DNA from: Flexivirga meconopsidis
GTDB lineage: Bacteria > Actinomycetota > Actinomycetes > Actinomycetales > Dermatophilaceae
Reading direction: 5' to 3'
Length of the DNA: 64,000 nt
NCBI RefSeq assembly: GCF_026162425.1
Contig: NZ_JAOBQJ010000001.1
Span: 992,001-1,056,000 of the forward strand
Part shown: in pieces, positions 1 through 64,000 of the stretch
Layout of the letters: each line of letters starts with the position of its first letter
How positions within the stretch are numbered: the first letter of the stretch is position 1
Notes under the pieces: model-generated
The model's database searches: none
What the model saw: the letters and a program-made list of their open reading frames with translations, nothing else
Told to the model about the DNA's origin: nothing
Made by a program: the position numbers and the translations under genes

Positions 1-2
1 AT

Positions 3-1532
3 CTCGACGGTGATCTGGAGGTCACCTCCGACGGCCGTCGCACTGTTCGAGTGCCGTTTGCCATAAGTGATTTCGAGATCGACACCGTGATCGACATCGA
101 CCGCAAGGTAGTGCTCAGTGCGCAGATGGACGGCTACCGCTACGAGGCACCTTCGTCGGAGTGCGACGCACCGATCTCGGCGCCTACCGCCGACGCGGTG
201 GCTGTCTCCGCCGGCGACCTGCTGCTCCGGGTCAACCCGGATGGCAGCGCCGAGGTCTCGCACCCCGATCACCTCGGCCCGGTGTTCACCTCGCTGTGGC
301 CGACGGCGGGCCGTGGCCGCGTCACTGGTTGGCGAGCTGGACACCCACGCACGCTGACGGTCGAACGGCGGCCGGACGGAGTGACCGTCGCCGAAGAGCT
401 CGAGGATGGTCGGATCGAATGCCACTTCAGCCTGACACCGGATGCACTGTTTCAGCGATTTGTCGCGGAGAATGTCGAGCCCCAGCTCCTACTGCGCAGC
501 TATCACCTCGCAGGCTTGCGCACCGGTTGGGTGCGGGTCTCCACGTCGCAGGAAGATCGCACCGATCCGATCGGTGACGGGCTCGGCGTGCGCGACACGG
601 GTCAACTCCCGGCAGCGCAGCGCCTGCTCCAACCTGGCAGCCAAATCCGCTGGCACCAGGACGATTTCAGCCGTGATATCACGGTGACTGCTGACGTAAC
701 CGGACTAGGCGTGGTCACCAGCACCATGCTCGAACGTCGCTTCGACCCGAGCGACGACCCCGGCCTGCGCATCCACTTCGGTATGGCGCAAGACACCCTC
801 GCCCGGGCAGGCGAGACCGGGTCGGTCGACGCACTGCCAGGACGCACCGACGCGCAGGAGGCACATGCGCAGACGGCTCGCTCCGATGCTGCGGCGGGCG
901 GCGTGATCGGATGGAAGCCGTTCGCGCGCAACGTGTTCCGCTCCGCCCATCCGCGGTCGCGGTCGTTCGCGCACAACCCGCGTTGGTCGGCCGGCGTCTG
1001 GGTGACCCGAGACGTCACCCGTGAGTCCCGTAGCCACGGAATCGGCTGGGGTGTGCCTGAGCCGGGAAGATGGAGTGACGAGGCGGGATCGCTCCGCTAC
1101 GAAGGCCTGTCCCTGCGGGCGGTCAGCTCGGCGAGAGCCGGCATCGCCGCGCTCACCGTGGCCGTTGCTGACAGCACACCCGCGGCCGATGGGGAACTGG
1201 TCGTCTGGCTGACGCCGGACAGCCCGTCCCGTGCTGACGCGGTCTGTTGGTCGCCGGGCGGGACTCCCGTCATACATCCACTGGGGGAGCGGTGGCAGCG
1301 CTGGGCGAGCGCAGTCGACCTGCCGCTTCGCGATGGCCGGTGGCTGCACATCGACTCGTCGGACGCAGGGGGTGACCACCCCGAGATTCTGGTGCGATCC
1401 ACCGAATCCGGCCCACTGGTCGGCTGCCTCACCCGCTCGGGGTGCGCGCAGCAAGCCACCGCGACCTGGCGATTCGCCGTGCTCAACCATCCGCTCGACG
1501 CCACCGAGAACGCCCTGAAACAACCGGCATAA
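3..1532 (+). CDS. Unknown protein, first gene of the KS-CLF cluster (5' truncated)
   Basis: The reading frame is already open at the left edge, so the N-terminus lies outside the window; the GTG at 51 is the first in-window start but the frame continues upstream with normal codons. About 509 residues are visible. I do not recognise the family. The sequence is rich in beta-strand-like, alternating polar and hydrophobic segments, with many Trp and Arg residues and no membrane segment, which would fit a large soluble beta-sandwich protein. It ends 59 bp before the GcvT-like gene, on the same strand, and is probably co-transcribed with it. A role in the adjoining biosynthetic cluster is inferred from position only. 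Confidence 0.7.
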   Translation, partial: LDGDLEVTSDGRRTVRVPFAISDFEIDTVIDIDRKVVLSAQMDGYRYEAPSSECDAPISAPTADAVAVSAGDLLLRVNPDGSAEVSHPDHLGPVFTSLWPTAGRGRVTGWRAGHPRTLTVERRPDGVTVAEELEDGRIECHFSLTPDALFQRFVAENVEPQLLLRSYHLAGLRTGWVRVSTSQEDRTDPIGDGLGVRDTGQLPAAQRLLQPGSQIRWHQDDFSRDITVTADVTGLGVVTSTMLERRFDPSDDPGLRIHFGMAQDTLARAGETGSVDALPGRTDAQEAHAQTARSDAAAGGVIGWKPFARNVFRSAHPRSRSFAHNPRWSAGVWVTRDVTRESRSHGIGWGVPEPGRWSDEAGSLRYEGLSLRAVSSARAGIAALTVAVADSTPAADGELVVWLTPDSPSRADAVCWSPGGTPVIHPLGERWQRWASAVDLPLRDGRWLHIDSSDAGGDHPEILVRSTESGPLVGCLTRSGCAQQATATWRFAVLNHPLDATENALKQPA

Positions 1533-1591
1533 GGCATCAATAACCGCACCGGACAAGATCCGAAAACCACTCACTGCAAAGGACATCAGCC

Positions 1592-2626
1592 ATGACACTC
1601 AGCACTGACACCGAACTGCTCCCCGGCCAGCAGGAGACTGCTGCGGCCGACTACGACACGGTCCGTAGCGGCAGTGCCTGCTATCAGCCGGCCGGCGTGC
1701 TGGTCCGCGTAACTGGCGCCGACCGCCTCGACTACCTGGACACCGTGCTGTCCAAGAGCACCGAGTTCGTCGAGCCCGATCAGGTCCGCGAGGTACTGCT
1801 GCTCACCGACGACGCCGAGCCGTTCGCGGTCGTCACCCACTGGGAGCTCGAAGACGAGACCTGGCTGCTGACGCAGACCCCGGTCGCCGTCGCCGACGTC
1901 GAGGCATTCTTCGCGCAGGCCGCAGATGGCGTCGAGATCGACGTCGCGCCCGCCGGATGGGGCGTTGTCGCGGTGGAAGGACCTGCGTCATGGAAGGTCG
2001 CGGCCCACTACCTCGACTTCGACATCTCGGGTCTGATCCTGCACCAGAGTGCACCGGCCGAGGTCGATGGTGTCGACGGCACTCACTACATCGCCCGCGT
2101 CGGCACCACCGGAGAGTACGGTTACGTGCTGCTGTCTGACACCTTCGAGCAGGTCCGCGCGCACGTGCTTGCCACCACCGAGGGCGAGGGGGGCCGACAG
2201 GTCTCCGCCACCGGACTGAGCCGCGTGCAGGCAGAGGCCGGAAACCCTTTCTATGCAGCAGGATTCGCCGGCCTGGACGTCAGCGCTGCCGACCTGGCGT
2301 GGTTGGTGGACTGGCAGCGCATTGGTGAGTTCCGCGGGTCGGACGCCTTGGCCGCCCCCACCCGTGACGACCGCAAGATCACACCCGTGGTCGTGTCGAA
2401 CGACGCGGCACTCGAGCCAGGGGCCGAGGTGCGCGCGGGTGACACCGTCGTCGGTTCGGTCGCGTTCGAGGCTCCCGCCGGCAACCCCGCCGAGCGGCTC
2501 GCCTTCGTGGTGGTCGACGCCCCGTTCTGGGTCTCGGGCACCGAGCTGCAAGCGGGCGATGCCGAGCTGCAGACGGTCAGCATCCCGCGGGTTGTCTCCC
2601 GGTCGACCACCGAGCGGATGGGCTGA
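1592..2626 (+). CDS. GcvT-like folate-binding aminomethyltransferase family protein
   Basis: A 344-aa protein of the glycine-cleavage T-protein / folate-binding family. Visible family features are the N-terminal strand GVLVRVTGADRLDYLD (about residues 35-50), the GTTGEYGYVLLSD segment (about 170-182) and the substrate-domain stretch around AEAGNPFYAAGFAGLD (about 212-227), followed by a C-terminal barrel. True GcvT works with GcvH and GcvP, and neither is nearby. Paralogues of this family also carry out tetrahydrofolate-dependent demethylation, for example DmdA, so a one-carbon transfer or O/N-demethylation in the cluster is possible. The ATG has an AAAGGAC ribosome site. The gene ends 5 bp before the KS-CLF gene, which implies translational coupling. 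Family assignment is firm; the substrate is unknown. Confidence 0.8.
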   Translation: MTLSTDTELLPGQQETAAADYDTVRSGSACYQPAGVLVRVTGADRLDYLDTVLSKSTEFVEPDQVREVLLLTDDAEPFAVVTHWELEDETWLLTQTPVAVADVEAFFAQAADGVEIDVAPAGWGVVAVEGPASWKVAAHYLDFDISGLILHQSAPAEVDGVDGTHYIARVGTTGEYGYVLLSDTFEQVRAHVLATTEGEGGRQVSATGLSRVQAEAGNPFYAAGFAGLDVSAADLAWLVDWQRIGEFRGSDALAAPTRDDRKITPVVVSNDAALEPGAEVRAGDTVVGSVAFEAPAGNPAERLAFVVVDAPFWVSGTELQAGDAELQTVSIPRVVSRSTTERMG

Positions 2627-2631
2627 GCAGC

Positions 2632-4938
2632 ATGACACGAGTCGTAGTCACCGGCCTTGGACTGATCTGCGACGTCGGGAACACGGTGCAGGAGTGCTGG
2701 GATTCCCTCGTCTCTGGTCGACCGGGTATCCGGGAGAACACGTTGTTCGACACCTCCGGTATGCCGACCGCGCTCGTCGGCGAGGCAGCCTTCGAGGGTG
2801 AGGACGGAGTCGACCGCTGCGTCGGCCTCGGCTCGGTCGCCATCGGAGAAGCCCTGCAGGACGCAGGGATCGACCCCGGGCAGCTGGGCGAGCGCCTCGG
2901 GTTCATCGTCGGCAGCAGCCTTGGCCCGATGCCGAGCCTGCAGGAATTCCATCGGGACTACCTGGTCAACGGTGCCGATAGCTCCGCTCCTGGGCTGGCC
3001 GCCAGATCGGTGTTGCATAGCGCCGCCGACGCACTCGCCGCCGGGTTCGGGGTGACCGGTCCCCGGGCGGTGACCTCCAACGCATGCGCCGCCAGCGCGG
3101 TCGCGATCGGCTACGCGGCCGAGTTGTTGTGGAGCGGCGAGGTTGACGCCGTGCTGACCGGAGGCGTCGACCCGCTCGCCTCCCTGTCGGCATACGGTTT
3201 CAGCAGCCTGGGTGCGCTCGCCGAAGGCCCGTGCTCACCGTTGGCCGCGTCCGACGGCCTGACCCTCGGCGAGGGTGCCGGATTCCTGGTCCTGGAGACG
3301 CTTGAGTCGGCGCAGGAACGCGGCGCGACCGTGTACGCCGAGGTCACCGGCTATGGCCTCACCTGTGACGGCTACCACCAGACCGCGCCCGACCCGTCGG
3401 GTGACGGGCCGCTTCGGTCGATGTCCGAAGCGCTGCGCAGCTCCGGGCTGACCGCGACCGACGTCGACTACATCAATATGCACGGCACCGGGACCCCGAC
3501 CAACGACGCGGTCGAGCCCAAGTCGGTGCGGTTGCTGCTTGGCGGCCAGTCAGCTCCGGCAGTCAGCTCGACGAAGTCGATGACTGGGCACACACTCGGT
3601 GCGGCCGGGGCCGTGGAGGCGATCTGTTCGGTGCTGGCGATCCACCACGGGATGCTGCCCCCCACAGTCAACACGGGGGACGCCGCCGACCGCAGCGGGC
3701 TGGACATCGTGCCCGAGGCCGGTCGTAAGCAGGACACCTCGGTCGCGTTGTCCAACTCCTTCGCCTTCGGCGGCAACAACGCGTCAGTGGTGCTGACCGC
3801 GCCCGGACGGGTGGAAAGACTCCCGCAGGCAAAAGCGAAGAAGGTTGTGATCAGCGGTGTTTCGGGGCTCACCGCGGAGGCGGTGACCTCGGACGAGCTG
3901 CGGACCGCTCTGCGCGATGGGTCGTCGACCTTCGGCGCTCCGCGTGACATCGCGGGGCTGGGCTCGATCGCCTTCGGGGCGATCGACACCCGGCCACTCG
4001 CCCGGAAGATCAACCCGGCGAAGGCGCGTCGCATGGATCCGATGAGCATCCTCGCAGCTGCGGCCGTCACCGATCTCTACGCGCAGATCGGCAAGCCATC
4101 CCGCGCGGTGGCTGCCGACACCGGTGTCGTGTTCGGGACTGGCTTCGGTCCGTTGAGTGCAGTGGGCGACTTCCATACCGGACTGGTCCGAGGCGGGGTC
4201 TCCGGCGCTAACGCACTCGCCTTTCCGAATACCGTCGTCAACGCCGCCGCCGGACACCTGGCGATGCTCAACCGCTACCGGGGTTACGCCGCGACGCTCA
4301 CGTGTGGCGGCACCAGCGCGCTGGACGCGCTACATCTTGCGACGAAGGTGATGGAGCGCGGCGCCGCGGACCGGATCCTGGTGGTCGTCGTCGATGAGTT
4401 CCCGCAGGTCGCGCTCGACGTGCAGGCGCGGATTCATCCCTACGCGGCGGACGGCGTGGTCCGAGTCGGTGGAGGCACTGGGTCGGTCCTGGCCGACGGA
4501 GCGGTCGCGGTGTTGCTGGAGACCGAGGAGGCCGCCGAGGCGGCCGGTAGTGCACCGATCGGCCGCTTCCTCGGTTTCGGGGCCTGCGCCGACAACGCCG
4601 GTGGCGCGCGGTTGGCTGACGACGGCGCTGCATGGGGCCGGTCCTTTGAGCTCGCGCTGAAGCGCTCCGGTCATGAGGCGGTGGACCTGTTCGTGTCGGC
4701 GGGCAACGGTTACGCCCTGGTCGACGACGCCGAACAGCTCGCCATGAAGGCGGCCGGACTAGAGAGCGCCGAGACGATTGCGCCCAAGGAGATTGTCGGC
4801 GAAACCTATGGCTCCGCAGCGGGTTTCGGTCTCATCGCGGCTCTGGACCGGCTGCAGGCAAACGCCACAGGGGTCGCACTCCTTTCCAGTTTCGCGTATG
4901 GCGCGAGCTACCACGCGGCCGTCGTCGGTTCCTGCTGA
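2632..4938 (+). CDS. Fused beta-ketoacyl synthase - chain-length-factor-like protein
   Basis: A 768-aa single ORF with two thiolase-fold ketosynthase halves. The first half (about 1-395) has a complete KAS II triad: Cys152 in SNACAASAVAIG, His284 in MHGTGTPTND and His320 in KSMTGHTLGAAGA. The second half (from about 400) aligns by eye to the same fold but reads TLTCGGTSALDAL where the active-site Cys is expected: Gly559 sits at the Cys position, with a Cys one residue earlier. The two His motifs are replaced by SAGNG and GETYGSAAG. That is the pattern of a catalytically dead chain-length factor. In type II polyketide systems KS and CLF are normally separate subunits forming a heterodimer; here they are covalently joined. 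No acyl carrier protein is seen in the window. Probably elongates an ACP-bound chain. Confidence 0.85.
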   Translation: MTRVVVTGLGLICDVGNTVQECWDSLVSGRPGIRENTLFDTSGMPTALVGEAAFEGEDGVDRCVGLGSVAIGEALQDAGIDPGQLGERLGFIVGSSLGPMPSLQEFHRDYLVNGADSSAPGLAARSVLHSAADALAAGFGVTGPRAVTSNACAASAVAIGYAAELLWSGEVDAVLTGGVDPLASLSAYGFSSLGALAEGPCSPLAASDGLTLGEGAGFLVLETLESAQERGATVYAEVTGYGLTCDGYHQTAPDPSGDGPLRSMSEALRSSGLTATDVDYINMHGTGTPTNDAVEPKSVRLLLGGQSAPAVSSTKSMTGHTLGAAGAVEAICSVLAIHHGMLPPTVNTGDAADRSGLDIVPEAGRKQDTSVALSNSFAFGGNNASVVLTAPGRVERLPQAKAKKVVISGVSGLTAEAVTSDELRTALRDGSSTFGAPRDIAGLGSIAFGAIDTRPLARKINPAKARRMDPMSILAAAAVTDLYAQIGKPSRAVAADTGVVFGTGFGPLSAVGDFHTGLVRGGVSGANALAFPNTVVNAAAGHLAMLNRYRGYAATLTCGGTSALDALHLATKVMERGAADRILVVVVDEFPQVALDVQARIHPYAADGVVRVGGGTGSVLADGAVAVLLETEEAAEAAGSAPIGRFLGFGACADNAGGARLADDGAAWGRSFELALKRSGHEAVDLFVSAGNGYALVDDAEQLAMKAAGLESAETIAPKEIVGETYGSAAGFGLIAALDRLQANATGVALLSSFAYGASYHAAVVGSC

Positions 4939-4950
4939 GCGGATCGACTC

Positions 4951-5562
4951 ATGAACGCCACACCCACCACCGCCAAAGACGCCAGGCGGTCCGCCGTCCC
5001 GTTCTGGGGTCTGCGGTGGTGGGTACGGCGTTCCACCACCCCGGCACACGACGACTTCGGCCGCCGCCGTTCGGTCTCTGCTCGTGTGGAGCTGCGACGT
5101 GCTGCAACCGAACTGCTCGGCGCGGATCCGGGAGCGCCCACTGTCGACCGATTTGGACGCTGGCAGTGGCCCGAGCTGGGTGTGCACGGTTCGACGTCCA
5201 GCGTGCCCGGTATCGCAGCCGTCGCGCTCTCGACCGTTGGCCCAGTCGGTGTCGACGTGCAGGACGACCGGCAGCGGCCGCACACGATGCTGTGGGCGCG
5301 CCGAAAGCTCGGCCTACCCGACGCTCCGAGCGTCGAAAGGGCAGTAGGACTAGGCGATTTCAGCGAGATCGAAGCCATGCTCAAAGCCGCAGGCTGGGTC
5401 GGGCGTCAGCCCGACGTGGTCCCGGTCCCGCCGTGGTCGCCCGGCTGGCGCCGGGTCTCCGACGCCTGGTGGGTCCGTTCGACGTATCTGCCGGCGTTGC
5501 GAGCGCATGTGGCGCTCGCGGCCGGCCAACCATTACCCGTCTCGATCGAAGGATTGTCATGA
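4951..5562 (+). CDS. Divergent Sfp-type phosphopantetheinyl transferase-like protein
   Basis: A 203-aa protein whose centre matches the 4'-phosphopantetheinyl transferase signature. VGVDVQD supplies the metal-binding Asp102, and 39 residues later IEAMLKAAG supplies Glu141 and Lys145 in the KEAxxKxxG spacing, although the first Lys is Ile here. The preceding HGSTSSVPGIAAVALS resembles the SISHS block, with the usual His-Ser altered. Such enzymes load the phosphopantetheine arm onto carrier proteins, which fits its position 12 bp after the KS-CLF gene. The degenerate motifs leave open an inactive homologue or a very divergent enzyme. The stop codon overlaps the next start (ATGA-type overlap at 5559-5562). 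Confidence 0.6.
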   Translation: MNATPTTAKDARRSAVPFWGLRWWVRRSTTPAHDDFGRRRSVSARVELRRAATELLGADPGAPTVDRFGRWQWPELGVHGSTSSVPGIAAVALSTVGPVGVDVQDDRQRPHTMLWARRKLGLPDAPSVERAVGLGDFSEIEAMLKAAGWVGRQPDVVPVPPWSPGWRRVSDAWWVRSTYLPALRAHVALAAGQPLPVSIEGLS

Positions 5563-6773
5563 CCGTCATCGACGTCACGAGCTACCGACGGCGCGTGTCG
5601 CACGTCGAGCGCTCCTATCTCAACGCCCTCGTCAAGGGCAGCGCGTGCACTATCCAGTTGGTCGTGGAGTGCGCCGGAGACCTCGATCTGACCGCCTTGT
5701 CCGCAGCCGTCGACCGCGCGACCGACGCCAACCCCGGCATGCGGGTCACTCGCAAGGGCACCTGGTGGAAGGAGGGTGGTGAGCCACCCGGTGTTCGAAT
5801 CATCGATCCTGCTGTTCCGTTGCGGGACAACGGATTTGCCCACCCGTGGTGTTACGAGGGCTTCGATATCGTCCGGGGTCCGGTCGCCGATGTCATCGTG
5901 CAGCCTGGTCGTGCCGGTGAACCTCATCTGCTGATCTTCCGCACCAGCCACGCCGTGTCCGATGGCCGCGGGCTCGAGCACTGGGTGCACGACATCTTCC
6001 GCGCGATGCGGGGCGAGGAGCCGCATGGCTCATTCAGCGCGCTCACCGACGCACACTTTGCAGCCAGGGCAGCTGGGTTGACCGTGCGGGACGGAGGTTT
6101 CCAGCCCTGTTCGGTCGGGTCCTTCGCCTCGCCCTTCGCACCTGCGGGTGACCTAGCTGACGCCGGTCGTCCGGTGTGGACCCAGCGCACGATCACCGTC
6201 GGTGGGCAGGCTGGCGTCGCGGCTCGGATCGCGGTGGCCGTCGCCCGCCGGGCGCCACGGCCGGGCACCGACGGTGACGCCCGCGTCGTCATACCCGTCG
6301 ACATGCGGCGGCACGACAAGTCGGTGCGGTCGACGGCAAACCTGAGCGCGCCGATCTTCCTCGACGTCGATGCCACCGATGACTGGTCGGCGGTGCACGG
6401 CGACCTGCTTGTCGCGCTCATGTCGGCCAAGGAAGCCGCTCCGCTGGTCAATGGCTATCGGGGCAGCAACGGCTTCGCCCAGACGTTGTCCGACGCTGCG
6501 GCAGGCCCGGAGGTGCGCGACGGCATCGAATGGCACCCCTGCAGTGCGGTGATCTCGGACCACGGCACCGCGCACCTGCCGAACTTCAGCGGTGGCGGCC
6601 TGACCGCGCGACGGTTGTTCACCCTGCCGATGTTGGTGCCCTACTCGGCAATGTTCGTCAGCGCGTTCACCAGTCGGGATCAATTGACCGTGACGATCTG
6701 CCACCGCGACGGGCCCGGGGCGCGCGACACCGCCGAGTCGCTACTCGACGAGATTCAGGAGCTGCTCTCGTGA
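5559..6773 (+). CDS. Condensation-domain-like / HxxxDG acyltransferase
   Basis: A 404-aa protein starting at the ATG that overlaps the preceding stop; a much longer open frame upstream is the shadow of the PPTase gene. It carries SHAVSDGRG with His131, Asp135 and Gly136, the HHxxxDG-type active site of NRPS condensation domains, PapA-type and wax-ester acyltransferases. A second half ends with a segment resembling the DFGWG region in position but not in sequence. Free-standing enzymes of this superfamily typically esterify or amidate a carrier-bound acyl chain, so it is a candidate for releasing or decorating the product made by the KS-CLF protein. The stop TGA overlaps the GTG start of the transporter gene (6770). 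Superfamily confident, reaction inferred. Confidence 0.7.
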   Translation: MTVIDVTSYRRRVSHVERSYLNALVKGSACTIQLVVECAGDLDLTALSAAVDRATDANPGMRVTRKGTWWKEGGEPPGVRIIDPAVPLRDNGFAHPWCYEGFDIVRGPVADVIVQPGRAGEPHLLIFRTSHAVSDGRGLEHWVHDIFRAMRGEEPHGSFSALTDAHFAARAAGLTVRDGGFQPCSVGSFASPFAPAGDLADAGRPVWTQRTITVGGQAGVAARIAVAVARRAPRPGTDGDARVVIPVDMRRHDKSVRSTANLSAPIFLDVDATDDWSAVHGDLLVALMSAKEAAPLVNGYRGSNGFAQTLSDAAAGPEVRDGIEWHPCSAVISDHGTAHLPNFSGGGLTARRLFTLPMLVPYSAMFVSAFTSRDQLTVTICHRDGPGARDTAESLLDEIQELLS

Positions 6774-8245
6774 CCATTCAAGCGTATCGGCCACGGCACG
6801 CTGCCTCAGACTCGAAAATCACTGAAAAACAGGGTGTTTCGTCGCCAGGGAGCATGGGGATTCCGCTCAGCATCGTCGTGTTGTCCATCGTCGGTTCCTT
6901 CCTGCCACTCCTCGACAGCACCGTCGTCAACGTCTCCCTCGACGCCACCGCGCGCAGCCTCGGCGGACTCAGCGATGTGCAGTGGGTCGTTACCGCTTAC
7001 TTGCTCGCGCTTGCCGCGTCAATGCCCTTGGTGAGTTGGATGACCAGACGCTTCGGCATCCGCACCGTATTTGCTTCTGCTGTCGGCGGATTCGCCGCCG
7101 GGTCAGCGATGTGCGCATTCGCGCCGACGCTGCAAATCCTGGTTGCCGGCCGTGTCGTGTCGGGGCTTGCCGGGGGTGTGCTCGCGCCCGCAGCCACGAT
7201 CCTGCTCGTGCAAAGCGTGCCTCGTGAGCGGATCGCCAAGGTGCAGGCGTTGAGCGGGTCGGTGATGCTCGTCGGCCCGCTGCTCGGCCCGACCATTGGT
7301 GGCTTGTTGATCGAGGCGGGTGGTTGGCCGGCCGTCTACTGGGTGAACCTGCCGATCTGCGGTTTCTGCCTGGTTCGCGCACTGCGCACGATCCCGCGCA
7401 ATTCCGATCATCGCCAGCAGATTCCGCTCGACAAGCTCGGGGCGGTCACCGGGTCGGCCGCCGCCGTGCTGCTGGTCCTCGCGATCCATCTGATGGGCGT
7501 CGCCCAGGGTCTGACGCAGACGGCGGCGCTTGTGCTGGCCGGTGCTGTTGCCACGGGGATGATCTTCGTGCGCTGCGAGTTGCGGCAGCGCGCGCCGATG
7601 ACCGACCTGCGCCTGCTGAGCAACCGGATCTACCGGCTCTCGGCCAGCAACGTCTTCATGCTCGGCTTCGTGCTCTACGGGCCGATGGTCGTCATGCCGC
7701 TCTACTTGCAGCTCGGTCGTGGCAACAGCAGTGTGACCACCGGTTTGTTGCTCTCGGTCGGCGGTGCCGGAGTGCTGGGCTCGGCCGCCGTGTCCAGCAG
7801 GGCGATCAAGCGGTTCGGCTGCGGAGCGACCATGCTGTTCGGCATCACGCTGACGTTGGTGTCCACTGCGCCGCTGTTGTCGCTGCGCGCAGACACGTCA
7901 TACACGCTCATCCTGGCGTGTCTGGTGGTGCGTGGCGCCGGCGTCGGCATGACGATCGTGCCCGCCATGACCAGTGCCTTCGCCAGCATTCCGTCGTCCT
8001 CGGTGCCCGATGCCTCCCCGCAGCTGAACCTGCTGCAGCGCATCGGCGGAGCGATCTCGGCGACCCTGGTCACGGTTGCGGTGCAACACAGCCTGCAACA
8101 CCCCAACGTGGTGCCGGGCAACGCGTTCGGCACACCGTTCGCGTGGGTGCTCGGCACCTCGTTCGCGACGCTGGTGCCCGCCGTGCTTCTCGCACTTGCC
8201 GAGCGCGCGCGGCACCGCGAGGGAGACCTGCCGCAAAGCGCGTGA
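6770..8245 (+). CDS. MFS drug-type exporter (DHA2 / 14-TM family)
   Basis: A 491-aa integral membrane transporter starting at GTG 6770, which overlaps the preceding TGA. It opens with the family motif LPLLDSTVVNVSLDATARSL, then a run of hydrophobic helices and the loop motif WMTRRFGIRT, typical of EmrB/QacA-like proton-driven exporters. Length and helix number fit the 14-helix DHA2 group. Its tight coupling to the biosynthetic genes suggests export of the cluster product or self-resistance. It is the last gene of the coupled run; the next gene (SARP) begins 116 bp downstream. Confidence 0.85.
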   Translation: MTIQAYRPRHAASDSKITEKQGVSSPGSMGIPLSIVVLSIVGSFLPLLDSTVVNVSLDATARSLGGLSDVQWVVTAYLLALAASMPLVSWMTRRFGIRTVFASAVGGFAAGSAMCAFAPTLQILVAGRVVSGLAGGVLAPAATILLVQSVPRERIAKVQALSGSVMLVGPLLGPTIGGLLIEAGGWPAVYWVNLPICGFCLVRALRTIPRNSDHRQQIPLDKLGAVTGSAAAVLLVLAIHLMGVAQGLTQTAALVLAGAVATGMIFVRCELRQRAPMTDLRLLSNRIYRLSASNVFMLGFVLYGPMVVMPLYLQLGRGNSSVTTGLLLSVGGAGVLGSAAVSSRAIKRFGCGATMLFGITLTLVSTAPLLSLRADTSYTLILACLVVRGAGVGMTIVPAMTSAFASIPSSSVPDASPQLNLLQRIGGAISATLVTVAVQHSLQHPNVVPGNAFGTPFAWVLGTSFATLVPAVLLALAERARHREGDLPQSA

Positions 8246-8361
8246 CTTGGAACGGATGTCGTGCTGACTTGCCGCTGACACGACCCTGACCTCCGCCTCG
8301 ACCGACGCACCCTCGATCTCGTCACGAGTGTGCGCCGGTCGGCGCGGGGAGGCGGTCAGCG

Positions 8362-10191
8362 ATGACTGAAACATTGATGACGAACGGGTGGGGTAGGACG
8401 AGCGGTGCCGGGCGCATCGAGATCGGTTTGCTCGGACCGCTTCGAGCGGGCGCCGACGGCGCCGAACTCTGCCTGGGCGGACGGCGCCAGCAGACGGTGC
8501 TGGCCATGCTCGCGATGGCGCACGGTCGACCGGTGGCGGTGGACACCCTGGCGGATGTGATCTGGGGCGAGGGAGCACCGGCAACGCATCGCACCCAGAT
8601 CGCGATCTGCGTGGCGAACCTGCGCAAGATCTTTGCGCCCTACGCCGCTGGTCGGCAGACGATCCGGACCGTCGCGCCAGGGTATGCCCTGGTGATGGAT
8701 GCCTTCGACCTCGACACCGATGGGTTCTGCGCGGGGGTCGAGGCAGCGCGCCACAGCAGTCGGTCAGGAAATATCGAGCACGCGATCATCCTGATGGACC
8801 GTGCCTTGGACGTATGGCGGGGGGAGGCCTACCAAGGTTTCGACGCGCTTGACATTCGAACGGTCGCCGAAGGGTTGGCCGAGCGCCGACTGGATGCGGA
8901 GGAGGAGCGGTTCGCCTGGCTGAGCGACGCAGGCCGACAGCGTGAGGCGCTGCCGGAGCTGCACGAGTTCGTCGCCGCCCATCCGACCCGAGATCAGGCA
9001 CGCTGGCTGCTCATCGACGGACTGTGCGCGGTCGAGCGCCGCGTCGACGCGCTGGAGCAGTTGCGCAGCTATCGCGATTACCTGCGGGACAACCTCGGCA
9101 TTGAACCGGACGATAAGTTCCAGCGGCTCCAGGCGCGACTGCTGACCGAGACCGGCGCTCCGGCGGCGGCGCCAGTCGACCGGCCACGCCCCGGCGGCCG
9201 GCGTTCTGAGGGGAGCCGACCAGTGTTCGGCAGGGAGCACGAGCTTGCCCTGCTCGACGGCTTCTGGGATGGCCGTGAGGGCAGTGACGAACCGGTCGTC
9301 ATCACCGGAAAACCGCTGGTGGGCAAGACAACCCTGATCCAAGGCTGGCTTCGAGGTATGACGGGGCTCGCGACGGATGGGGTCCACGTTGTCGGAGTCG
9401 AGCGGGTCGAAGAGGACGAGGTCGAGCGCCGGGTACTGATTGCGGCGCTGCGCCGACTGAGCCCGCAGGTGCAGGTCGATGACGCACCGGTAGCCATGCT
9501 CCGCCATCATGTGGAGGCCGTGCTGGCCACCCGCTGCACGGTGCTGGTGCTCGATGCAGTCCCGTCCTCGATGCTCGCTCGGCTGCCGCGCAGCGGACCG
9601 GACTCGCTGGTGATCGCGACCTCCCGCAGCCGACGGTGCGGCGCCGCGCAGGTGCTGCAACTGCGGCCGTGGTCGCGCGAGGTCGCCCGCGACTATCTGC
9701 GTTCGCACGTCGCCGACGCCCAGCGGGACGACGATCCCAACGTGCTCGACGCGGTGCTCGCGATCACCGGCGGCGCACCTGCCGTGGTGGTCGGTGTCTG
9801 CAGTCTGCTCGACAAGCGCCCGCACTGGACGGTAGGAGACCTTGCCGCGCAGACCGAGGTGCTGCTGCGCGAGATCTGCGACGCCGATGCCGGGTGCGAC
9901 GCTGCGGTCCGGTCGATTCGGGCGCATCTACGGCCGGCATCCCTCGTCGCGCTGGAGGCGATGGCGCTCCGGGCCGACACCGACCTGACCGCTGTCGACG
10001 TCGCCCGACTGGTGGCTCGTCCGGTGGGCGAGACGCGCCGCGCGCTCGAGGCGCTCGTCGACGAATCGGTGCTGCATATCGTCGGCCGAGACGACATCGG
10101 CACCTTCCGTTATGGGATCAGCGAGGTCATAGCCACCTGTGCCCGCCTCGCGGCACCGGCCGGGACGGCGCTGTCGAGCATCCCCGCCTGA
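8362..10191 (+). CDS. SARP/AfsR-type transcriptional activator with P-loop domain
   Basis: A 609-aa regulator. Residues about 20-110 form an OmpR-like winged helix (LLGPLRAGADGAELCLGGRR ... LADVIWGEGAP), and about 115-265 form the BTAD tetratricopeptide region ending in EQLRSYRDYLRDNLGIEPDD. From about 290 there is an NTPase module with the Walker A motif GKPLVGKTTL near residue 318 and VLVLDAV as a likely Walker B. The TPR tail of full AfsR is missing, so this is a medium-length SARP. Proteins of this class activate antibiotic clusters by binding direct repeats upstream of the -10 element, so it is the likely cluster activator. A GGGGAGG ribosome site lies before the ATG; a second ATG five codons in is possible. 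Confidence 0.85.
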   Translation: MTETLMTNGWGRTSGAGRIEIGLLGPLRAGADGAELCLGGRRQQTVLAMLAMAHGRPVAVDTLADVIWGEGAPATHRTQIAICVANLRKIFAPYAAGRQTIRTVAPGYALVMDAFDLDTDGFCAGVEAARHSSRSGNIEHAIILMDRALDVWRGEAYQGFDALDIRTVAEGLAERRLDAEEERFAWLSDAGRQREALPELHEFVAAHPTRDQARWLLIDGLCAVERRVDALEQLRSYRDYLRDNLGIEPDDKFQRLQARLLTETGAPAAAPVDRPRPGGRRSEGSRPVFGREHELALLDGFWDGREGSDEPVVITGKPLVGKTTLIQGWLRGMTGLATDGVHVVGVERVEEDEVERRVLIAALRRLSPQVQVDDAPVAMLRHHVEAVLATRCTVLVLDAVPSSMLARLPRSGPDSLVIATSRSRRCGAAQVLQLRPWSREVARDYLRSHVADAQRDDDPNVLDAVLAITGGAPAVVVGVCSLLDKRPHWTVGDLAAQTEVLLREICDADAGCDAAVRSIRAHLRPASLVALEAMALRADTDLTAVDVARLVARPVGETRRALEALVDESVLHIVGRDDIGTFRYGISEVIATCARLAAPAGTALSSIPA

Positions 10192-10267
10192 CCAGCGCCC
10201 ATCGGGCGAGCGGCCCCCGCCATACGAAAGCGTGGCGATAACCCGGCGATGAGCGACCCTCCTAGCG

Positions 10268-10295
10268 TCGGCGGCGTACACCACAGCTGTCGGCG
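10268..10295 (+). promoter_or_regulatory. Candidate SARP operator: TCGGCG direct repeat, 22-bp period
   Basis: Two copies of TCGGCG start at 10268 and 10290, exactly 22 bp apart, in the gap between the SARP gene and the SbnA-like gene. SARP activators bind short direct repeats spaced by 11 or 22 bp on one face of the helix. In GC-rich DNA a hexamer pair is weak evidence, so this is a suggestion. Confidence 0.25.
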
Positions 10296-10402
10296 CCGGC
10301 CCCGGACTTTCGGGCACGGCGCGACCTACGCCGAGGGGGATCGATGCGCACTGCACCTTCCGGGCGGCCGAACCGGCGCCCGATCGGATCCGACGTCACG
10401 GG

Positions 10403-11422
10403 GTGGGCCCGATGCCCGTCGTGAGCCGACCGGAGGACTTCCACGAGGACGAACTGTTCGTCGACGCCGAGCCGATCGTGGGCCGACCCATCCACCTCAA
10501 GGTCGAAGGAGCCAACCTGGCTGGCTCCATCAAACTCAAGGCCGCCGCGTCCATGATCGACGCTGCGCAGGCCGAGGGGCGGCTGCCTGCCGGGACCACC
10601 CTGGTCGAGTCGTCCTCCGGCAATCTCGGTGTCGCACTGGCGACTATCGCCGCTCATCGGGGGCTGAGCTTTCTCTGTGTCACCGACGACCGGTGCAACC
10701 CAGTGACCCTGCGGTTGATGCGCGCACTGGGGGCACAGGTGCACGTCGTCACCCGGCCGGACCCTGAGCAGGGATACCTGGGCGCCCGGTTGCGAGTCGT
10801 CCGCGAGCTCGCCGGGCGGCCGGGGCATCTATGGCTGAATCAGTATGCGAATGAGGCAAATTGGGGTGCGCACTACCGTCGCACCGCGCCGGCCGTGCTG
10901 CGTAACTTCCCGCACCTGGACGTGCTCTTCGTCGGTGCCGGCACTACTGGAACGCTGATGGGCTGCGCTCGGTACGTCCGGGAAACCACCGGCGGACGCA
11001 CCCGGGTGGTCGGTGTCGACAGCGTCGGCAGCGTCACCTTCGGTACGCCCGCCGGTCCGCGACACGTACCCGGCCTCGGTGCGGGCGTGCCGCCGGCGAT
11101 GTTCGACCCCGATCTCGTGGATGACTTCGTGTTGGTGCCGGAGATCCGCGGCATCCAGGTATGTCGCGAACTCGCCGCCGGCGGATACCTCTTCGGAGGA
11201 TCCACCGGAACGGTGCTCGCGGGTGCACTCGACTGGCTCGCGACCCACGACCCGGCCCGGAAGCTGTCGGCCGTCACGATCGCACCGGATCTGGGCGAGC
11301 GTTACCTCGACAGCGTGTACGACGACGACTGGGTGCGGCAGCATTTCGGCCTCGATGCGCTGAACGTGCCCCCGCCGACTGCCGAGGAGGAGCCCGATGC
11401 GCAACTGCCGCGCAGCGCGTAA
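10403..11422 (+). CDS. SbnA-like PLP-dependent cysteine-synthase-family enzyme
   Basis: A 339-aa fold-type II PLP enzyme. The Schiff-base lysine is Lys44 in GSIKLKAA, the phosphate/substrate loop is VESSSGNLGVALA (about 68-80), and GAGTTGTLMG (about 175-184) is the PLP-phosphate glycine loop. Overall it resembles SbnA, which makes a diaminopropionate precursor from O-phosphoserine and glutamate, and O-phosphoserine-type cysteine synthases. No SbnB partner is present in the window, so diaminopropionate production is not proven. The start is uncertain: GTG 10403, ATG 10412 and GTG 10421 are all in frame and none has a clear ribosome site. It follows the SARP on the same strand and is counted as part of the cluster. 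Confidence 0.75.
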   Translation: MGPMPVVSRPEDFHEDELFVDAEPIVGRPIHLKVEGANLAGSIKLKAAASMIDAAQAEGRLPAGTTLVESSSGNLGVALATIAAHRGLSFLCVTDDRCNPVTLRLMRALGAQVHVVTRPDPEQGYLGARLRVVRELAGRPGHLWLNQYANEANWGAHYRRTAPAVLRNFPHLDVLFVGAGTTGTLMGCARYVRETTGGRTRVVGVDSVGSVTFGTPAGPRHVPGLGAGVPPAMFDPDLVDDFVLVPEIRGIQVCRELAAGGYLFGGSTGTVLAGALDWLATHDPARKLSAVTIAPDLGERYLDSVYDDDWVRQHFGLDALNVPPPTAEEEPDAQLPRSA

Positions 11423-11494
11423 TGCGGGACCGCAGCTCACCGGCAGGTTGCGGGGTAGAGGGCGGCTGCACCGCCATACGAAAGGAGAAGGCGT

Positions 11495-11854
11495 ATGTCG
11501 ACCATGGATCAGCGGTGCGCCACGGCGCTCGAGGTCGAGGATGACGCGGCGGCTGATCGGCTGCTGGCCCAGTGGAACGCTTTGCCGGGCCGACGCGCCA
11601 CATCGCACGCTCTGATCCACGCCGGGGACCACGCGCCGATCGCGAGCCTGGCGGTCAGTGACGACATGTTCGACGTCGTCGTCGAGGAGTTGATCCTGGC
11701 CGGTTCGCGGGTCCAGGTGCCGGCCGGTCACGCCACCCTAGTGCGGTCCACCGAACGGACAGCGGTGGTACTCACCCCATGGCCGACACAAACAGCAGGG
11801 CCACCTCGCGGAGTACGAGATGGCCCGGCTGCCCTCAAGAGCGGTAGCTCCTGA
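11495..11854 (+). CDS. Hypothetical 119-aa protein at the end of the cluster
   Basis: A small acidic protein with an excellent AAGGAGAAGG ribosome site before ATG 11495. The sequence has an alpha/beta appearance (TSHALIHAGDHAPIASLAV, then FDVVVEELILAGSRVQVPAG) and a Pro/Gly-rich tail. No cysteine pairs, signal peptide or membrane helix are seen and I do not recognise the family. It lies 72 bp after the SbnA-like gene, with a 14-bp sequence (11471-11484) shared with the region upstream of that gene. Probably the last plus-strand gene of the cluster. Confidence 0.6.
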   Translation: MSTMDQRCATALEVEDDAAADRLLAQWNALPGRRATSHALIHAGDHAPIASLAVSDDMFDVVVEELILAGSRVQVPAGHATLVRSTERTAVVLTPWPTQTAGPPRGVRDGPAALKSGSS

Positions 11855-11921
11855 TCATTCAATTGTCTCGGCGTGAATCGCCGTCCTCAGGTCGACACTG
11901 AACCGTCGATCCGCTGCACCG

Positions 11922-12092
11922 TTACCAGCAGGCGACACACAGCGGGCTAGGCTGCCCTGGTCCATCGGCTCGTACGACTCCGGACGTACGAGCCGATGCG
12001 CGGTGCGTCACCTGCGACCCCGTCGTGATGCCCCCCACGACGCTAGCGGTTGCAACGGCGACGATCGCGGACTTCTTGATCCAGGTCTTCAC
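11922..12092 (-). CDS. Small secreted peptide (56 aa) with Cys-rich C-terminus
   Basis: A short gene read on the minus strand from GTG 12092 to TAA at 11922-11924. A very strong GGGAGGGG ribosome site lies about 8 nt upstream, and a TTCCAC-N17-CATAGT promoter-like pair lies about 60 nt before the start. The product opens KTWIKKSAIVAVATASVVGG, a textbook short signal sequence (lysines, then a hydrophobic core), and ends PSPLCVACW, with a CxxC pair and a terminal Trp. The mature part would be about 30 residues. It could be a secreted signalling or bioactive peptide or the product of a small RiPP-like locus, but no modifying enzyme is adjacent. It faces the KS-CLF cluster convergently. Coding status is inferred from the ribosome site and signal peptide. 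Confidence 0.55.
   Translation of the reverse strand: MKTWIKKSAIVAVATASVVGGITTGSQVTHRASARTSGVVRADGPGQPSPLCVACW
11963..11998. repeat. Perfect 14-bp inverted repeat (hairpin) at the cluster boundary
   Basis: CATCGGCTCGTACG, an 8-nt loop, then CGTACGAGCCGATG. It lies downstream of the plus-strand 119-aa gene and inside the 3' part of the minus-strand peptide gene. There is no T tract, so it would be an I-shaped terminator at most; it could also be a protein-binding site. Confidence 0.6.
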
Positions 12093-12276
12093 TAGGTTTC
12101 CCCTCCCAGTTCGGCGCTCCGTGTTGAGCGCACACCAGAACTATGGGCCAGCAGGGGGCACCGTGGAAGGGATTCGGCAGGGAGCCAACCGGCCATGGCA
12201 TCTTGTTACCTCTCCGGACCGGCCGAGTGTCGGCACTCGAGCTGCGCGTTCTGCGGCATCCGGGTGCTGATGCGGC

Positions 12277-14037
12277 ATGCTGCCTGCCATGTACTTCGTC
12301 GGTCTCGACCTCGCGTGGGGCTCGCGCAACCCAACCGGTGTCGCGGTGCTGGACGATGACGGGGTGCTGGCGCACCTGTCGGCGGTGGTGTCCGACGCCG
12401 AGATCGTGCAGGCGCTGACGCCATACCTGGACGACCGATGCGTGGTGGGCGTCGACGCACCGCTGGTGGTCACCAACGCCACGGGCAGTCGGCAGGCGGA
12501 GAAGGATCTCGGCCGGGACTTCGCGCCCTTCCAAGCAGGAGCGCACCCGACCAACACCGGAAAGTTCCCGGACGGCACGCGCGGGGCACGCCTCTGCGCG
12601 GCGTTGAGCCTCGACATGGACCCGACGTCGACCGCGCCACGGCGCGCCGTCGAGGTCTACCCGCATCCGGCGACGGTGGCGCTGTTCCGGCTGGGCCGGA
12701 CCCTGAAATACAAGAACAAACCCGGCCGCACCTTGGAGCAGCTTCGCGCCGAGCTGCTCACCCTCGTGCGCCTGCTGGAGTCACTCTCCGCGGCCCAGCC
12801 GCAGATGCGGCTGGTGTCCTCGGCGGCCTGGCGCGACCTGGTGACCGGCATCGAGCGGGCCACCCGCAAGTCGCAGCTGCGCGACGCCGAGGACCAGGTC
12901 GACGCGGTCGTCTGTGCGTATGTCGTGCTGCTGCGCGAGCGGTCACCGGCCGCCGTCGTCACCTACGGCAACTTCGCCGACGGCTATATCGTCACCCCGC
13001 GCCTGCCCGCTGACCTGAAGCCTTCCCCGCGGGTGCCGAAGGTTGAGCGTCGGGTGGACGTCGTCCGTCGCGCGACCCAGGAGTATGCCGCGCGCTTCCC
13101 GCAACTGCAGCTGGCCGCAACCGAGGCAGTGGCGCTCGTGACCGGGATCCTCGACGACGCGGGCCTGAACTACCTGAGCGTGACCGGCCGTGCCAAGAGC
13201 ATCGCGTCGTTCGCCGAGAAGGCCGGTCGACGGGCCGGTGATGCGCCGCTCTACGCCGACCCCCTGCACGACATCGGCGATTTGATCGGGGTGCGGGTCA
13301 TCACCTACGTGCGCGGCGACGTCGCCGCGGTCGCCGAGCTCCTCGCGGCCGAGGCCGTGGTCCTCGACGACCGCGACCTCGGTCAGGAGACCGCCAGCGA
13401 AGGACGCTTCGGATACGCCAGCCGGCACCTTCAGGTACGCCCTGCCGAGGAGGACGTCCCGTCATACCCTGGGCTGGAGGGGCGCCAGTTGCAGGTGCAG
13501 ATCCGCACAGTGCTGCAGCACGCGTGGGCCGAGTTCGAGCACGACATCCGTTACAAGGGAACGGTGCCCAGGGCGCACCGTTCCGACTTCGATCGTCGCT
13601 TCACGCTTGCGGCGGGCCTGCTGGAGTTGGCCGACCAGGAGTTCAGCACGATCCGGGACACGCTGAGCCGGGCGGTGCCCGAGGCAGAGGAGCACGACGT
13701 CGCCGACGACCGGATCAGCCCGCGTGAGCTGGCGGCATACCTCGCCGGCCAGTACGCCGAGGCGGGCTGGTCGCGTCCCGATCACTACGCGTGGATTGCC
13801 GGCCTCGTGCACGAACTCGGCATCGGCTCGCTCGCCGACCTGGCCAGCGCTCTGCGCGCGGTCGACACCGACGAGATCGACCGGGTGATGGCATATCGCA
13901 CCCCGCCCGGTGCGGTACGACGGCTCGACGATGCGCTACTGGCGGCCTTCGGAGACCGGTATGTCACGCTGCCCGGCAACTCCCACCGGGTCGAACGGCT
14001 GCGCACCAGACTGGCCCGGCTCCGGCCTACCGAATGA
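12277..14037 (+). CDS. RelZ-like fusion: DUF429 (RNase H-fold) + RelA/SpoT synthetase domain
   Basis: A 586-aa protein (582 if ATG 12289 is used). Residues 1-250 are a DUF429 domain with VGLDLAWG at the start, VVGVDAPL and DQVDAVVCAYV, the acidic pattern of an RNase H-like fold. Residues about 255-480 are a RelA/SpoT nucleotidyltransferase domain (KSIASFAEK, DIGDLIGVRVITYV, QVQIRTVLQHAWAEFEHD), and about 100 alpha-helical residues follow. This matches the layout of mycobacterial RelZ (RNase HII plus (p)ppGpp synthetase), which would act on R-loops and stress signalling. The usual ExQIRT motif reads QxQIRT here (Gln406), so synthetase activity may be altered. It overlaps the convergent hydroxylase gene by 11 bp. 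Confidence 0.75.
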   Translation: MLPAMYFVGLDLAWGSRNPTGVAVLDDDGVLAHLSAVVSDAEIVQALTPYLDDRCVVGVDAPLVVTNATGSRQAEKDLGRDFAPFQAGAHPTNTGKFPDGTRGARLCAALSLDMDPTSTAPRRAVEVYPHPATVALFRLGRTLKYKNKPGRTLEQLRAELLTLVRLLESLSAAQPQMRLVSSAAWRDLVTGIERATRKSQLRDAEDQVDAVVCAYVVLLRERSPAAVVTYGNFADGYIVTPRLPADLKPSPRVPKVERRVDVVRRATQEYAARFPQLQLAATEAVALVTGILDDAGLNYLSVTGRAKSIASFAEKAGRRAGDAPLYADPLHDIGDLIGVRVITYVRGDVAAVAELLAAEAVVLDDRDLGQETASEGRFGYASRHLQVRPAEEDVPSYPGLEGRQLQVQIRTVLQHAWAEFEHDIRYKGTVPRAHRSDFDRRFTLAAGLLELADQEFSTIRDTLSRAVPEAEEHDVADDRISPRELAAYLAGQYAEAGWSRPDHYAWIAGLVHELGIGSLADLASALRAVDTDEIDRVMAYRTPPGAVRRLDDALLAAFGDRYVTLPGNSHRVERLRTRLARLRPTE

Positions 14038-15634
14038 CGCCGGCGGGACGCAGCGCGCCTGCTGTCCGCACCCCGAGCTGCTCGCCCAGCCGACCGAGCA
14101 GATGGTTGAGTTCCTCGCTGGTGCAGGCGGTTCCGTAACTGTAGAAGTCCGGTCGCACGATGATCGCCCGGAAGCCGCCGTCCCGGAACCACGCGTGATA
14201 GGTGGCATCGACGTCGACGACGCTGTCGGCGCCGCGCCGTGATCGGCTGACGTGGACGGCCCGTGCACCGATCGCGTCGAGCACGGCACGTCCGGCGGTG
14301 TCGATGCCGTTCAACAGCTCGCCGTCGGGGCTGAGCAGGTGCCACGTGTTACCGAGCACATCGTCCGCTCGTCCGGTGCGGTCACCGGTGCAGACCCTGC
14401 CCTGCACCGCGAGGTGGCCGGCCTCGGAATCGGTTGCCGCATCGATGATTCCGCAGGTGATCCAGGGAAACGGAGCAGGCGGCGGCGCTTGCTCTGAGAG
14501 GAACAACCGGTCACGCTCGGCCGCCGCGTCGGGGTCGCTGACGCAGACGATCCGGCCAAGCTCGATGGAGGTCCTGATCACCTGATCGACGTGCGGCCGA
14601 CGCTCGTCGGTGTAGGAATCGAGCAGGGCCTGCGGGCAGACACCGCGCAGCACCAGGTCGAGTTTCCAGGCGAGGTTCGCCGCGTCGCGGAAGCCGGAGC
14701 ACATGCCCTGTCCCATGAACGGCGGCATGAGATGGGCCGCGTCTCCGACGAGCACGATGCGACCGCACCGGAAGTCCTTGGCCAGCAGCGAGCGGAACGT
14801 GTAGACCGCACGCCGGACGATCGACGCGTTCTCCGGGGTGACGCCCCAGCGCTTCAGCAGCTGCCAGCCGCGTGATTCCTGCGTCATACCCTCCGGTGTC
14901 TCGCCCGGCAGCAGCATGAACTCCCAGCGGGCGTGCTCGCGTCCGAGCCACCGGAACAACGAGATCGGCCGCTCAGGGTCGCAGATCTGCCCGGCTTCTG
15001 GCATGTCGATGTGCATGTCCGGGTCGTTCGGGCGGACATCAAGGACGAGCCAGTCCTCCTCGAATCCGTAGTCGTCCCAACGGATTCCCGCCGACTGGCG
15101 AGTGAAGGAGCCCGCCCCGTCGGCGCCGATCAGGTAACGGCCGGTGACTGTTCGGGTGCGGCCGGTCGGAGCCCATGAGCCGGAGTCGCGGGTGCCCTCG
15201 CGGACTGTCAGCTCCACGTGATCGTCGAACTGCTCGATGCGGGTGGCCTCCCACCCGAGGTTCACTTCGACCTCGGGCACCTTGTCGACCGCCGCACGAA
15301 GCGCGGTCTCGACGTGGGGTTGGTACATGAGGTAGTCCGAGCGCCAGCCGGAGGGCGTCGACTGGTTCCAGTCCAGGTGCAGCAGGATGTCGCCGGCCGC
15401 ATTCACCCAGTCGTAGTCCGGGATCGGGATGGCGTGGCGCTCGATGGCGTCGGCGGCCCCGACGCTCTGAAAGATGCGCATCGCCTCGTGGTCGACGTGG
15501 CCAGCGCGCGACAGCGGGTAGAGGGAAGGCGAGCGCTCGAATACCGCGATCGAGTGCCCGTGCCGGCCGAGCAATGCGGCGTGTGCCTGTCCGACCGGTC
15601 CGAAGCCGATCTGGATGACGTCGTAATCGGTCAT
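14027..15634 (-). CDS. FAD-dependent aromatic hydroxylase (MhpA/PheA-type)
   Basis: A 535-aa class A flavin monooxygenase. The ATG at 15634 has a GGAGGTT ribosome site; the open frame upstream is a shadow. Motifs in order: GFGPVGQAHAALLGRHG (dinucleotide GxGxxG, residues about 9-25), the ADGAGSFTR region, and RIVLVGDAAHLMPPFMGQGM (FAD ribityl motif). Length and pattern match 3-(3-hydroxyphenyl)propionate hydroxylase and related NAD(P)H-dependent enzymes that ortho-hydroxylate a phenol or resorcinol before ring cleavage. Together with the nearby ring-cleavage cupin it is a candidate first step of the catabolic pathway. A 14-bp palindrome sits just upstream of its ribosome site. The substrate is unknown. 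Confidence 0.85.
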   Translation of the reverse strand: MTDYDVIQIGFGPVGQAHAALLGRHGHSIAVFERSPSLYPLSRAGHVDHEAMRIFQSVGAADAIERHAIPIPDYDWVNAAGDILLHLDWNQSTPSGWRSDYLMYQPHVETALRAAVDKVPEVEVNLGWEATRIEQFDDHVELTVREGTRDSGSWAPTGRTRTVTGRYLIGADGAGSFTRQSAGIRWDDYGFEEDWLVLDVRPNDPDMHIDMPEAGQICDPERPISLFRWLGREHARWEFMLLPGETPEGMTQESRGWQLLKRWGVTPENASIVRRAVYTFRSLLAKDFRCGRIVLVGDAAHLMPPFMGQGMCSGFRDAANLAWKLDLVLRGVCPQALLDSYTDERRPHVDQVIRTSIELGRIVCVSDPDAAAERDRLFLSEQAPPPAPFPWITCGIIDAATDSEAGHLAVQGRVCTGDRTGRADDVLGNTWHLLSPDGELLNGIDTAGRAVLDAIGARAVHVSRSRRGADSVVDVDATYHAWFRDGGFRAIIVRPDFYSYGTACTSEELNHLLGRLGEQLGVRTAGALRPAGVIR

Positions 15635-15649
15635 GACGCAACCTCCGAT

Positions 15650-15663
15650 GTGATGCGCATCAC
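15650..15663. promoter_or_regulatory. Palindrome upstream of the hydroxylase gene
   Basis: GTGATGCGCATCAC is a perfect 14-bp palindrome ending about 15 bp before the hydroxylase start, next to its ribosome site. A TTGCATTCGCAA near-palindrome (15673-15684) follows and resembles the TTGCATGCAA operators found elsewhere in the region. Probably an operator; the binding protein is unknown. Confidence 0.4.
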
Positions 15664-15764
15664 CCAAGCAGATTGCATTCGCAACATCAACAAATATTCG
15701 AAAATAAGTCGATACACGAAAACTCCCGGCTGTCGTCGATGCCGGGTAGCGGAGTTGTTCCGCC

Positions 15765-16139
15765 TCAGTCGGGAAGCTCGTGCAGCAGGCTGCCCGGCGC
15801 CATGACAGCGGCGCCGACCGCGCGAACGCGGCTTTCCAGGCCGCGGTCGGCGGTCGCGACCGTCGTCTGCTCGCCGGCGCGGACCGCTTGCCCCGCCTGC
15901 TCGACGATTTCGTCGTCACCTTCGCGCGGCGCGTGCACGATTTCGACCGGACCCGAATCTGCCTGGGCCACGCCGGCCTTCGCCTTGCCCTCCAACACGA
16001 GGACGACTCGGTCGAAGTCCAGGTCGGCCCGGTCAAGGCGTGCGTGCAGTCGTTGCGCGGCACCGGCGCGGTCCTTCCACCAACCGTCCGGCCGGGAGCC
16101 GACGACGTTGGCGCCGTCGACGATGAGCGTGCGGGTCAT
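15765..16139 (-). CDS. NYN/YacP-like RNA-associated nuclease domain protein
   Basis: A 124-aa PIN-like protein. It has the N-terminal VDGANVVGSRPDGWWKDR with the first catalytic Asp, the acidic GDDEIVEQA segment and TVATADRGLESRV with the third acidic site, all typical of NYN/YacP (Rae1-like) ribonucleases. The length fits a single domain. It stands alone between the catabolic genes and reads away from the E1 gene, with no sign of a functional link to them. Confidence 0.8.
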   Translation of the reverse strand: MTRTLIVDGANVVGSRPDGWWKDRAGAAQRLHARLDRADLDFDRVVLVLEGKAKAGVAQADSGPVEIVHAPREGDDEIVEQAGQAVRAGEQTTVATADRGLESRVRAVGAAVMAPGSLLHELPD

Positions 16140-16232
16140 GGCGGCCTCTTTACTTCCGGCTGACGGCGTGACGAGCGGTGTCCAAGTCTAGGGAGAACGT
16201 GTACGGATGTGGCCGCGAACAGACCGGCTAGA

Positions 16233-16244
16233 ATTGCATGCAAT
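16233..16244. promoter_or_regulatory. ATTGCATGCAAT palindrome (putative GntR operator)
   Basis: A perfect 12-bp palindrome lies 127 bp upstream of the E1-like gene start. The same core TTGCATGCAA occurs at 22104-22113, in the divergent promoter of the GntR-containing catabolic operons. FCD-type GntR repressors commonly bind short palindromes of this AT-NN-AT/TGCA type, so both may be bound by the GntR protein encoded at 20848-21573. Confidence 0.5.
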
Positions 16245-16370
16245 AATCGGCGGTGGAGATGTGTTGACCCCCGTGGCGACGATGGCGCGGATTCGTTCGG
16301 CACATCGGCCGCGAGAAGATCCGAGAACCCGCAGAGCATGCCGATCGCCGGCATCATATTGGAGGTCCCG

Positions 16371-18713
16371 ATGACCATCGCACCCGACAGTCCGCCCGCA
16401 AACGTGCCGGCTGCAGCGACCGCCGAGTCGGTTATTAACAACATTGAGAACCGAGTTCTCTGGCTCTCGACTGCGATCATCGACCACGCGAACCGGGTCC
16501 GACCCAACCCGACCGGGCTGAAGGTCGGCGGTCACCAGGCGTCGAGCGCGTCCATGGTGCAGATCATGACGGCCTTGTGGTTCCGGCATCTGCGAGCCGA
16601 GGACCGGGTGTCGGTGAAGCCACACGCATCTCCGGTATTGCATGCGATCAACTATCTGTTGGGTGAGCTCGACGAGAGCTACCTGCCCACGCTGCGCGCG
16701 TTCGGCGGTCTGCAGTCCTACCCGAGCCGGTCCAAGGATCCCGACCCCGTGGACTATTCGACCGGTTCGGTCGGCATCGGTGCGACGGCGCCGATCTGGG
16801 GTGCCATTGCGCGGCGCTATGTGGACGGTCATTTTCCGGAGACCGCCGGCACCGGTCGGCAGTACTCGTTGCTCGGCGATGCCGAGCTCGACGAGGGCGC
16901 GATCTGGGAGACCGTGATCGACCCGATGGTGGCCGAGCTCGGCGAGATCGTCTGGATCGTCGACCTCAACCGGCAGTCGCTGGACCGGGTGGTGCCGAAC
17001 ATCGGCGCCGGTCGCCTGCAGGGAATGTTCGCCTCTGCCGGTTGGCAGGTGATCAACGTCAAGTACGGGCGACTGCTCGAGGAACTGTTCGCCCGACCCG
17101 GCGGCGAGCGGTTGCGCACCCGCATCGACGAGATGACCAACCCGGAGTATCAGCGGCTGCTGCGCTGCACCCCTGAGCAGCTGCGGGACCGGCTGCCGGG
17201 GACCGGGCCGTATGCCGACGAGCTGCGCACCTTCGTGGCCAACCTGCCCGACGACACCTTGTATGACGCCATTCGCAACCTCGGCGGCCACGACCACACC
17301 GCGTTGGACGAAGCGTTCGACAGCATCGACGACACCCGGCCGACGGTCATCTTCGCCTACACGGTCAAGGGCTTCGGCCTGGCCACCGAGGGACACCCGC
17401 AGAACCACTCGGCACTACTGACCGAGACGCAGTTCGCCGAGTTGGCGGCGCGGGTCGGGATGGACGCCGAGCGGCCATGGCAGCGATTTGCGGACGGGAC
17501 ACCCGAGGCTGCGGCGTGTGCCGTGGCCGCTGCCCGACTGCACCGTTCGGAGCAGGTGACGACCGAACCACCAGCAGTGCCAGCCGATCTCGGGCGGACC
17601 CCCGGCGGCACCGCCACAACACAGGCAGCTCTGGGTCGTGCCCTGCTCGACCTGAATCGGGCGGCACCAGCCGTCGGCGAACGAGTGGTGACGGTCAGTC
17701 CGGACGTCAGTTCCAGCACCAACCTCGGTGGCTGGGTCAACAAGGTCGGGGTGTGGTCGGCCACCGAACGCAACGACTGGTTTGCCGACGATGCCGAGAC
17801 GATCCTGCACTGGCGCGAGCGGCCGGCCGGGCAGCACATCGAACTCGGCATCGCCGAGACCAACCTGGTCAGCGCGATCGGCGAGCTCGGCGCGACGTGG
17901 AGTCGGTGGGGCCAGCCGTTGCTGCCGATCGGCGTGCTCTACGACCCGTTCGTCGAACGCGCCTTGGAACCTTGGCATTTCGGCATCTACGCCGGCGGTC
18001 AGTCCATCCTGGTCGGCACACCCTCGGGGGTGAGTCTCGCCCCCGAGGGAGGTGCACACCAGTCGGTCAAGACCCCGTCGATCGGGCTGGAGCAGCCGGG
18101 CTGCATCAGTTACGAGCCGGCGTTCGCGCTCGACACCGAGTGGGCGCTGCTCGCCGGGCTGGGCCAATTGGGTCGACCCGACGGTCAGTCGGTCTATCTG
18201 AGGCTGTCGACCCGACCGGTCGATCAGACCCTCGCCGACGTGCCGACCGACCCGGCGGCCCGGGAACGCCGCCGTCGGCAGGCGGTCGCCGGCGCCTACC
18301 TGCTGCGCCGCAGCGAAACCACCCCGCAGCTGACGATCGCCGCCGTAGGCGCGGTCGTGCCGGAGGCAATGGCAGCCGCGGATCGCTTGTCGGACATGGG
18401 AATTGCCGTGGACGTCGTGTGCGTGACCAGTCCCGACCTGGTCTACCGGGCGGTGCAGGCACGGCGCGGGCTCGGTGCGGCGTCAACGGCCGTGCTCGAT
18501 TCGGCATTCAGCGCCGACCGCGCTGCGCCGATGTTGACCGTTCTCGACGGGCACCCGCACACGCTGTCGTTCCTGCCCGGCATACACCGGGTGCCGTCGG
18601 TGCAACTCGGAGTCACCGGCTTCGGTCAGGCCGGTGACCTGGAGAGCGTCTACCGCTATCACGGCATCGACACGGACTCGATCGTTCGATCCGGTCTCGA
18701 CCTGACTCGGTGA
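16371..18713 (+). CDS. Pyruvate dehydrogenase E1-like transketolase-family protein
   Basis: A 780-aa thiamine-diphosphate enzyme of the homodimeric E1 (AceE) type. The ATG at 16371 follows a GGAGG site. The thiamine motif region reads GDAELDEGAIWETV and continues WIVDLNRQSLDRVVPNIG, as in AceE. A central pyrimidine-binding domain and a C-terminal transketolase domain follow (EGGAHQSVKTPSIGLEQPG). It is about 100 residues shorter than typical AceE. No E2 or E3 gene is near, so it may serve a shared complex, or decarboxylate or ligate another 2-oxo acid from the catabolic pathway. The palindrome at 16233 and the PucR gene directly downstream suggest specific, substrate-induced control rather than a housekeeping role. 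Confidence 0.75.
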   Translation: MTIAPDSPPANVPAAATAESVINNIENRVLWLSTAIIDHANRVRPNPTGLKVGGHQASSASMVQIMTALWFRHLRAEDRVSVKPHASPVLHAINYLLGELDESYLPTLRAFGGLQSYPSRSKDPDPVDYSTGSVGIGATAPIWGAIARRYVDGHFPETAGTGRQYSLLGDAELDEGAIWETVIDPMVAELGEIVWIVDLNRQSLDRVVPNIGAGRLQGMFASAGWQVINVKYGRLLEELFARPGGERLRTRIDEMTNPEYQRLLRCTPEQLRDRLPGTGPYADELRTFVANLPDDTLYDAIRNLGGHDHTALDEAFDSIDDTRPTVIFAYTVKGFGLATEGHPQNHSALLTETQFAELAARVGMDAERPWQRFADGTPEAAACAVAAARLHRSEQVTTEPPAVPADLGRTPGGTATTQAALGRALLDLNRAAPAVGERVVTVSPDVSSSTNLGGWVNKVGVWSATERNDWFADDAETILHWRERPAGQHIELGIAETNLVSAIGELGATWSRWGQPLLPIGVLYDPFVERALEPWHFGIYAGGQSILVGTPSGVSLAPEGGAHQSVKTPSIGLEQPGCISYEPAFALDTEWALLAGLGQLGRPDGQSVYLRLSTRPVDQTLADVPTDPAARERRRRQAVAGAYLLRRSETTPQLTIAAVGAVVPEAMAAADRLSDMGIAVDVVCVTSPDLVYRAVQARRGLGAASTAVLDSAFSADRAAPMLTVLDGHPHTLSFLPGIHRVPSVQLGVTGFGQAGDLESVYRYHGIDTDSIVRSGLDLTR

Positions 18714-18792
18714 GTTGCGCGGAACTGGGCGGTTGGTTTGGGCCAGCCGGCCAGTCCAAGCGCCTAGTCTTGACATAAGAAGGGCGGCCGTC

Positions 18793-20061
18793 ATGGACCG
18801 ATCGGGCAACTCGGACGACGAATCGGTCGGCGCTGAGCGTCTTTTCGAAGCATTGGCCCTCGCCGAACGCGAAGTCCTCGCCCGAGTGCGCGAGCCCGCC
18901 CGCCACCAGTTGCGCTCCTATCCCGGCACAGGCGAGCTGACTGCCGAGTTCGACCTGGGGATGGCCTATCGCACGAGTTTGGAGCATGCGTGGACCTCCG
19001 GGGTGCCGGTCGGCGTCGGTGATGCACGGATCCTCGACGCGGCAGGTGCGGATCGAGCACGCCGCGGAGTGGCCTTCGAGGATCTGACCCGTGCCTGGCA
19101 CATCGGGGTCAGCGCGCTGGTCACCGAGGCTCATCGCGTCGCTCGGCGATTGGAGCTGCCGAGCCAGGCGCTCTACGAGTTCGTGGAGGCTGCGCTCGCC
19201 TGGGAGGACATCGCAACAGTGCTCATGGCCCGCGGCTTCCGTCGTACCGAACGCACGCTCGGGCGGTCCGACCGGGGTGACCGGGCGGCATTCGTGCACG
19301 ACGTGCTGGTGGGCAACCTCGCGGCGGCAGAACTCGTCCAGCAGGCGCGCAACCACGGGCTGGACCCGGAGCTGCACTATCGCGCGGTCCGGGTCCGGAT
19401 GCCGCTCGAGGGAGCGCTGAGCGAGCTCGCCCATGCGCTCGGACTGGACCAGCGCAACGGCGCGGTCGGCATACTCGCCGAGTCAGACGGAGATCTGGCC
19501 GGATTCGTCGCCGACCCACCCCCGGTGCCCGCGCCGTTGCAGGTCGCCCTCGGCCCGTCGGTCCCACTCGGTGAGCTACCGGAGTCTTACCGACTCGCCA
19601 CCCGGGTGCTGCGCACCCTCACCTGCTTCGGAATGACCGGTAGCCACGACATGACCTCGCTGGGCATCCGCCCGGCGATGGTCGACGACCAGGACGTGAC
19701 CGCGGCACTACGCGGACGCTACTTCGGTCCGCTGGCTGCCTTGGGTGATGCGGGTGACGCGCTTGGTATGTCGGTGCGTACGTACTTCGCGCACGGTATG
19801 CAGGTCGAACGCGCGGCGGCGGCGCTGTTCGTGCACCCCAACACGCTGCGCAATCGACTCGCCCACTACGGCCGGCTGGTGGATGCCGACCTGCGCTCAC
19901 CGGCGGTCATCGGGGAGCTGTGCTGGGTGCTCCAGGTCGCTAACTTCGCTCAGGGTGATGGCGAAAATGACGAATCGACAACGGGATTGGTCAGCCTTCC
20001 GACACCATCCACCGACACGGTGACCCGGTCGCCGGCCCGCAGGAAGCGGCCACGAGCCTGA
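18793..20061 (+). CDS. PucR/CdaR-type transcriptional regulator
   Basis: A 422-aa regulator from ATG 18793 (an earlier TTG in frame at 18715 lacks support). The C-terminal helix-turn-helix is the PucR type: SVRTYFAHGMQVERAAAAL followed by FVHPNTLRNRLAHYGRL (about residues 335-371). A GGDEF-like middle domain and an alpha-helical N-terminal sensor precede it. PucR proteins respond to catabolic substrates, and its place just after the E1-like gene suggests it controls that gene. The last 112 bp (a low-complexity, Ser/Thr/Arg-rich tail after the HTH) overlap the 3' end of the convergent FAHD gene, an unusually long antisense overlap. Confidence 0.8.
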   Translation: MDRSGNSDDESVGAERLFEALALAEREVLARVREPARHQLRSYPGTGELTAEFDLGMAYRTSLEHAWTSGVPVGVGDARILDAAGADRARRGVAFEDLTRAWHIGVSALVTEAHRVARRLELPSQALYEFVEAALAWEDIATVLMARGFRRTERTLGRSDRGDRAAFVHDVLVGNLAAAELVQQARNHGLDPELHYRAVRVRMPLEGALSELAHALGLDQRNGAVGILAESDGDLAGFVADPPPVPAPLQVALGPSVPLGELPESYRLATRVLRTLTCFGMTGSHDMTSLGIRPAMVDDQDVTAALRGRYFGPLAALGDAGDALGMSVRTYFAHGMQVERAAAALFVHPNTLRNRLAHYGRLVDADLRSPAVIGELCWVLQVANFAQGDGENDESTTGLVSLPTPSTDTVTRSPARRKRPRA

Positions 20062-20834
20062 CCGACGCCACCCGGGGTGCCAGTGCTGATCACGTCACCG
20101 GGGCGAAAGGCGAAGTAGCGTGACAACTGCTCGACCAGATCCGGTATGCCGACCTTCATCTTCGCGACCGTGGTGCGTTGCACCTCTTCGTCGTTCAGGG
20201 TGGTCGTCAGCGTCATCGCCAACGGGTCGGTCACTTCGTCGGCGGTGACCACGGCAGGTCCGACCGGTCCGAACGTGGGCAATTGTTTGCCGAGCAGCAT
20301 GCGGTTCCACGCGGCGCGTTCCTCGGCCGGCGTGGTCGCGGCCGACAACTGCGGCCAGGCGTCCCGAGCCGAGACGTCGTTGAGCACGGTATAACCCCCG
20401 ATGTAGTCCCACGCGTCGGCTGCCTTGACCCGGTGACAGTCTGCGCCGAACACCACGCAGAGCTCACCCTCGTAGTCGACCCGGTCGGGAAACTCGACCG
20501 GCAACCGGATGGGTGCGCCGGCGGCGATCCAGGTCTGCGGCGCCTTGCTGAACCACGTCACCGACGGGACCGGCGCGTCCTGCGACGGCAGTGCATGCTC
20601 GTGATAGTTGGCGCCGACATTGATCATCAGCGCGGTTGGCTCGAGTGACGGCAGCAGCGTCGTCGGGTCGAATGGAATGACCGATTCACTTGTGGCTGTG
20701 AGGTTTTCGCGCAGCGACCGGTCAGCGAGCAGCTGACCGAGAGTGACTCCTGCCGGGGTGAGCCGGACGGTGCCATCTTCGGTGAGTGCGCCAAGGCGTG
20801 GGGAGCCGTCATGGGTCAGGCGAACGAACTTCAT
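19950..20834 (-). CDS. Fumarylacetoacetate hydrolase family protein
   Basis: A 294-aa FAH-family protein from ATG 20834 with a GAGGA site. Recognisable blocks are MINVGANYHEHA, VDYEGELCVVFGADCHRV, YIGGYTVLNDVSARD and GDVISTGTPGGVG; the E-x-E metal ligands lie in the YEGEL block. The family cleaves C-C bonds of fumarylpyruvate or fumarylacetoacetate, or hydrates 2-hydroxypenta-2,4-dienoate, using Mg2+. It is last in the minus-strand operon HbpS-like, GntR, FAHD, 13 bp after the GntR stop. With the homogentisate-dioxygenase-like gene across the divergent promoter it plausibly handles the ring-cleavage product. Family certain, substrate inferred. Confidence 0.85.
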   Translation of the reverse strand: MKFVRLTHDGSPRLGALTEDGTVRLTPAGVTLGQLLADRSLRENLTATSESVIPFDPTTLLPSLEPTALMINVGANYHEHALPSQDAPVPSVTWFSKAPQTWIAAGAPIRLPVEFPDRVDYEGELCVVFGADCHRVKAADAWDYIGGYTVLNDVSARDAWPQLSAATTPAEERAAWNRMLLGKQLPTFGPVGPAVVTADEVTDPLAMTLTTTLNDEEVQRTTVAKMKVGIPDLVEQLSRYFAFRPGDVISTGTPGGVGQARGRFLRAGDRVTVSVDGVGRLTNPVVDSSFSPSP

Positions 20835-20847
20835 CTGGTCCTCGAAG

Positions 20848-21573
20848 TCAGGAGGCGGACGCCTCGTCCTGCTCGGCGAGCTCGGCCAGCCGCCGGCGCA
20901 GGGTGGTGCGGGCGCCCAGCACATGGGACCGCATGATCGCCTCGGCGAGCGCCCCGTCACGGGCCTCGATGGCGTCGGTCATCTCGCGGTGCTGGTCGAA
21001 GGCCCGCTCGATCTCGGCGGGGGTGTAGTTGGCAAACGTGTGGCGCACCAGCGACCGCTGCGCGAAACCGGCGATCATGCCGGGCAGCGCGACGTTGCCG
21101 CTGGCGCGGTGGATATCGCCGTGAAACTCCAGGTTGAGCCGGGTGATCTCGTCATACCGGTCCGCATCGCCGGTGGCGAGCGTGCGTTCCATGACATCGC
21201 ACAGTTCGCGCAACCGCCCGACGTCGGCGAGCTGCAGCTCGGCAGCGCGGCGTGCGCCATACCCCTCGAGGATGGCGTGCAGCTCGTAGGTTGCCTCGAG
21301 ATCCTCGTCGCTGATCAGCGCCACCCGGGCGCCACGGTTGGGGATGAGCTCGATGAGACCGTCCGAGGCCAGCTGGCGGAACGCCTCGCGCACCGGGGTG
21401 CGGCTGACGTTGAGCTCGTCGGCAAGTGCCTCGGCCCGCAGCCAGACTCCGCACTCAAGCCGGCCGCCGAGGATGCGGGTGCGCAGGTCCTCATACACGG
21501 CGCTCGCTTTCTGACGCGGAGCCGTTGCGGACAGGTCGGAGTCCTGGGCGTCGCCGTGCCGTTCGGTCGTCAT
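20848..21573 (-). CDS. GntR-family repressor with FCD domain
   Basis: A 241-aa regulator. The winged helix spans about 15-85 (YEDLRTRILGGRLECGVWLR, LNVSRTPVREAFRQLASDG). The FCD all-helical effector domain follows, with the metal-binding pattern RLNLEFHGDIHRASGN, the RHTFANYTP region and FDQHREMTDAIEARDG. The start is ambiguous: ATG 21573, ATG 21591, or GTG 21641, which overlaps the HbpS-like stop. Sandwiched between two catabolic genes in one operon and close to TTGCATGCAA palindromes, it is the obvious local repressor, probably released by a pathway acid. Confidence 0.85.
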   Translation of the reverse strand: MTTERHGDAQDSDLSATAPRQKASAVYEDLRTRILGGRLECGVWLRAEALADELNVSRTPVREAFRQLASDGLIELIPNRGARVALISDEDLEATYELHAILEGYGARRAAELQLADVGRLRELCDVMERTLATGDADRYDEITRLNLEFHGDIHRASGNVALPGMIAGFAQRSLVRHTFANYTPAEIERAFDQHREMTDAIEARDGALAEAIMRSHVLGARTTLRRRLAELAEQDEASAS

Positions 21574-21638
21574 GGAGCCATCTTCCGCCATTGGCGACTC
21601 GGGCGCCGCCGCCGTCGCCGCATCGGCGTGGCTGCACG

Positions 21639-22085
21639 TCACTCGAGGTGGGCCAGTCCGGCGCGCGCGACCTGCATGTCCTGTGCGTAATGGCCGCCGC
21701 TGACGCCAATGGCCCCGACCACCGCGCCGTTCACGATGATCGGATAGCCGCCGCCGAAGATCACCAGACGGTCGATGCCCGTTGGTGCCCCGGCTGCGAG
21801 GGGGGCGTCGTCCTTGATGAAGTCGTGCCAGCCGTCGGTCGGCATCCCGAAACCGGCCGCTGTGTAGGCCTTGTCCTGGGCGACCTGCACCGACATGAGC
21901 GCGGCACCGTCCATCCGCGAGAAGGCCTTGAGGATGCCGCCCGCGTCGCAGACTGCGATCACGCTGGGCACGCCGATCGCGGCCGCCTCCGCTTCGGCGG
22001 CGGCGATGACCTCGCGCGCTGCGGCGGTGCTGATGCTGGCCGTCGAGAAGGTGCTGGCCGCGGTGCTCGGGTCCGTTGTCGTCAT
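21639..22085 (-). CDS. GlcG/HbpS-like (DUF336) protein
   Basis: A 148-aa protein of the GlcG/HbpS family: AREVIAAAEAEAAAIGVPSV, then AVCDAGGILKAFSRMDGA, DKAYTAAGFGMPTDGW and a glycine-rich VIFGGGYPIIVNGAVVGAIG. Members bind haem or small catabolic cofactors or intermediates, and they recur in aromatic and glycolate catabolic operons without a clear enzymatic role. There is no signal peptide, so it is cytoplasmic. It is first in the minus-strand operon; its start lies 18 bp from the ATTGCATGCAAA palindrome. Confidence 0.8.
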   Translation of the reverse strand: MTTTDPSTAASTFSTASISTAAAREVIAAAEAEAAAIGVPSVIAVCDAGGILKAFSRMDGAALMSVQVAQDKAYTAAGFGMPTDGWHDFIKDDAPLAAGAPTGIDRLVIFGGGYPIIVNGAVVGAIGVSGGHYAQDMQVARAGLAHLE

Positions 22086-22102
22086 ACCAACACCCTAGCT
22101 TA

Positions 22103-22114
22103 ATTGCATGCAAA
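22103..22114. promoter_or_regulatory. ATTGCATGCAAA palindrome in divergent promoter (putative GntR operator)
   Basis: A near-perfect palindrome (core TTGCATGCAA, 22104-22113) in the 144-bp gap between the HbpS-like and cupin genes, which are divergently transcribed. A further TATGCAAA half-site lies at 22181-22188. Same core as 16233-16244. Confidence 0.55.
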
Positions 22115-22229
22115 AAAGGAGACCGTCGGGAACATCTGGCGTAGGGTCGGCGTTGCAGCACAGTGTCGCAGGTCACATAGTATGCAAACCGCATGCGCCC
22201 TCAATGCAGCATCAATGTTTGGAGTAGTC

Positions 22230-22766
22230 ATGAAGAACGTTCGCCGCGTCGTCACCGGGCACAAGGAAGGCATCCCGGTCATCGCCTCCGACGAGCAGGT
22301 ACCCGAGGTTGCCCTAGCGCTCGGAGGTGGCATCACCACCGTGTCGCTCTGGGGTGCGACCGAGGCGCCCACCTTCCCGGACGACGGCTCCCCGACGCAG
22401 TACCCGCCGTTCTGCCCGCCGCCCGGCGGCTACCACTTCAGCATCTTCAGCGTGCCGACGGCGGACGAGGTGACTTTCCCCGCTGAGGACCAGATGGAGG
22501 AGGCGGTCGCCGAGATGCAGCGTGAGGTGCCCGGACTGCTCGAGGTGATGGAGCAGGACAACCCCGGCATGCACCGCACCAACTCGATCGACTTCATCGT
22601 CGTGCTGTCCGGCGAGGTGACGATGGACGTCGGTGACGGCGTCAGCACCGTGCTGCAGGCCGGCGACACCGTCGTCCAGAACGCCACCCGCCACCGCTGG
22701 ACCAACAACGGCACCGAGCGTGCCTGGCTCGCCGCGATCGTCATCGGCGCCGAATACCAGGAATGA
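22230..22766 (+). CDS. Small cupin protein
   Basis: A 178-aa single-domain cupin from ATG 22230 (GGAG site 5 nt upstream). The beta-barrel signature is present: SIDFIVVLSGEVTMDVGDG, then AGDTVVQNATRHRWTNNG, giving a partial metal-ligand set with the His of the second motif and the Asp/Glu of the first. It is a first-in-operon gene; similar small cupins accompany ring-cleavage dioxygenases and may act on salicylate, gentisate or hydroxyquinol-like compounds or bind the inducer. The exact role cannot be read from sequence. Confidence 0.75.
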   Translation: MKNVRRVVTGHKEGIPVIASDEQVPEVALALGGGITTVSLWGATEAPTFPDDGSPTQYPPFCPPPGGYHFSIFSVPTADEVTFPAEDQMEEAVAEMQREVPGLLEVMEQDNPGMHRTNSIDFIVVLSGEVTMDVGDGVSTVLQAGDTVVQNATRHRWTNNGTERAWLAAIVIGAEYQE

Positions 22767-22793
22767 CAAGGTTTTTCGTCAAGGAGGCGTGAC

Positions 22794-23450
22794 ATGCCAC
22801 GACTACGTCAGATTCCGCGCGACGAAGTGACCGACAGTTACACCGCGCAGATGTACCAGCAGGTTTTCGGCGACCGCGACCCGGTGGCCGAGCCTGGGAC
22901 CGAGACCGGCACCCCCGGTGACTGGTGGACCGTCTTCGCGTTGGTGCCCGATGTGCTGCGGCACTTCGTCGACGCCTACGCCATGTATCACAATCCGGCC
23001 CGGGTGCTCGATCCGCGCCTGCGCGAGCTCGGCCAGACCCGGGCCGCGTGGTCGGTGGGCAGTCAGTTCGTCTACTCCCAGCACGCGAAGGCGTTGCGTG
23101 CGCAGGGTGAGACCGACGAGCGGATCTCGGCGATCCGCGCCTGGCAGGTATCCGATCTGTTCACCCCGGCCGAACGCGCCGTGCTGGCGTATGCCGACGC
23201 CCTGACTCTGGATCGCGGACGGGTCGCCGACGAGGTCTTCGACGCCCTGCGCGCCGCACTGAGCGACGAGCAGATCCTCGAACTGACCTACATCGTCGGC
23301 TATTACGCGATGAACTCGGTGATATCCCGGGCGCTGCAGTTGGAGTTCGACAACCGGCCGGATCCGGTCGCCGAGGTCGACGGTGGGCCCTACACCCTGC
23401 CGGGTGAGCGCGGCTACGTGCCGCCCGACGTCGAACCGCAGGAGGTATGA
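22794..23450 (+). CDS. Carboxymuconolactone-decarboxylase-family protein lacking CxxC
   Basis: A 218-aa protein with the AhpD/CMD fold: RELGQTRAAWSVGSQFVYSQHAKALRAQG aligns with the helix that normally carries CxxC plus His. The His remains but both cysteines are absent (Ser and Tyr nearby), so it is not a peroxidase-type AhpD and belongs with decarboxylase or unknown branches. It is followed by LSDEQILELTYIVGYYAMNS, the second family helix. An AAGGAGG ribosome site precedes the ATG. Second gene of the plus-strand catabolic operon. Confidence 0.75.
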   Translation: MPRLRQIPRDEVTDSYTAQMYQQVFGDRDPVAEPGTETGTPGDWWTVFALVPDVLRHFVDAYAMYHNPARVLDPRLRELGQTRAAWSVGSQFVYSQHAKALRAQGETDERISAIRAWQVSDLFTPAERAVLAYADALTLDRGRVADEVFDALRAALSDEQILELTYIVGYYAMNSVISRALQLEFDNRPDPVAEVDGGPYTLPGERGYVPPDVEPQEV

Positions 23451-23451
23451 C

Positions 23452-24681
23452 GTGAGCTTCTACCAACGAGTCGGCGAGATCCCGCCCAAGCGGCACACCC
23501 AGTTTCGGCGTCCGACGGGCGACGGGAGCGCGGGCGGTCTCTACTACGAGGAGATGGTGGGGGAGGAGGGCTTTGCGTCCAACTCCTCGCTGCTCTACCA
23601 CAAGGGCGTGCCGTCATCGATCGTCGACAGCACCGTGTGGGAGCTGCCGGACCTCACCACCACGAACAACCACCCGGTGCTGGCCCGACACCTGAAACTG
23701 CACGAGCTGTGGGGCGAGAACGACTGGCAGCAAACCGATCCCGTCACCGGGCGCCGGTTGATCCTCGGCAACGACGACGTGCGCATCGGCTACGTCGTGG
23801 CTGGCGCCCCGTCGCCCTACTACCGCAACAGCATGGGTGACGAGTGCGTGTTCGTGGAGGGTGGCGGCGCCACCGTCGAGACGGTCTTCGGCATGTTGCA
23901 CGCCCGCAGCGGCGACTACGTCATCCTGCCGCGTGGGACGACGCACCGCTGGCTGCCCGATGCGGGAGCACCGTTGCGGCTCTACACGGTCGAGGCGAAC
24001 AGTCACATCGCGCCGCCGGACCGCTACATGTCGCGCTACGGGCAGTTCCTGGAGAACTCGCCATACTGCGAGCGGGACCTGCACGCGCCGACGGAGCCGT
24101 TGGTCGTCGAGGGCACCGACGTCGAAGTGCTCGTCAAACACCGCGGTGACTCGCCCAGTGGCGTCGTCGGCACCCGGCTGGTCTACGAGACGCATCCGTT
24201 CGACGTTGTCGGTTGGGACGGCGGCCTCTACCCGCTGACGTTCAACGTCGACGACTTCGAGCCGATCACCGGCCGCATCGTTGAGCCGCCGCCGACGCAT
24301 CAGGTCTTCGAGGGAGCGGGCTTCGTGGTGTGCAACTTCGTGCCGCGCAACGCTGCTTATCACCCGCAGGCTGTGCCGTTGCCCTACTACCACACCAATG
24401 TCGACAGCGACGAGGTGATGTTCTACGCGGGCGGCGACTACACCGCCCGCGCCGGCTCCGGCATCAACCTCGGGTCGGTGTCACTGCACCCCGGCGCGTA
24501 CGCGCACGGGCCTCACCCCGGGGCGATCGAAAAATCGCTCGGGACAACCAAATTCGAAGAGCTTGCGGTCATGGTCGACACCTTCCGGCCGCTCGGACTC
24601 GGTGAGGGCGGCCGCGCCGCGGAGGACCCCGCCTATGCCTGGACGTGGTCGGGTCGCGGACCCGGCGCCGCGGGCGCCTGA
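23452..24681 (+). CDS. Homogentisate 1,2-dioxygenase-like cupin
   Basis: A 409-aa protein starting at GTG 23452, immediately after the CMD stop and a GGAGG site. It has the bicupin layout of homogentisate dioxygenase: YYRNSMGDECVFVEGGG, SGDYVILPRGTTHRW in the N-terminal half, and YYHTNVDSDEVMFYAGGDY with SLHPGAYAHGPHPGAIE in the C-terminal half, supplying the His/Glu iron ligands. HGD opens homogentisate between C1 and C2. In this operon no maleylacetoacetate isomerase is seen, and the partner genes differ from a standard homogentisate pathway, so a related hydroquinone-type substrate is possible. It is the likely ring-cleavage enzyme of the cluster. Confidence 0.8.
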   Translation: MSFYQRVGEIPPKRHTQFRRPTGDGSAGGLYYEEMVGEEGFASNSSLLYHKGVPSSIVDSTVWELPDLTTTNNHPVLARHLKLHELWGENDWQQTDPVTGRRLILGNDDVRIGYVVAGAPSPYYRNSMGDECVFVEGGGATVETVFGMLHARSGDYVILPRGTTHRWLPDAGAPLRLYTVEANSHIAPPDRYMSRYGQFLENSPYCERDLHAPTEPLVVEGTDVEVLVKHRGDSPSGVVGTRLVYETHPFDVVGWDGGLYPLTFNVDDFEPITGRIVEPPPTHQVFEGAGFVVCNFVPRNAAYHPQAVPLPYYHTNVDSDEVMFYAGGDYTARAGSGINLGSVSLHPGAYAHGPHPGAIEKSLGTTKFEELAVMVDTFRPLGLGEGGRAAEDPAYAWTWSGRGPGAAGA

Positions 24682-24725
24682 CTCATCGGCAACAGCGCCG
24701 CACGCGGCGAGGAACGAGGAACACC

Positions 24726-25856
24726 ATGCCCGAACTACTGGCCATCCCGATGGCCACCAGCAACACGATCGAGATCTACTCCGGCATCGCTCGCATGGCG
24801 GGGAAGATCTGGGGCACCCTGCACAAGGCGGAGCAGCCGTCGAAAACCGTTGTGATCGTGACGCATCCGGCGTCCAACTTCATGGGTCACTACCTGCTCG
24901 AGCCGCTCGCCGCCCGCGGGGTCGACGCCGTGGGCCTGACCACGCGCTACCTCGGCAACGACAGTTCGCTGATCATGGAGAACTGCGTGCTCGACATCGG
25001 CGCCGCGGTGGCATTCCTGCGCGACCGCGGCTACGAGCGCGTGCTGCTGGTCGGCAACTCCGGCGGTGGCGGACTCGCGGCGCTCTATCAGAGCCAGGCC
25101 GAGCATCCGACGATCACCGCCACCCCCGCCGGGGACCCGGTCGATCTCACTGCGGCGCACCTGCCGCCGGTGGACGGCCTCATCTCCCTCATGGCGCACC
25201 CGGGGCGGGCACTGGTCTACACCGACTGGCTCGACCCGGCGATCCTCGACGAGCAGGACCCGACCCAGCGGGACCCGGAATTCGACCTGTTCGACGGCTC
25301 GCGCACCGCGCCGTACGACGAGGACTTCCTCGTCCGTTACCGCGCCGCGCAGGTCGCCCGCAACCGGCGGATCACCGCGTGGGTGCATGACCAGCTCGAC
25401 GAGCTCAAGCGTGCCGAGGGTCCGGTGAAGGACCTGCCCTTCGTCATACACGGCACCGCGGCCGACCCCCGCTTCCTCGACGGCACGATCGATCCGTCCG
25501 ATCGCGTCCCCGGCACGGTGTGGGGCACGGCCGAGGAGGCCAACATGATGCCGGCGACGCTCGGGCACTACTCCAGCCTGCGGTCCTGGCTCAGTCAATG
25601 GAGCATCGACGAGTCCAATTGCGACGGCCCGCGGCAACTGCGGCACACCAGCGTGCCGACCCTGGTGATGTACGGCACCGCCGATCAGGTCTGCTTCCCG
25701 AGCTACGCGCGGATGATGTATGACGCAGTGCCGCACGAGCGCAAGCGGCTGGTGCCCGTCGAGGGTGGCACGCACTACCTGCAGGGCCAGGACGAGCAGA
25801 TCGCTTTCGTTGCCGATCAGGTCGTCTCCTGGATCGCAGAGCAGCTGCCGGCCTGA
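24726..25856 (+). CDS. Alpha/beta hydrolase
   Basis: A 376-aa alpha/beta-hydrolase from ATG 24726, preceded by a GAGG site. The nucleophile elbow is GNSGGGG with Ser112; VMYGTADQVCFP offers the acid Asp and EGGTHYLQGQ the catalytic His. There is no signal peptide. A long lid insertion (about residues 135-260) is present. In a ring-cleavage operon it may hydrolyse a C-C bond of a vinylogous diketone or an ester or lactone. Located 44 bp after the dioxygenase gene and co-directional. Confidence 0.8.
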   Translation: MPELLAIPMATSNTIEIYSGIARMAGKIWGTLHKAEQPSKTVVIVTHPASNFMGHYLLEPLAARGVDAVGLTTRYLGNDSSLIMENCVLDIGAAVAFLRDRGYERVLLVGNSGGGGLAALYQSQAEHPTITATPAGDPVDLTAAHLPPVDGLISLMAHPGRALVYTDWLDPAILDEQDPTQRDPEFDLFDGSRTAPYDEDFLVRYRAAQVARNRRITAWVHDQLDELKRAEGPVKDLPFVIHGTAADPRFLDGTIDPSDRVPGTVWGTAEEANMMPATLGHYSSLRSWLSQWSIDESNCDGPRQLRHTSVPTLVMYGTADQVCFPSYARMMYDAVPHERKRLVPVEGGTHYLQGQDEQIAFVADQVVSWIAEQLPA

Positions 25857-26021
25857 CCTGACGAGTGTGGACATCCACAGCCGAGATACCGGATCTGTGG
25901 AGGTTCGCATATGGCGCGACCTCGAATCACCCTGCAAGGGTTGGGAATTACCGATTCGGGGTCGCGCTTTTCGTACCACGGCGAAAAGGTGCGCCCGACC
26001 CACGCGGAACGGAGTGTCGTC

Positions 26022-26336
26022 ATGTCCGCAGTCGTCATCACCGCGGTCATCACCCCCGCCGAAGGCAAGCAGGACGCCGTACGAGAGGCCTTTCAGAGGC
26101 TGCTGCCGATCGTGCATCAGGAGGATGGCTGCGATCTCTATGCCCTGCACGAGAGCGACGGCAAGTTCGTCACGATCGAGAAGTGGGCGTCGCAGGAGGC
26201 GTTCGAGGGTCATGCCAACGGCGACTCGTTGCAGAAGGCGGGAGTCGACGTCGCGTCGCTGGCAGCGGGACCGTCCGACTGGATGCTCCTCACGCCGGTG
26301 CCGAGCAGCGACGGCTCGCCCAAGGGCGAGTTGTGA
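26022..26336 (+). CDS. ABM-domain (YgiN-like) monooxygenase family protein
   Basis: A 104-aa dimeric alpha-beta barrel protein: VVITAVITPAEGKQDAVREA, then LYALHESDGKFVTIEKWASQEAFEGH, the classic antibiotic-biosynthesis-monooxygenase fold. Homologues oxidise quinols or act as accessory proteins in quinone redox cycling. ATG 26022 is chosen because a GGAG site precedes it. The 165-bp gap before it holds an inverted repeat TCCACAG-N14-CTGTGGA (25874-25901), so an internal promoter or regulator site is possible. Confidence 0.75.
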   Translation: MSAVVITAVITPAEGKQDAVREAFQRLLPIVHQEDGCDLYALHESDGKFVTIEKWASQEAFEGHANGDSLQKAGVDVASLAAGPSDWMLLTPVPSSDGSPKGEL

Positions 26337-26350
26337 GCGGGTGGTGAGCG

Positions 26351-27217
26351 ATGGCGACGACCGAGCCCGCACCGGGCGCCGAGCCTGACTACGAGCCGGA
26401 CGAGGGGCACGGCCCGGCATACGACTCCACGCACATCTACACCACGTTCGCCGACATGGCGCCGCTCACCGAGCAGTTGCAGGCCGTCTTCGGCGGCGAG
26501 GTCAAAACGTACGGCGAGCTCAATATCTGCCCGCAGCCGAGTCTTTCGGTGGTGTCGGTGCTGCTGTCGCCCTACGGCTTGCTCTCGCTGTTCGGCTTCT
26601 CCACCCCGATCCCATATCCGTTCGGCCAGGACAAGCACGGCTACCGCATCCGTCGCCGCGACGAAATGATCGGCCGGGCGACGGAGGCCGGCCTGGATTT
26701 CGCGGTGGCGCCCTTCGACGACCTCGGTGGCCTACAGTCGATCGTGCGGCTGCCCGGCGGCAGCGCTCTGCAGTTCTACGAGCCGCCGGCGGAGATGGGC
26801 TTCCCGGAGTTGACGCATATCCCGGAGGCGCGAATCTACCTGGGGCCGTTGACGATCGATCCTTTCCTCGCGGCATTCACGACACTGACTCGCGGCACGG
26901 TGCAGACCGACGACCCTGTCGCGGACGGCGCGGAGGTCGGGATGCCGGACACCACGATCCGGCGGGTCACCTACGAGTCGGGATACGGCCGTCTGCTGGT
27001 GCTGGAGACCAACGGCCATCAGCCCTACCCCTACGGGTGGGACTTCACCGGCTTCGTGGTCGACGACCTCACGGCGACGCTCGCGACCGCGACCGCAGCC
27101 GGCGCGCAGGTCGTCGCCGACCCGCATACGGCCAATGGCCGCACCAGCGCGATGGTGCAGTTCCTCGGCGGCTTCGTGGCCGAGATCCATCAGGTCTCGG
27201 CGGATGCACCGGCCTGA
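26351..27217 (+). CDS. VOC (glyoxalase/extradiol-like) superfamily protein
   Basis: A 288-aa protein with two weakly conserved glyoxalase/VOC repeats. The first (about 25-145) ends with SALQFYEPP. The second (about 155-280) has the family end pattern TSAMVQFLGGFVAEIHQV and an internal DFTGFVVDDLTATLATATAAGA. Metal ligands are not obvious. It could be an extradiol-type dioxygenase, an isomerase or a binding protein. It starts 14 bp after the YgiN-like gene, so it is operonic. Confidence 0.6.
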   Translation: MATTEPAPGAEPDYEPDEGHGPAYDSTHIYTTFADMAPLTEQLQAVFGGEVKTYGELNICPQPSLSVVSVLLSPYGLLSLFGFSTPIPYPFGQDKHGYRIRRRDEMIGRATEAGLDFAVAPFDDLGGLQSIVRLPGGSALQFYEPPAEMGFPELTHIPEARIYLGPLTIDPFLAAFTTLTRGTVQTDDPVADGAEVGMPDTTIRRVTYESGYGRLLVLETNGHQPYPYGWDFTGFVVDDLTATLATATAAGAQVVADPHTANGRTSAMVQFLGGFVAEIHQVSADAPA

Positions 27218-27271
27218 GCCGGCCGGAGAAACCTGAACAGTCGAATCACCAAACAGCAAGGAGCAGCAATC

Positions 27272-27718
27272 ATGCCGACCCACGACGACGTGCGCGCCTG
27301 GCTCGCGGCGGGCAATTCCCATGATCCGCAACAGATCCTGGACCTGGCGAGCGATGACTTCGTGATGCACCAGCCGCAGAACCCGGAGCCACTCGACGCA
27401 CAAAAGCTGGTCAGCTTCTTCACGATGCTGTGGTCGGCGCTGCCCGACATCAAATTCAACAGCATCGGCATCACGATCGAAGGTGACACCGCAGCGTCCT
27501 GGGAGCGGGTGACCGCCACCATGACCGGACCGATGACCGACGTAGCCACTGGCAAGGTGATCCAGCCGACCGGGAAGTCCTTCGACGTCGAGGCGGCGAT
27601 GCGCCTGGTCTACAACGACAAGAACCAGTTGAAGGAAGCGTGGATCTTCTGGGATCGGATCACGCTTTACCAGCAGCTCGGCATTCTCAAGGAGATCGTG
27701 GAAGGGATTCCGTCATGA
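27272..27718 (+). CDS. SnoaL/NTF2-like polyketide-cyclase-fold protein
   Basis: A 148-aa NTF2-fold protein: a helical N-terminus, then [37 protein letters not shown] and the terminal [18 protein letters not shown] typical of SnoaL-like ester cyclases. AAGGAGCAG precedes the ATG. In catabolic operons such proteins isomerise or cyclise intermediates or act as small hydrolases. Its stop overlaps the isochorismatase-like start (ATGA). Confidence 0.75.
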
Positions 27719-28398
27719 CCGCAGCAGCCAACTTCGACAAGATGCCGGCGGTCGTCGATCCTGACGACGCGGTGATGTGCTTGATCGACCACCAGTCGGG
27801 GCTGTTCCAGCTGGTGCAGGACATCGAGGAGTCGGCGCTGCGGCGGCACGTGTCCGCGCTGTCGCGCGCGGCATACCTCACCAAGATCCCAACGCTGACA
27901 ACGGCATCCGTGCCGGACGGGCCCAATGGCCCGCTGATCCCGGAGGTGCACGCCAACAACCCGGATGCGACCTACATCGCCCGCCAGGGTCAGATCAATG
28001 CGTGGGAGATGCCGGACTTCGTGACTGCGATCGAGAAGACCGGCCGCAAGACGCTGATCATCGCCGGCTGCCTCACCAGTGTCTGCCTGGCGTTCCCCAC
28101 GGTCGACGCGCTGGCCGCCGGATACCGTGTCTTCGCGGTGATCGACGCCTCGGGCAACTGGACCACGATGGCCACCGAGCTTACGCTGGCCCGCATCGTG
28201 CAGGCCGGTGCGGTGCCGATCGACACCTATGCAGTCATCGCCTACCTCATGAAGACCTGGAACCAGAAGGACTGGTTGCCATGGCGCGACCTCATGGCCG
28301 AACTCATCGTGCCGAAGTATCAGAACCTCATCGAGAGCTACGACAAGGCACAGCAGATCGCGAAGGACGGGCCGGAGACGGTGTTGGACAAATGGTGA
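27715..28398 (+). CDS. Isochorismatase-family cysteine hydrolase
   Basis: A 227-aa hydrolase with the Asp-Lys-Cys pattern of the family: the N-terminal [11 protein letters not shown] carries the Asp, and [17 protein letters not shown] carries the nucleophile Cys124. The domain fills the whole length; the C-terminus is a helical extension. Family members hydrolyse amides (nicotinamidase, N-carbamoylsarcosine amidase) or isochorismate. It is translationally coupled to the SnoaL-like gene and overlaps the next ATG by 7 bp. Confidence 0.8.
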
Positions 28399-29624
28399 GC
28401 GAACGCAAGGGGATTCGGTGGTGCGCTGCCGTCGTCGCGGCCGGAGGCATGACTGTCGCGCTCGTCGTGCCGGCGACTGCCGCGACGTCCGGGGGCGCCA
28501 ACAAATGGTTTGGCACCTGGGGCGTCGCAGTCGCTACGCACGGCGTGACTGGGACGTCAGCCACCGGTTTCGGCGACCAGACACTACGCCAGGTAGCGCG
28601 AATCTCGGTCGGTGGGAGCGCGATTCGGTTGCGGTTCAGCAACTTGTATGGCGATCGTCCGCTCGTCATCGGGGCTACGACTGTCGCTCGGCGAGCGGCC
28701 GCTGGCGGTGCCGCCGTCGACCCGCGCAGCGTGCGTGGGGTCACCTTCGGCGGACAGCGCACAGTGACCATCCCGGCCGGTGAGGACGTGCAGTCGGACC
28801 CGGTGGTCTTCCGGGCGGAGGCCGGCTCCGAGGTCGTGGTGTCGTCCTACTTCCCGCAAGCGACCGGTCCGGTGACTTGGCACTGGCTGGGGTTGAGCAC
28901 CAACTACACGGCAACCGGCGACGAATCCGCAAACGGGGGAGCGGCATTCGCGGTCCAGGACTCGGCTCGCTATTTCCTGTCCGGCATCTCGGTGCGTACT
29001 CCGGCCCGGGGCACGGTTGCCTTCTTCGGCGACTCGATCACCGATGGCAACGGCACCCCGGTCGATGCGGACCTGCGCTATCCCGACCAGGTCGCGAAGC
29101 GGTTGATGGCCCGCCCAGGGCCGAAGCAGTGCGGTGTGCTCAATCAGTCGATCAGCGGAAACCGGCTGCTGGCAGGGGGATTGGTCCCCGAGGCCGGTGA
29201 TCCCGGTGTCGACCGCTTCGCGCGGGACATCGCCCGACCCGGGGTCAAATCGGTCGTCGTGCTCGAAGGCATCAACGACATCCTCACCATCCCGGGCATC
29301 ACCGCGGATCAGATCACCGCCGGCTATCAGTCGCTGATCAAGCAGGGTCATGCGCAGGGCGTGACCGTCGTCGGCGGGACGCTCACGCCATACGAGGGAT
29401 ATGAGGGGTATACCCCGCAAGGCGAGGCGATCCGGCAACAAGTGAACAGCTGGATCCGCAGCTCGGGCGCCTTCGACTCGGTGGTGGATTTCGATGCGGC
29501 AGTGCGGGATCCGGCCAAGCCGACACAATTGCTGCCGGCATACGCCAGCCCCGACTGGATCCACCCCAACGCCACCGGTTACGGCATCATGGCGAACGCG
29601 GTCGACCTGCAGAAGGTGTGCTGA
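28392..29624 (+). CDS. Secreted SGNH/GDSL esterase
   Basis: A 410-aa protein with a Sec signal peptide at residues 1-31 (lysine/arginine start, [19 protein letters not shown] core, cleavage after ATA or similar). It has SGNH blocks: FFGDSITDG with the nucleophile Ser, SISGNRLL with the oxyanion Gly/Asn, EGINDI, and [10 protein letters not shown] with the catalytic Asp-x-x-His. It resembles extracellular rhamnogalacturonan-acetylesterase-like or lipase GDSL proteins. The ATG overlaps the isochorismatase stop. It is the last gene of the run and ends 27 bp before the convergent methyltransferase; a direct role in the catabolic pathway is uncertain. Confidence 0.85.
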
Positions 29625-29650
29625 GCCGGCCGGGCATGGGTTGGGTGAGG

Positions 29651-30367
29651 TCAGTCGCCGGGCAGGTCGTGCACCGGGGGACGGGGTTGGAAGGCCCAGT
29701 CGCCGAGACGTCCACTGCCGCCGGTGATCAGCCACTGCGGGTGTGCCTTCGGGCGGCGCTCGAAGGCGATGATCGAGTCGTAGATGTGGATGCCCTGCGT
29801 GGTGCGCCCGAATTTGTCGTCCCGCGGAAGTTCTTTGACGTAGGTGAAGTTGAGCCGGTCGAGCAGGTCCTTGGTGTACTCGATGATCGTGCCTGCTCGC
29901 TTGTAGCCGCCCTCGTGCGGCGGGCTGTATGACGCGTGCACGTCCTCGATCATGTAGACGCCGTCCGGTGCCATCGTCGGGTAGAGGAATTCGAAGGTCT
30001 TGACCATGTGCGAGCTGATGTGGCTGCCGTCGTCGAGCACGACGTCGAGCGGCCCGTGTTCGTCGACGATCCGCTGGAGCACCGTGGTGTCGGTCTCGTC
30101 ACCCTGGTAGAAGGTGGCCACCTTCGGGTCGACCCGATCGGACAGGTCCTCAAGGTCCAGACAGACGATGTCGGCGTCGGGTCCGAAATAGTCGCGCCAC
30201 ATCTGCTGGCTGCCACCACGGCCGACGCCGATCTCCAGGAAGCGCACGTCGGTGCCGCGATAGCGGCTGAAATGGTCCTCGTAGATGTCGAAGTAGTGGA
30301 TCCACTTGTGCATCAAGCGACCCGGGTTGTTGAGGTAGTAGCGGTGCAGGAATCCGTTGTCTTCCAT
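29651..30367 (-). CDS. MycE-like class I O-methyltransferase
   Basis: A 238-aa SAM methyltransferase. Motif I is FLEIGVGRGGSQQMW (about 45-59), with the acidic loop VCLDLEDL and the metal-binding DVVLDDGSHISSHMV (about 107-121), then YMIEDVHASYSPPHEGG. This is the pattern of metal-dependent sugar O-methyltransferases (MycE/ElmM) and cephalosporin-hydroxylase-related enzymes. ATG 30367 is preferred; an ATG four codons upstream (30379) is possible. A single gene, divergent from the neighbouring methyltransferase. Confidence 0.8.
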   Translation of the reverse strand: MEDNGFLHRYYLNNPGRLMHKWIHYFDIYEDHFSRYRGTDVRFLEIGVGRGGSQQMWRDYFGPDADIVCLDLEDLSDRVDPKVATFYQGDETDTTVLQRIVDEHGPLDVVLDDGSHISSHMVKTFEFLYPTMAPDGVYMIEDVHASYSPPHEGGYKRAGTIIEYTKDLLDRLNFTYVKELPRDDKFGRTTQGIHIYDSIIAFERRPKAHPQWLITGGSGRLGDWAFQPRPPVHDLPGD

Positions 30368-30505
30368 GGGTCCGACCATAGGAGCTGTCGTCGGGCGATG
30401 GGCGCGTTTGGCGGATCGGGTGCGGGTGGCATACCGCCAGCAGGGCGCGGGCGTTCGGCGCGCCTCGCTGAGGAACGGGTAGCCCCGACCGGGCACGATG
30501 GGGTG

Positions 30506-31111
30506 ATGGTCGACAAAAGCCTCTGGATGCGTCAGGTCGAGGAGAACCCCGAGCACTCGAGCTGGTATGTCGAGCGCTTCCGCACCATGGCGCGCGACGG
30601 TGCCGACCTGGACGGCGAGGCGCGGCTGATCGATGCGATGGCGGCGCGTAGTGCGCGCATCCTCGACGCCGGCTGCGGTCCCGGCCGGGTCGGGGCTGCC
30701 CTGCACCGGGCGGGCCATACGGTCGTCGGTGTCGATGTCGACCCGACGTTGATCAAGGCGGCGAAGCAGGACCACCCGGGGCCGACGTGGCTGGTGCAGG
30801 ATCTGGCCACGCTCGACCTGCCGGCGGCAGGCGTCGCCGAACCCTTCGACCTGGTGGTCAGCGCCGGCAACGTGATGACCTTCCTCGCGCCGACGACCAG
30901 AGCACGAGTGCTCGAGCGACTGGCTGCGCACCTCGTGCCCGGCGGGCGCGCGGCCATCGGGTTCGGCGCCGGCCGGGGTTATGCGTTCGAGGATTTCCTC
31001 GCCGACGCCGACCGTGGCGGCCTGGTCGCGGACACGCTTCTCGGCACGTGGGACGTGCGGCCGTTCGGTCCGGAGTCGGACTTCCTGGTCGCGATCCTGC
31101 GCCGTAACTGA
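30506..31111 (+). CDS. Class I SAM-dependent methyltransferase
   Basis: A 201-aa small-molecule methyltransferase: motif I ILDAGCGPGRVGAAL (about 49-63), VVGVDVDPTLIKAA, DLVVSAGNVMTFLAP and LVPGGRAAIGFG in the expected order. There is no extra domain and the substrate cannot be predicted. Divergent from the MycE-like gene, with 138 bp between the two starts. Confidence 0.8.
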   Translation: MVDKSLWMRQVEENPEHSSWYVERFRTMARDGADLDGEARLIDAMAARSARILDAGCGPGRVGAALHRAGHTVVGVDVDPTLIKAAKQDHPGPTWLVQDLATLDLPAAGVAEPFDLVVSAGNVMTFLAPTTRARVLERLAAHLVPGGRAAIGFGAGRGYAFEDFLADADRGGLVADTLLGTWDVRPFGPESDFLVAILRRN

Positions 31112-31118
31112 CTTGACG

Positions 31119-31688
31119 TCAGCCGATCGGCACCGTCACCTGGTCCTGGCTCTTGTTGTCGCACTTGGCGACAAGTGACTTCAGCGAGCCGTCCTCGGGC
31201 AGTTCGACGATGACCTGACCGCTGACCGGAGCGCCCTGGGTCAGGGTGCCGTTGATCGCGGTGCCCCCGTCGGCGGTGTAGCCGGTCATCACCTTGGCCG
31301 GCTGCCCATCGGTGCCGGTGGCGGTGAAGCACGAGCTGTTGATCGCGGCCGGCGTGGCCGTGACCGTCTGCTTGAGCGTGACCTCGAGCGCGGCGTAGTG
31401 GCTCGGCGGCCCGCCCCACGGTGCCTTGGCATCGGCAGGGTCGGTGATCTTGGTGACCGTCACGTCATACGTCTTGCCCTTGGCGGTGATCGGCGTCGCG
31501 GCCGCCTGGTGCGCTCCACCGCCGGACGTCTTCGTGCTCTGCGCTGCTGTGGACGAGTCGGCCGCAGCAGGCGAGCCGGAGTCCGAATTGCCGCCGGAAC
31601 TGCCTCCCCCGCAGGCGGTGAGTCCGAGTGTCAGGGCGCGGCGGTTGCGGCGACGGCGAAGGTCCGGAAATGGCGACGGTCGAGCATG
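31119..31688 (-). pseudogene. Lipoprotein with DUF4352-like domain, frameshifted in signal peptide
   Basis: The main open frame encodes a Ser/Gly-rich linker after a lipobox LTAC, then a DUF4352-like Ig fold (GKTYDVTVTKI, HYAALEVTL, SSCFTATG, VIVELP). No start in that frame precedes the lipobox sensibly. In another frame, ATG 31688 with a GAGGGGAACC site reads LDRRHFRTFAVAATAA and then stops at 31631-31633. One extra base near 31634-31650 would join the two into a perfect lipoprotein signal peptide (RRHF, hydrophobic core, LTAC). So the gene has a single-base frameshift, real or an assembly error. Lipid-anchored surface protein if intact. Confidence 0.7.
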
Positions 31689-31762
31689 GTTCCCCTCTGC
31701 GGTATGGCGAAAGTGCGCCGCGACCCTACTGGCCTCGCCTGTGCGAAACGGGTCGCGGCGGG

Positions 31763-31845
31763 TGAGTGTCGCGAGTGACGTCCTTGTCCACTCACTGACG
31801 TCCAACGCAATGAGAGACGTTGCTGCAAGGACGTCGCTCGTTGCG
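31763..31845. repeat. Cluster of GACGTC/ACGTTG motifs beside tRNA-Arg
   Basis: Several related words occur in about 80 bp: GAGTGACGTCC, ACTGACGTCCAACGCAATG, AGAGACGTTGC and GGACGTCGCTCGTTGCG. The core AACGCAATGAGAGACGTTGC ... ACGTCGCTCGTTGCG is an imperfect inverted repeat closely resembling the perfect hairpin at 57334-57373 downstream of the tRNA-Ala locus. Confidence 0.5.
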
Positions 31846-31880
31846 GGCGTCGTCACTGGGTGGGGACCGACGTCAGTCAG

Positions 31881-31953
31881 TGCCCCCGGGCTGATTCGAA
31901 CAGCCGACACCCGCTTTAGGAGAGCGGTGCTCTATCCCCTGAGCTACGGGGGC
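31881..31953 (-). tRNA. tRNA-Arg (anticodon CCU)
   Basis: A 73-nt cloverleaf read from 31953 to 31881. The acceptor stem is GCCCCCG/CGGGGGC with discriminator A, the D arm contains AGCTC, and the anticodon stem CCGCT/AGCGG holds the loop with CCT. The T arm carries GTTCGAATC. No CCA is encoded. It decodes the rare Arg codon AGG. Confidence 0.95.
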
Positions 31954-32051
31954 GCGCTGGAAAGCGTACCTGCGGACGACCGGGGCGCCTGACTTGGGCG
32001 TAGGCGCCGCCATACGCTGGCGATGTCGCCCCGACGATCCGAAGGAGAGCA

Positions 32052-32528
32052 ATGAGCGACCTGCCCGCACGTAGTCAGCGGATCCAGCAATTACTCGCCG
32101 AGCACGGCGTGCCCGGTCAGATCCGGGCGCTCCCGGAATCGACGCACACCGCGGCGCAGGCTGCGGCCGCGCTCGGCGCCCAGGTCGGGGCGATCGCGAG
32201 CAGCCTGGTGTTTCTGGCCGACGATCAGCCGCTGTTGGTGATGACCAGTGGCGCGCACCGGGTCGACACCGCGATGCTCGGACTCGAACTCGGGCAGGAG
32301 ATCACCCAGGCCGCGCCCAATCACGTCAAGCAGGTCACCGGGCAGCCGATCGGCGGCGTTTCGCCGATCGGCCACCCGGAGCCGCTGCGCACGATCGTGG
32401 ACAGCTCGCTGCAGGCGTACGACGAATTGTGGGCGGCAGGCGGCACACCCAAGACGGTTTTCCCGCTTAGCTACGCCGACCTGGTGCGCATCACCGGCGG
32501 CACCGCGATGCGCGTCGCCCCCGCCTGA
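32052..32528 (+). CDS. YbaK/ProX-type prolyl-tRNA editing protein
   Basis: A 158-aa YbaK-domain protein. Features are the N-terminal helix, HTAAQAAAALG, ASSLVFLADDQPLLVMTSGAHRVD, VKQVTGQPIGGVSPIGH (the conserved G-x-P-G-H editing-site block) and KTVFPLSYADLVRITGG. It hydrolyses mischarged Cys- or Ala-tRNA(Pro) in trans. ATG with a GAAGGAGAG site. Monocistronic, beside tRNA-Arg. Confidence 0.85.
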   Translation: MSDLPARSQRIQQLLAEHGVPGQIRALPESTHTAAQAAAALGAQVGAIASSLVFLADDQPLLVMTSGAHRVDTAMLGLELGQEITQAAPNHVKQVTGQPIGGVSPIGHPEPLRTIVDSSLQAYDELWAAGGTPKTVFPLSYADLVRITGGTAMRVAPA

Positions 32529-32562
32529 TCCCGTATGACGGGAGCCGCGAAAACCCTTCTCG

Positions 32563-33063
32563 TCAGGGGTGTTTGCGGTCGTCCCACTGGTGGCTGGTGT
32601 CTTCCTCGGCCTTGATCGCGTTGAGGATCTCCGGCGCGGCCATCTTCTCGATCTTGCCGCCGATCAGCGGCAGCTTGGCCTTCAGGTCGGCCTTGACGCC
32701 CACTCGTGAGCCGGTGCCGTCGGGCGCGATGGAGGTGGTGCCCTTCATCGTGATCGGCTGCCCCTTCATCGTCACCTCCACGGTGCCGGTGCGGCTGCCG
32801 TCGGCCTGCCGCTCGCCCCAGGTGATCACCTGCGTGACGTCGACCTTGTCGCCGACCAGCTTCTTCAGCAGATCCGGCACGTCACCGGACGGCATGACCC
32901 GCTGCACCGTCACCTGGTGGCCGGGGCCCTTCTCGACGACCGAGCTGTTGTAGCTCAGCGCGCCGGCGTTCTGGCAGATGTCGTCCTGATATTCGGTCTT
33001 GATCGCGTCTTCGTAGACCTCGTCCGGGTCCGACTTGAGCTTCCAGTTCAGGGAGATGTCCAT
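32563..33063 (-). CDS. DUF2505 family protein
   Basis: A 166-aa protein matching the actinobacterial DUF2505 family, with a START-like lipid-binding fold: an N-terminal strand ISLNWKLKSDPDEVYEDA, alternating strands (GTVEVTMKGQPITMKGTT, GVKADLKAKLPLIGGKIEK) and a C-terminal helix ending in EEDTSHQW. There is no signal peptide. The function of the family is unknown, possibly polyketide-cyclase/dehydrase-like binding of a small hydrophobic ligand. Monocistronic. Confidence 0.75.
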   Translation of the reverse strand: MDISLNWKLKSDPDEVYEDAIKTEYQDDICQNAGALSYNSSVVEKGPGHQVTVQRVMPSGDVPDLLKKLVGDKVDVTQVITWGERQADGSRTGTVEVTMKGQPITMKGTTSIAPDGTGSRVGVKADLKAKLPLIGGKIEKMAAPEILNAIKAEEDTSHQWDDRKHP

Positions 33064-33118
33064 TGCCCAAACCTACTCGGAAGTAGGTAGCTTTGTGAAC
33101 CAGGTCACGTTGGCCGGC

Positions 33119-33637
33119 CTAGGGGAGGCGACGGATCAGCCGGGCGGGCACTCCGGCATACAACGAGTCGGGCTCGCAGTCCTTGGTGACTACCGCTCCG
33201 GCGGCCACGATGACGCCGTCGCCGATCGTCACGCCCGGCAGGATGATCGTTCCCGCGCCGATCCAGCAGCCTGTGCCGATCGTCACCGGCTTGACCAAAG
33301 GCGGCTCAGGGCAACGTAATTCGTGGCCGCCGATCTGATGGGTGTAGGTGATGACGAGGGTGCGAGGGCCGAGGTGGCTGCGATCGCCCAGGGTCAGCGG
33401 TCCCTGCAGCAGGCACTCCTCGCCGACGGAGGAGTCGGCGCCGAGTCGCACGTCGTCGCTCATGTGCACGCGCGGCCGGACCGACGTGGTCGGCTCGATG
33501 AGTGCGCCGGTGGCGCGCAGCACGCCGACCCGAAGTGGCTCCGGTGCGAGCGACGAGCACACCCCGGCGCGGGCCACCGCGTAACCGGCGCGCCGCATGC
33601 GGGCTGCCACGGCCTTGATCTGGGTGTTCACCGTCAT
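33119..33637 (-). CDS. Hexapeptide-repeat acyltransferase
   Basis: A 172-aa left-handed beta-helix acetyltransferase of the maltose/galactoside O-acetyltransferase kind: imperfect hexapeptides from about residue 60 (MSDDVRLGADSSVGEE ... IGTGCWIGAGTIILPGVTIGDG), ending AGVPARLIRRLP as in typical Maa/Vat proteins. THQIGGHE may hold the catalytic His. Transfers acetyl from acetyl-CoA to a sugar or similar acceptor. Lies 96 bp from the SIP gene, same strand; link uncertain. Confidence 0.8.
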   Translation of the reverse strand: MTVNTQIKAVAARMRRAGYAVARAGVCSSLAPEPLRVGVLRATGALIEPTTSVRPRVHMSDDVRLGADSSVGEECLLQGPLTLGDRSHLGPRTLVITYTHQIGGHELRCPEPPLVKPVTIGTGCWIGAGTIILPGVTIGDGVIVAAGAVVTKDCEPDSLYAGVPARLIRRLP

Positions 33638-33733
33638 CTGTCTCGCCTCCCTGACGCGCTGCCTGCCACGGCACGCTAGCCGTCCAGCATGACAGCTGTC
33701 AGGAAAATGATCGGTGGATTCTCGCCTGGGCGA

Positions 33734-34645
33734 TCAGGAGCCCGCGACGCCCTCGCGCCAATAGCCCATGAAGCACACCGCCGCGCGCGGGATCTCGAAG
33801 TCGTCGACCAGCATCCGTCGCAGCGCGCGCACCCGTCCGGACTCGCCCGCGACCCAGGCGGAAACCGCCGGGGGAGCGGCGGCGGCCTGCTCGGTCGCGG
33901 TGACCTCCCAGTAGGGGTCGTCCCCGCCGTCGTCGATCACCGTCGTCTGCGCCTGATCGCCGTCCAGCGGGCCGAGGCCGGCGAGCCATTGCCGCACGGT
34001 GCCGAGCTGATCGTGCCCTGCGGAAGTGACGCACCAGTCGAGGTGCACGCCGCTCGGCACCCGCACACCGCGAGCATCCTCGGCGTGGGGCACCTCGATG
34101 CTGATGAAACCCGTTGCGGTCGAGGGGAGTTCGCGGGCTATCCCGGCAATAGCCGGCAGCGCCGTTAGGTCGCCCACGATCAGTTGCCGCGACCTGCCCG
34201 CCAGCTCCCGGCGAAACTCCAACCCGCCGTGCGTCCCGTCATACGACCTGGAGGGGCCGAGGATGATCGTCTCGTCGCCGACTGCCGACTCCGCGGCGAA
34301 CCGTGAGCCCGGCCCGGTCGCGCCGTGGTCGACGAAGTCGACGTCGATCTCGCCGGTGTCCGGTCGCACCGCCACGATGGTGTAGGTCCGGATGTGCGCG
34401 CGCCGGTCCGTCGGTTGGCTCCGCCATACGCTGAACCAGTCTGGGCCCATTGGGAATTCGTCGAGCGTGTCACCGCCGCCCTGGGGCAACACGACCTTGA
34501 TCCGTTGGTCGTAGCCGTTGTCGGCGAAATCGGCGAGCTTCGGGTCGGCGAAGGTGAGCCGCACCAGGTTGCGCGATCGCCGCTGCCGCCCGACCAGCCG
34601 CACCCGGAACAGTCGGAACGGTTGGATCTGCGTGGTGGCGCTCAT
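33734..34645 (-). CDS. Siderophore-interacting protein (ferric-siderophore reductase, ViuB-like)
   Basis: A 303-aa FAD-binding SIP-family reductase. FAD domain: RTYTIVAVRPDTGEIDVDFVDHG with the RxYTxR-like site and the GPGSRFA block. C-terminal NAD(P)H-like domain ending VSAWVAGESGRVRALRRML, DFEIPRAAVCFMGYWREGVAGS. It releases iron from imported ferric siderophores in the cytoplasm. A matching IdeR/DmdR1 box lies 31 bp upstream, so it is iron-repressed. No siderophore synthesis or uptake genes lie next to it. Confidence 0.9.
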   Translation of the reverse strand: MSATTQIQPFRLFRVRLVGRQRRSRNLVRLTFADPKLADFADNGYDQRIKVVLPQGGGDTLDEFPMGPDWFSVWRSQPTDRRAHIRTYTIVAVRPDTGEIDVDFVDHGATGPGSRFAAESAVGDETIILGPSRSYDGTHGGLEFRRELAGRSRQLIVGDLTALPAIAGIARELPSTATGFISIEVPHAEDARGVRVPSGVHLDWCVTSAGHDQLGTVRQWLAGLGPLDGDQAQTTVIDDGGDDPYWEVTATEQAAAAPPAVSAWVAGESGRVRALRRMLVDDFEIPRAAVCFMGYWREGVAGS

Positions 34646-34675
34646 GCTGCTCCGCCCTCTCCGGCATCGATTGCA

Positions 34676-34694
34676 GTAGGTAAGGCTACCCTAA
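34676..34694. promoter_or_regulatory. IdeR/DtxR iron box
   Basis: GTAGGTAAGGCTACCCTAA matches the 19-bp consensus TTAGGTTAGGCTAACCTAA at 16 of 19 positions, including the AGG core and GGCTA centre. It lies 31 bp before the SIP start, where a bound repressor would block the promoter when iron is plentiful. Confidence 0.85.
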
Positions 34695-34927
34695 TACGCC
34701 GCTCTCTTCTGGTACGGCGCAGCCCGCGCACACACCAGCGGGTACGGCGTGCCGCGACTGCGCCCGAGGTGAGCGCCGTGGGTGACCAGCACGCCAACGA
34801 CCGGATCGAGGCGGCGAGCAGTGAACTCGGGCGGCACTGCATGTCCCGCTCAGGCGTCCTCGGAGGCATCATCTGCGACGCGTGTGGCACTCTGCCCGGC
34901 GCCCGAGGCCGCCGATGAGTGACCGAT

Positions 34928-35236
34928 TCAGCGCCGCCGACGACCCGAGACGACCGCCTCGACCGCCTCACGGACAAGCACCGATTCCTTCACGCCGCGC
35001 TCTTTTGCCAGCCGCTGCAACTCGCGCTTCGTTGCGACCGACACGCGAGCATTTACCGTCGGCGACACCTTCCCCGGCCTACTCAACGACGGGCGCCCCG
35101 CCCGGCCAGACCGCAGCGCCTTCTCCACGGCGGCATCAGCGACCTTCTCGGTCACGCGTACTCCGGTGGGGGCGCGATAGTCCTCCGCTTCCAGGTCAGC
35201 ATTGCCGGCGTCCACGTACTTCGCCATCACCCTCAT
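34928..35236 (-). CDS. Ribbon-helix-helix-type antitoxin
   Basis: A 102-aa DNA-binding antitoxin. The C-terminal half has the RHH-like pattern ARVSVATKRELQRLAKERG followed by KESVLVREAVEAVV; the N-terminal half is charged and probably flexible, and would wrap the toxin. ATG 35236 overlaps the toxin stop (ATGA-type). Reverse gene order (toxin first) is seen, as in HigBA-like or similar modules. It probably autoregulates through the 17-bp palindrome upstream of the toxin. Confidence 0.7.
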   Translation of the reverse strand: MRVMAKYVDAGNADLEAEDYRAPTGVRVTEKVADAAVEKALRSGRAGRPSLSRPGKVSPTVNARVSVATKRELQRLAKERGVKESVLVREAVEAVVSGRRRR

Positions 35237-35492
35237 CCCGTCGTTCCCTGTCCGCGCAGGTGAGTCGGCATTACGTGCTTCACCAACACGATCGACTCAC
35301 CCGTGCGAGCGTCCTCAACTTCGATCCCCACGATTTCCAGCTCGCGGCCACGCTCATCCGCGCCGAGCCAGTAGAGGGTGGCCAGTCCGCCCCGAACTCC
35401 TGGCGGGGCTCGGTGTGCTCAAGCACGAAGAACACGCTTGCCCGGCCGACCCTGTGCCGCCGAGCGGACTGCGTGAACTTCACCTTCCGCAA
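35233..35492 (-). pseudogene. Small toxin of a TA pair, interrupted by a -1 frameshift
   Basis: Starting at TTG 35492 the frame reads KVKFTQSARRHRVGRA and VFFVLEHTEP, the N-terminal half of a small toxin-like family. It then runs out of frame after the C4 homopolymer near 35418-35421. In the shifted frame the family continues: GLATLYWLGADERGRELEIV, then VEDARTGESIVLVKHVMPTH and the terminal GQGTTG. Inserting one base near the C run restores an 86-codon gene. The homopolymer suggests a sequencing error, a real mutation or programmed frameshifting. The stop overlaps the antitoxin start. I recognise the HVMPTH ending as typical of this class but cannot name a characterised toxin. Confidence 0.65.
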
Positions 35493-35536
35493 TGACCTAG
35501 TTATGTCTCACAAAAATGGGTTTTGTCAAACAAAAC
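35493..35536 (-). promoter_or_regulatory. Promoter and palindrome of the toxin-antitoxin operon
   Basis: On the minus strand TTGACA (plus 35524-35529) and CATAAC (plus 35500-35505) are 18 bp apart, a near-consensus sigma-70-type promoter. The -35 overlaps a perfect inverted repeat GTTTTGT-CAA-ACAAAAC (35520-35536), a likely binding site for the antitoxin. The predicted start site falls at the TTG codon, so the toxin mRNA may be leaderless. Confidence 0.55.
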
Positions 35537-35682
35537 ACAGTGGGTACCACCACGAGAGGACCAGCAAGTGAGCGACGTCTGCATACGCGGCTGCACCTGC
35601 CGCGACCGGCCAGGTTGCGATGCCGCACGCAGTCGTCGGCGACAAGGCTGCCGCGTCGGCGCCAGCCCCTACGATCGGCAAG

Positions 35683-36315
35683 GTGACGTTCACCGGCATC
35701 CCCGAAGCGGCCTTCGACTTCTACGACGACCTCGAGGCCGACAACTCCAAGACGTTCTGGACCGAGCACCGGCAGACCTACGACGACTCGGTGCGGGCGC
35801 CGATGACCGCGCTCGGCGAGGCGCTGGGCGGCCAGTTCGGCGAGCCGAAGGTCTTCCGGCCCAACCGCAATCTGCGGTTCAGCCCGGACAAGACGCCCTA
35901 CAAGACCCACCAGGGAGTCTTCGTCAAGGCAGCCGAAGCCACCGGTTGGTATGTCGAGGTCTCGGCTGCGGGCGTGATGGTGGCGGCCGGCTGTTACTAC
36001 GCGGATTCGGCTGCGTTGAAAGCAATCCGGGCCGGCATCGATTCGGCGGACGGTGCCGAACTGGAGCGGATCGTCGGTGAACTCACCTCGCACGGTTGGG
36101 AATTCATGGGTGAGGAGCTGAAGACCGTGCCGCGTGGCTACTCACCGGATCACCCGCGCATCGACCTGCTCCGGCGTAAGAGCATGGTGTTGTCGACCAC
36201 CTACGGTTTCGCGCCGTTCGTGCGCACGCCGGAGTTGCTGGACCGGGTGCGCAGCGACTGGGAGGCCGGCCGGCCGCTCGTGGAGTGGATCGGTGACCAT
36301 CTGGCCCGCGGCTGA
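35683..36315 (+). CDS. DUF2461 family protein
   Basis: A 210-aa protein of the TIGR02453/DUF2461 family. GTG 35683 is chosen because the family normally begins TFTGIPEAAFDFYDDLEADN; an ATG at 35620 would add 21 unconserved residues. Characteristic blocks are FRPNRNLRFSPDKTPYKTHQG, the glycine-rich middle (GVMVAAGCYYADSAALKAIR) and a C-terminal RGYSPDHPRIDLLRRKSMV. Conserved in many bacteria, function unknown. Monocistronic. Confidence 0.8.
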   Translation: MTFTGIPEAAFDFYDDLEADNSKTFWTEHRQTYDDSVRAPMTALGEALGGQFGEPKVFRPNRNLRFSPDKTPYKTHQGVFVKAAEATGWYVEVSAAGVMVAAGCYYADSAALKAIRAGIDSADGAELERIVGELTSHGWEFMGEELKTVPRGYSPDHPRIDLLRRKSMVLSTTYGFAPFVRTPELLDRVRSDWEAGRPLVEWIGDHLARG

Positions 36316-36321
36316 GCGGAC

Positions 36322-37635
36322 TCAGTCGTCGTCGTTGCGGGATCGGCGCAGCAGCCGGGCCATCTTGTGCCCGTGCTCCTCGCCGGCTTCTGCGGCATAC
36401 CGGCCCTCCGCGGTGACCGCTTGCAGATCCTTGGCGGAGGCGTCCCCGGTGCGCAGGTCGATCTGCTCGGACAGGTAACGCCACAGCACCGCGACCGTCG
36501 CGGCGACCGGCACCGCGAAGAATGCACCGACGATGCCGAATTCGGTGCCACCGAAGGCGATTGCGAGCAGCACGATCGCCGGGTGCAGCCGCATCGAGCG
36601 GCTCTGCAGCAGCGGCTGCAACACGTGTCCCTCGACCTGCTGCACCAGCACGATGATCACCAGCACGATGATCGCCTTGGTCAGCCCGACCGTCACCAGC
36701 GCGACCAGCACCGCCACGGTGCCCGCGGTGAAGGCACCCACGATCGGGATGAAACCGCCGAAGAAGGTCAGCACCACCAGCGGCACTGCCAGCGGGACAC
36801 CGAGCACCACCAAACCGATGCCGATGCAGATCGAGTCGACCGCGCTCACGATCGCCTGCGTGCGAATGAAGCCGGACAAGGTGTTCCAGACCCTGGTCAG
36901 GGCCTCGGTCAGGTGCGCGCCGGCGCCGCGGCCGACACTGACTCGCAACCACGGCAGGAATCGCGGACCGTCCTTGAGGAAGAAGAAGGTCAGGATCAGC
37001 GCGACGACGCCGTCGATGAGCACCCGTCCGGCGAGCGTGACTCCGCTCAGCACCTGCTCGGCAATCTTGTCGCCGCTCGACTTCAGCTTGTCGGTGATCG
37101 TGGTGGTCGCCTGGTCGATCTGGTGCGGCTGGATGTGCAGCGGCCCGTCCTGCAACTGGTCGCGGATCTGGTTGACGCCCGCCACCGACTTGTTCACCAG
37201 GTCACCCCACTGTGAGGAGACGGTGGGCGCCATCGCGGCGATGACCCCGCCGAAGACCAGGAAAGCCACGATCAGTCCGGTTGCCGCGGCGAGCGCCGGC
37301 GGCCAGCGGTGGCTGCGCAAGAAGCGCACCATCGGCCAGAGCACCGTGGTGACCAGCAGCGCCACCGCCACCGGCAGCAGCGCCGACCAGAACATCTCGA
37401 AGACCTTGAGGAACATCCAGGTCGCGACGCCGATCACGATCAGCCGCAGCGACCAGCTCGCGGTCCACTTCAAACCGTGGCTGATGACGCCGGCTCGATC
37501 CAGGCCCTGATTGGGGTTGCGGTCCTCCGCCACCGCAGCCGTCCGGGGCGGGGTTGCGCCAGACTGCTCGTAGTCCGCGATCACCTTCTGATCGCGGTCG
37601 AGCACCCGATCCGGGTCGCTGGGCCGGTACTTCAT
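36322..37635 (-). CDS. AI-2E family transporter / permease
   Basis: A 437-aa PF01594-type integral membrane protein: helices at about 60-80, 83-105, 118-140, then a soluble segment and five more helices, with the conserved FFGGFIPIVGAF and QQVEGHVLQPLLQ motifs in the C-terminal half. The charged cytoplasmic tail ends RSRNDDD. Members include TqsA (AI-2 export) and Na+/H+ antiporters; the substrate here is unknown. A second member is cut at the right edge (63479). Confidence 0.85.
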   Translation of the reverse strand: MKYRPSDPDRVLDRDQKVIADYEQSGATPPRTAAVAEDRNPNQGLDRAGVISHGLKWTASWSLRLIVIGVATWMFLKVFEMFWSALLPVAVALLVTTVLWPMVRFLRSHRWPPALAAATGLIVAFLVFGGVIAAMAPTVSSQWGDLVNKSVAGVNQIRDQLQDGPLHIQPHQIDQATTTITDKLKSSGDKIAEQVLSGVTLAGRVLIDGVVALILTFFFLKDGPRFLPWLRVSVGRGAGAHLTEALTRVWNTLSGFIRTQAIVSAVDSICIGIGLVVLGVPLAVPLVVLTFFGGFIPIVGAFTAGTVAVLVALVTVGLTKAIIVLVIIVLVQQVEGHVLQPLLQSRSMRLHPAIVLLAIAFGGTEFGIVGAFFAVPVAATVAVLWRYLSEQIDLRTGDASAKDLQAVTAEGRYAAEAGEEHGHKMARLLRRSRNDDD

Positions 37636-37785
37636 CGGTGACGGTTGTCCTTCCGGTCGCGTGGCTGGTCAGGAGTATGACGGCAAACCCGCGCGAGTGG
37701 CGAATCCTGGCGACCCGCGTCATACCAAGGGGTGAGGTGGGCGCGCCTGCCCGGCGCTGCGCGTGGCGGAGGCTAGCCTTGCTCG

Positions 37786-40700
37786 GTGAGTTCCGTGCCG
37801 CCGCAACCTGATTCGGCCAACCCGTGGCTGGCGACGGGCCGAGATGGGCTCGTCCGCGACGCGGTCGCCGGATGGCAGAGCCATCTGGTCGACCTCGGCG
37901 GCCGCAACACGCTGCTCTGGTTTCGTGACCTGCCGAGCGGAACCCTCGACCTGACCCGGGCGCACCCGGCCGGCATTGCGCGGTTGTTCTCGTCCGGAGT
38001 CGCGCCGCTCACCGATCTGATCCGTGAACCCGCGGCGCTCGCGGACGCTGAGCGACGCGCTCGCGTCATCCGGTCTCGCACCCGCGAACTCGCCGAGGAA
38101 CGCGGCATCTCCACCTGTTATCTGGCGATCGGGATGGCGACCTGGGACCGGCCCGGTGCCCCGCGCCCGCCCGCGGCGCCGGTGTTGTTGCGTCGTTGCG
38201 AGGTCTTCACACCGACCGGGCAACCCGACCGGCTCGGGCTGCGGCTCGCAGGTGAGGTCGAATTCAACTCGGTGCTGGCCAAGTACCTGCAGGTGGAGTG
38301 CGGCATCGACCTGGACCTGCAGGCGATCGACGACTACCTGCGAGGACGTGCTGCCTCCGACGGCGGTCCCGTGCTGAGCGCGGTGCAGGACGCCTGCGCT
38401 GACGTGCCCGGCTTCCGCGTCGAGCGGCGCTACGTGGTCGGCACGTTCAGCTACACCAAGCTGCCGATGGTGCGTGACCTCGCCGACCAACTCGGCCAGC
38501 TGTCGACCAACCACGTGGTTGCCGCGCTCGCCGGTGACGAGGACGCCCGGCTGCAGGTGAGTGCGCAGGCCCCGCCCTTCGCCGAGGCGGACCCGGCCAC
38601 CGAGCACCTGGTGCTCGACGCCGACGCGACGCAGCAGGACGTCGTCGAAGCCGTGCGGGCCGGTTCGCATCTGGTCGTGAAGGGACCGCCGGGCACCGGG
38701 AAGAGTCAGACCATCGCCAACCTGATCGCGGCGATCGCCGCGGATGGTCGGCGGGTGCTCTTCGTCGCCGAGAAGCGCGCCGCGATCGACGCGGTGGTCA
38801 AGCGCCTGGACCAGGTCGGGCTCGCTGAGCTCGTGCTCGACGTGCACGGACGCTCGGGTGGGCGCGGCGGCGATGTGGTGCGTGCGATGGATGACGCCGT
38901 CGGCGCGGACGACATGTTGCTGCAGCCGGTTGACGGATTGGTCGCGCAGCGCACGCAACTGGCCGAGCACCGCCGGGCGATGCACGAGCCGCACCTGCCG
39001 TGGGGGGTGACGGTCGACGAGGCGCAGACCCGGCTGAGCGAGTTCCACGCGATGCGGCCGGCCCCTCGCTCGCGGGCCTGGATCGAGCCGGACGACCTGC
39101 AGGCGATGAGCGTCGTACGACGACAGGAGCTCGCCGACGAGCTCACTCGCATCGCCGAGCTCGGCGCCTGGCGCACCGACGACGAGGTGGACCCTTGGTT
39201 CGGCGCGCGTGTCGTGGGTGCCCAACAGGCTGCCCGCACGCACGATCTCGTGCAGGGGCTCAGCGACGGCGGTCTGCGCGAGCATCGCGACCGCCTGGAT
39301 GCGCTGTGTGACCGGGTCGGGCTGCCGGTGCCGCGGACCATGCTCGAGGGCGAGGCGCGGCTGGAGCTGATGCGCGAGGCGCACAAGACGCTGGAGTCGT
39401 TCCGCCCGGAGATCTTCGAGGCTCCGCTCGACGACCTCGTCACCGCGACCGGCTCCGCTGCCTACCGCAAGGAGCACGGTGCCGATCTCGGTGTGCTGGA
39501 CCGGCGACGGTTGCGCAAGGAGGCGCGCAATCTGTTGCGCCCGGGGCAGCCGCCCACCGACCTGCACGGTGTGCTGGTCCTCGCCGCAAGTCAGCGTGCC
39601 CGCTGGCGGGAGGTCGCCGGCAAGGGTGCTAGGCCGAGTGCTCCGACGGAGGTCGGTGCGCTGGCCGCCGCGCATGAGCGGTTGCGCGAAGACCTCGAGT
39701 GGCTCGCCGCGCGGCTGGACGGCACCGCCGAGGGCAACGATCTGCTGGACACCGACCTGGATGCGCTGCAGGACCGGCTCGACCGGCTCGCCAAGGCCGC
39801 CGACCGGCTGGCTCTTGTGCCGACGGTCATCGGACCGCTCGACCAGTTGCGCGCCAACGGCCTCGGCGACCTGCTCGACGACCTCGCGGCGCGGCGCGTG
39901 CCCGCCGAACGAGTCTCCGACGAGTTCGAATTCGTCTGGTGGCGGGCGGTTCTCGCCCGGATCGCCGAGCTGGATCCGGCATACGGTGAGACCTCCGGGA
40001 GTGAGCTGCGCGCAGTCGCCGAGTCGTATGCCGCAGCCGACGCCGCGCACGTGCACTCCGGTGCGGCACGGGTGCGCGCTTCCTGGGTCGGTCAGGTGCG
40101 CAGCGCGGTGCGCGACTTCCCGGAGCAGGAGACGCTGCTGCGGGAGCAGACCCGCGTCGAGCGGCCGATGTCGCTGCGCGAGTTGCTACCGCAGGCACCG
40201 GAGCTGTTGACCGCGATCAAACCGTGCTGGGCGATGAGCCCGCTCGTGGTCGCCTCGGTGGTCCCGCCCGGGGTCTGGTTCGACGTGGTGATCTTCGACG
40301 AGGCGTCGCAGATCCCGCCGGCGGAGGCGATCTCCGCCATCGCCCGTGCGGGCCAGGTCGTCGTCGCCGGTGACCCCCGGCAACTGCCGCCGACCTCGTT
40401 CTTCCGAGGGGTCGACGGCTCCGAGAGCGCGGCTCCCGAGACCTCGGAGTCAGTCCTCGATGCACTCACCCCGCTGCTGCCCAGTCGCGAATTGACCTGG
40501 CATTACCGGGCATTGGACGAGCGATTGATCGCGTTCGCCAACGCGCAGGTGTATGGCGGGCGGCTGGTCACCTTTCCGGGGGTGGGCGACGACACCGTCG
40601 TACGACTCGATGTCGTCGACGGTCCGACCGTCGACGCCGAGTCGCCGGACGCCGAGGTCGACCGGGTGACGCAGGTGGTGCTCGACCAGTTCCGGCAGCG

Positions 40701-41658
40701 CCCGGAGGAGTCGATCGGGGTGATCACCCTCGGCCAGCGGCACGCCGACCGCATCGAGGCGTCAATCCGAGCCGCGGTCACCGCCGACCCTGCTCTGGAA
40801 AGTCTGCTCGCGGAGTCGGCGGAGCCGTTCTTCGTCAAGAACCTGGAGCGGGTGCAGGGTGACGAGCGCGATGCGATCGTGCTGTCGATCGGTTACGGCC
40901 GCGGCCCGCGCGGTGAGGTGGTGCACCGCTTCGGACCGATCAGCGCGGAGGGCGGCGAGCGCCGGCTCAACGTGGCGATCACCCGCGCGCGGCGCCGCAT
41001 GGTGACGGTGTCGTCGTTCCCCGGGGACGAACTCAACCCCACCAAACTCCGCTCTCGTGGCGGCCTGATGTTGCGCGACTTCCTGTTGTATGCCGGGTCC
41101 GGAGGCGCCGCACGACGAGTGCACGGCCCGGGTGACGAGACGCGTGAGGGCGCGTCGGGCGTCGTCGGGCCAGGCGTGGTGCGCGGACCCGACGGACGTC
41201 GCCGTCGGGCCGCATCCACCGGCAGCGTGCTCGACCGGCCGGTGCTGGCGGGTGCCGATGTCAGCCCGGTGCCGCCGCTGGTGCTCGATCTGGCATCCCG
41301 GCTACGCGCCGAAGGTCTGGTCGTGCACCCGGGCTGGGGCACCTCGATCCACCGGCTCGACCTCGCGGTCGAGGATCCGCGACGTCCCGGATCGCTGCTG
41401 GTCGCGATCGAGACGGACGGTCCGACCTACGGGTCGATCGTCTCGACCCGTGACCGGGAGCGGCTGCGGGTGGAGCAGTTGCGCCGGCTCGGCTGGGCGC
41501 ACGAGCGGGTCTGGACCCGTGACCTGTTCCGCGACCCAGCACGCGAGGTGGCCCGGTTGGTCGCCGCCGTGCACGCGGCCTCGCTCGCCCGGGACGACGC
41601 CGACCGCATGGAGTCGGCGGCCAAGCGAGCGGCGAACCCCTGGCTCGACGACGAGTGA
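37786..41658 (+). CDS. DUF4011 superfamily-1 helicase with C-terminal REase-like (MTES_1575-type) nuclease domain
   Basis: A 1290-aa multidomain protein. The N-terminal DUF4011 region includes HLVDLGGRNTLLWFRDL. The helicase core has Walker A GPPGTGKSQTIANL near residue 303, DEAD-like Walker B VIFDEASQIPP near 837, GDPRQLPPTSFFRG (motif III) and VAITRARRRM near the end of the RecA2 domain. The C-terminal 120 residues, RLDLAVEDPRRPGSLLVAIE and LRRLGWAHERVWTRDLF, look like the MTES_1575-type restriction-endonuclease fold. Such Upf1-like helicase-nucleases are widespread in actinobacteria, as housekeeping or possible defence proteins. A 79-aa protein follows. Monocistronic promoter region shared with the divergent AI-2E gene. 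Confidence 0.8.
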   Translation: MSSVPPQPDSANPWLATGRDGLVRDAVAGWQSHLVDLGGRNTLLWFRDLPSGTLDLTRAHPAGIARLFSSGVAPLTDLIREPAALADAERRARVIRSRTRELAEERGISTCYLAIGMATWDRPGAPRPPAAPVLLRRCEVFTPTGQPDRLGLRLAGEVEFNSVLAKYLQVECGIDLDLQAIDDYLRGRAASDGGPVLSAVQDACADVPGFRVERRYVVGTFSYTKLPMVRDLADQLGQLSTNHVVAALAGDEDARLQVSAQAPPFAEADPATEHLVLDADATQQDVVEAVRAGSHLVVKGPPGTGKSQTIANLIAAIAADGRRVLFVAEKRAAIDAVVKRLDQVGLAELVLDVHGRSGGRGGDVVRAMDDAVGADDMLLQPVDGLVAQRTQLAEHRRAMHEPHLPWGVTVDEAQTRLSEFHAMRPAPRSRAWIEPDDLQAMSVVRRQELADELTRIAELGAWRTDDEVDPWFGARVVGAQQAARTHDLVQGLSDGGLREHRDRLDALCDRVGLPVPRTMLEGEARLELMREAHKTLESFRPEIFEAPLDDLVTATGSAAYRKEHGADLGVLDRRRLRKEARNLLRPGQPPTDLHGVLVLAASQRARWREVAGKGARPSAPTEVGALAAAHERLREDLEWLAARLDGTAEGNDLLDTDLDALQDRLDRLAKAADRLALVPTVIGPLDQLRANGLGDLLDDLAARRVPAERVSDEFEFVWWRAVLARIAELDPAYGETSGSELRAVAESYAAADAAHVHSGAARVRASWVGQVRSAVRDFPEQETLLREQTRVERPMSLRELLPQAPELLTAIKPCWAMSPLVVASVVPPGVWFDVVIFDEASQIPPAEAISAIARAGQVVVAGDPRQLPPTSFFRGVDGSESAAPETSESVLDALTPLLPSRELTWHYRALDERLIAFANAQVYGGRLVTFPGVGDDTVVRLDVVDGPTVDAESPDAEVDRVTQVVLDQFRQRPEESIGVITLGQRHADRIEASIRAAVTADPALESLLAESAEPFFVKNLERVQGDERDAIVLSIGYGRGPRGEVVHRFGPISAEGGERRLNVAITRARRRMVTVSSFPGDELNPTKLRSRGGLMLRDFLLYAGSGGAARRVHGPGDETREGASGVVGPGVVRGPDGRRRRAASTGSVLDRPVLAGADVSPVPPLVLDLASRLRAEGLVVHPGWGTSIHRLDLAVEDPRRPGSLLVAIETDGPTYGSIVSTRDRERLRVEQLRRLGWAHERVWTRDLFRDPAREVARLVAAVHAASLARDDADRMESAAKRAANPWLDDE

Positions 41659-41680
41659 GCCCAGTTGAGCGAGTGCGTGG

Positions 41681-41920
41681 GTGAGCGCGATGGCTGAGCA
41701 GCCGGCGGGAGAGCAGGGGCGGCGTCGCCGGCCGAGGCGAGCGACTCGGCCGGCGACCGGCGGCGACCCGGCGATCGAGGTGCCGGTGACCTCCAGTGAC
41801 GACGACAAGCCGCAGCCGGACGAGCAGCCCCGCGCTCGCGCCAGGTCGGTGGACGACGAGAAGCCGGAGGACCCGAACGACCGCTGGCTGCGCGAGCAGC
41901 GCCCGCCGCACTGGGAGTAA
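41681..41920 (+). CDS. Small conserved acidic/basic protein
   Basis: A 79-aa, entirely low-complexity protein starting at GTG 41681 or ATG 41690: an Arg-rich stretch GRRRRPRRATRP, an Asp/Pro-rich middle and the conserved-looking tail PNDRWLREQRPPHWE. It follows the helicase gene by 22 bp on the same strand. It has no predicted fold and could be a helicase partner. Seen as a short intrinsically disordered protein. Confidence 0.6.
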   Translation: MSAMAEQPAGEQGRRRRPRRATRPATGGDPAIEVPVTSSDDDKPQPDEQPRARARSVDDEKPEDPNDRWLREQRPPHWE

Positions 41921-41957
41921 CCGGGGCGAACCAGGTTGTGGGCCGGGTGGGCTTGCC

Positions 41958-43448
41958 CTAGCTGGTCTGCGCCTGCTTGTACTGCGACTCGATCGACTGT
42001 CCGACCTCGTCGTCGATGCTGCGCCAGTAGTCGAACACCCGGGACAGCACCGGCTCCTCGACACCGTCCTGGAGTGCACCGACCACGGTCTCGACGAGTG
42101 CCTGCCGCTGCTCGTCGGTGTAGACCTCCCGGATCAGCGTGTGCGCCTGGCCGAAGTCGTCGTCCTCGGCGTGCAGCGTGTAGGCGCTGCGCACCAGCGC
42201 GCCGTCGGCTTCCCAGCCGTTGTCGACCGGGCCCTGGGTGTCCTGGTAGGCGCGGCCGTAGGAGTTGGGGGCGTAGACCGGGGCAGCGCCGGTGTGGTGA
42301 TACTGCATCTGCCCCTCCTTGTCGTAGGTGTTGGCCGGCACGACGGGCGCGTTGACCGGCAACTGGTTGAAGTTGGTGCCGATCCGGTTGCGCTGCGCGT
42401 CGGGGTAGGAGAACACCCGACCGAGCAGCATCTTGTCCGGCGAAATGCCAGTGCCGGGAACGGTGTTCGACGGACTGAACGCAGCCTGCTCGATCTGGGC
42501 GAAGTGGTTGGACGGGTTCTGATTGAGGGTGAACCTGCCCACCTCGATCAGTGGGTAGTCCTTCTTGGACCAGGTTTTGGTCAGGTCGAAGGGGTTGAAG
42601 CGATAGGTCTTGGCCTCGTCATACGGCATGACCTGCACGCTCAGCGTCCACGACGGAAAATCGCCGCGCTCGATCGCCTCGAACAGGTCGCGGCGGTGCA
42701 CATCGGCATCCGAGCCGGCCAGCTTGGCCGCCTCCTCGTTGGTCATGTTCTCCACACCTTGGTCGGTGTGGAAGTGATACTTCACCCAGAACCGTTCACC
42801 GGCCTCGTTGACCCACATGTAGGTGTGCGAGGAGTAGCCGTTCATGTGCCGCCAACTGCGCGGCAAGCCGCGGTCGCCCATGAGATAGGTGACCTGGTGC
42901 GCCGACTCGGGCGACAGGGTCCAGAAATCCCACTGCATGTTGTTGCTGCGCAGACCGGAGTCCGGCAGGCGCTTCTGGGAGTGGATGAAGTCGGGGAACT
43001 TCATCGGGTCGCGGACGAAGAAGACCGGCGTGTTGTTGCCGACCATGTCGAAGTTGCCGTCCTCGGTGTAGAACTTCAGCGCGAAGCCGCGCACGTCGCG
43101 CCACGAGTCGGGGGAGCCGAGCTCGCCGGCGACCGTCGAGAACCGCGCGAGCATCGGGGTCTTGGTGCCCTGCTGCAGAAACTTGGCCTTGGTGTATGAC
43201 GAAACGTCCGCGGTCACCTCGAACTCGCCGAAGGCGCCGGAGCCCTTGGCGTGCGGGCTGCGCTCCGGCACCCGCTCGCGGTCGAAACGGGCGAGCTTTT
43301 CAACCAGGGCGACGTCGTGCAATAGCAGCGGACCATCCGCGCCGACGCTCAACGAGTTGGCGTCAGACTCCCGGGGCGCGCCGGACTCGGTCGTGGAGGG
43401 CTTGCTGGGGTCGAAACCAGCCGGGCTGTGGTCGGTGTGTTGAGGCAT
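41958..43448 (-). CDS. Monofunctional haem catalase
   Basis: A 496-aa small-subunit (clade 3-like) catalase. ATG 43448 has an AAGGAG site; the extra N-terminal frame is not used. The catalytic His lies in [16 protein letters not shown], Asn in [15 protein letters not shown], and the haem-ligand Tyr in [14 protein letters not shown]. Degrades hydrogen peroxide in the cytoplasm. Monocistronic, divergent to nothing recognisable; the terminator of mscL is upstream. Confidence 0.95.
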
Positions 43449-43563
43449 CGCAACTCCTTGCAAATTTAGTTGTCGATAAGTGCCTTTTCACGCTATCCGG
43501 CGGCTCCGGCAGTCGGGTACTCAGGCCAGCCTTCGTCCGAAATGCGCGGGAGCGCCCGGGCAG

Positions 43564-43601
43564 CACGAAGGGGCGGGGCCGGACGGCCCCACCCCTTCGT
43601 G
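43564..43601. terminator. Terminator-like hairpin downstream of mscL
   Basis: CACGAAGGGG-C-GGGGCC, loop GGAC, GGCCCC-A-CCCCTTCGTG: a 17-bp stem with one mismatch, between the mscL stop and the catalase start. No strong T tract on either side, so an I-shaped terminator. Confidence 0.65.
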
Positions 43602-43637
43602 GTCCTACTCAGCTGTGGCTCTCACCTGGATGAAGCG

Positions 43638-44000
43638 TCAGGCGCGGCCGTTGTTGCGGCGCAGTTCGTCGCGGATCTCGGTCAGCACGTCGACCTCGGT
43701 CGGGTCGGCGTCCGGCTCCTTCATGTAACGCTCCTTGAACGCCTCGTAAGGCTTCACGACGAAGAAGTAGACGACGGCCGCGATCACGATGAAGCCGATC
43801 AATGCGGTCAGGAACGCACCGACGTGCACGCCGCCCGGCGTGTAGCCGCTGAAGTTCGGGGTGCCGCCGATCTTGCCGACGAGGTCCATGATGATGGTGA
43901 CCAGCGCGGTCACGACTCCGGCGAAGGCGGTTGCGATGACGAAAGCCACCGCAAGCGCCACCAGGTTGCCCTGGATGAGGAACTTCTTGAAACCAGCCAC
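43638..44000 (-). CDS. mscL: Large-conductance mechanosensitive channel
   Basis: A 120-aa MscL: the N-terminal amphipathic FKKFLIQGN, TM1 LVALAVAFVIATAFAGVVTAL, a periplasmic loop (GKIGGTPNFSGYTPGGV), TM2 VGAFLTALIGFIVIAAVVYFF and the charged cytoplasmic helix ending EIRDELRRNN. A pentameric osmotic safety valve of the cytoplasmic membrane. GTG start 44000 with an AAGGA site. Length slightly short of the usual 136-150 residues. Confidence 0.9.
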   Translation of the reverse strand: MAGFKKFLIQGNLVALAVAFVIATAFAGVVTALVTIIMDLVGKIGGTPNFSGYTPGGVHVGAFLTALIGFIVIAAVVYFFVVKPYEAFKERYMKEPDADPTEVDVLTEIRDELRRNNGRA

Positions 44001-44192
44001 GAGGTAGTCCTTACTACTGTGAGGGTCACGGTCGACGGCACAGTAGCGGAGTTTCAGGCGCCGTTGAACTCCAAAACGCGCGCGGGTTGATCACGAATGT
44101 GCTAAAGCGACCGCGCCCTACCACCCAGTAACCGCAGAATCACAGGCGACACACCGGTCTCACCCGCCACGTGGCCGACTGTCCAAAAAAAG

Positions 44193-44909
44193 TCAATCGA
44201 TCGGTCTCAGGGCGAGCAGGATGCCGCCGCCGACGCCGGCAGAACCGGCATTCAGCGCGGTGCCCACCTGCCGGGCGTCACCGGCCGGCATCGCGAGCAG
44301 CACCTGCCCCGATCGTTCGGCACCGGCGGAGCCGCTCAGCGGCCCGGCGGCGGAGCCCGCGGTTGGTCCCACGGTTGTGAGGACGGTGGCCCGGTCGGCC
44401 ACGGTCGCGCCCTGCGCGGTGTCGATCACGTCCACCCGGTCGCCGGGCTGCAACACCGCGGCCAGGCCGGAACGGTCGGCGGGGACACTGATCACCACGT
44501 CCCCGGCCGGTGCCGGCGCCCACGACCTTGTGCCGCGGACCCGGCTTGTCGTGAGCGCCTCACCCGCCCGGATCGGCGCGACGAGCACCCGGCCCGGCGC
44601 GGTCGACGCTGTCACCGCACCCGGCTGCGCCGTGCCCGCCGGCCAGCGAACCTCGCGCACGTCTGCGGCCGTGAGGCGATGGCCGGCAGCCAGATCCCGC
44701 GCAGCGACGGTGACCGCTCGCGTCGGCGGATCCGCCGGCCGCACCGCGGACACGACGCAGGCGACCGCGACGGCCAGCAGTAGTCCGGCGAGGACCCGTC
44801 GTGCGCGGGAGCGTCGCCAGCGCGCCTGCCGGCTCGGACCCTGCCAGGTGTCGGGGAGCAGCCGGTCCAGGGTGCGTGCCGGCCGCGGCGCCCGGGTCCC
44901 GGCGGTCAT
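44193..44909 (-). CDS. SAF-domain protein (CpaB/RcpC-like) with one membrane anchor
   Basis: A 238-aa protein. Residues about 30-60 form a single membrane helix (LAGLLLAVAVACVVSAV) after an Arg-rich N-terminus; residues about 65-125 form an SAF domain (VAARDLAAGHRLTAADVREV, GRVLVAPIRAGEALTTSRV). The rest is a CpaB-like beta-rich domain (VISVPADRSGLAAVLQPGDRVDVI). CpaB/RcpC proteins help assemble Flp pili, but no pilus genes are in the window. The start overlaps the MTA phosphorylase stop (ATGA). Confidence 0.7.
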   Translation of the reverse strand: MTAGTRAPRPARTLDRLLPDTWQGPSRQARWRRSRARRVLAGLLLAVAVACVVSAVRPADPPTRAVTVAARDLAAGHRLTAADVREVRWPAGTAQPGAVTASTAPGRVLVAPIRAGEALTTSRVRGTRSWAPAPAGDVVISVPADRSGLAAVLQPGDRVDVIDTAQGATVADRATVLTTVGPTAGSAAGPLSGSAGAERSGQVLLAMPAGDARQVGTALNAGSAGVGGGILLALRPID

Positions 44910-45730
44910 GGCAAGGCGAACGGCAGGTCCTGGCCGTCGAGCACCTGGCGGCACGAGCAGGTCGCGGTGTCGTCGGGCTCCGGCTCGGGCAGTCGCCCGA
45001 TCGCGTCCCGCAAGACGCTCTTGAGACCTTCGATGTTGCGGGCGAAGACCCGCATCACCTCCTCGTGGGTGACCGACTCACCGCCCTCGACTCCGGCGTC
45101 GTGGTCGGTGACCAGACAGGCGGTGCTGAAGCACATCGCGAGCTCCCGCGCGACCGACGCCTCCGGCATACCGGTCATGCCGACGACCGACCAGCCGGCC
45201 GCCTGGTGCCATTGCGACTCGGCGCGGGAGGAGAAGCGGGGTCCGCCGACGACCACGAGGGTGCCGCCGTCGACGGACCGGTCCATGCCCCGGGTGGCGG
45301 CCGCCGACAACGCCGAACGCCCTTGCGGGCAATAGGGATCGGCGAAGGACACGTGCACGACGGGGCCGACCTCGTCATAGACGGTGCTCGCCCGGCCAGA
45401 GGTGCGATCGACGACCTGATCCGGTATGACGAGGGTCCCGGGCCCGTTCTCGGCGCGCAGCGAACCGACCGCGCACGGCGCGAGCACCTGCCGGACCCCG
45501 AGCGACCGCAATGCCCAGAGGTTGGCGCGGTAGTTGACCAGATGCGGCGGGTAGCGGTGTCCCTGGCCGTGTCGGGCGAGGAAGGCCACCCTGCGGCCGT
45601 CGACGTCGCCGATCACGATGTCGTCGCTGGGTGCGCCGAAGGGCGTGTCGACTTGCACCCGCTCGGGGGAGTCGAAGAAGGAGTAGAAGCCGGAGCCACC
45701 GATGACGCCGATGTCTGGGGATGCACTCAT
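44906..45730 (-). CDS. S-methyl-5'-thioadenosine phosphorylase
   Basis: A 274-aa purine-nucleoside-phosphorylase-family MTAP from ATG 45730. Motifs: IGVIGGSGFYS, FLARHGQGHRYPPHLVNYRA (phosphate and sugar contacts), GGPRFSSRAES and GMTGMPEASVARELAMCFS (the MT-x-MPEA specificity loop). Phosphorolyses MTA, the by-product of polyamine and homoserine-lactone-type chemistry, to adenine and methylthioribose-1-phosphate. The tail ends CSCRQVLDGQDLPFALP. Confidence 0.85.
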   Translation of the reverse strand: MSASPDIGVIGGSGFYSFFDSPERVQVDTPFGAPSDDIVIGDVDGRRVAFLARHGQGHRYPPHLVNYRANLWALRSLGVRQVLAPCAVGSLRAENGPGTLVIPDQVVDRTSGRASTVYDEVGPVVHVSFADPYCPQGRSALSAAATRGMDRSVDGGTLVVVGGPRFSSRAESQWHQAAGWSVVGMTGMPEASVARELAMCFSTACLVTDHDAGVEGGESVTHEEVMRVFARNIEGLKSVLRDAIGRLPEPEPDDTATCSCRQVLDGQDLPFALP

Positions 45731-45818
45731 GCCGGCGAGACTAGCCAGGGGTTGCGTCATACCGGCGGACGCAGGACCCCGACGGTGGATGACGGCGGCC
45801 GCCCGTCGGGGATGTGGA

Positions 45819-46148
45819 TCAGGCCGACTTGGCGGCCGGTTTCGACTCGGTCTTGGTGGTCGACGTCGACGAAGTGCTGTCGGTCTTGCTGCCGGAGTCG
45901 GTCGACTTCGAGGTGTCGCTCGACTTCTCGGTGCCCGACGTGCCGGACGTCGAGGAGGACTTGCTGCCCGAGTCGCGGGAGTCGGTCTTGTAGAAGCCCG
46001 AGCCCTTGAACACCACACCCACCGAGCCGAACTTCTTGCGCAACTGACCGCCGCACTCCGGGCAGACGGTCAGCGCGTCGTCGCTGAAGGACTGGTTGAT
46101 GTCGAACGCGTGCCCGCAGTCCTTGCAGGCATAGGAATAGGTCGGCAC
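45819..46148 (-). CDS. FmdB-type zinc-ribbon protein
   Basis: A 109-aa protein starting at GTG 46148: PTYSYACKDCGHAFD gives the first CxxC and VCPECGGQLRKKF the second, the FmdB regulatory zinc ribbon, followed by the usual VFKGSGFYKTD. A Ser/Thr/Lys-rich tail of about 55 residues follows (to the TGA at 45819), longer than normal. Function unknown. Confidence 0.8.
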   Translation of the reverse strand: MPTYSYACKDCGHAFDINQSFSDDALTVCPECGGQLRKKFGSVGVVFKGSGFYKTDSRDSGSKSSSTSGTSGTEKSSDTSKSTDSGSKTDSTSSTSTTKTESKPAAKSA

Positions 46149-46168
46149 GAAGTGATTGTACGGCGCGC

Positions 46169-47704
46169 TCACTCGGTGTCCGGACGCAGCGGCGTCGCCC
46201 AGCCGGCCATGCGCCCGTCCCGCGACACCGACCGGACTCGCCGGATCGCGTCGCCGCGGGATGCGAGGGTGGTCACCAGCAGCAGCTGATCCCCACGCTG
46301 TATGACGGTGCGCCTCCGCGGCACGAACCCCTGCCCGTCCCGCACGATCAGCGTCACGTTGGCGCCGGCGGGCAGGCGCAACTCCTGCACCTCGACGCCG
46401 TGCAAGCGGGACGTGTCGCCGACATGCAGCTGCAGCACGTCCGCATCGAGCTCCTCCAGCGGCGTGGCTTCGACATCCAGATCGACCACGTGCGCCTGCT
46501 CGACCACCCCGAGCCGCCGCGCGATCCACGGCATCGGGAAGGCCTGCACCAGCGTGAAGACCAGCACGAGCACGAAGACCAGGTCGAAGATCCACTCGGT
46601 GTGCGGGGTGCCGACGGTCAGCGGCACGGTGGCGAGTACGACCGGCACCGCCCCGCGCAGACCGGCCCACGACAGGAACGCCTGCTCGCGCCAGCTGAAG
46701 CCGAACCACGGCAGGCTGGCCAGCACCGATGCGGGCCGGGCGATCAGCAGGAGCACGAGCCCGACGACGATCGCGGGGATGATCTGCGCGCCCAGCCGGT
46801 CGGGCGAGGCGAGCAGGCCGAGCAGCACGAACAACCCGATCTGGGCGAGCCAGCCGAGCGCCTGGCTGAAGCCGCGCACCGCCTGATGGTGCGGCAGGTG
46901 CAGGTTGCCGAGGACGAGCCCGGCGAGGTAGGTGGCGATGAAGCCGCTGGTGTGCAGGAGGGTCGCTGCGGCATACGCCAGGACGGTGACGGCGACGACG
47001 CCGATCGAGAACAGACCCGACGAGCTGCCCGCGCCGAGCTTGAGCAGCCGGCCGAACAGCCAGCCGAGCGCGATGCCGATGAGGGCGCCGCCGACGAGTT
47101 CGGCCGCGGCCTCCAACGCGATGAACCACCAGGGGCCGGGCGACTTGCCGGGGGTCGCGGCGTCGGCGAGGGCGATCACGAGGAGTACGACGGGGGCGTC
47201 GTTGAAGCCGGACTCCGCCTCGAGCACGCCGGTGATGCGGGCGGGCAGCGGCACCCGTCGCAGCACCGAGAAGACGGCGGCGGCGTCGGTGGAGGTGACG
47301 ATCGCACCGAGCAGGAATGCGATCGTCCAGGCCCGTCCTAAGAGCAGGTGCACGAACACGCCGACCACCGCGACCGACACCAGCACGCCGAGCGTCGACA
47401 GCAGTGCCGCCGGCGCGACCGCCGTCCGGATGCTCGACCAGTGCGTCGACAGGCCACCTTCGGCGAGGATCAGCACGAGTGCGGAGTAGCCGAGCACCTG
47501 GGTGAGCTGGGAGTTCTCGAAGTCGATGCCGAGACCGGCCTCGCCCATCAGCAGGCCGAAACCCAGGTAGATGACCAGCGTGGGCAGGCCCGACTTGTTG
47601 GCGAAGCGGACCGCCGCGATCGAGGCGAGCAGCACGAGCGCGGCGACGAGCAGCACGCCGGCCAGGTCGTGCGGGGTGAAGCCCTCGGTTGCGGAGGCGG
47701 CCAC
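46169..47704 (-). CDS. K+/H+ (CPA1/NhaP2-type) antiporter with TrkA-C domain
   Basis: A 511-aa antiporter: about 12 helices, with the ion-site ESGFNDAPVV and TSTDAAAVFSVLRR motifs (the latter near residue 130) in the expected order, then a cytoplasmic TrkA-C/RCK_C domain (VQELRLPAGANVTLIVRDGQ and RRTVIQRGDQLLLVT) at about 400-480. Exchanges K+ or Na+ for protons across the membrane. Monocistronic or paired with fmdB. Confidence 0.85.
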   Translation of the reverse strand: MAASATEGFTPHDLAGVLLVAALVLLASIAAVRFANKSGLPTLVIYLGFGLLMGEAGLGIDFENSQLTQVLGYSALVLILAEGGLSTHWSSIRTAVAPAALLSTLGVLVSVAVVGVFVHLLLGRAWTIAFLLGAIVTSTDAAAVFSVLRRVPLPARITGVLEAESGFNDAPVVLLVIALADAATPGKSPGPWWFIALEAAAELVGGALIGIALGWLFGRLLKLGAGSSSGLFSIGVVAVTVLAYAAATLLHTSGFIATYLAGLVLGNLHLPHHQAVRGFSQALGWLAQIGLFVLLGLLASPDRLGAQIIPAIVVGLVLLLIARPASVLASLPWFGFSWREQAFLSWAGLRGAVPVVLATVPLTVGTPHTEWIFDLVFVLVLVFTLVQAFPMPWIARRLGVVEQAHVVDLDVEATPLEELDADVLQLHVGDTSRLHGVEVQELRLPAGANVTLIVRDGQGFVPRRRTVIQRGDQLLLVTTLASRGDAIRRVRSVSRDGRMAGWATPLRPDTE

Positions 47705-47740
47705 GCGGGTCTCCTTCGCGGGTGGTGGTGAGTCGGGGCG

Positions 47741-48322
47741 TCAGTATTTCAGGTCGCGCACCCCGCCCGACGGGGTGAGCACGCCGTCGACACGCCGGTC
47801 GTGCGGTTCGCTCGGCACCGCGTCGACGAGTTCTTCGTCGAACACCACGGCCAGCACCGGTATGCCGGGGGCCACGCGTGGCAGCACCCGGTCGTAGCTG
47901 CCGCCACCCTGCCCGAGGCGGGTGCCGTCGCGGCCGATCGCGAGCGCGGGGACGAGGACGACGTCGGCCTGGCCGATGCCGTCGCGGCCGAGGTCCAGCC
48001 CGAGACCCGCTCCGAGACCGGTGTCCGATCGGTCCCGCCAGCTGAGGTCCTTGTCCGGCAACAACTCCGGCGTCAGCACGCGAATCCCGTTGGCCCGCAG
48101 CAGTTCGGCGACGGCGTCCATGGGTGGTTCGGTCGGCAGGGATTCGTAGAGCGCAACCGCCCGCGGTGCGGGCCGGTGGGCGAGCCACCGGTCGACGTGC
48201 TCGGCCAGGCCCGCGGCGAGCTCCCGCCATACCTGCTCGGTGGCCTCGGCCCGGCGCTGCGTGCGCCCGGCCCGGATCAGCCGTCGAGCTGCCGACTTGT
48301 CGGTCGGAAATTCACGGGCCAT
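47741..48322 (-). CDS. 5-formyltetrahydrofolate cyclo-ligase
   Basis: A 193-aa 5-FCL: basic N-terminus, AVALYESLPTEPPMDAVAEL, PALAIGRDGTRLGQGGGSYDR (Mg-ATP binding GQGGGSYDR loop) and AVVFDEELVDAVPSEPHDRRV. Converts 5-formyl-THF to 5,10-methenyl-THF. Divergent from galU with 60 bp between the starts. Confidence 0.9.
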   Translation of the reverse strand: MAREFPTDKSAARRLIRAGRTQRRAEATEQVWRELAAGLAEHVDRWLAHRPAPRAVALYESLPTEPPMDAVAELLRANGIRVLTPELLPDKDLSWRDRSDTGLGAGLGLDLGRDGIGQADVVLVPALAIGRDGTRLGQGGGSYDRVLPRVAPGIPVLAVVFDEELVDAVPSEPHDRRVDGVLTPSGGVRDLKY

Positions 48323-48382
48323 GGGCTCATTGTTTACTGCCGCACAACCGGCGAATGGGCCGGTGCCCTAGCCTGTGCGCTC

Positions 48383-49345
48383 ATGACCACCGAGCAGTCT
48401 CCCCGTCAGCGTGTCCGGAAGGCCGTCATCCCGGCCGCGGGTCTTGGCACCCGCTTCCTGCCCTCGACCAAGGCCATCCCCAAGGAGATGCTGCCGGTCG
48501 TCGACAAGCCGGCCATCCAGTACGTCGTGGAGGAAGCGGCGCGGGCGGGCATCAACGACGTACTCACCGTCACGGGGCGCAACAAGGCGGCGCTGGAGGA
48601 CCACTTCGACCGGCACTGGGAGCTGGAGAAGGCGCTGGAGAAGAAGGGCGACCAGATGCGCCTGAAGCGGGTGCAGAAGTCGGCCAATCTCGGCAACGTG
48701 CACTTCATCCGCCAGGGTGAGCCGCTCGGCCTTGGTCACGCGGTGCTGTGCGCGCAGACGCACGTGGGCAACGAACCGTTCGCGGTGCTGCTCGGTGACG
48801 ATTTGATCGACGAACGGGATCCGTTGCTGGACACCATGATCGACGTCCAGCAGCAGTATGGCGGCTCGGTCGTCGCGCTGATGGAGGTCCCGGAGGACCA
48901 GATCCACCTCTACGGTTGCGCCGCGGTCTCGCAGTTGCCGGACGCGTCGGAGGAACTGGTGCGGGTCGACTCGCTGGTGGAGAAGCCGGCGGTCGGCGAG
49001 GCGCCGAGCAACCTGGCGATCATCGGCCGCTACGTGCTGTCGCCGGAGATCTTCGAGGTGCTGCAGCGCACCAAACCGGGTCGTGGGGGCGAGATTCAGC
49101 TCACCGACGCGCTGCTGGAGATGGCGCAGCACCGGGACAAGCCGGGCGGCGGTGTCACCGGGGTGATCTTCCGCGGCCGTCGATATGACACCGGCGACCG
49201 GCTGGACTACCTCAAGGCGATGGTCCGGCTCGCGGTGCGCCACCGTGACATCGGCACCGACTTCCGCGCCTGGCTGCTGGAGTGGACCGACTCCGACGAG
49301 GCGCACGGCCGCTCCGGGGAGCACCAGGAGCACCTCGGTCACTGA
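48383..49345 (+). CDS. galU: UTP-glucose-1-phosphate uridylyltransferase
   Basis: A 320-aa GalU. ATG 48383. The nucleotide-binding loop is PAAGLGTRFLPSTKAIPKEM, with PVVDKPAIQYVVEEA; QGEPLGLGHAVLCA, LLGDDLIDE and GRYVLSPEIFEVL follow in order. Makes UDP-glucose for cell-wall and capsule sugars. First gene of the plus-strand galU-glp-moaC-mogA group. Confidence 0.93.
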   Translation: MTTEQSPRQRVRKAVIPAAGLGTRFLPSTKAIPKEMLPVVDKPAIQYVVEEAARAGINDVLTVTGRNKAALEDHFDRHWELEKALEKKGDQMRLKRVQKSANLGNVHFIRQGEPLGLGHAVLCAQTHVGNEPFAVLLGDDLIDERDPLLDTMIDVQQQYGGSVVALMEVPEDQIHLYGCAAVSQLPDASEELVRVDSLVEKPAVGEAPSNLAIIGRYVLSPEIFEVLQRTKPGRGGEIQLTDALLEMAQHRDKPGGGVTGVIFRGRRYDTGDRLDYLKAMVRLAVRHRDIGTDFRAWLLEWTDSDEAHGRSGEHQEHLGH

Positions 49346-49352
49346 CCCGCGC

Positions 49353-49393
49353 TGGTCGAGTAGCCGAGCCGCCAGGCGAGGCGTATCGAGACC
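49353..49393. repeat. Palindromic intergenic repeat
   Basis: GGTCGAGTAGCCGAGC ... GCGAGGCGTATCGAGACC: arms are inverted relatives, as in the GGTCTCGATACGCCTCG/GGCTACTCGACC intergenic family frequently seen in actinobacterial genomes. Lies between galU and glp; probably a mobile or REP-like element without a gene. Confidence 0.55.
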
Positions 49394-49416
49394 CAGCGAT
49401 CACTACGCTGCTGCCT

Positions 49417-50634
49417 GTGTTGACGTATGAGCAGTACCGGCAGCGGGTGGTCGATGCGGTGCCGCGGCTGTCCGCCGAGACGGTCGATGTCACCGACCCG
49501 TCCGCGCTGCTCGGCCGGGTGATCGCTGCCCCGGTGCGCACCGCCGTGCCGCTGCCGGGTTTTACCAACTCCGCGATGGACGGGTATGCCGTGCGCGCCG
49601 CGGACATCGCCGCCGCTGCCAAGAACGCACCGGTCACGCTGCCGGTCGCCGGTGACATTCCGGCCGGGGACACCCGGTCGCTGAGCCTGGAGCCGGGGTC
49701 GGCGTGGCGCATCATGACCGGCGCGCCGCTGCCGGACGGCGCCGACACCGTCGTTCAGGTGGAACTCACCGACGCCGGCACCGAGCAGGTCCAGATCCGG
49801 GCGGCACAGCCCGAGGGCACCGCGGTGCGCCGGGTCGGGGAGGACGTGGTCACCGGGGACGAGGTGCTGGCCACCGGCACGCTGCTGCACCCGCGTCACG
49901 TCCCGGTGCTGGCTTCGGCCGGGGTCCAACAGGTTTCGGCCATCCGGCGGCCACGGATCGCGATCGTCAGCACCGGGGACGAGCTGGTGCCGGTTGGTGC
50001 CACGCCCGGCCACGGGCAAGTGGTCGACTCCAACGGTCCGATGCTGGCCGCGCTCGTGCAGGAGGGCGGCTTCGAGCTCGCCGACACCCGCCGCGTCGGG
50101 GACACCGGTGAGCAGGTGCGCGCGGTGCTCACCGAGCTCGCCGCCGGCGTCGACCTGATCGTCACCACCGGTGGGGTCAGTGCGGGAGCGTTCGAACCCC
50201 TGAAGCTCGCGTTCGAGGACAGTGACGAGCAGTTCGAGTTTGTGAAGGTGTCGATGCAGCCCGGCAAGCCGCAGGGTTTCGGAATGCTCGGCAGCACACC
50301 GGTTTTCGCTCTCCCCGGCAATCCGGTGAGTTCCCTGGTCTCGTTCCTCATCTTCGTCGCGCCGGCGGCGCGCAAGATGGCCGGGCGTTCGCCCGCGCTC
50401 CCGACCGCGACGGCGCGGGTGGGGGAGACCTGGCAGTCGCCGCCGGGGCGCACCCAGTTCGCACGGGTGGTCTACGACGACGAGGGGCGGGTCGTCCGCC
50501 CGATCGGCGAGCAGGGATCGCACGTGCTCGGTGGGCTGGCCGGGTCGCAGGCGCTCGCCATCGTGCCCGGCGACACCACCGAGGTTGCGGTCGGGGAGAC
50601 CGTCTCCGTCATACCCCTGGACGGCCTGGCATGA
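49417..50634 (+). CDS. Gephyrin-like molybdotransferase Glp (MoeA family)
   Basis: A 405-aa MoeA-family protein, from GTG 49417. Domains in order: the N-terminal pair of domains with PGFTNSAMDGYAVRAADI and GDIPAGDTRSLSL; the MPT-binding domain with VVDSNGPMLAAL, TTGGVSAGAFEP and VFALPGNPVSSLVSF; and the C-terminal beta-barrel. Biochemically it inserts molybdate into MPT-AMP. The synteny galU - this gene - moaC-like - mogA-like - GNAT - SepX/GlpR is that of corynebacterial Glp, which also acts in the divisome via the GlpR receptor. Stop overlaps the next start. Confidence 0.85.
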   Translation: MLTYEQYRQRVVDAVPRLSAETVDVTDPSALLGRVIAAPVRTAVPLPGFTNSAMDGYAVRAADIAAAAKNAPVTLPVAGDIPAGDTRSLSLEPGSAWRIMTGAPLPDGADTVVQVELTDAGTEQVQIRAAQPEGTAVRRVGEDVVTGDEVLATGTLLHPRHVPVLASAGVQQVSAIRRPRIAIVSTGDELVPVGATPGHGQVVDSNGPMLAALVQEGGFELADTRRVGDTGEQVRAVLTELAAGVDLIVTTGGVSAGAFEPLKLAFEDSDEQFEFVKVSMQPGKPQGFGMLGSTPVFALPGNPVSSLVSFLIFVAPAARKMAGRSPALPTATARVGETWQSPPGRTQFARVVYDDEGRVVRPIGEQGSHVLGGLAGSQALAIVPGDTTEVAVGETVSVIPLDGLA

Positions 50635-51110
50635 GCGACACTCCGCGGTTGACTCACGTCCGCGACGACGGCAGTGCCCACATGGTCGACGTCAGCGGCA
50701 AACCGGTGACCGCCAGGGTCGCCCGCGCGGCCGGACGAGTGCTGTTGTCCGACAACGCGGTTCGCGCGTTACGCAGCGGTGCGGTGCCCAAGGGCGACGC
50801 GCTCGCGGTGGCCCGGATCGCCGGCATCCAAGCGGCCAAGCGCACGCCCGAGCTGGTGCCGCTCGCGCACCCGGTCGCGGTGCACGCGGTGGATGTCGAT
50901 CTGGTCGTCGCCGACGATGGCGTCGACATCACCGCCGAGGTGCGCACCGCCGACCGCACCGGCATCGAGATGGAGGCACTGACGAGCGTCTCCGTAGCCG
51001 CGCTGGCGCTGATCGACATGATCAAGGCGGTCGACAAGCACGCACGGATCACCGACATCCGGGTCACCGCGAAATCCGGTGGCCGCTCTGGTGATTGGAC
51101 CGAATCATGA
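50631..51110 (+). CDS. moaC: Cyclic pyranopterin monophosphate synthase (MoaC)
   Basis: A 159-aa Moa[74 protein letters not shown]. Conserved lysines and the His-Pro loop for cPMP formation are present. ATG 50631 overlaps the Glp stop (ATGA). Confidence 0.93.
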
Positions 51111-51577
51111 CTGCAGCCGTGGTCATCACCTGCTCCAGCCGGGCCGCTGCGGGCGTCTATGAGGACCGCTCCGGCGCGATCCTGGAGGAGGCCCTGCGCG
51201 GCTGGGGGTATGACGTGAGCCGCGACGTCGTGCCGGACGGCCCGCCGGTCGGGGCCGCACTCCGGCGCGCGCTCTACGACGGCGCCCGCGTCGTGCTCAC
51301 CACCGGTGGCACCGGGCTCAGCCCCACCGACCGCACCCCGGAGGAGACCGCCCCGTTGCTCGACCGGGACGTGCCCGGCATCGCCGAGGCACTGCGCGCC
51401 GCTGGTGCTGCGAAGGGTGTGCCGACCGCCGTGCTGTCCCGGGGCCTTGCCGGTGTCGCGGGTCGCGCGCTCGTGGTCAACCTGCCGGGGTCGAGCGGTG
51501 GCGTTCGCGACGCCCTCGAAGTCCTCGAACCCCTGCTGCCGCACGCCCTTTCACAAATCGACGGCGGCGACCATTAG
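51107..51577 (+). CDS. MogA/MoaB-type molybdopterin adenylyltransferase
   Basis: A 156-aa MogA/MoaB-fold protein from ATG 51107, overlapping the moaC stop. The MPT-binding loop is [19 protein letters not shown]; the second conserved block is [16 protein letters not shown]. It adenylylates MPT. Typical length. A GNAT reading frame begins at its stop. Confidence 0.88.
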
Positions 51578-52193
51578 CGGCCGCGTCTGGCCGGTCGCGG
51601 TTGCCGGTCACTGGCGCGGGTCGCAGATCAAGCTGCGTCCGCTGCGGGTGCGCGCCGACCGGCGGGAGTTCGTCGCACTCCGAGGGGCCAACGCCTCCTG
51701 GACGCGGCCGTGGGACTCGACGGCGCCGGGTGTCGTCGCTCGCTCGATGAGCTTCAGCCAGATGGTCCGCTTCCAGGATCGTGAGGCGGTCGAGGGCCGG
51801 CTGCTGCCGTTCGCGATCGACGTCGACGGTCAACTGGCCGGGCAGATGCACCTTTTCGGCATTTCCCGTGGCGCGCTGCTGTCCGGTGCTGCCGGCTATT
51901 GGATCGGCCGGGAATGGGCCGGCCGGTCGATCACGCCGTTCGCGCTCGCCCTGCTGATCGATCACGCCCTCGGCCCTGCCGAGCTCCATCGCGTCGAGGT
52001 GAACATCCGCCCGGACAACGCCAAGAGCCTGCGCGTCGTGCACAAGCTGGGCTTGCGCGACGAAGGGCTGCGTGAGCGCTACCTGCACATCAACGGTGAG
52101 TGGCACGATCATCGCTCGTTCGCCGTGACGGTCGAAGAGCTCGATGGTGGGTCGATGGTGCAGCGCCTGCGGGAGCGATTCGACGGAGTCTGA
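51573..52193 (+). CDS. GNAT-family N-acetyltransferase (RimJ/RimL-like), start codon unclear
   Basis: The visible fold starts at [20 protein letters not shown] (the first conserved strand), then [44 protein letters not shown] (acetyl-CoA region) and [28 protein letters not shown] protein-N-terminal acetyltransferase fold, about 200 aa. There is no ATG, GTG or TTG between the mogA stop and the first strand; the frame offers ATT 51573 and GTC 51585 only. The first usable GTG upstream is 51456, inside mogA, while the next downstream GTG (51648) would remove strand 1. The start given is the ATT and is uncertain. Confidence 0.7.
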
Positions 52194-52316
52194 CTGTGGC
52201 ATCAGCAGATTCGCGCTCGTGCGCGGCCCCCGTCATACAGCATGAGGGGCTGTGGATCGGGCGACACACCGTGTACCTCCCCGGATCGCAACGTATTTCC
52301 GCCTAACGTTCATGTC

Positions 52317-53423
52317 GTGCAGCAGCCGAGCAGCCTGATCTTCCTGGCCATCGTCGTCATCTGGGGTGCCTACCTGCTGCAGCACTGGATCCGGCGCCGT
52401 GAGGCGCTCGCTACCGCACGCTCGGTCGATGAGTTCACCGAGGCGATGCGCGTGCTCGAGCGACGCGACCCGCTGCCGGAAGGCATTGCCAAGTCTGAAG
52501 ATTCATCGCACGCCAGCCGACCCCCGGCACCGCAGGTCAGCGTCAAGCAACCGCGGCCGTCACTGCGAGCAGGAACTGTCATGACCGGAGAAGCCAAGCG
52601 CCCCACATCCGACACCGCACCGGCCTCGAGTCCGGCGCCGGCCGCGACCGCCAAGGTCGCCTCGGCTGCCCAGACCTCGCTGCGCGGCGCCCAGCGGTTC
52701 GGCTCGTTCGCCGCGCACGCGGGTTCGCCCAAGCTGCGCGCCGGCGCTCTCATCGCCTGCGTCGCGATCCTGCTGATCACGATCATCTGCACGCCGTTCG
52801 GCGCGCTGCCGTGGTGGTCGCCGTTGCTGGCACTGGTCGTCTCCGGCGGTGTCCTCTGGTGGTGCCGCGAGTCGGCGAAGGCCGCTGCTGCCCGCCGGCA
52901 GGAGATGGCGCCCAAGCGTGCCCCGCGGACCGCCGTCCGCCAGACCCGCAACGTCGAGGCCACCCCGGTGCGCGCCCGTATGCCGAAGGCCCCGGCCAAG
53001 CCCGCCGCGCATCAGGCTGCGGACTCGAAGGCGCCGGCGAAGATGCCGGCCGAGAAGCCGGCCGCACAGCGCCCTGCGGCGCGGCGCGAGAGCGTCTTCG
53101 ACGTGACCGCCGCCGTTGCTCCGGAGGTGCCCGCCGTGTCGGCCGCGCCCGCTGCCTCGGCCGACCCGCAGCAGCCGCAACAGCCGGTCGCCCAGGAGAC
53201 GACCGCCGACGGCTGGCAGCCGGTCGCGGTGCCGCGCCCGACATACACGATGAAGGAGAAGGCCCCGCAGCGCCCGGAGCCCCAGCCGGCCCCGACGGTC
53301 GCCGACCAGCCGGCGCCCGCCGCGGCCTCCTACGAGCACGTCGCCAACGAGGACCTGCCCTTCGACGGCCTGGCGCTCGACCAGGACTTGGAGGAGTTGC
53401 CCTCGGTCTACCGCGCCGGCTGA
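52317..53423 (+). CDS. SepX/GlpR-like divisome membrane protein
   Basis: A 368-aa protein from GTG 52317: one N-terminal helix (LIFLAIVVIWGAYLLQHWI), a linker, two adjacent helices near 145-185 (LIACVAILLITIICTPFG, PLLALVVSGGVLWW) and a long Pro/Ala/Gln-rich cytoplasmic tail. Its downstream position after glp and mogA matches SepX (Streptomyces) / GlpR (Corynebacterium), which tether cell-division proteins and bind Glp. Not proven by sequence alone but strongly supported by synteny and topology. Confidence 0.8.
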   Translation: MQQPSSLIFLAIVVIWGAYLLQHWIRRREALATARSVDEFTEAMRVLERRDPLPEGIAKSEDSSHASRPPAPQVSVKQPRPSLRAGTVMTGEAKRPTSDTAPASSPAPAATAKVASAAQTSLRGAQRFGSFAAHAGSPKLRAGALIACVAILLITIICTPFGALPWWSPLLALVVSGGVLWWCRESAKAAAARRQEMAPKRAPRTAVRQTRNVEATPVRARMPKAPAKPAAHQAADSKAPAKMPAEKPAAQRPAARRESVFDVTAAVAPEVPAVSAAPAASADPQQPQQPVAQETTADGWQPVAVPRPTYTMKEKAPQRPEPQPAPTVADQPAPAAASYEHVANEDLPFDGLALDQDLEELPSVYRAG

Positions 53424-53507
53424 CCCGACCGGTCAGCAGCGGCGGCTGCCGGCACGACGCCGATTTAGCCGATCGGAGCGCCGGTGTTAAGGTTGCTCTC
53501 GCTCCAC

Positions 53508-53583
<76 letters not shown>

Positions 53584-53594
53584 TGTGTGATGTC

Positions 53595-54018
53595 TCACGA
53601 CATCTGCAAGGGCCGAACCCTCAGGGAGGGTTCGGTCCTTGGTGTTTTTGGGGTTGGTAGTCGCGGCTGGGGTCGAGGGTGAGTTGGCGGGATCACTTGG
53701 CCGGTGGTGGCGTGGATGATGGTGATCTGAAGGTCTTGGACGAGCAGGATGACGCGGTAGCCGTTCCATGCCCGTCCGATGCCGATGTGGTGCAGTCGGC
53801 TGGCGTGGCGCAGGGTCACGGTGCCTTCGCTGACTTTGTCGTGCCGCACGCGGCCCGTGGGTTCGGTCCGCGGGTTCACCCGAGGGCGCTGCTTTGGGCC
53901 GTGCGAGGTAGGCCGCGGCGGGTGTGCGCCGGGCTAGGGAACGGTGTGGGCGGTGGTGGTTGTACTCCGCTGCTCGGCGTTGAAGTCGGCCACCGGTTCC
54001 ACCGCTCCCTTGAGGCAC
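53595..54018 (-). pseudogene. IS481-family transposase C-terminal fragment, frameshifted
   Basis: Two overlapping minus-strand frames together read the end of an IS481 transposase: YNHHRPHRSLARRTPAAAY in one frame (about 53900-54018) and RVRHDKVSEGTVTLRHASRL, then VILLVQDLQITIIHATTGQ, in the other (53595-53879). At least one frameshift near 53880, and the catalytic N-terminal two-thirds is absent. The sequence TGTGATGTCTCACGACATCT (53587-53606) looks like the IS end, only a few bases from the tRNA. Confidence 0.75.
53608..53646 (+). terminator. Rho-independent-type hairpin after tRNA-Ala
   Basis: AAGGGCCGAACCCT, loop, AGGGTTCGGTCCTT then GGTGTTTTTG: a stem of 14 bp with one G-T pair and a short T tract. 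Could end tRNA-Ala transcription or the IS transcript on the other strand. Confidence 0.6.
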
Positions 54019-54109
54019 GCGCCGGCTGGGAACAGGTCCGCGTGCTCAATCCGAATTCGTCGTTGCAATGCCATTGCCCACTCGTCTCGATCGGCCCATG
54101 CAGCACAGG

Positions 54110-54121
54110 CTGCCTAGGCAG
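54110..54121. promoter_or_regulatory. Perfect palindrome CTGCCTAGGCAG upstream of island GntR
   Basis: First of two related sites. CTGCCTAGGCAG here and CTGTCTAGGCAG at 54168-54179 are 58 bp apart, both followed by GTT. CTAG-centred palindromes are typical of GntR/HutC-type regulators, so these probably bind the protein encoded directly downstream. Confidence 0.55.
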
Positions 54122-54167
54122 GTTGATTAAAAGAAGCATGCCTCCTCGCCGTCGCGGTGTCAAGGAT

Positions 54168-54179
54168 CTGTCTAGGCAG
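54168..54179. promoter_or_regulatory. Second CTGTCTAGGCAG site upstream of island GntR
   Basis: Second copy (one mismatch to the palindrome at 54110-54121), 30 bp before the ATG of the GntR gene. Autoregulation is the simplest reading. Confidence 0.5.
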
Positions 54180-54208
54180 GTTCTACGATTCCAGATAGGG
54201 TTCGGCTC

Positions 54209-54973
54209 ATGCCGTACGACGACCGCGACCACCCGGCGCCCTACCAACAGATCGCGACCGACATCCGCGCGAAGATCGACGCCGGGACCTATCCCAGTGG
54301 GTCCAAACTGCCGTCCGGCAACGAGCTCAGCGCCCAGTACGGGGTCGCGAGAATGACTGTCCTGCAAGCCATTCGGCTACTTCGCGAAGACGGGTACGTC
54401 CTGTCGCGTGCGGGTAGCGGTGTCTACGTCCGTAAGCCCGCGACGGCGGTAACCAGTCTGGCGTCGTCGGTTCAGGCAGCGTTCAGTCACCGGAATGTGC
54501 GTATCGCCTTTTTCGGCTCGGGCGGGCGACATCTCGTGGAAGGTGCACGGCAGGCCGTCGATCGGGTTGTGCCCGGAAACAGACCTCGGGAAGTCGACAT
54601 CCGTTGGTTGACTCCGGCCCTGGCGCCGAGCGAGCACAGACGGTACGGCGGTCTGATGGACGACCTCCTCACCTCTGCAGAAGCTGACGGACTCCTGCGC
54701 AACGTGAAGTTCGAGACCCGCCAGATTGACCTACCGCCCTTCCTCGACCTCGCGTTGCTGAACCATCGCACCGCAGTAGTCAGGCTTCGGTTTCCGAAGG
54801 GCGCTGACGCTTCGTCCGACCTGTTCGCAGAGCCTGGCGACACGAAGTCACTCTCGTCTCAGAAGGAGAGCGATCCGACCTACCGGCAGTGGTCGAAATG
54901 GTTCGACCGATTCTGGAAGCAGGCCGCCACCGACCCGACTCGTTCCTCGCTGAAGGGAACCCGCGATGACTAA
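54209..54973 (+). CDS. GntR/HutC-like regulator of the island
   Basis: A 254-aa protein with an N-terminal GntR winged helix: YQQIATDIRAKIDAGTYPSG, KLPSGNELSAQYGVARMTVL, IRLLREDGYVLSRAGSGVYV (residues about 10-73). The remaining 170 residues do not look like a UTRA domain: LRNVKFETRQIDLPPFLDLA, then a Ser/Lys/Trp-rich C-terminus. The effector domain is therefore unusual. Probable target: the two palindromes upstream. Ends overlapping the next start by 8 bp. Confidence 0.75.
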   Translation: MPYDDRDHPAPYQQIATDIRAKIDAGTYPSGSKLPSGNELSAQYGVARMTVLQAIRLLREDGYVLSRAGSGVYVRKPATAVTSLASSVQAAFSHRNVRIAFFGSGGRHLVEGARQAVDRVVPGNRPREVDIRWLTPALAPSEHRRYGGLMDDLLTSAEADGLLRNVKFETRQIDLPPFLDLALLNHRTAVVRLRFPKGADASSDLFAEPGDTKSLSSQKESDPTYRQWSKWFDRFWKQAATDPTRSSLKGTRDD

Positions 54974-55439
54974 GAAGCGTCCCGCGCCGCGGATCCGATG
55001 CGCCGAGTGTCAGAAGGTGATCGGTACGACCGCCGATGCCCATCGCGTCGACGACGAATGGTTGCGGCGTGTGCTTGCCGACACGGGCACGACCATGTCC
55101 GGGCACATTGTCTGCAAGCGCTGTCGCGATCGGCATATCGACAAACCCTGCTGTGACATCGGGGAGCACGTTCGACCGAGCGGCCTTGATGACGACGCGC
55201 TGAGAGCCGCATCCCTCAAGTACGTCCCTGGGCACCTCTTCACGCAGTTGGGTCGTATCGACATGGATATGGCCACCCACTACATCGGGCCTGCGACCCA
55301 GCGCGCCGCGGTCATACTCGATCCTGTGTCGGGGATCGAACAAGGAGCACGTCCATCTCTCGAAGCGATCGCTGCCGACCCGCAGTACGAGCCAAGATTG
55401 CGCGATGGCATCACGGCGGTGCTGAAGTCCACCAGGTGA
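54966..55439 (+). CDS. Zinc-ribbon-like protein of unknown function
   Basis: A 157-aa protein with a possible four-Cys zinc site: IRCAECQKVIG at the N-terminus and IVCKRCRDRHIDKPCCD 40 residues later. The C-terminal half is helical (LEAIAADPQYEPRLRDGITAVL). Translationally coupled to the GntR regulator, so the two probably act together, for example as a regulator and partner in a small regulatory module. Not recognised. Confidence 0.6.
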   Translation: MTKKRPAPRIRCAECQKVIGTTADAHRVDDEWLRRVLADTGTTMSGHIVCKRCRDRHIDKPCCDIGEHVRPSGLDDDALRAASLKYVPGHLFTQLGRIDMDMATHYIGPATQRAAVILDPVSGIEQGARPSLEAIAADPQYEPRLRDGITAVLKSTR

Positions 55440-55604
55440 GCACTCCATATCCACTACCTAGGAGACCGCGAAAGAATCGCTGATTAACAGGTCGTCGGTG
55501 GTTGAGTGACCGCGGTTGGTGGCGTCGGTCGTCGTGGGGCGGGTCTGTCTTGCTCTCCCGGCCCCGGTTGCGGGGCCTTTTGGGCAGTTTCCGACAGGCT
55601 GGCG

Positions 55605-55973
55605 CTACGCCCTCGTCTGGGTCAGGGCAACGGCACGCGCCCGCATCAGCCAGGTCGCAGACGCGAACAGCATGTGCAGGTGGTTGAGGTTCTTCGCCAC
55701 CCGCGGTAGAGGGTCTTGGTGAACCCGAAGTTGCGCTTGACGATCAGGAACGGATGCTCCACGTTCGCGCGTACACCGGCCTTGCGCGACTCGACCTGCC
55801 AGATCATGCTCCGGCATCGTCTTGAGTGCGCCCTTGCGCGCCGCGATGCGCCATTCGATGCGTGAGAGGTGCTCATCACCGTCGGTCTCGTGCCGCTTCG
55901 CTGCACCTTGGTAGCCGTAGTCAGCAGAGACGCACCTGTCGGCGGCACGCACCAGGTTGGGTGCCTCATCCAC
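55605..55973 (-). pseudogene. IS5-family transposase C-terminal fragment
   Basis: The end of an IS5-type DDE transposase is spread over two frames: VSADYGYQGAAKRHE and RIEWRIAARKGALKTMPEHD in one, VEHPFLIVKRNFGFTKTLYRG in another, then VAKNLNHLHMLFASATWLM in the first again. At least two frameshifts and no N-terminal half, so it is dead. It sits 3' of the zinc-ribbon gene in the island. Confidence 0.75.
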
Positions 55974-56488
55974 GTCGTGAACGTTCGCTGCAGTTCGGGC
56001 GAGATGACAGGCGCTTGTTAGACGAGCACCCCGCGAGGGCGAGCGTCTTTACTTACTCAGGCCTACGGAACCCCGCTCGCAGCGGGGCCCGCGTCTGCCT
56101 CGCGTTTGATCTCAGACGTAACGTCTCTTGTCGGCACTTTCTGGACGCGTTCCATCCGATCGTGCACGGGACAGCGCATCTGTCGTCGACCTCCGCCTAG
56201 CCTTAAAGACACAAAGGAAACCCCGGAGACCCAATTCACCCAAAAATACGAACCCTGTTCGCACTGAGCGATTTCCTTGCTCACACTCCACCTCTCACTT
56301 CGTCACTAAGGTGCAGGTCCTTATGATCTGCATTCGCTAGCCTGCTTCGGCATCGCCATCGGTGGAGCCTTGGCTCGCTGCTGGCGTTCGGCATGGCGCA
56401 AATAACTGCCGATCCGATCATCGTCAGCGCGAAACTCCACAAACCCATCGTTGCGCTTCGCGCGGCCGGCAGACGCGCTCCTCGCTCG
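55974..56488. other. Island interval without a convincing gene
   Basis: 515 bp between the IS5 fragment and the HAD gene. Base composition is lower in GC in places (56200-56260). Contains a palindrome AGACGT-A-ACGTCT at 56114-56126. A 73-codon minus frame with a GTG start (56063-56284) exists but has no recognisable features. Confidence 0.6.
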
Positions 56489-57097
56489 TCACGCGCCGCC
56501 GACCGGGTCGGAGGCGTCACGGTCGCGGGCCGCTTCGACGAATTGCTCGATCGCTACCACGTCGTCCGGCGTGAGCCCCACCCTCGCAGAGGGGCAAATG
56601 AGAAGCGCCGCGATCTGACGCGCACTCAGCTCGTCTCGCGCGATGTCGCCAGCGGTGCGATATCCGAGGGCGCCCGGCTGGCCGTCCTCACGTTCGCGCT
56701 TGAGGTAGACGTTCTCCAGGTTGTCGTCGCACCACACGACGGCGCTCACGTCCGGTCGTTGGTCGAGCCACCGAGCGAGCGACGTCCACTTCCACCACGG
56801 CGCCGCAGCGATCTCGAGGTCGGAGAGCGGTCTGGTCGGCTCGGGATGGGCGCGGTCGATGTCCTTCCATTCTTTGCCGGGAAAGGTCATGCCCGAGCGC
56901 ATCTCGATGTCCCAGCTTGTGAGCCAGCGCGCGACTACCCCGGGTCGCTTGGCGAGAGAGTCGAGTCGAGAGTTGAGGGCGGGGGAGACGAGTACCTGGC
57001 CGATCGCCGGTCCAGCGTCGACGTCGTCTCCCCATGCGGTCTGGCCGTGAACCGGCGAGATGACACCATCGATGTCCATGATGAGCGCGACCGTCAT
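56489..57097 (-). CDS. HAD-like domain protein (Swiss-army-knife RNA-repair type)
   Basis: A 202-aa protein from ATG 57097. VALIMDIDGVISP is the HAD motif I (DxDG), and VVWCDDNLENVYL gives the acidic pair near residue 120. The cap is short. The size and pattern fit the HAD domain associated with RNA-repair (HAD_SAK_1) proteins. In an island it may be a repair or small-phosphatase passenger. Confidence 0.6.
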   Translation of the reverse strand: MTVALIMDIDGVISPVHGQTAWGDDVDAGPAIGQVLVSPALNSRLDSLAKRPGVVARWLTSWDIEMRSGMTFPGKEWKDIDRAHPEPTRPLSDLEIAAAPWWKWTSLARWLDQRPDVSAVVWCDDNLENVYLKREREDGQPGALGYRTAGDIARDELSARQIAALLICPSARVGLTPDDVVAIEQFVEAARDRDASDPVGGA

Positions 57098-57225
57098 CGC
57101 TGCAGCGTCCGACCTGGACGGGCCGATGTCAACGCGCACCCCTGGCGCACCCCTGTGGCTCAACGGCGAGCAATTCGTGCACCAGGTTCACCCGTGACAT
57201 CAACGCGCGCTGCTGCCGGGACACC

Positions 57226-57270
57226 TTCGCAATGAGAAGGTCAGGGGTTCGAATCCCCTCATCTCCACCG
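57226..57270 (+). mobile_element. attR: 45-bp duplicate of tRNA-Ala 3' end
   Basis: Repeats 53539-53583 with one substitution. It is not a full tRNA (no acceptor 5' half, D arm or anticodon stem 5' strand). The terminator-like hairpin just after it (57273-57308) was probably the original tRNA terminator before insertion. Confidence 0.85.
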
Positions 57271-57272
57271 AT

Positions 57273-57308
57273 AGAACCCCGTCCGACCATCAGGCCGAAC
57301 GGGGTTCT
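57273..57308 (+). terminator. Hairpin terminator downstream of attR
   Basis: AGAACCCCGT, 16-nt loop, ACGGGGTTCT followed by TTGG. A perfect 10-bp stem, fitting a tRNA-gene terminator now separated from the intact tRNA by the island. Confidence 0.65.
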
Positions 57309-57333
57309 TTGGTTGTCAGCGACTGACGTCGGC

Positions 57334-57373
57334 CGCAATGAGTGACGTTGCTCTATCAACGTCACTCATTGCG
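57334..57373. repeat. Perfect 17-bp inverted repeat with ACGTCACTCA core
   Basis: CGCAATGAGTGACGTTG, loop CTCTAT, CAACGTCACTCATTGCG. Further ACGTCACTCA copies occur at 57396-57407 and ACGTCAC at 57427. Sequences related to these occur at 31763-31845, beside the other tRNA gene. Confidence 0.8.
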
Positions 57374-57450
57374 CCGGGGTCCGGTCGATGGGCAAACGAC
57401 GTCACTCAACGCGCTGGTGCATGCGAGACGTCACTGTCGGGTGAAACTCG

Positions 57451-58149
57451 TCAACGCGCCTCCGGATGCCGGTCGGACGACAGAGCAGCGCCGGCACCGA
57501 CGACGACCAGCAGCGCGACTGCAAGCAGCAGTCCCACCCAGGCATGCGTATGACGCACCAGCAGCGCACCCACCGCTGCTCCGCCACCCATCGCGAGTAG
57601 CGCGAGCAGGCGCCGCGTCCGCACCAGCGGCCCGCTCGACCGGTCTGCACCCAACCCGGTGATCGTCATGGTGAGCACGGTGGAGGTGAGGTCGGGCACC
57701 GCGAGCTTGCGGGCGGTGGCGTTCTGCAGCCCGAGAGCGACCGCGAGCACGGCGGCAATGACCGTCGCGACGCCGGTCGAGAACGGCTCGTCGGTGAACA
57801 GCGCGATCACGAGCGCGACCAGCACAAGGACACCTTCCACCAACATCACATCGCGCATCAGGTGGAACCGGTTGCCCTGGCGGCGTTTCAGGATCGGCGC
57901 GCTCAGCAATGCACCGGCCACGAAGCCGAGCAGCGCCGCGACCGAGGCGAGCAACGAGTAACCAGGGGTGTCGACGATCGCGAACCCGATGAAGACCACG
58001 TTGCCGGTCATGTTCGCGACGAACACCCGCCCCAGGGTCAGCAGACTGACCGCGTCGACGACGCCGGTGACGACCGTCAGCAGCAACATGAGGATCGGCA
58101 GCGATCCGTGTTTCTCGTCCGCGACGAGTCCGCGCCAGATCTGGTGCAT
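57451..58149 (-). CDS. YoaK/DUF1275 family membrane protein
   Basis: A 232-aa membrane protein with about six helices: LLTVVTGVVDAVSLLTLGRVFVANMTGNVVF is the hallmark DUF1275 N-terminus, followed by LASVAALLGFVAGALL and QNATARKLAVPDLTSTVLTM. ATG 58149 is chosen; a TTG two codons earlier is closer to the GGAGG. Function unknown. Confidence 0.85.
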   Translation of the reverse strand: MHQIWRGLVADEKHGSLPILMLLLTVVTGVVDAVSLLTLGRVFVANMTGNVVFIGFAIVDTPGYSLLASVAALLGFVAGALLSAPILKRRQGNRFHLMRDVMLVEGVLVLVALVIALFTDEPFSTGVATVIAAVLAVALGLQNATARKLAVPDLTSTVLTMTITGLGADRSSGPLVRTRRLLALLAMGGGAAVGALLVRHTHAWVGLLLAVALLVVVGAGAALSSDRHPEAR

Positions 58150-58276
58150 CGTCAACCACCTCCGCCTTCGAGGCTAGTCTCAGCCGGATCGCGCAACCGC
58201 CCGGCCACGCGGCGCTGGTGTGCCAGTAGTGCGTTCGCGGACTGACCCGCCCATCTCGGCGGAGGGGAGGGTTGCA

Positions 58277-59200
58277 TCAGCGGGCGGCGGGGGTGCCGGT
58301 GGCGTCGCGGATGACCTCGACCGCGCGGGAGAGGTGCGCGTCGTGGCGGTCGGTGCGGTGGGCGAGGACCAGGTCGAGGTGGGTGGCGGGGCGGACCAGC
58401 GGACGGTAGACCACGCCGGCCAACCGCAGGGCCTGCACCGATTCCGGGACGATCGCGGCACCCAAACCACCGGCGACAAGCGTTATCAATGTTGACGTTT
58501 CGCCGACCTCGTGCCGGATGCGTGGCTCCACTCCCGCGTCGCGCAACACGCGGAGCACGACGTCATACATCACCGACCGGCGCCCGGCGGAGTGCACGAT
58601 GAGGTCGACGCCCCGCAGGGCACTGCTCGGCACGCGCGATCGCTCGGCGAGCGGGTGGCCGGCCGGGAGCGCGACGACCAGGCGGTCGCGCCGCAGCAGG
58701 TGGGTGGTCACCCCGAGGTCGGTGACCGGGGGCCGGGTGAGCGCGATGTCGATGACACCGTCGCCGAGTGCGCGCGCCTGGTCGGGTGCCAGCAGCTCGC
58801 CGCGGAAGGAGAAGTCGATGCCGGGCAACGCCTCGTCGAGTCGGCGGGACAGCTCCGGCAGCAGCGAGTAGGTGGCCGAGCCGACGCAACCGATCGTCAG
58901 ATGACCCACCAGTCCGGCCGCCACCCGACGGACCCGCTCACCCGCGGCGTCGACGGAGCCGAGGATTGCGCGCGCCTGCTCGAGATAGGCGCGCCCGGCG
59001 TCGGTGAGTTCGACCCGTCGCGTGCTGCGGAGCAGCAGCTCGACCCCCAGCTCCGTCTCGAGCTGCCGGATCGCCTGGGAGAGCGGAGGTTGCGCCATGT
59101 GCAGTCGCTGGGCGGCTCGGGTGAAGTGCTGCTCCTCGGCGACCGCCACGAAGTAGCGCAGGTGACGCAGCTCCACGGGCGCTCCAAACTGAGACGACAT
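58277..59200 (-). CDS. LysR-family regulator of the pca operon
   Basis: A 307-aa LysR regulator from ATG 59200. HTH: HLRYFVAVAEEQHFTRAAQRLHMAQPPLSQAIRQLETELGVELL (about 13-57, shown in pieces in the family order). C-terminal effector domain: FRGELLAPDQARALG, IDIALTRPP and GLGAAIVPESV. Divergent from the thiolase gene, so it most probably activates the pca genes in response to a beta-ketoadipate-pathway acid. Confidence 0.88.
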   Translation of the reverse strand: MSSQFGAPVELRHLRYFVAVAEEQHFTRAAQRLHMAQPPLSQAIRQLETELGVELLLRSTRRVELTDAGRAYLEQARAILGSVDAAGERVRRVAAGLVGHLTIGCVGSATYSLLPELSRRLDEALPGIDFSFRGELLAPDQARALGDGVIDIALTRPPVTDLGVTTHLLRRDRLVVALPAGHPLAERSRVPSSALRGVDLIVHSAGRRSVMYDVVLRVLRDAGVEPRIRHEVGETSTLITLVAGGLGAAIVPESVQALRLAGVVYRPLVRPATHLDLVLAHRTDRHDAHLSRAVEVIRDATGTPAAR

Positions 59201-59263
59201 AACTATTAATCGATCGAACAATCGATACTTCACCATATCGATGGTCGCGACTAGATTTGTCTC
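59201..59263. promoter_or_regulatory. Divergent promoter/operator between lysR and pcaF
   Basis: 63 bp with three ATCGAT words: AATCGATCGAACAATCGAT is an inverted pair of TCGAT half-sites and CATATCGATGG follows. LysR regulators bind T-N11-A pairs in divergent gaps. A TAGATTT box before the thiolase start could be its -10. Confidence 0.5.
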
Positions 59264-60469
59264 ATGAGTGCTTACGTCTACGCCGCCAGCCGCACGCCGT
59301 TCGGGAAGTTCGGCGGCGCTCTTGCCGGTGTGCGGCCCGATGATCTCGCGGCCCTCGCCATACGGTCGGTGCTGGACAAGACGCCCAGCCTGGACCGCGA
59401 GTCGATCGGCGACATCGTGTGGGGCAACGCCAACGGCGCGGGCGAGGAGAACCGCAATGTCGCCCGTATGGCGGGGCTGCTCGCCGGGTTGCCGGTCTCG
59501 GTGTCCGGCACGACGATCAACCGGCTGTGCGGGTCCGGACTGGACGCGGCGATCATGGGCAGCCGGCAGATCGAGACCGGCGACGCCGAGATCGTGCTGA
59601 CCGGTGGCGTCGAGTCGATGACCCGCGCGCCCTGGGTGCTGCCGAAGCCGAACCGCGCCTTCCCGGCGGGCGACGCCACCGCGGTGTCCACCACGCTCGG
59701 CTGGCGCCTGGTCAACCCGGCGATGCCCAAGGAGTGGACCGTCAGTCTCGGCGAGGCCACCGAACAGCTCGCCGACAAGTATGCCGTGAGCCGCGAACGC
59801 CAGGACGAGTTCGCCGCGCGCTCGCACCGCCTCGCGCACGAGGCGTGGGAGGCCGGCTTCTACGACGATCTGGTCGCGCCGGTGCCCGGCAAGGACGAGC
59901 CCCTGCTGACGCGCGACGAGGGCATCCGGCCGTCGACGACTGTGGAGAAGCTCGCCGGGCTGAAGACCGCGTTCCGCGCGCCGGAGGAGGGCGGCACGAT
60001 CACCGCGGGTAATGCCTCGCCGCTCAACGACGGCGCGTCGGCGGTGCTGCTCGGCTCCGAACAGGCCGGGAAGCAGCTCGGTCTCGAACCGCTCGCGCGC
60101 ATCGTCGGTCGTGGCGCAATGGCGTTGGAACCACAGCTTTTCGGCTACGCGCCGGTCGAGGCCGCGAACCGTGCACTGGCACGTGCCGGCATCGGCTGGG
60201 ATGAGGTCGGCGCGGTCGAGCTCAACGAGGCGTTCGCGGTGCAGTCGCTGGTCTGCGTCGACGCGTGGCCGATCGACCCGGAGATCGTCAACACCCGGGG
60301 TGGTGCGATCGCGATCGGCCACCCGCTCGGAGCGTCGGGGGGCCGCATCCTCGGCACCCTCGCCAAGGTGTTGCGGCAGGACAATCTGCGCTATGGCGTG
60401 GCGGCCATCTGCATCGGCGTCGGTCAGGGCCTGGCGGTCGTGCTGGAGAACCCGGCGGCGACCAAATGA
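59264..60469 (+). CDS. pcaF: Beta-ketoadipyl-CoA thiolase
   Basis: A 401-aa thiolase: the nucleophile region INRLCGSGLDAAIMGSR (Cys about 90), GNASPLNDGASAVLLGS, GWDEVGAVELNEAFAVQSL, NTRGGAIAIGHPLGASG (His) and GVAAICIGVGQGLAVVLE (second Cys). The first CoA-transferase gene overlaps its stop. Together with pcaI/J this gives 3-oxoadipyl-CoA cleavage to succinyl-CoA and acetyl-CoA. A general acetyl-CoA acetyltransferase would be possible without the operon context. Confidence 0.88.
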   Translation: MSAYVYAASRTPFGKFGGALAGVRPDDLAALAIRSVLDKTPSLDRESIGDIVWGNANGAGEENRNVARMAGLLAGLPVSVSGTTINRLCGSGLDAAIMGSRQIETGDAEIVLTGGVESMTRAPWVLPKPNRAFPAGDATAVSTTLGWRLVNPAMPKEWTVSLGEATEQLADKYAVSRERQDEFAARSHRLAHEAWEAGFYDDLVAPVPGKDEPLLTRDEGIRPSTTVEKLAGLKTAFRAPEEGGTITAGNASPLNDGASAVLLGSEQAGKQLGLEPLARIVGRGAMALEPQLFGYAPVEAANRALARAGIGWDEVGAVELNEAFAVQSLVCVDAWPIDPEIVNTRGGAIAIGHPLGASGGRILGTLAKVLRQDNLRYGVAAICIGVGQGLAVVLENPAATK

Positions 60470-61155
60470 CGACCACCTACGACTCCGTCGACGAGGCGGT
60501 CGCCGGCATCGAGGACGGATCGACCGTGCTGGTAGGCGGATTCGGGCTCGCCGGCATGCCGTTCGACCTGATCGACGGGTTGATCCGGCAGGGCGCCAGC
60601 GACCTGACCATCGTGTCCAACAACGCCGGCAACGGCGAAGTCGGACTGGCCGCCCTGCTCAAGGCCGGGCGAGTGCGCAAGGTGATCTGCTCGTTCCCGC
60701 GGCAGGCCGACTCCTACGTCTTCGACGAGCTCTACCGGTCGGGAAAGGTGGAGTTGGAGGTCGTCCCGCAGGGCAACCTCGCCGAACGAATGCGCGCTGC
60801 TGGTGCGGGGATCGGCGGCTTCTACTCGCCGACCGCGGTCGGCACGCCCCTCGCGGACGGCAAGGAGCAGCGTCGCATCGACGGACGGGACTACCTGCTG
60901 GAGTTTCCGATCAAGGGTGACTACGCGTTGGTGTCGGCATACCGAGCAGACCCGATGGGCAACCTCGTCTATCGCAAGACCGCCCGCAATTTCGGTCCGG
61001 TCATGGCGACCGCGGCCACGACCACGATCGTGCAGGTGAGTGAGCGGGTGCCGCTCGGCTCGCTCGACCCGGAGGCCGTCGTCACGCCTTCGATCTTCGT
61101 CGACCGGGTCGTGCAGGTCGACGCCCGCAGCTACAGCGTGCAAGGAGCGCGGTAA
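60466..61155 (+). CDS. pcaI: 3-oxoacid/3-oxoadipate CoA-transferase subunit A
   Basis: A 229-aa family I CoA-transferase alpha subunit, from ATG 60466 overlapping the thiolase TGA. Motifs: STVLVGGFGLAGMPFDLIDGL (GGFG loop), SNNAGNGEVGLAALLKAGRV, and SPTAVGTPLADGKEQRRIDG. Forms a heterotetramer with the next protein. Confidence 0.88.
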   Translation: MTTTYDSVDEAVAGIEDGSTVLVGGFGLAGMPFDLIDGLIRQGASDLTIVSNNAGNGEVGLAALLKAGRVRKVICSFPRQADSYVFDELYRSGKVELEVVPQGNLAERMRAAGAGIGGFYSPTAVGTPLADGKEQRRIDGRDYLLEFPIKGDYALVSAYRADPMGNLVYRKTARNFGPVMATAATTTIVQVSERVPLGSLDPEAVVTPSIFVDRVVQVDARSYSVQGAR

Positions 61156-61157
61156 CG

Positions 61158-61856
61158 ATGACCACTCCAGCAACCACTGAAACCCCTTCTGTCATAGAGC
61201 ATCTCGACCGCGGGCCGTTGTCGATGAACGAGGTCGCCGGTGTCATCGCGCGCGATATGCCGGCCGGAGCCTATGCCAACCTCGGCATCGGACATCCCAC
61301 CAAGGTCGCCGATCACCTGACGGCCGACCGCGGCGTTGTGCTGCACACCGAGAACGGCATGCTCGGCATGGGCCCGAAGGCAGTCGGCGACCAGGTCGAT
61401 CCGGACCTGACCAACGCCGGCAAGGTGCCGGTCACCGAGCTGCCGGGGGCGGCCTACTTCCACCACGCCGACTCGTTCGCGATGATGCGCGGCGGGCACC
61501 TGGACGTGTGCGTGCTGGGTGCCTATCAGGTGTCGGTCCACGGCGACCTGGCCAACTGGCACACCGGCGGAGCGGGGGACATCCCGGCAGTCGGCGGGGC
61601 GATGGACCTGGCCATCGGTGCCAAGCAGGTCTTCGTGATGATGACGCTCTTCACCAAAACCGGCGAGCCGAAAATCGTTGCGGAATGTAGTTATCCGCTC
61701 ACCGGTGTCGGGTGCGTGAGTCGTGTCTACAGCGATCACGCAGTGATCGAGGTCGGGCCGGACGGCGCGCGGCTGCTCGAGACATGGGGTGCGCCGGCCG
61801 CCGAGCTGGCGGAGCGGCTTGGGCTTGCCCGGTCCGACCAACAAACTCACCGATAA
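61158..61856 (+). CDS. pcaJ: 3-oxoacid/3-oxoadipate CoA-transferase subunit B
   Basis: A 232-aa beta subunit: GAYANLGIGHPTKVADHL, the catalytic Glu in VLHTENGMLGMGPKAV, and DLANWHTGGAGDIPAVGGAMD with GAKQVFVMMTLFTKTGEPKI. Two bases separate it from the alpha-subunit stop. The succinyl-CoA:3-oxoadipate reaction is the penultimate step of the beta-ketoadipate pathway; acetoacetate transferase cannot be excluded. Confidence 0.88.
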   Translation: MTTPATTETPSVIEHLDRGPLSMNEVAGVIARDMPAGAYANLGIGHPTKVADHLTADRGVVLHTENGMLGMGPKAVGDQVDPDLTNAGKVPVTELPGAAYFHHADSFAMMRGGHLDVCVLGAYQVSVHGDLANWHTGGAGDIPAVGGAMDLAIGAKQVFVMMTLFTKTGEPKIVAECSYPLTGVGCVSRVYSDHAVIEVGPDGARLLETWGAPAAELAERLGLARSDQQTHR

Positions 61857-61908
61857 GGTGGCCGACACGCCGTCGTGGAGCGCAACCGCGGCGTGTCGGC
61901 CACCTTTT
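61857..61908 (+). terminator. Rho-independent terminator of the pca operon
   Basis: GGTGGCCGACACGCC, 18-nt loop, GGCGTGTCGGCCACC then TTTT. A perfect 15-bp stem immediately after pcaJ. Tandem copies of an 18-bp unit follow (61911-61946). Confidence 0.9.
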
Positions 61909-61910
61909 CG

Positions 61911-61946
61911 GTGAGATGTGCGCGCTCGGTGAGATGTGCGCGCTCG
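61911..61946 (+). repeat. 18-bp tandem duplication
   Basis: GTGAGATGTGCGCGCTCG twice in direct succession, between the terminator and the protease gene. No function seen; probably a replication-slippage product. Confidence 0.85.
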
Positions 61947-61969
61947 TCAGCGCCGAGAGGGCGCTCCGA

Positions 61970-63196
61970 TCAGAAGGCGGCGGTGCCGTTGGGGGTGCCG
62001 AGGCCGGTCGGGCCGTCCCAGCCGGGCCCGGCCTGCGACCAATACTGGTTGCTGCCGTTGCTGCCGGTGGTCACGTCGAACAGCGCCGACGGGTTCGCGT
62101 AGGGCTTGGTGTTCGCGTAGCCGCTGGTGTTGCCCGACAGCGCGTAGACCGACGCGACGAGCGGGGAGGACAGCGACGTGCCGCCATACTGCGCCCACGA
62201 AGAGGAGGTCGAGGAGGTCGGCGCGTAGACGGCGAGTCCGGTGTTGGGGTCGGCGACTGCGGACACGTCGGACATCGCACGACCGGCGCAATGTGTCACC
62301 GAGGAGCTCTGGCCGGCAGGTGCCTGGTTGGACGTGCTGCAGCCGGAACCCGCACCGCTCCAAGCAGATTCGCTCCAGCCGCGGGTGTTGGAGGCGGTGG
62401 TGAGCGAGGTGCCGCCGACCGCGGTCACGTAGTGCGACGACGCCGGGAAGCTGGCGCCCTGGTAGCCGTTGTCGCCGGTCGATGCGGTCACCGCAATGCT
62501 GGAGTGGTTGTAGTAGCTGCCGTATGACGAATCCGGCGCGTCGCCCCCGCCATACGAGTTGGAGATCGCGACGACGCCGGCGGTCCTGGCGGCCTGGTTG
62601 ACCGCAGCACCGAGGTCGGCGAAGGATGCCGACTTCGCTTGCACCAGAACGATTTTGCAGTCGGGGCAAGCCGCGGAGACAGCGTCCAGGTCGAGCGCCT
62701 GCTCCTGCGACCAGCCGACGTCGGTGGCCGGCAGGTTGGTGGTGCTGCCGGTCTGGCTCATCACCGTCAGACACCCGTTGGCCTTGGTGCAGGACGACAG
62801 GCCGAACTGCGAGCGGTAGACGCCGAGATCGCGCTCGGCGTTCGGGTAGCCGTACGCGTCGACGATGGCCACCGTGCGGCCACCGGACTTCAGGCCGGAC
62901 AGCTTGTACGCGCTCTGGATGTCGGAGGGCGTCTTGCCGGAGATCGCCGCCGGCTGGACCTTCTTGCCCTTGCCCGCTGCGAGCGGTTGCACTTGACCGG
63001 CCGTGCCGACGTTCTGACCCTTCGCGTTGACCAGGTGCAGCGCGTCGCAGGATGCGAAACCGGCTTTCGCGGTGGCGCAGGAGTGAGCCGCGTGCACGTC
63101 GCCGGTGGGGGCGGCATGCGCGGTCGGGGTCAGACTGCCGATCGCACCCGCGGACGCGGTCAGCGCCAGGGCGGCGATCATCGGGAACTTGCGCAT
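61970..63196 (-). CDS. Secreted S53 (sedolisin/kumamolisin) serine-carboxyl protease
   Basis: A 408-aa protein with a Sec signal (RKFPMIAALALTASAGAIG, cut near TAHA). The catalytic domain shows WSQEQALDLD with the Glu/Asp pair, SNSYGGG for the oxyanion region, and GGTSLSSPLVA with the nucleophile Ser; MSDVSAVADPNTGL and the DGPTGLGTPNG region supply the calcium site. Extracellular acid-type protease. The propeptide is about 90 residues, shorter than the 150-200 of classic sedolisins. Promoter region 63197-63478 holds no gene. Confidence 0.85.
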   Translation of the reverse strand: MRKFPMIAALALTASAGAIGSLTPTAHAAPTGDVHAAHSCATAKAGFASCDALHLVNAKGQNVGTAGQVQPLAAGKGKKVQPAAISGKTPSDIQSAYKLSGLKSGGRTVAIVDAYGYPNAERDLGVYRSQFGLSSCTKANGCLTVMSQTGSTTNLPATDVGWSQEQALDLDAVSAACPDCKIVLVQAKSASFADLGAAVNQAARTAGVVAISNSYGGGDAPDSSYGSYYNHSSIAVTASTGDNGYQGASFPASSHYVTAVGGTSLTTASNTRGWSESAWSGAGSGCSTSNQAPAGQSSSVTHCAGRAMSDVSAVADPNTGLAVYAPTSSTSSSWAQYGGTSLSSPLVASVYALSGNTSGYANTKPYANPSALFDVTTGSNGSNQYWSQAGPGWDGPTGLGTPNGTAAF

Positions 63197-63478
63197 GGAT
63201 TACTCCTCGAAGGGGAACGGTTGCCGGCCAGGATCTGTCCGCCGGCTGAGGGCCGACTTTTGTCCCGGCGGAGGTTGGTGCGCAATCGAATCCGGCATTT
63301 AATTGCCTTCTCTTTACTAAGAATTGACCGCCTTGACCATTCCCAGCATCCCTTAAGAATGAAGGGGTAAATGTGGAAGATTTCGCGGCGCGTCAACGTC
63401 GGCGCGCGCGGCCCGGTCCCTTCGGGATAGCGTGGCGCCACCCGCTCGTTCCGCTCCGCCGTCACCGGGAGACCAGGC

Positions 63479-64000
63479 ATGTCGAACGACCCGTTGCCCC
63501 CGTCGAAGTCGTCGCTCGGCCAGCCGCTCGGCGTGCTGCTCGGCCTCGCCGCGGCCACCGTCATACTCCTCGGCCTGAAGCAAGTGTCCTCGGTCGTCGG
63601 GCCGGTGTTCCTGGCGTTCACCCTGGCGCTGACCTTCCGGCCACTGGGTGCCGCCCTGCGCAAGCGCGGCCTCCCCGAAGCGTTGACGGGCGCGACCACC
63701 CTGCTCGCTCCGGTGCTGGCGATCCTGGCGATCGTCGCCGCGCTCGCACTCGCAATCGCCCAGCTGACCACCGAACTCCCGCGCTACCGCGACAAGTTCG
63801 AGTCGCTGTATGCCGATGTGCAGGACCTCATGGTGCACTTCGGCTTCGACCGCAACGCGCTCGGCGACGCGCTCACCAAGATCGACCCGAGCACGCTGGT
63901 GGGTTTCGGCCAGCAACTGCTGTCGACGTTCAGCAGTGTCGGATCGACGCTGCTGGTCCTGCTGCTGACCCTGGCCTTCCTCACGATGGACACCCCGACG
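63479..64000 (+). CDS. AI-2E family transporter, 3' truncated
   Basis: The frame is open at the right edge: 174 codons visible from ATG 63479. It begins SNDPLPPSKSSLGQPLG, with helices GVLLGLAAATVILLGLK, VFLAFTLALTFRPLGAALRK and LAPVLAILAIVAALALAIAQL, then the periplasmic segment YRDKFESLYADVQDLMVHF and a further helix, as in PF01594 proteins. A paralogue of 36322-37635. The conserved C-terminal half is outside the window. Confidence 0.8.
   Translation, partial: MSNDPLPPSKSSLGQPLGVLLGLAAATVILLGLKQVSSVVGPVFLAFTLALTFRPLGAALRKRGLPEALTGATTLLAPVLAILAIVAALALAIAQLTTELPRYRDKFESLYADVQDLMVHFGFDRNALGDALTKIDPSTLVGFGQQLLSTFSSVGSTLLVLLLTLAFLTMDTPT

Follow-up and report, generated by a model that had tools for sequence, protein, structure and literature searches.

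The window, a stretch of 64,000 nucleotides of Flexivirga meconopsidis DNA, holds at positions 1-11422 eight genes, all on the + strand, which are the right part of a biosynthetic cluster extending leftward beyond the window edge. The first gene is represented by its 3' part (1..1532, ORF 3-1532); it starts at G000:C1:991433, 568 bases left of the window, and encodes a protein of 699 aa (GNAT-fusion) in which residues ~36-134, encoded left of the window, form a GNAT acyltransferase domain (Pfam PF00583, 39.9 bits) that is joined to a beta-rich part of ~500 residues of unknown fold. It is followed by genes for a GcvT-like protein of the aminomethyltransferase fold (1592..2626, PF01571), a single 768-aa chain made of a KS and a CLF-like half (KS-CLF; 2632..4938, Pfam and NCBIfam), a phosphopantetheinyl-transferase-like (PPTase-like) protein recognised at motif level only by a conserved pattern (4951..5562), a stand-alone condensation/PapA5-type acyltransferase with an H-x-x-x-D-G motif (5559..6773; predicted fold, Foldseek), a DHA2-type MFS exporter (6770..8245), a SARP/AfsR-type regulator with an NB-ARC-like part (8362..10191; PF03704, PF00486, PF00931) and an SbnA-type 2,3-diaminopropionate (Dap) synthase subunit (10403..11422, TIGR03945). 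The ORFs from 1592-2626 through 10403-11422 all lie where the initial annotation had placed them, and the tight coupling that it described was confirmed, with gaps of 5 and 12 bp and 4-bp overlaps at 5559 and 6770. Its exporter and SARP labels agree with the PF07690 match (156.8 bits; TIGR00711 gave 231 bits against a cut-off of 230.2) and the PF03704 match, respectively.

We extended the sequence to the left, where an ACP had been suspected, and found three ACPs there, together with a malonyl transacylase, an AMP ligase, an aminotransferase, a small LanB (PEARL-like) protein, KR, DH, SbnB, a Pfam-recognised PPTase, a LysA-like gene and a carboxyltransferase. The cluster, which also encodes exporters and SARPs, is about 29 kb or more in size. 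On G000:C1 it ends at about 1003422 and begins at 974002 or further left, provided that the carboxyltransferase located there belongs to it. On the right it probably stops where SbnA ends (11422) or with a 119-aa ORF (11495-11854), and no cluster genes were seen past this edge up to 12092.

Both Dap synthesis proteins scored above the cut-offs of their equivalog models, as expected of L-Dap biosynthesis: SbnA reached 355.0 bits with TIGR03945 (cut-off 349.95), which bears out the O-phosphoserine-type PLP enzyme of the initial annotation, and SbnB reached 397.9 bits with TIGR03944 (cut-off 326.9). An amino-acid-derived part of the product had also been proposed, and Dap is well founded in this role because SbnA is accompanied by SbnB, which lies in the left flank of the window genome and inside the operon in the relatives described below.

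By sequence, the malonyl transacylase, KS-CLF, KR, DH and one of the ACPs (ACP2) are type II PKS parts. The KS half matched PF00109 (150.1 bits) and PF02801 (142.3 bits) and retained Cys152, His284 and His320 in 6/6 aligned rows, that of a distant spirochaete locus (L035) included, whereas the second half has changes at each of these three catalytic columns in all six rows of the joint alignment, reading G/A, A/S/E and E/D/V. The KS-CLF label of the initial annotation is thus upheld. In the window protein, a Cys is found in the CLF half two positions before the active-site column. Ishigamide is the product of a highly reducing type II PKS. As in such a system, an active KS with an inactive CLF partner is accompanied by cognate KR, DH and ACP, and, as far as the available portions of the sources go, the cluster shares with the highly reducing type II PKSs for avenalumic acid and aryl polyenes (PMC10777205, PMC8358021) the separate small KR, DH and ACP; no enoyl reductase was seen in the cluster. 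It differs from them in having KS and CLF in a single chain and in its linked genes for the GcvT-like, LanB and GNAT-fusion proteins and for Dap synthesis. The AMP ligase, a further ACP (ACP1, below its Pfam cut-off at 19.6 vs 20.8 bits) and the PLP aminotransferase form a second arm. The ligase retained in 6/6 rows FD and K residues that we take to be D235 and K517 of amino-acid A domains.

Three proteins are candidates for amide formation or acyl transfer: the small LanB/PEARL-like, the condensation-type and the GNAT-fusion proteins. The LanB-like protein carries the PF04738 glutamylation domain (74.9 bits, cut-off 28), as PEARL/small-LanB proteins do; its profile matched 6ec7 (E 3.6e-8), and it also has a weakly RRE-like part. 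PF14028 had no match in the window genome or in 14 control genomes and one in G244, which shows that the search could detect it. SnaE of the threopeptin cluster, according to the accessible part of PMC11212132, is likewise a LanB N-terminal family protein of a thiotemplate (NRPS-PKS) cluster for which no precursor peptide was found; the PKS here is of type II, and the LanB-like protein resembles SnaE in family and domain. The HxxxDG protein, previously labelled an acyltransferase from its motif, had no Pfam match, and a profile search of the PDB with its family gave nothing meaningful. Its predicted model (mean pLDDT 67.5; family alignment of 7 rows), however, matches condensation/PapA5-type acyltransferases in Foldseek, namely AzeD (7.8e-16, TMq 0.60) and PapA5 1q9j (1.5e-14, TMq 0.53), and the label can be kept. 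In the GNAT-fusion protein (7 homologues aligned) the GNAT part of the model matched PDB GNATs, the whole model being poor (pTM 0.44). Lipidated RiPPs receive their acyl groups from GNATs (available part of PMC9505594). For the PPTase-like protein, the part of the earlier label that stands is the motif pattern: G-[IV]-D-[VL]-Q-D and F-x-E-x-E-A-x-x-K are kept in 6 rows, but no Pfam family, hence no ACPS model, matched at E<=5, nor was there a meaningful PDB match. A separate PF01648 (PPTase) protein is encoded at L002:2228-3001.

The GcvT-like protein belongs to its fold family, with 55.5 bits for PF01571 against a cut-off of 25.6 and profile matches to 1yx2 (E 8.4e-24) and 1woo (E 2.7e-21) in the PDB. 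It is not a glycine-cleavage T protein by the NCBIfam gcvT models (49.6 vs 300 and 24.6 vs 235.85), and in a tree the 12 cluster copies were split from 11 canonical GcvT rows (100/99; spirochaete row aside). This tree omits 8 of the 19 canonical loci, whose match was on the minus strand of the given stretch, and the placement of the spirochaete row is unsure because of its branch of 2.68. When 186 genomes of the family were searched with the protein, its own gene and partial matches of 21-29% identity were found, the latter taken as canonical GcvT paralogues. In the spirochaete locus an ACP is fused to the GcvT-like protein, suggesting that the protein probably acts on ACP-bound chains. The folate-type one-carbon function assigned to it initially is consistent with the fold signature and with R169, E175, Y176, G177 and E215 (window numbering), but the canonical N-A-x-N-x-x-K-D segment, whose Asp we take to be the catalytic aspartate of GcvT, has no clear counterpart in the alignment or the PDB profile match. 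The lack of a clearly retained segment would suit a scaffold, an isomerase or a cyclase that has lost folate chemistry, which we consider possible though rather unlikely, given that these five residues are invariant in 7/7 rows, the spirochaete included.

A scan of genome contigs with the CLF half brought up relatives, and in all 12 further clusters were identified: in four Rhodococcus genomes, in Propionibacterium acidifaciens and in seven genomes from the same order or class as the window. Counting the window and these 12 relatives, and leaving out the spirochaete locus, SbnA, SbnB, KR, ACP2, DH, GNAT-fusion, GcvT-like and KS-CLF genes were present in 13/13 clusters, LanB in 12, and the transacylase, ligase and aminotransferase in 10, the remaining three being those without upstream sequence at hand. 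The exception for LanB was G1225, which had none within 36 kb of sequence, so the core does not depend on LanB. Across the stretches available for the 12 relatives, two left-flank genes of the window genome, the LysA-like one and that for the Pfam-recognised PPTase, matched nothing, and the third ACP gave only general ACP matches, in 3 relatives. Gene order was largely retained across genera. The genes form one biosynthetic cluster, and their grouping is more than chance: a very similar order is seen in Rhodococcus, P. acidifaciens and other genomes. A Pseudoalteromonas locus (L036) was set aside, as it had only KS-CLF, DH, KR and AMP-ligase matches. No relative was found on genome contigs scanned with two patterns of the GcvT-like pair, on viral contigs searched with KS-CLF or on plasmids searched with the GNAT-fusion part. 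The gene combination, which the initial annotation could not match to a known pathway, was not matched in our searches either: we found no known product for the cluster family, and among the matches listed from the open-licence literature, the available text gave no description of this gene set.

Class III lanthipeptide genes raise the question of a ribosomal peptide substrate. A synthetase, LanKC (RamC_N-kinase-LanC), is encoded downstream in 5 of the 13 clusters (the stretch of G1314 ends at its contig edge), with short precursor-like ORFs, and in three Rhodococcus peptides the leader is conserved and the core varies around S-x-x-S-x4-C. A GNAT is also part of the goadvionin pathway, and here the GNAT and the LanB with its weakly RRE-like part would suit peptide substrates. 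One might thus regard every member as a lipolanthine-like hybrid, with the peptide and synthetase of the window genome located elsewhere or unrecognised. We consider this improbable, as matches to LanKC in the window genome were weak and confined to the kinase level (best E 2.3e-5) and Lant_dehydr_C had none there. Neither LanKC nor a precursor peptide, as a class III lipolanthine cluster would have, was found for that genome, and LanKC was absent from the stretches at hand for six clusters of G1060's genus and for G244. The latter genome has a distant LanKC homologue far from the cluster. A precursor filter gave no candidate in the left flank or in window positions 1-16000, a weak negative because this looser filter, which finds the L030, L031 and L033 peptides, misses that of L034; a stricter one had missed the Rhodococcus peptides. 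To judge from the accessible portions of PMC9505594 and PMC10435860, the likeness to lipolanthines and goadvionins lies in the class III synthetase, polyketide genes and GNAT of the five relatives, whereas the cluster has discrete type II enzymes, SbnA/B and the GcvT-like protein, and no LanKC was found in the window genome.

A pathway of the cispentacin/coronafacic type, in which a KS acts with a cyclisation factor on a 2-oxoglutarate starter, seems still less probable. Like amcB-H in the available part of PMC10698177, the cluster has a KS with a partner subunit, a stand-alone ACP, an adenylating enzyme and an aminotransferase, but the KS half scored 250.3 bits with the AmcF model (curated cut-off 325) and ACP2 34.6 bits with the AmcB model (cut-off 80), and KR, DH, SbnA/B and GcvT-like proteins are additions, the first three not being among the Amc functions given in that part. 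Least probable of all is that SbnA and SbnB supply a Dap-containing siderophore beside a separate PKS. The same Dap pair belongs to staphyloferrin B biosynthesis, according to the accessible part of PMC3179956, yet no siderophore synthetase family was seen among the scanned cluster proteins, and in 11/12 relatives the pair is placed within the PKS operon, flanked by LanB and KR. All three readings were considered and then lowered on the evidence against each.

We therefore favour, with a probability of about 0.5, a secondary-metabolite cluster in which a reducing type II PKS chain is coupled through Dap and amide-forming enzymes; the product and the role of the GcvT-like protein are what we infer from the gene set. 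On ACP2 the PKS would build an acyl chain, either alpha,beta-unsaturated or a polyene, which the GcvT-like protein may alter while ACP-bound, most simply via one-carbon transfer. The AMP ligase would load an amino acid onto ACP1, Dap being the first candidate, and the aminotransferase would then remodel it. The GNAT-fusion and condensation-type enzymes could link chain and amine, the LanB-like enzyme could add an amino acid from aminoacyl-tRNA, and the MFS protein would export the product. The acyl acceptor is possibly a class III lanthipeptide in five relatives, and a small molecule is assumed in the window genome. The cluster, its leftward ACPs and the Dap part of the initial interpretation are borne out; a folate one-carbon role of the GcvT-like protein is not established. 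More tentatively, and somewhat doubtfully, the clusters may represent a type II PKS-RiPP hybrid class, with a GcvT-fold enzyme performing folate C1 transfer on ACP-bound polyketides, Dap/tRNA-dependent amide coupling and a lanthipeptide in some lineages. If these proposals hold, a one-chain KS-CLF beside a GcvT-like gene would be a genome-mining handle for uncharacterised metabolites of Rhodococcus and other bacteria, GcvT-type chemistry would gain a place on carrier-protein-bound chains, and type II PKSs would join the known routes by which ribosomal peptides and amino acids are lipidated. Three items are additions to the initial annotation: the gene for the GNAT-fusion protein, the LanB-like protein and, in some relatives, the lanthipeptide genes.

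The window covers positions 992001-1056000 of contig C1. The ORFs, gaps and overlaps in window 1-12092 were all found as the initial annotation had described them; its GcvT-like, KS-half, MFS exporter and SARP labels were backed by Pfam and NCBIfam, and SbnA scored above its curated cut-off. The proposed HxxxDG acyltransferase had no Pfam match, but its AlphaFold2 model (mean pLDDT 67.5, pTM 0.74) resembled AzeD (E 7.8e-16), PapA5 (1.5e-14) and NRPS condensation domains. The PPTase-like protein kept its motifs in six aligned rows, but it had no Pfam match and no meaningful match in the PDB, so that the motifs are the whole basis of this label.

An ACP had been suspected to lie to the left, and three were found there on L002, the stretch carrying the left flank, whose base 18001 is window base 1. 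The plus strand encodes an MFS exporter (7625-9322), a malonyl transacylase (9319-10242), an AMP ligase (10403-11929), ACP1 (11982-12236; G-M-D-S-M present, PF00550 at 19.6 bits, slightly short of the 20.8-bit cut-off), an aminotransferase (12233-13405), a LanB-like protein (13402-15813), KR (15810-16559), ACP2 (16644-16931; PF00550, 37.7 bits), DH (16931-17413) and a 699-aa GNAT-fusion (17433-19532), the 3' end of which is the ORF at the left edge of the window. The starts of KR and DH were chosen by hand. On the minus strand are a LuxR-like regulator (6445-7512), a LysA-like decarboxylase (end at 4404), the third ACP (4079-4354; PF00550, 40.4 bits), SbnB (3035-4069; TIGR03944, 397.9 bits against a cut-off of 326.9), a PPTase (2228-3001; PF01648), a second SARP (1197-2240) and a carboxyltransferase (PF01039) extending to the left end of the stretch. 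With SbnA in the window, both genes for 2,3-diaminopropionate (Dap) are present in the cluster.

In the order sample, 2 of 297 genomes (the window genome itself and G244) had a match to the C-terminal part of the GNAT-fusion; in the phylum sample, the window genome alone did (1/396). A GNAT-fusion profile matched 2 of 394 class genomes (the window genome and G1060) and, within the genus to which G1060 belongs, 6 of 295 genomes, itself among them. Scanning named genomes with the CLF half gave seven loci: five kept the same gene order (four from Rhodococcus, one from Propionibacterium acidifaciens), and the other two, L035 (spirochaete) and L036 (Pseudoalteromonas), were distant. By tblastn, SbnA, SbnB, KR, ACP2, DH, GNAT-fusion, GcvT-like and KS-CLF were present in all 13 clusters compared, the window's included. 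The PPTase-like and condensation-like genes were found in 12 (G1314 is cut by a contig end), as was the LanB-like gene (no match in 36 kb of G1225). Transacylase, AMP ligase and aminotransferase were found in 10, L032, L033 and G1314 having been compared without upstream sequence, and the second-position MFS gene also in 10. ACP1 was detected in eight, and by eye a divergent ACP stands at the equivalent place in locus L044.

In 11 of the 12 relatives, SbnA and SbnB are flanked by LanB and KR, which ties Dap to the PKS pathway. In the window genome, SbnA follows the SARP gene and SbnB is in a divergent operon; in G1225, the pair precedes the transacylase and KR. The G1225 variant (L067, L068) also has its transacylase match adjoining KR, and its AMP ligase-ACP1-aminotransferase arm at the far end.

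KS-CLF is a single open frame in the window, G244, L030 and L031, and both halves run without an intervening stop in L032, L033, G1060, G1252, G1322, G1432 and G1225; the G1314 contig ends within the frame. In P. acidifaciens (L034:8818-11092) the frame is interrupted inside the KS half, through either decay or an assembly error. When both halves of six proteins were aligned jointly, the KS catalytic columns were C, H and H in all six, whereas the CLF half had G (A in L035), A/S/E and E/D/V, so the second half is a partner subunit and not a second active ketosynthase.

The GcvT-like profile matched solved glycine-cleavage T proteins across nearly the full length, and the protein scored far under the NCBIfam gcvT cut-offs. 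The segment in which T proteins carry their catalytic Asp was not clearly conserved. In a tree, 12 cluster copies, the spirochaete's aside, and 11 canonical GcvT rows fell into separate groups (support 100/99); 8 of 19 canonical loci had been dropped for strand, L032 was left out, and the spirochaete row formed a very long branch. L035, from a Spirochaetales MAG, has one 460-aa ORF (7321-8703) with PP-binding, GCV_T and GCV_T_C domains (the last under its cut-off, 22.9 vs 25.9), located between DH and a one-chain KS-CLF. This fusion, at one MAG locus, is the best evidence that the GcvT-like protein serves the PKS on carrier-bound chains, where it would transfer one carbon. A WbsX-type glycosyltransferase lies downstream in L035 (16227-17315).

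In the LANTHIPEPTIDE branch, a RamC_N-kinase-LanC-like protein (LanKC) lies downstream in 5 of the 13 clusters (L030-L034; Pfam in L031 and L034, tblastn in all five). A class III lanthipeptide synthetase and a short precursor-like ORF stand beside the type II PKS in Rhodococcus (L031:14396-17032; L030:14435-17056) and P. acidifaciens (L034:12979-15611). The short ORF has 34 aa in L030, L031 and L033, with a conserved leader and a core variable around S-x-x-S-x4-C, and 31 aa in L034, with serines and a Cys near the end; in L032 the sole match is a start-and-leader DNA pattern. A histidine kinase gene comes next in L031 (Pfam) and L034 (by eye). The window genome gave only weak kinase-level matches to LanKC (best E 2.3e-5), so a lanthipeptide seems not to be required by the PKS core. 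This core may acylate one in some lineages; lipidated RiPPs using GNATs or polyketides are described in PMC9505594 and PMC10435860.

The LanB-like protein carries PF04738 and lacks PF14028. Its family profile matched 6ec7, a small LanB structure, at E 3.6e-8, and its putative RRE-like residues gave a weak match to PqqD (E 0.062). A role as amide former leans on the precedent of PMC11212132, which describes a LanB-family protein that makes an amide bond within a pathway of NRPS-PKS type for which no precursor peptide was found.

With the cluster parts, active sites and co-inheritance established at the sequence level, a pathway can be proposed. Carboxyltransferase and transacylase would supply malonyl-ACP2, KS-CLF with KR and DH would build an unsaturated chain, and the GcvT-like protein would modify it. 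The AMP ligase, whose FD and K residues are characteristic of enzymes that activate amino acids, would load ACP1, and the aminotransferase would alter the loaded unit. SbnA/B would provide Dap, the condensation-type, GNAT-fusion and LanB-like enzymes would form amide or ester bonds, MFS would export the product, and the SARPs would act as regulators. The gene set was not described among the open-licence literature matches listed, and relative to those matches the combination is new.

SbnB and the LuxR-like gene flank the third ACP and the LysA-like decarboxylase (L002 4079-6245, minus strand). In the stretches compared from the 12 relatives there was no LysA-like match, and three gave general ACP matches to the third ACP; the two genes may mark a window-specific amine unit. 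Beside the cluster, a 586-aa ORF (window 12277-14037) combines DUF429 and RelA_SpoT domains. A 56-aa ORF (window 11922-12092, minus strand) with a signal-like start and a C-terminal L-C-V-A-C-W may encode a small secreted peptide that does not belong to the cluster.
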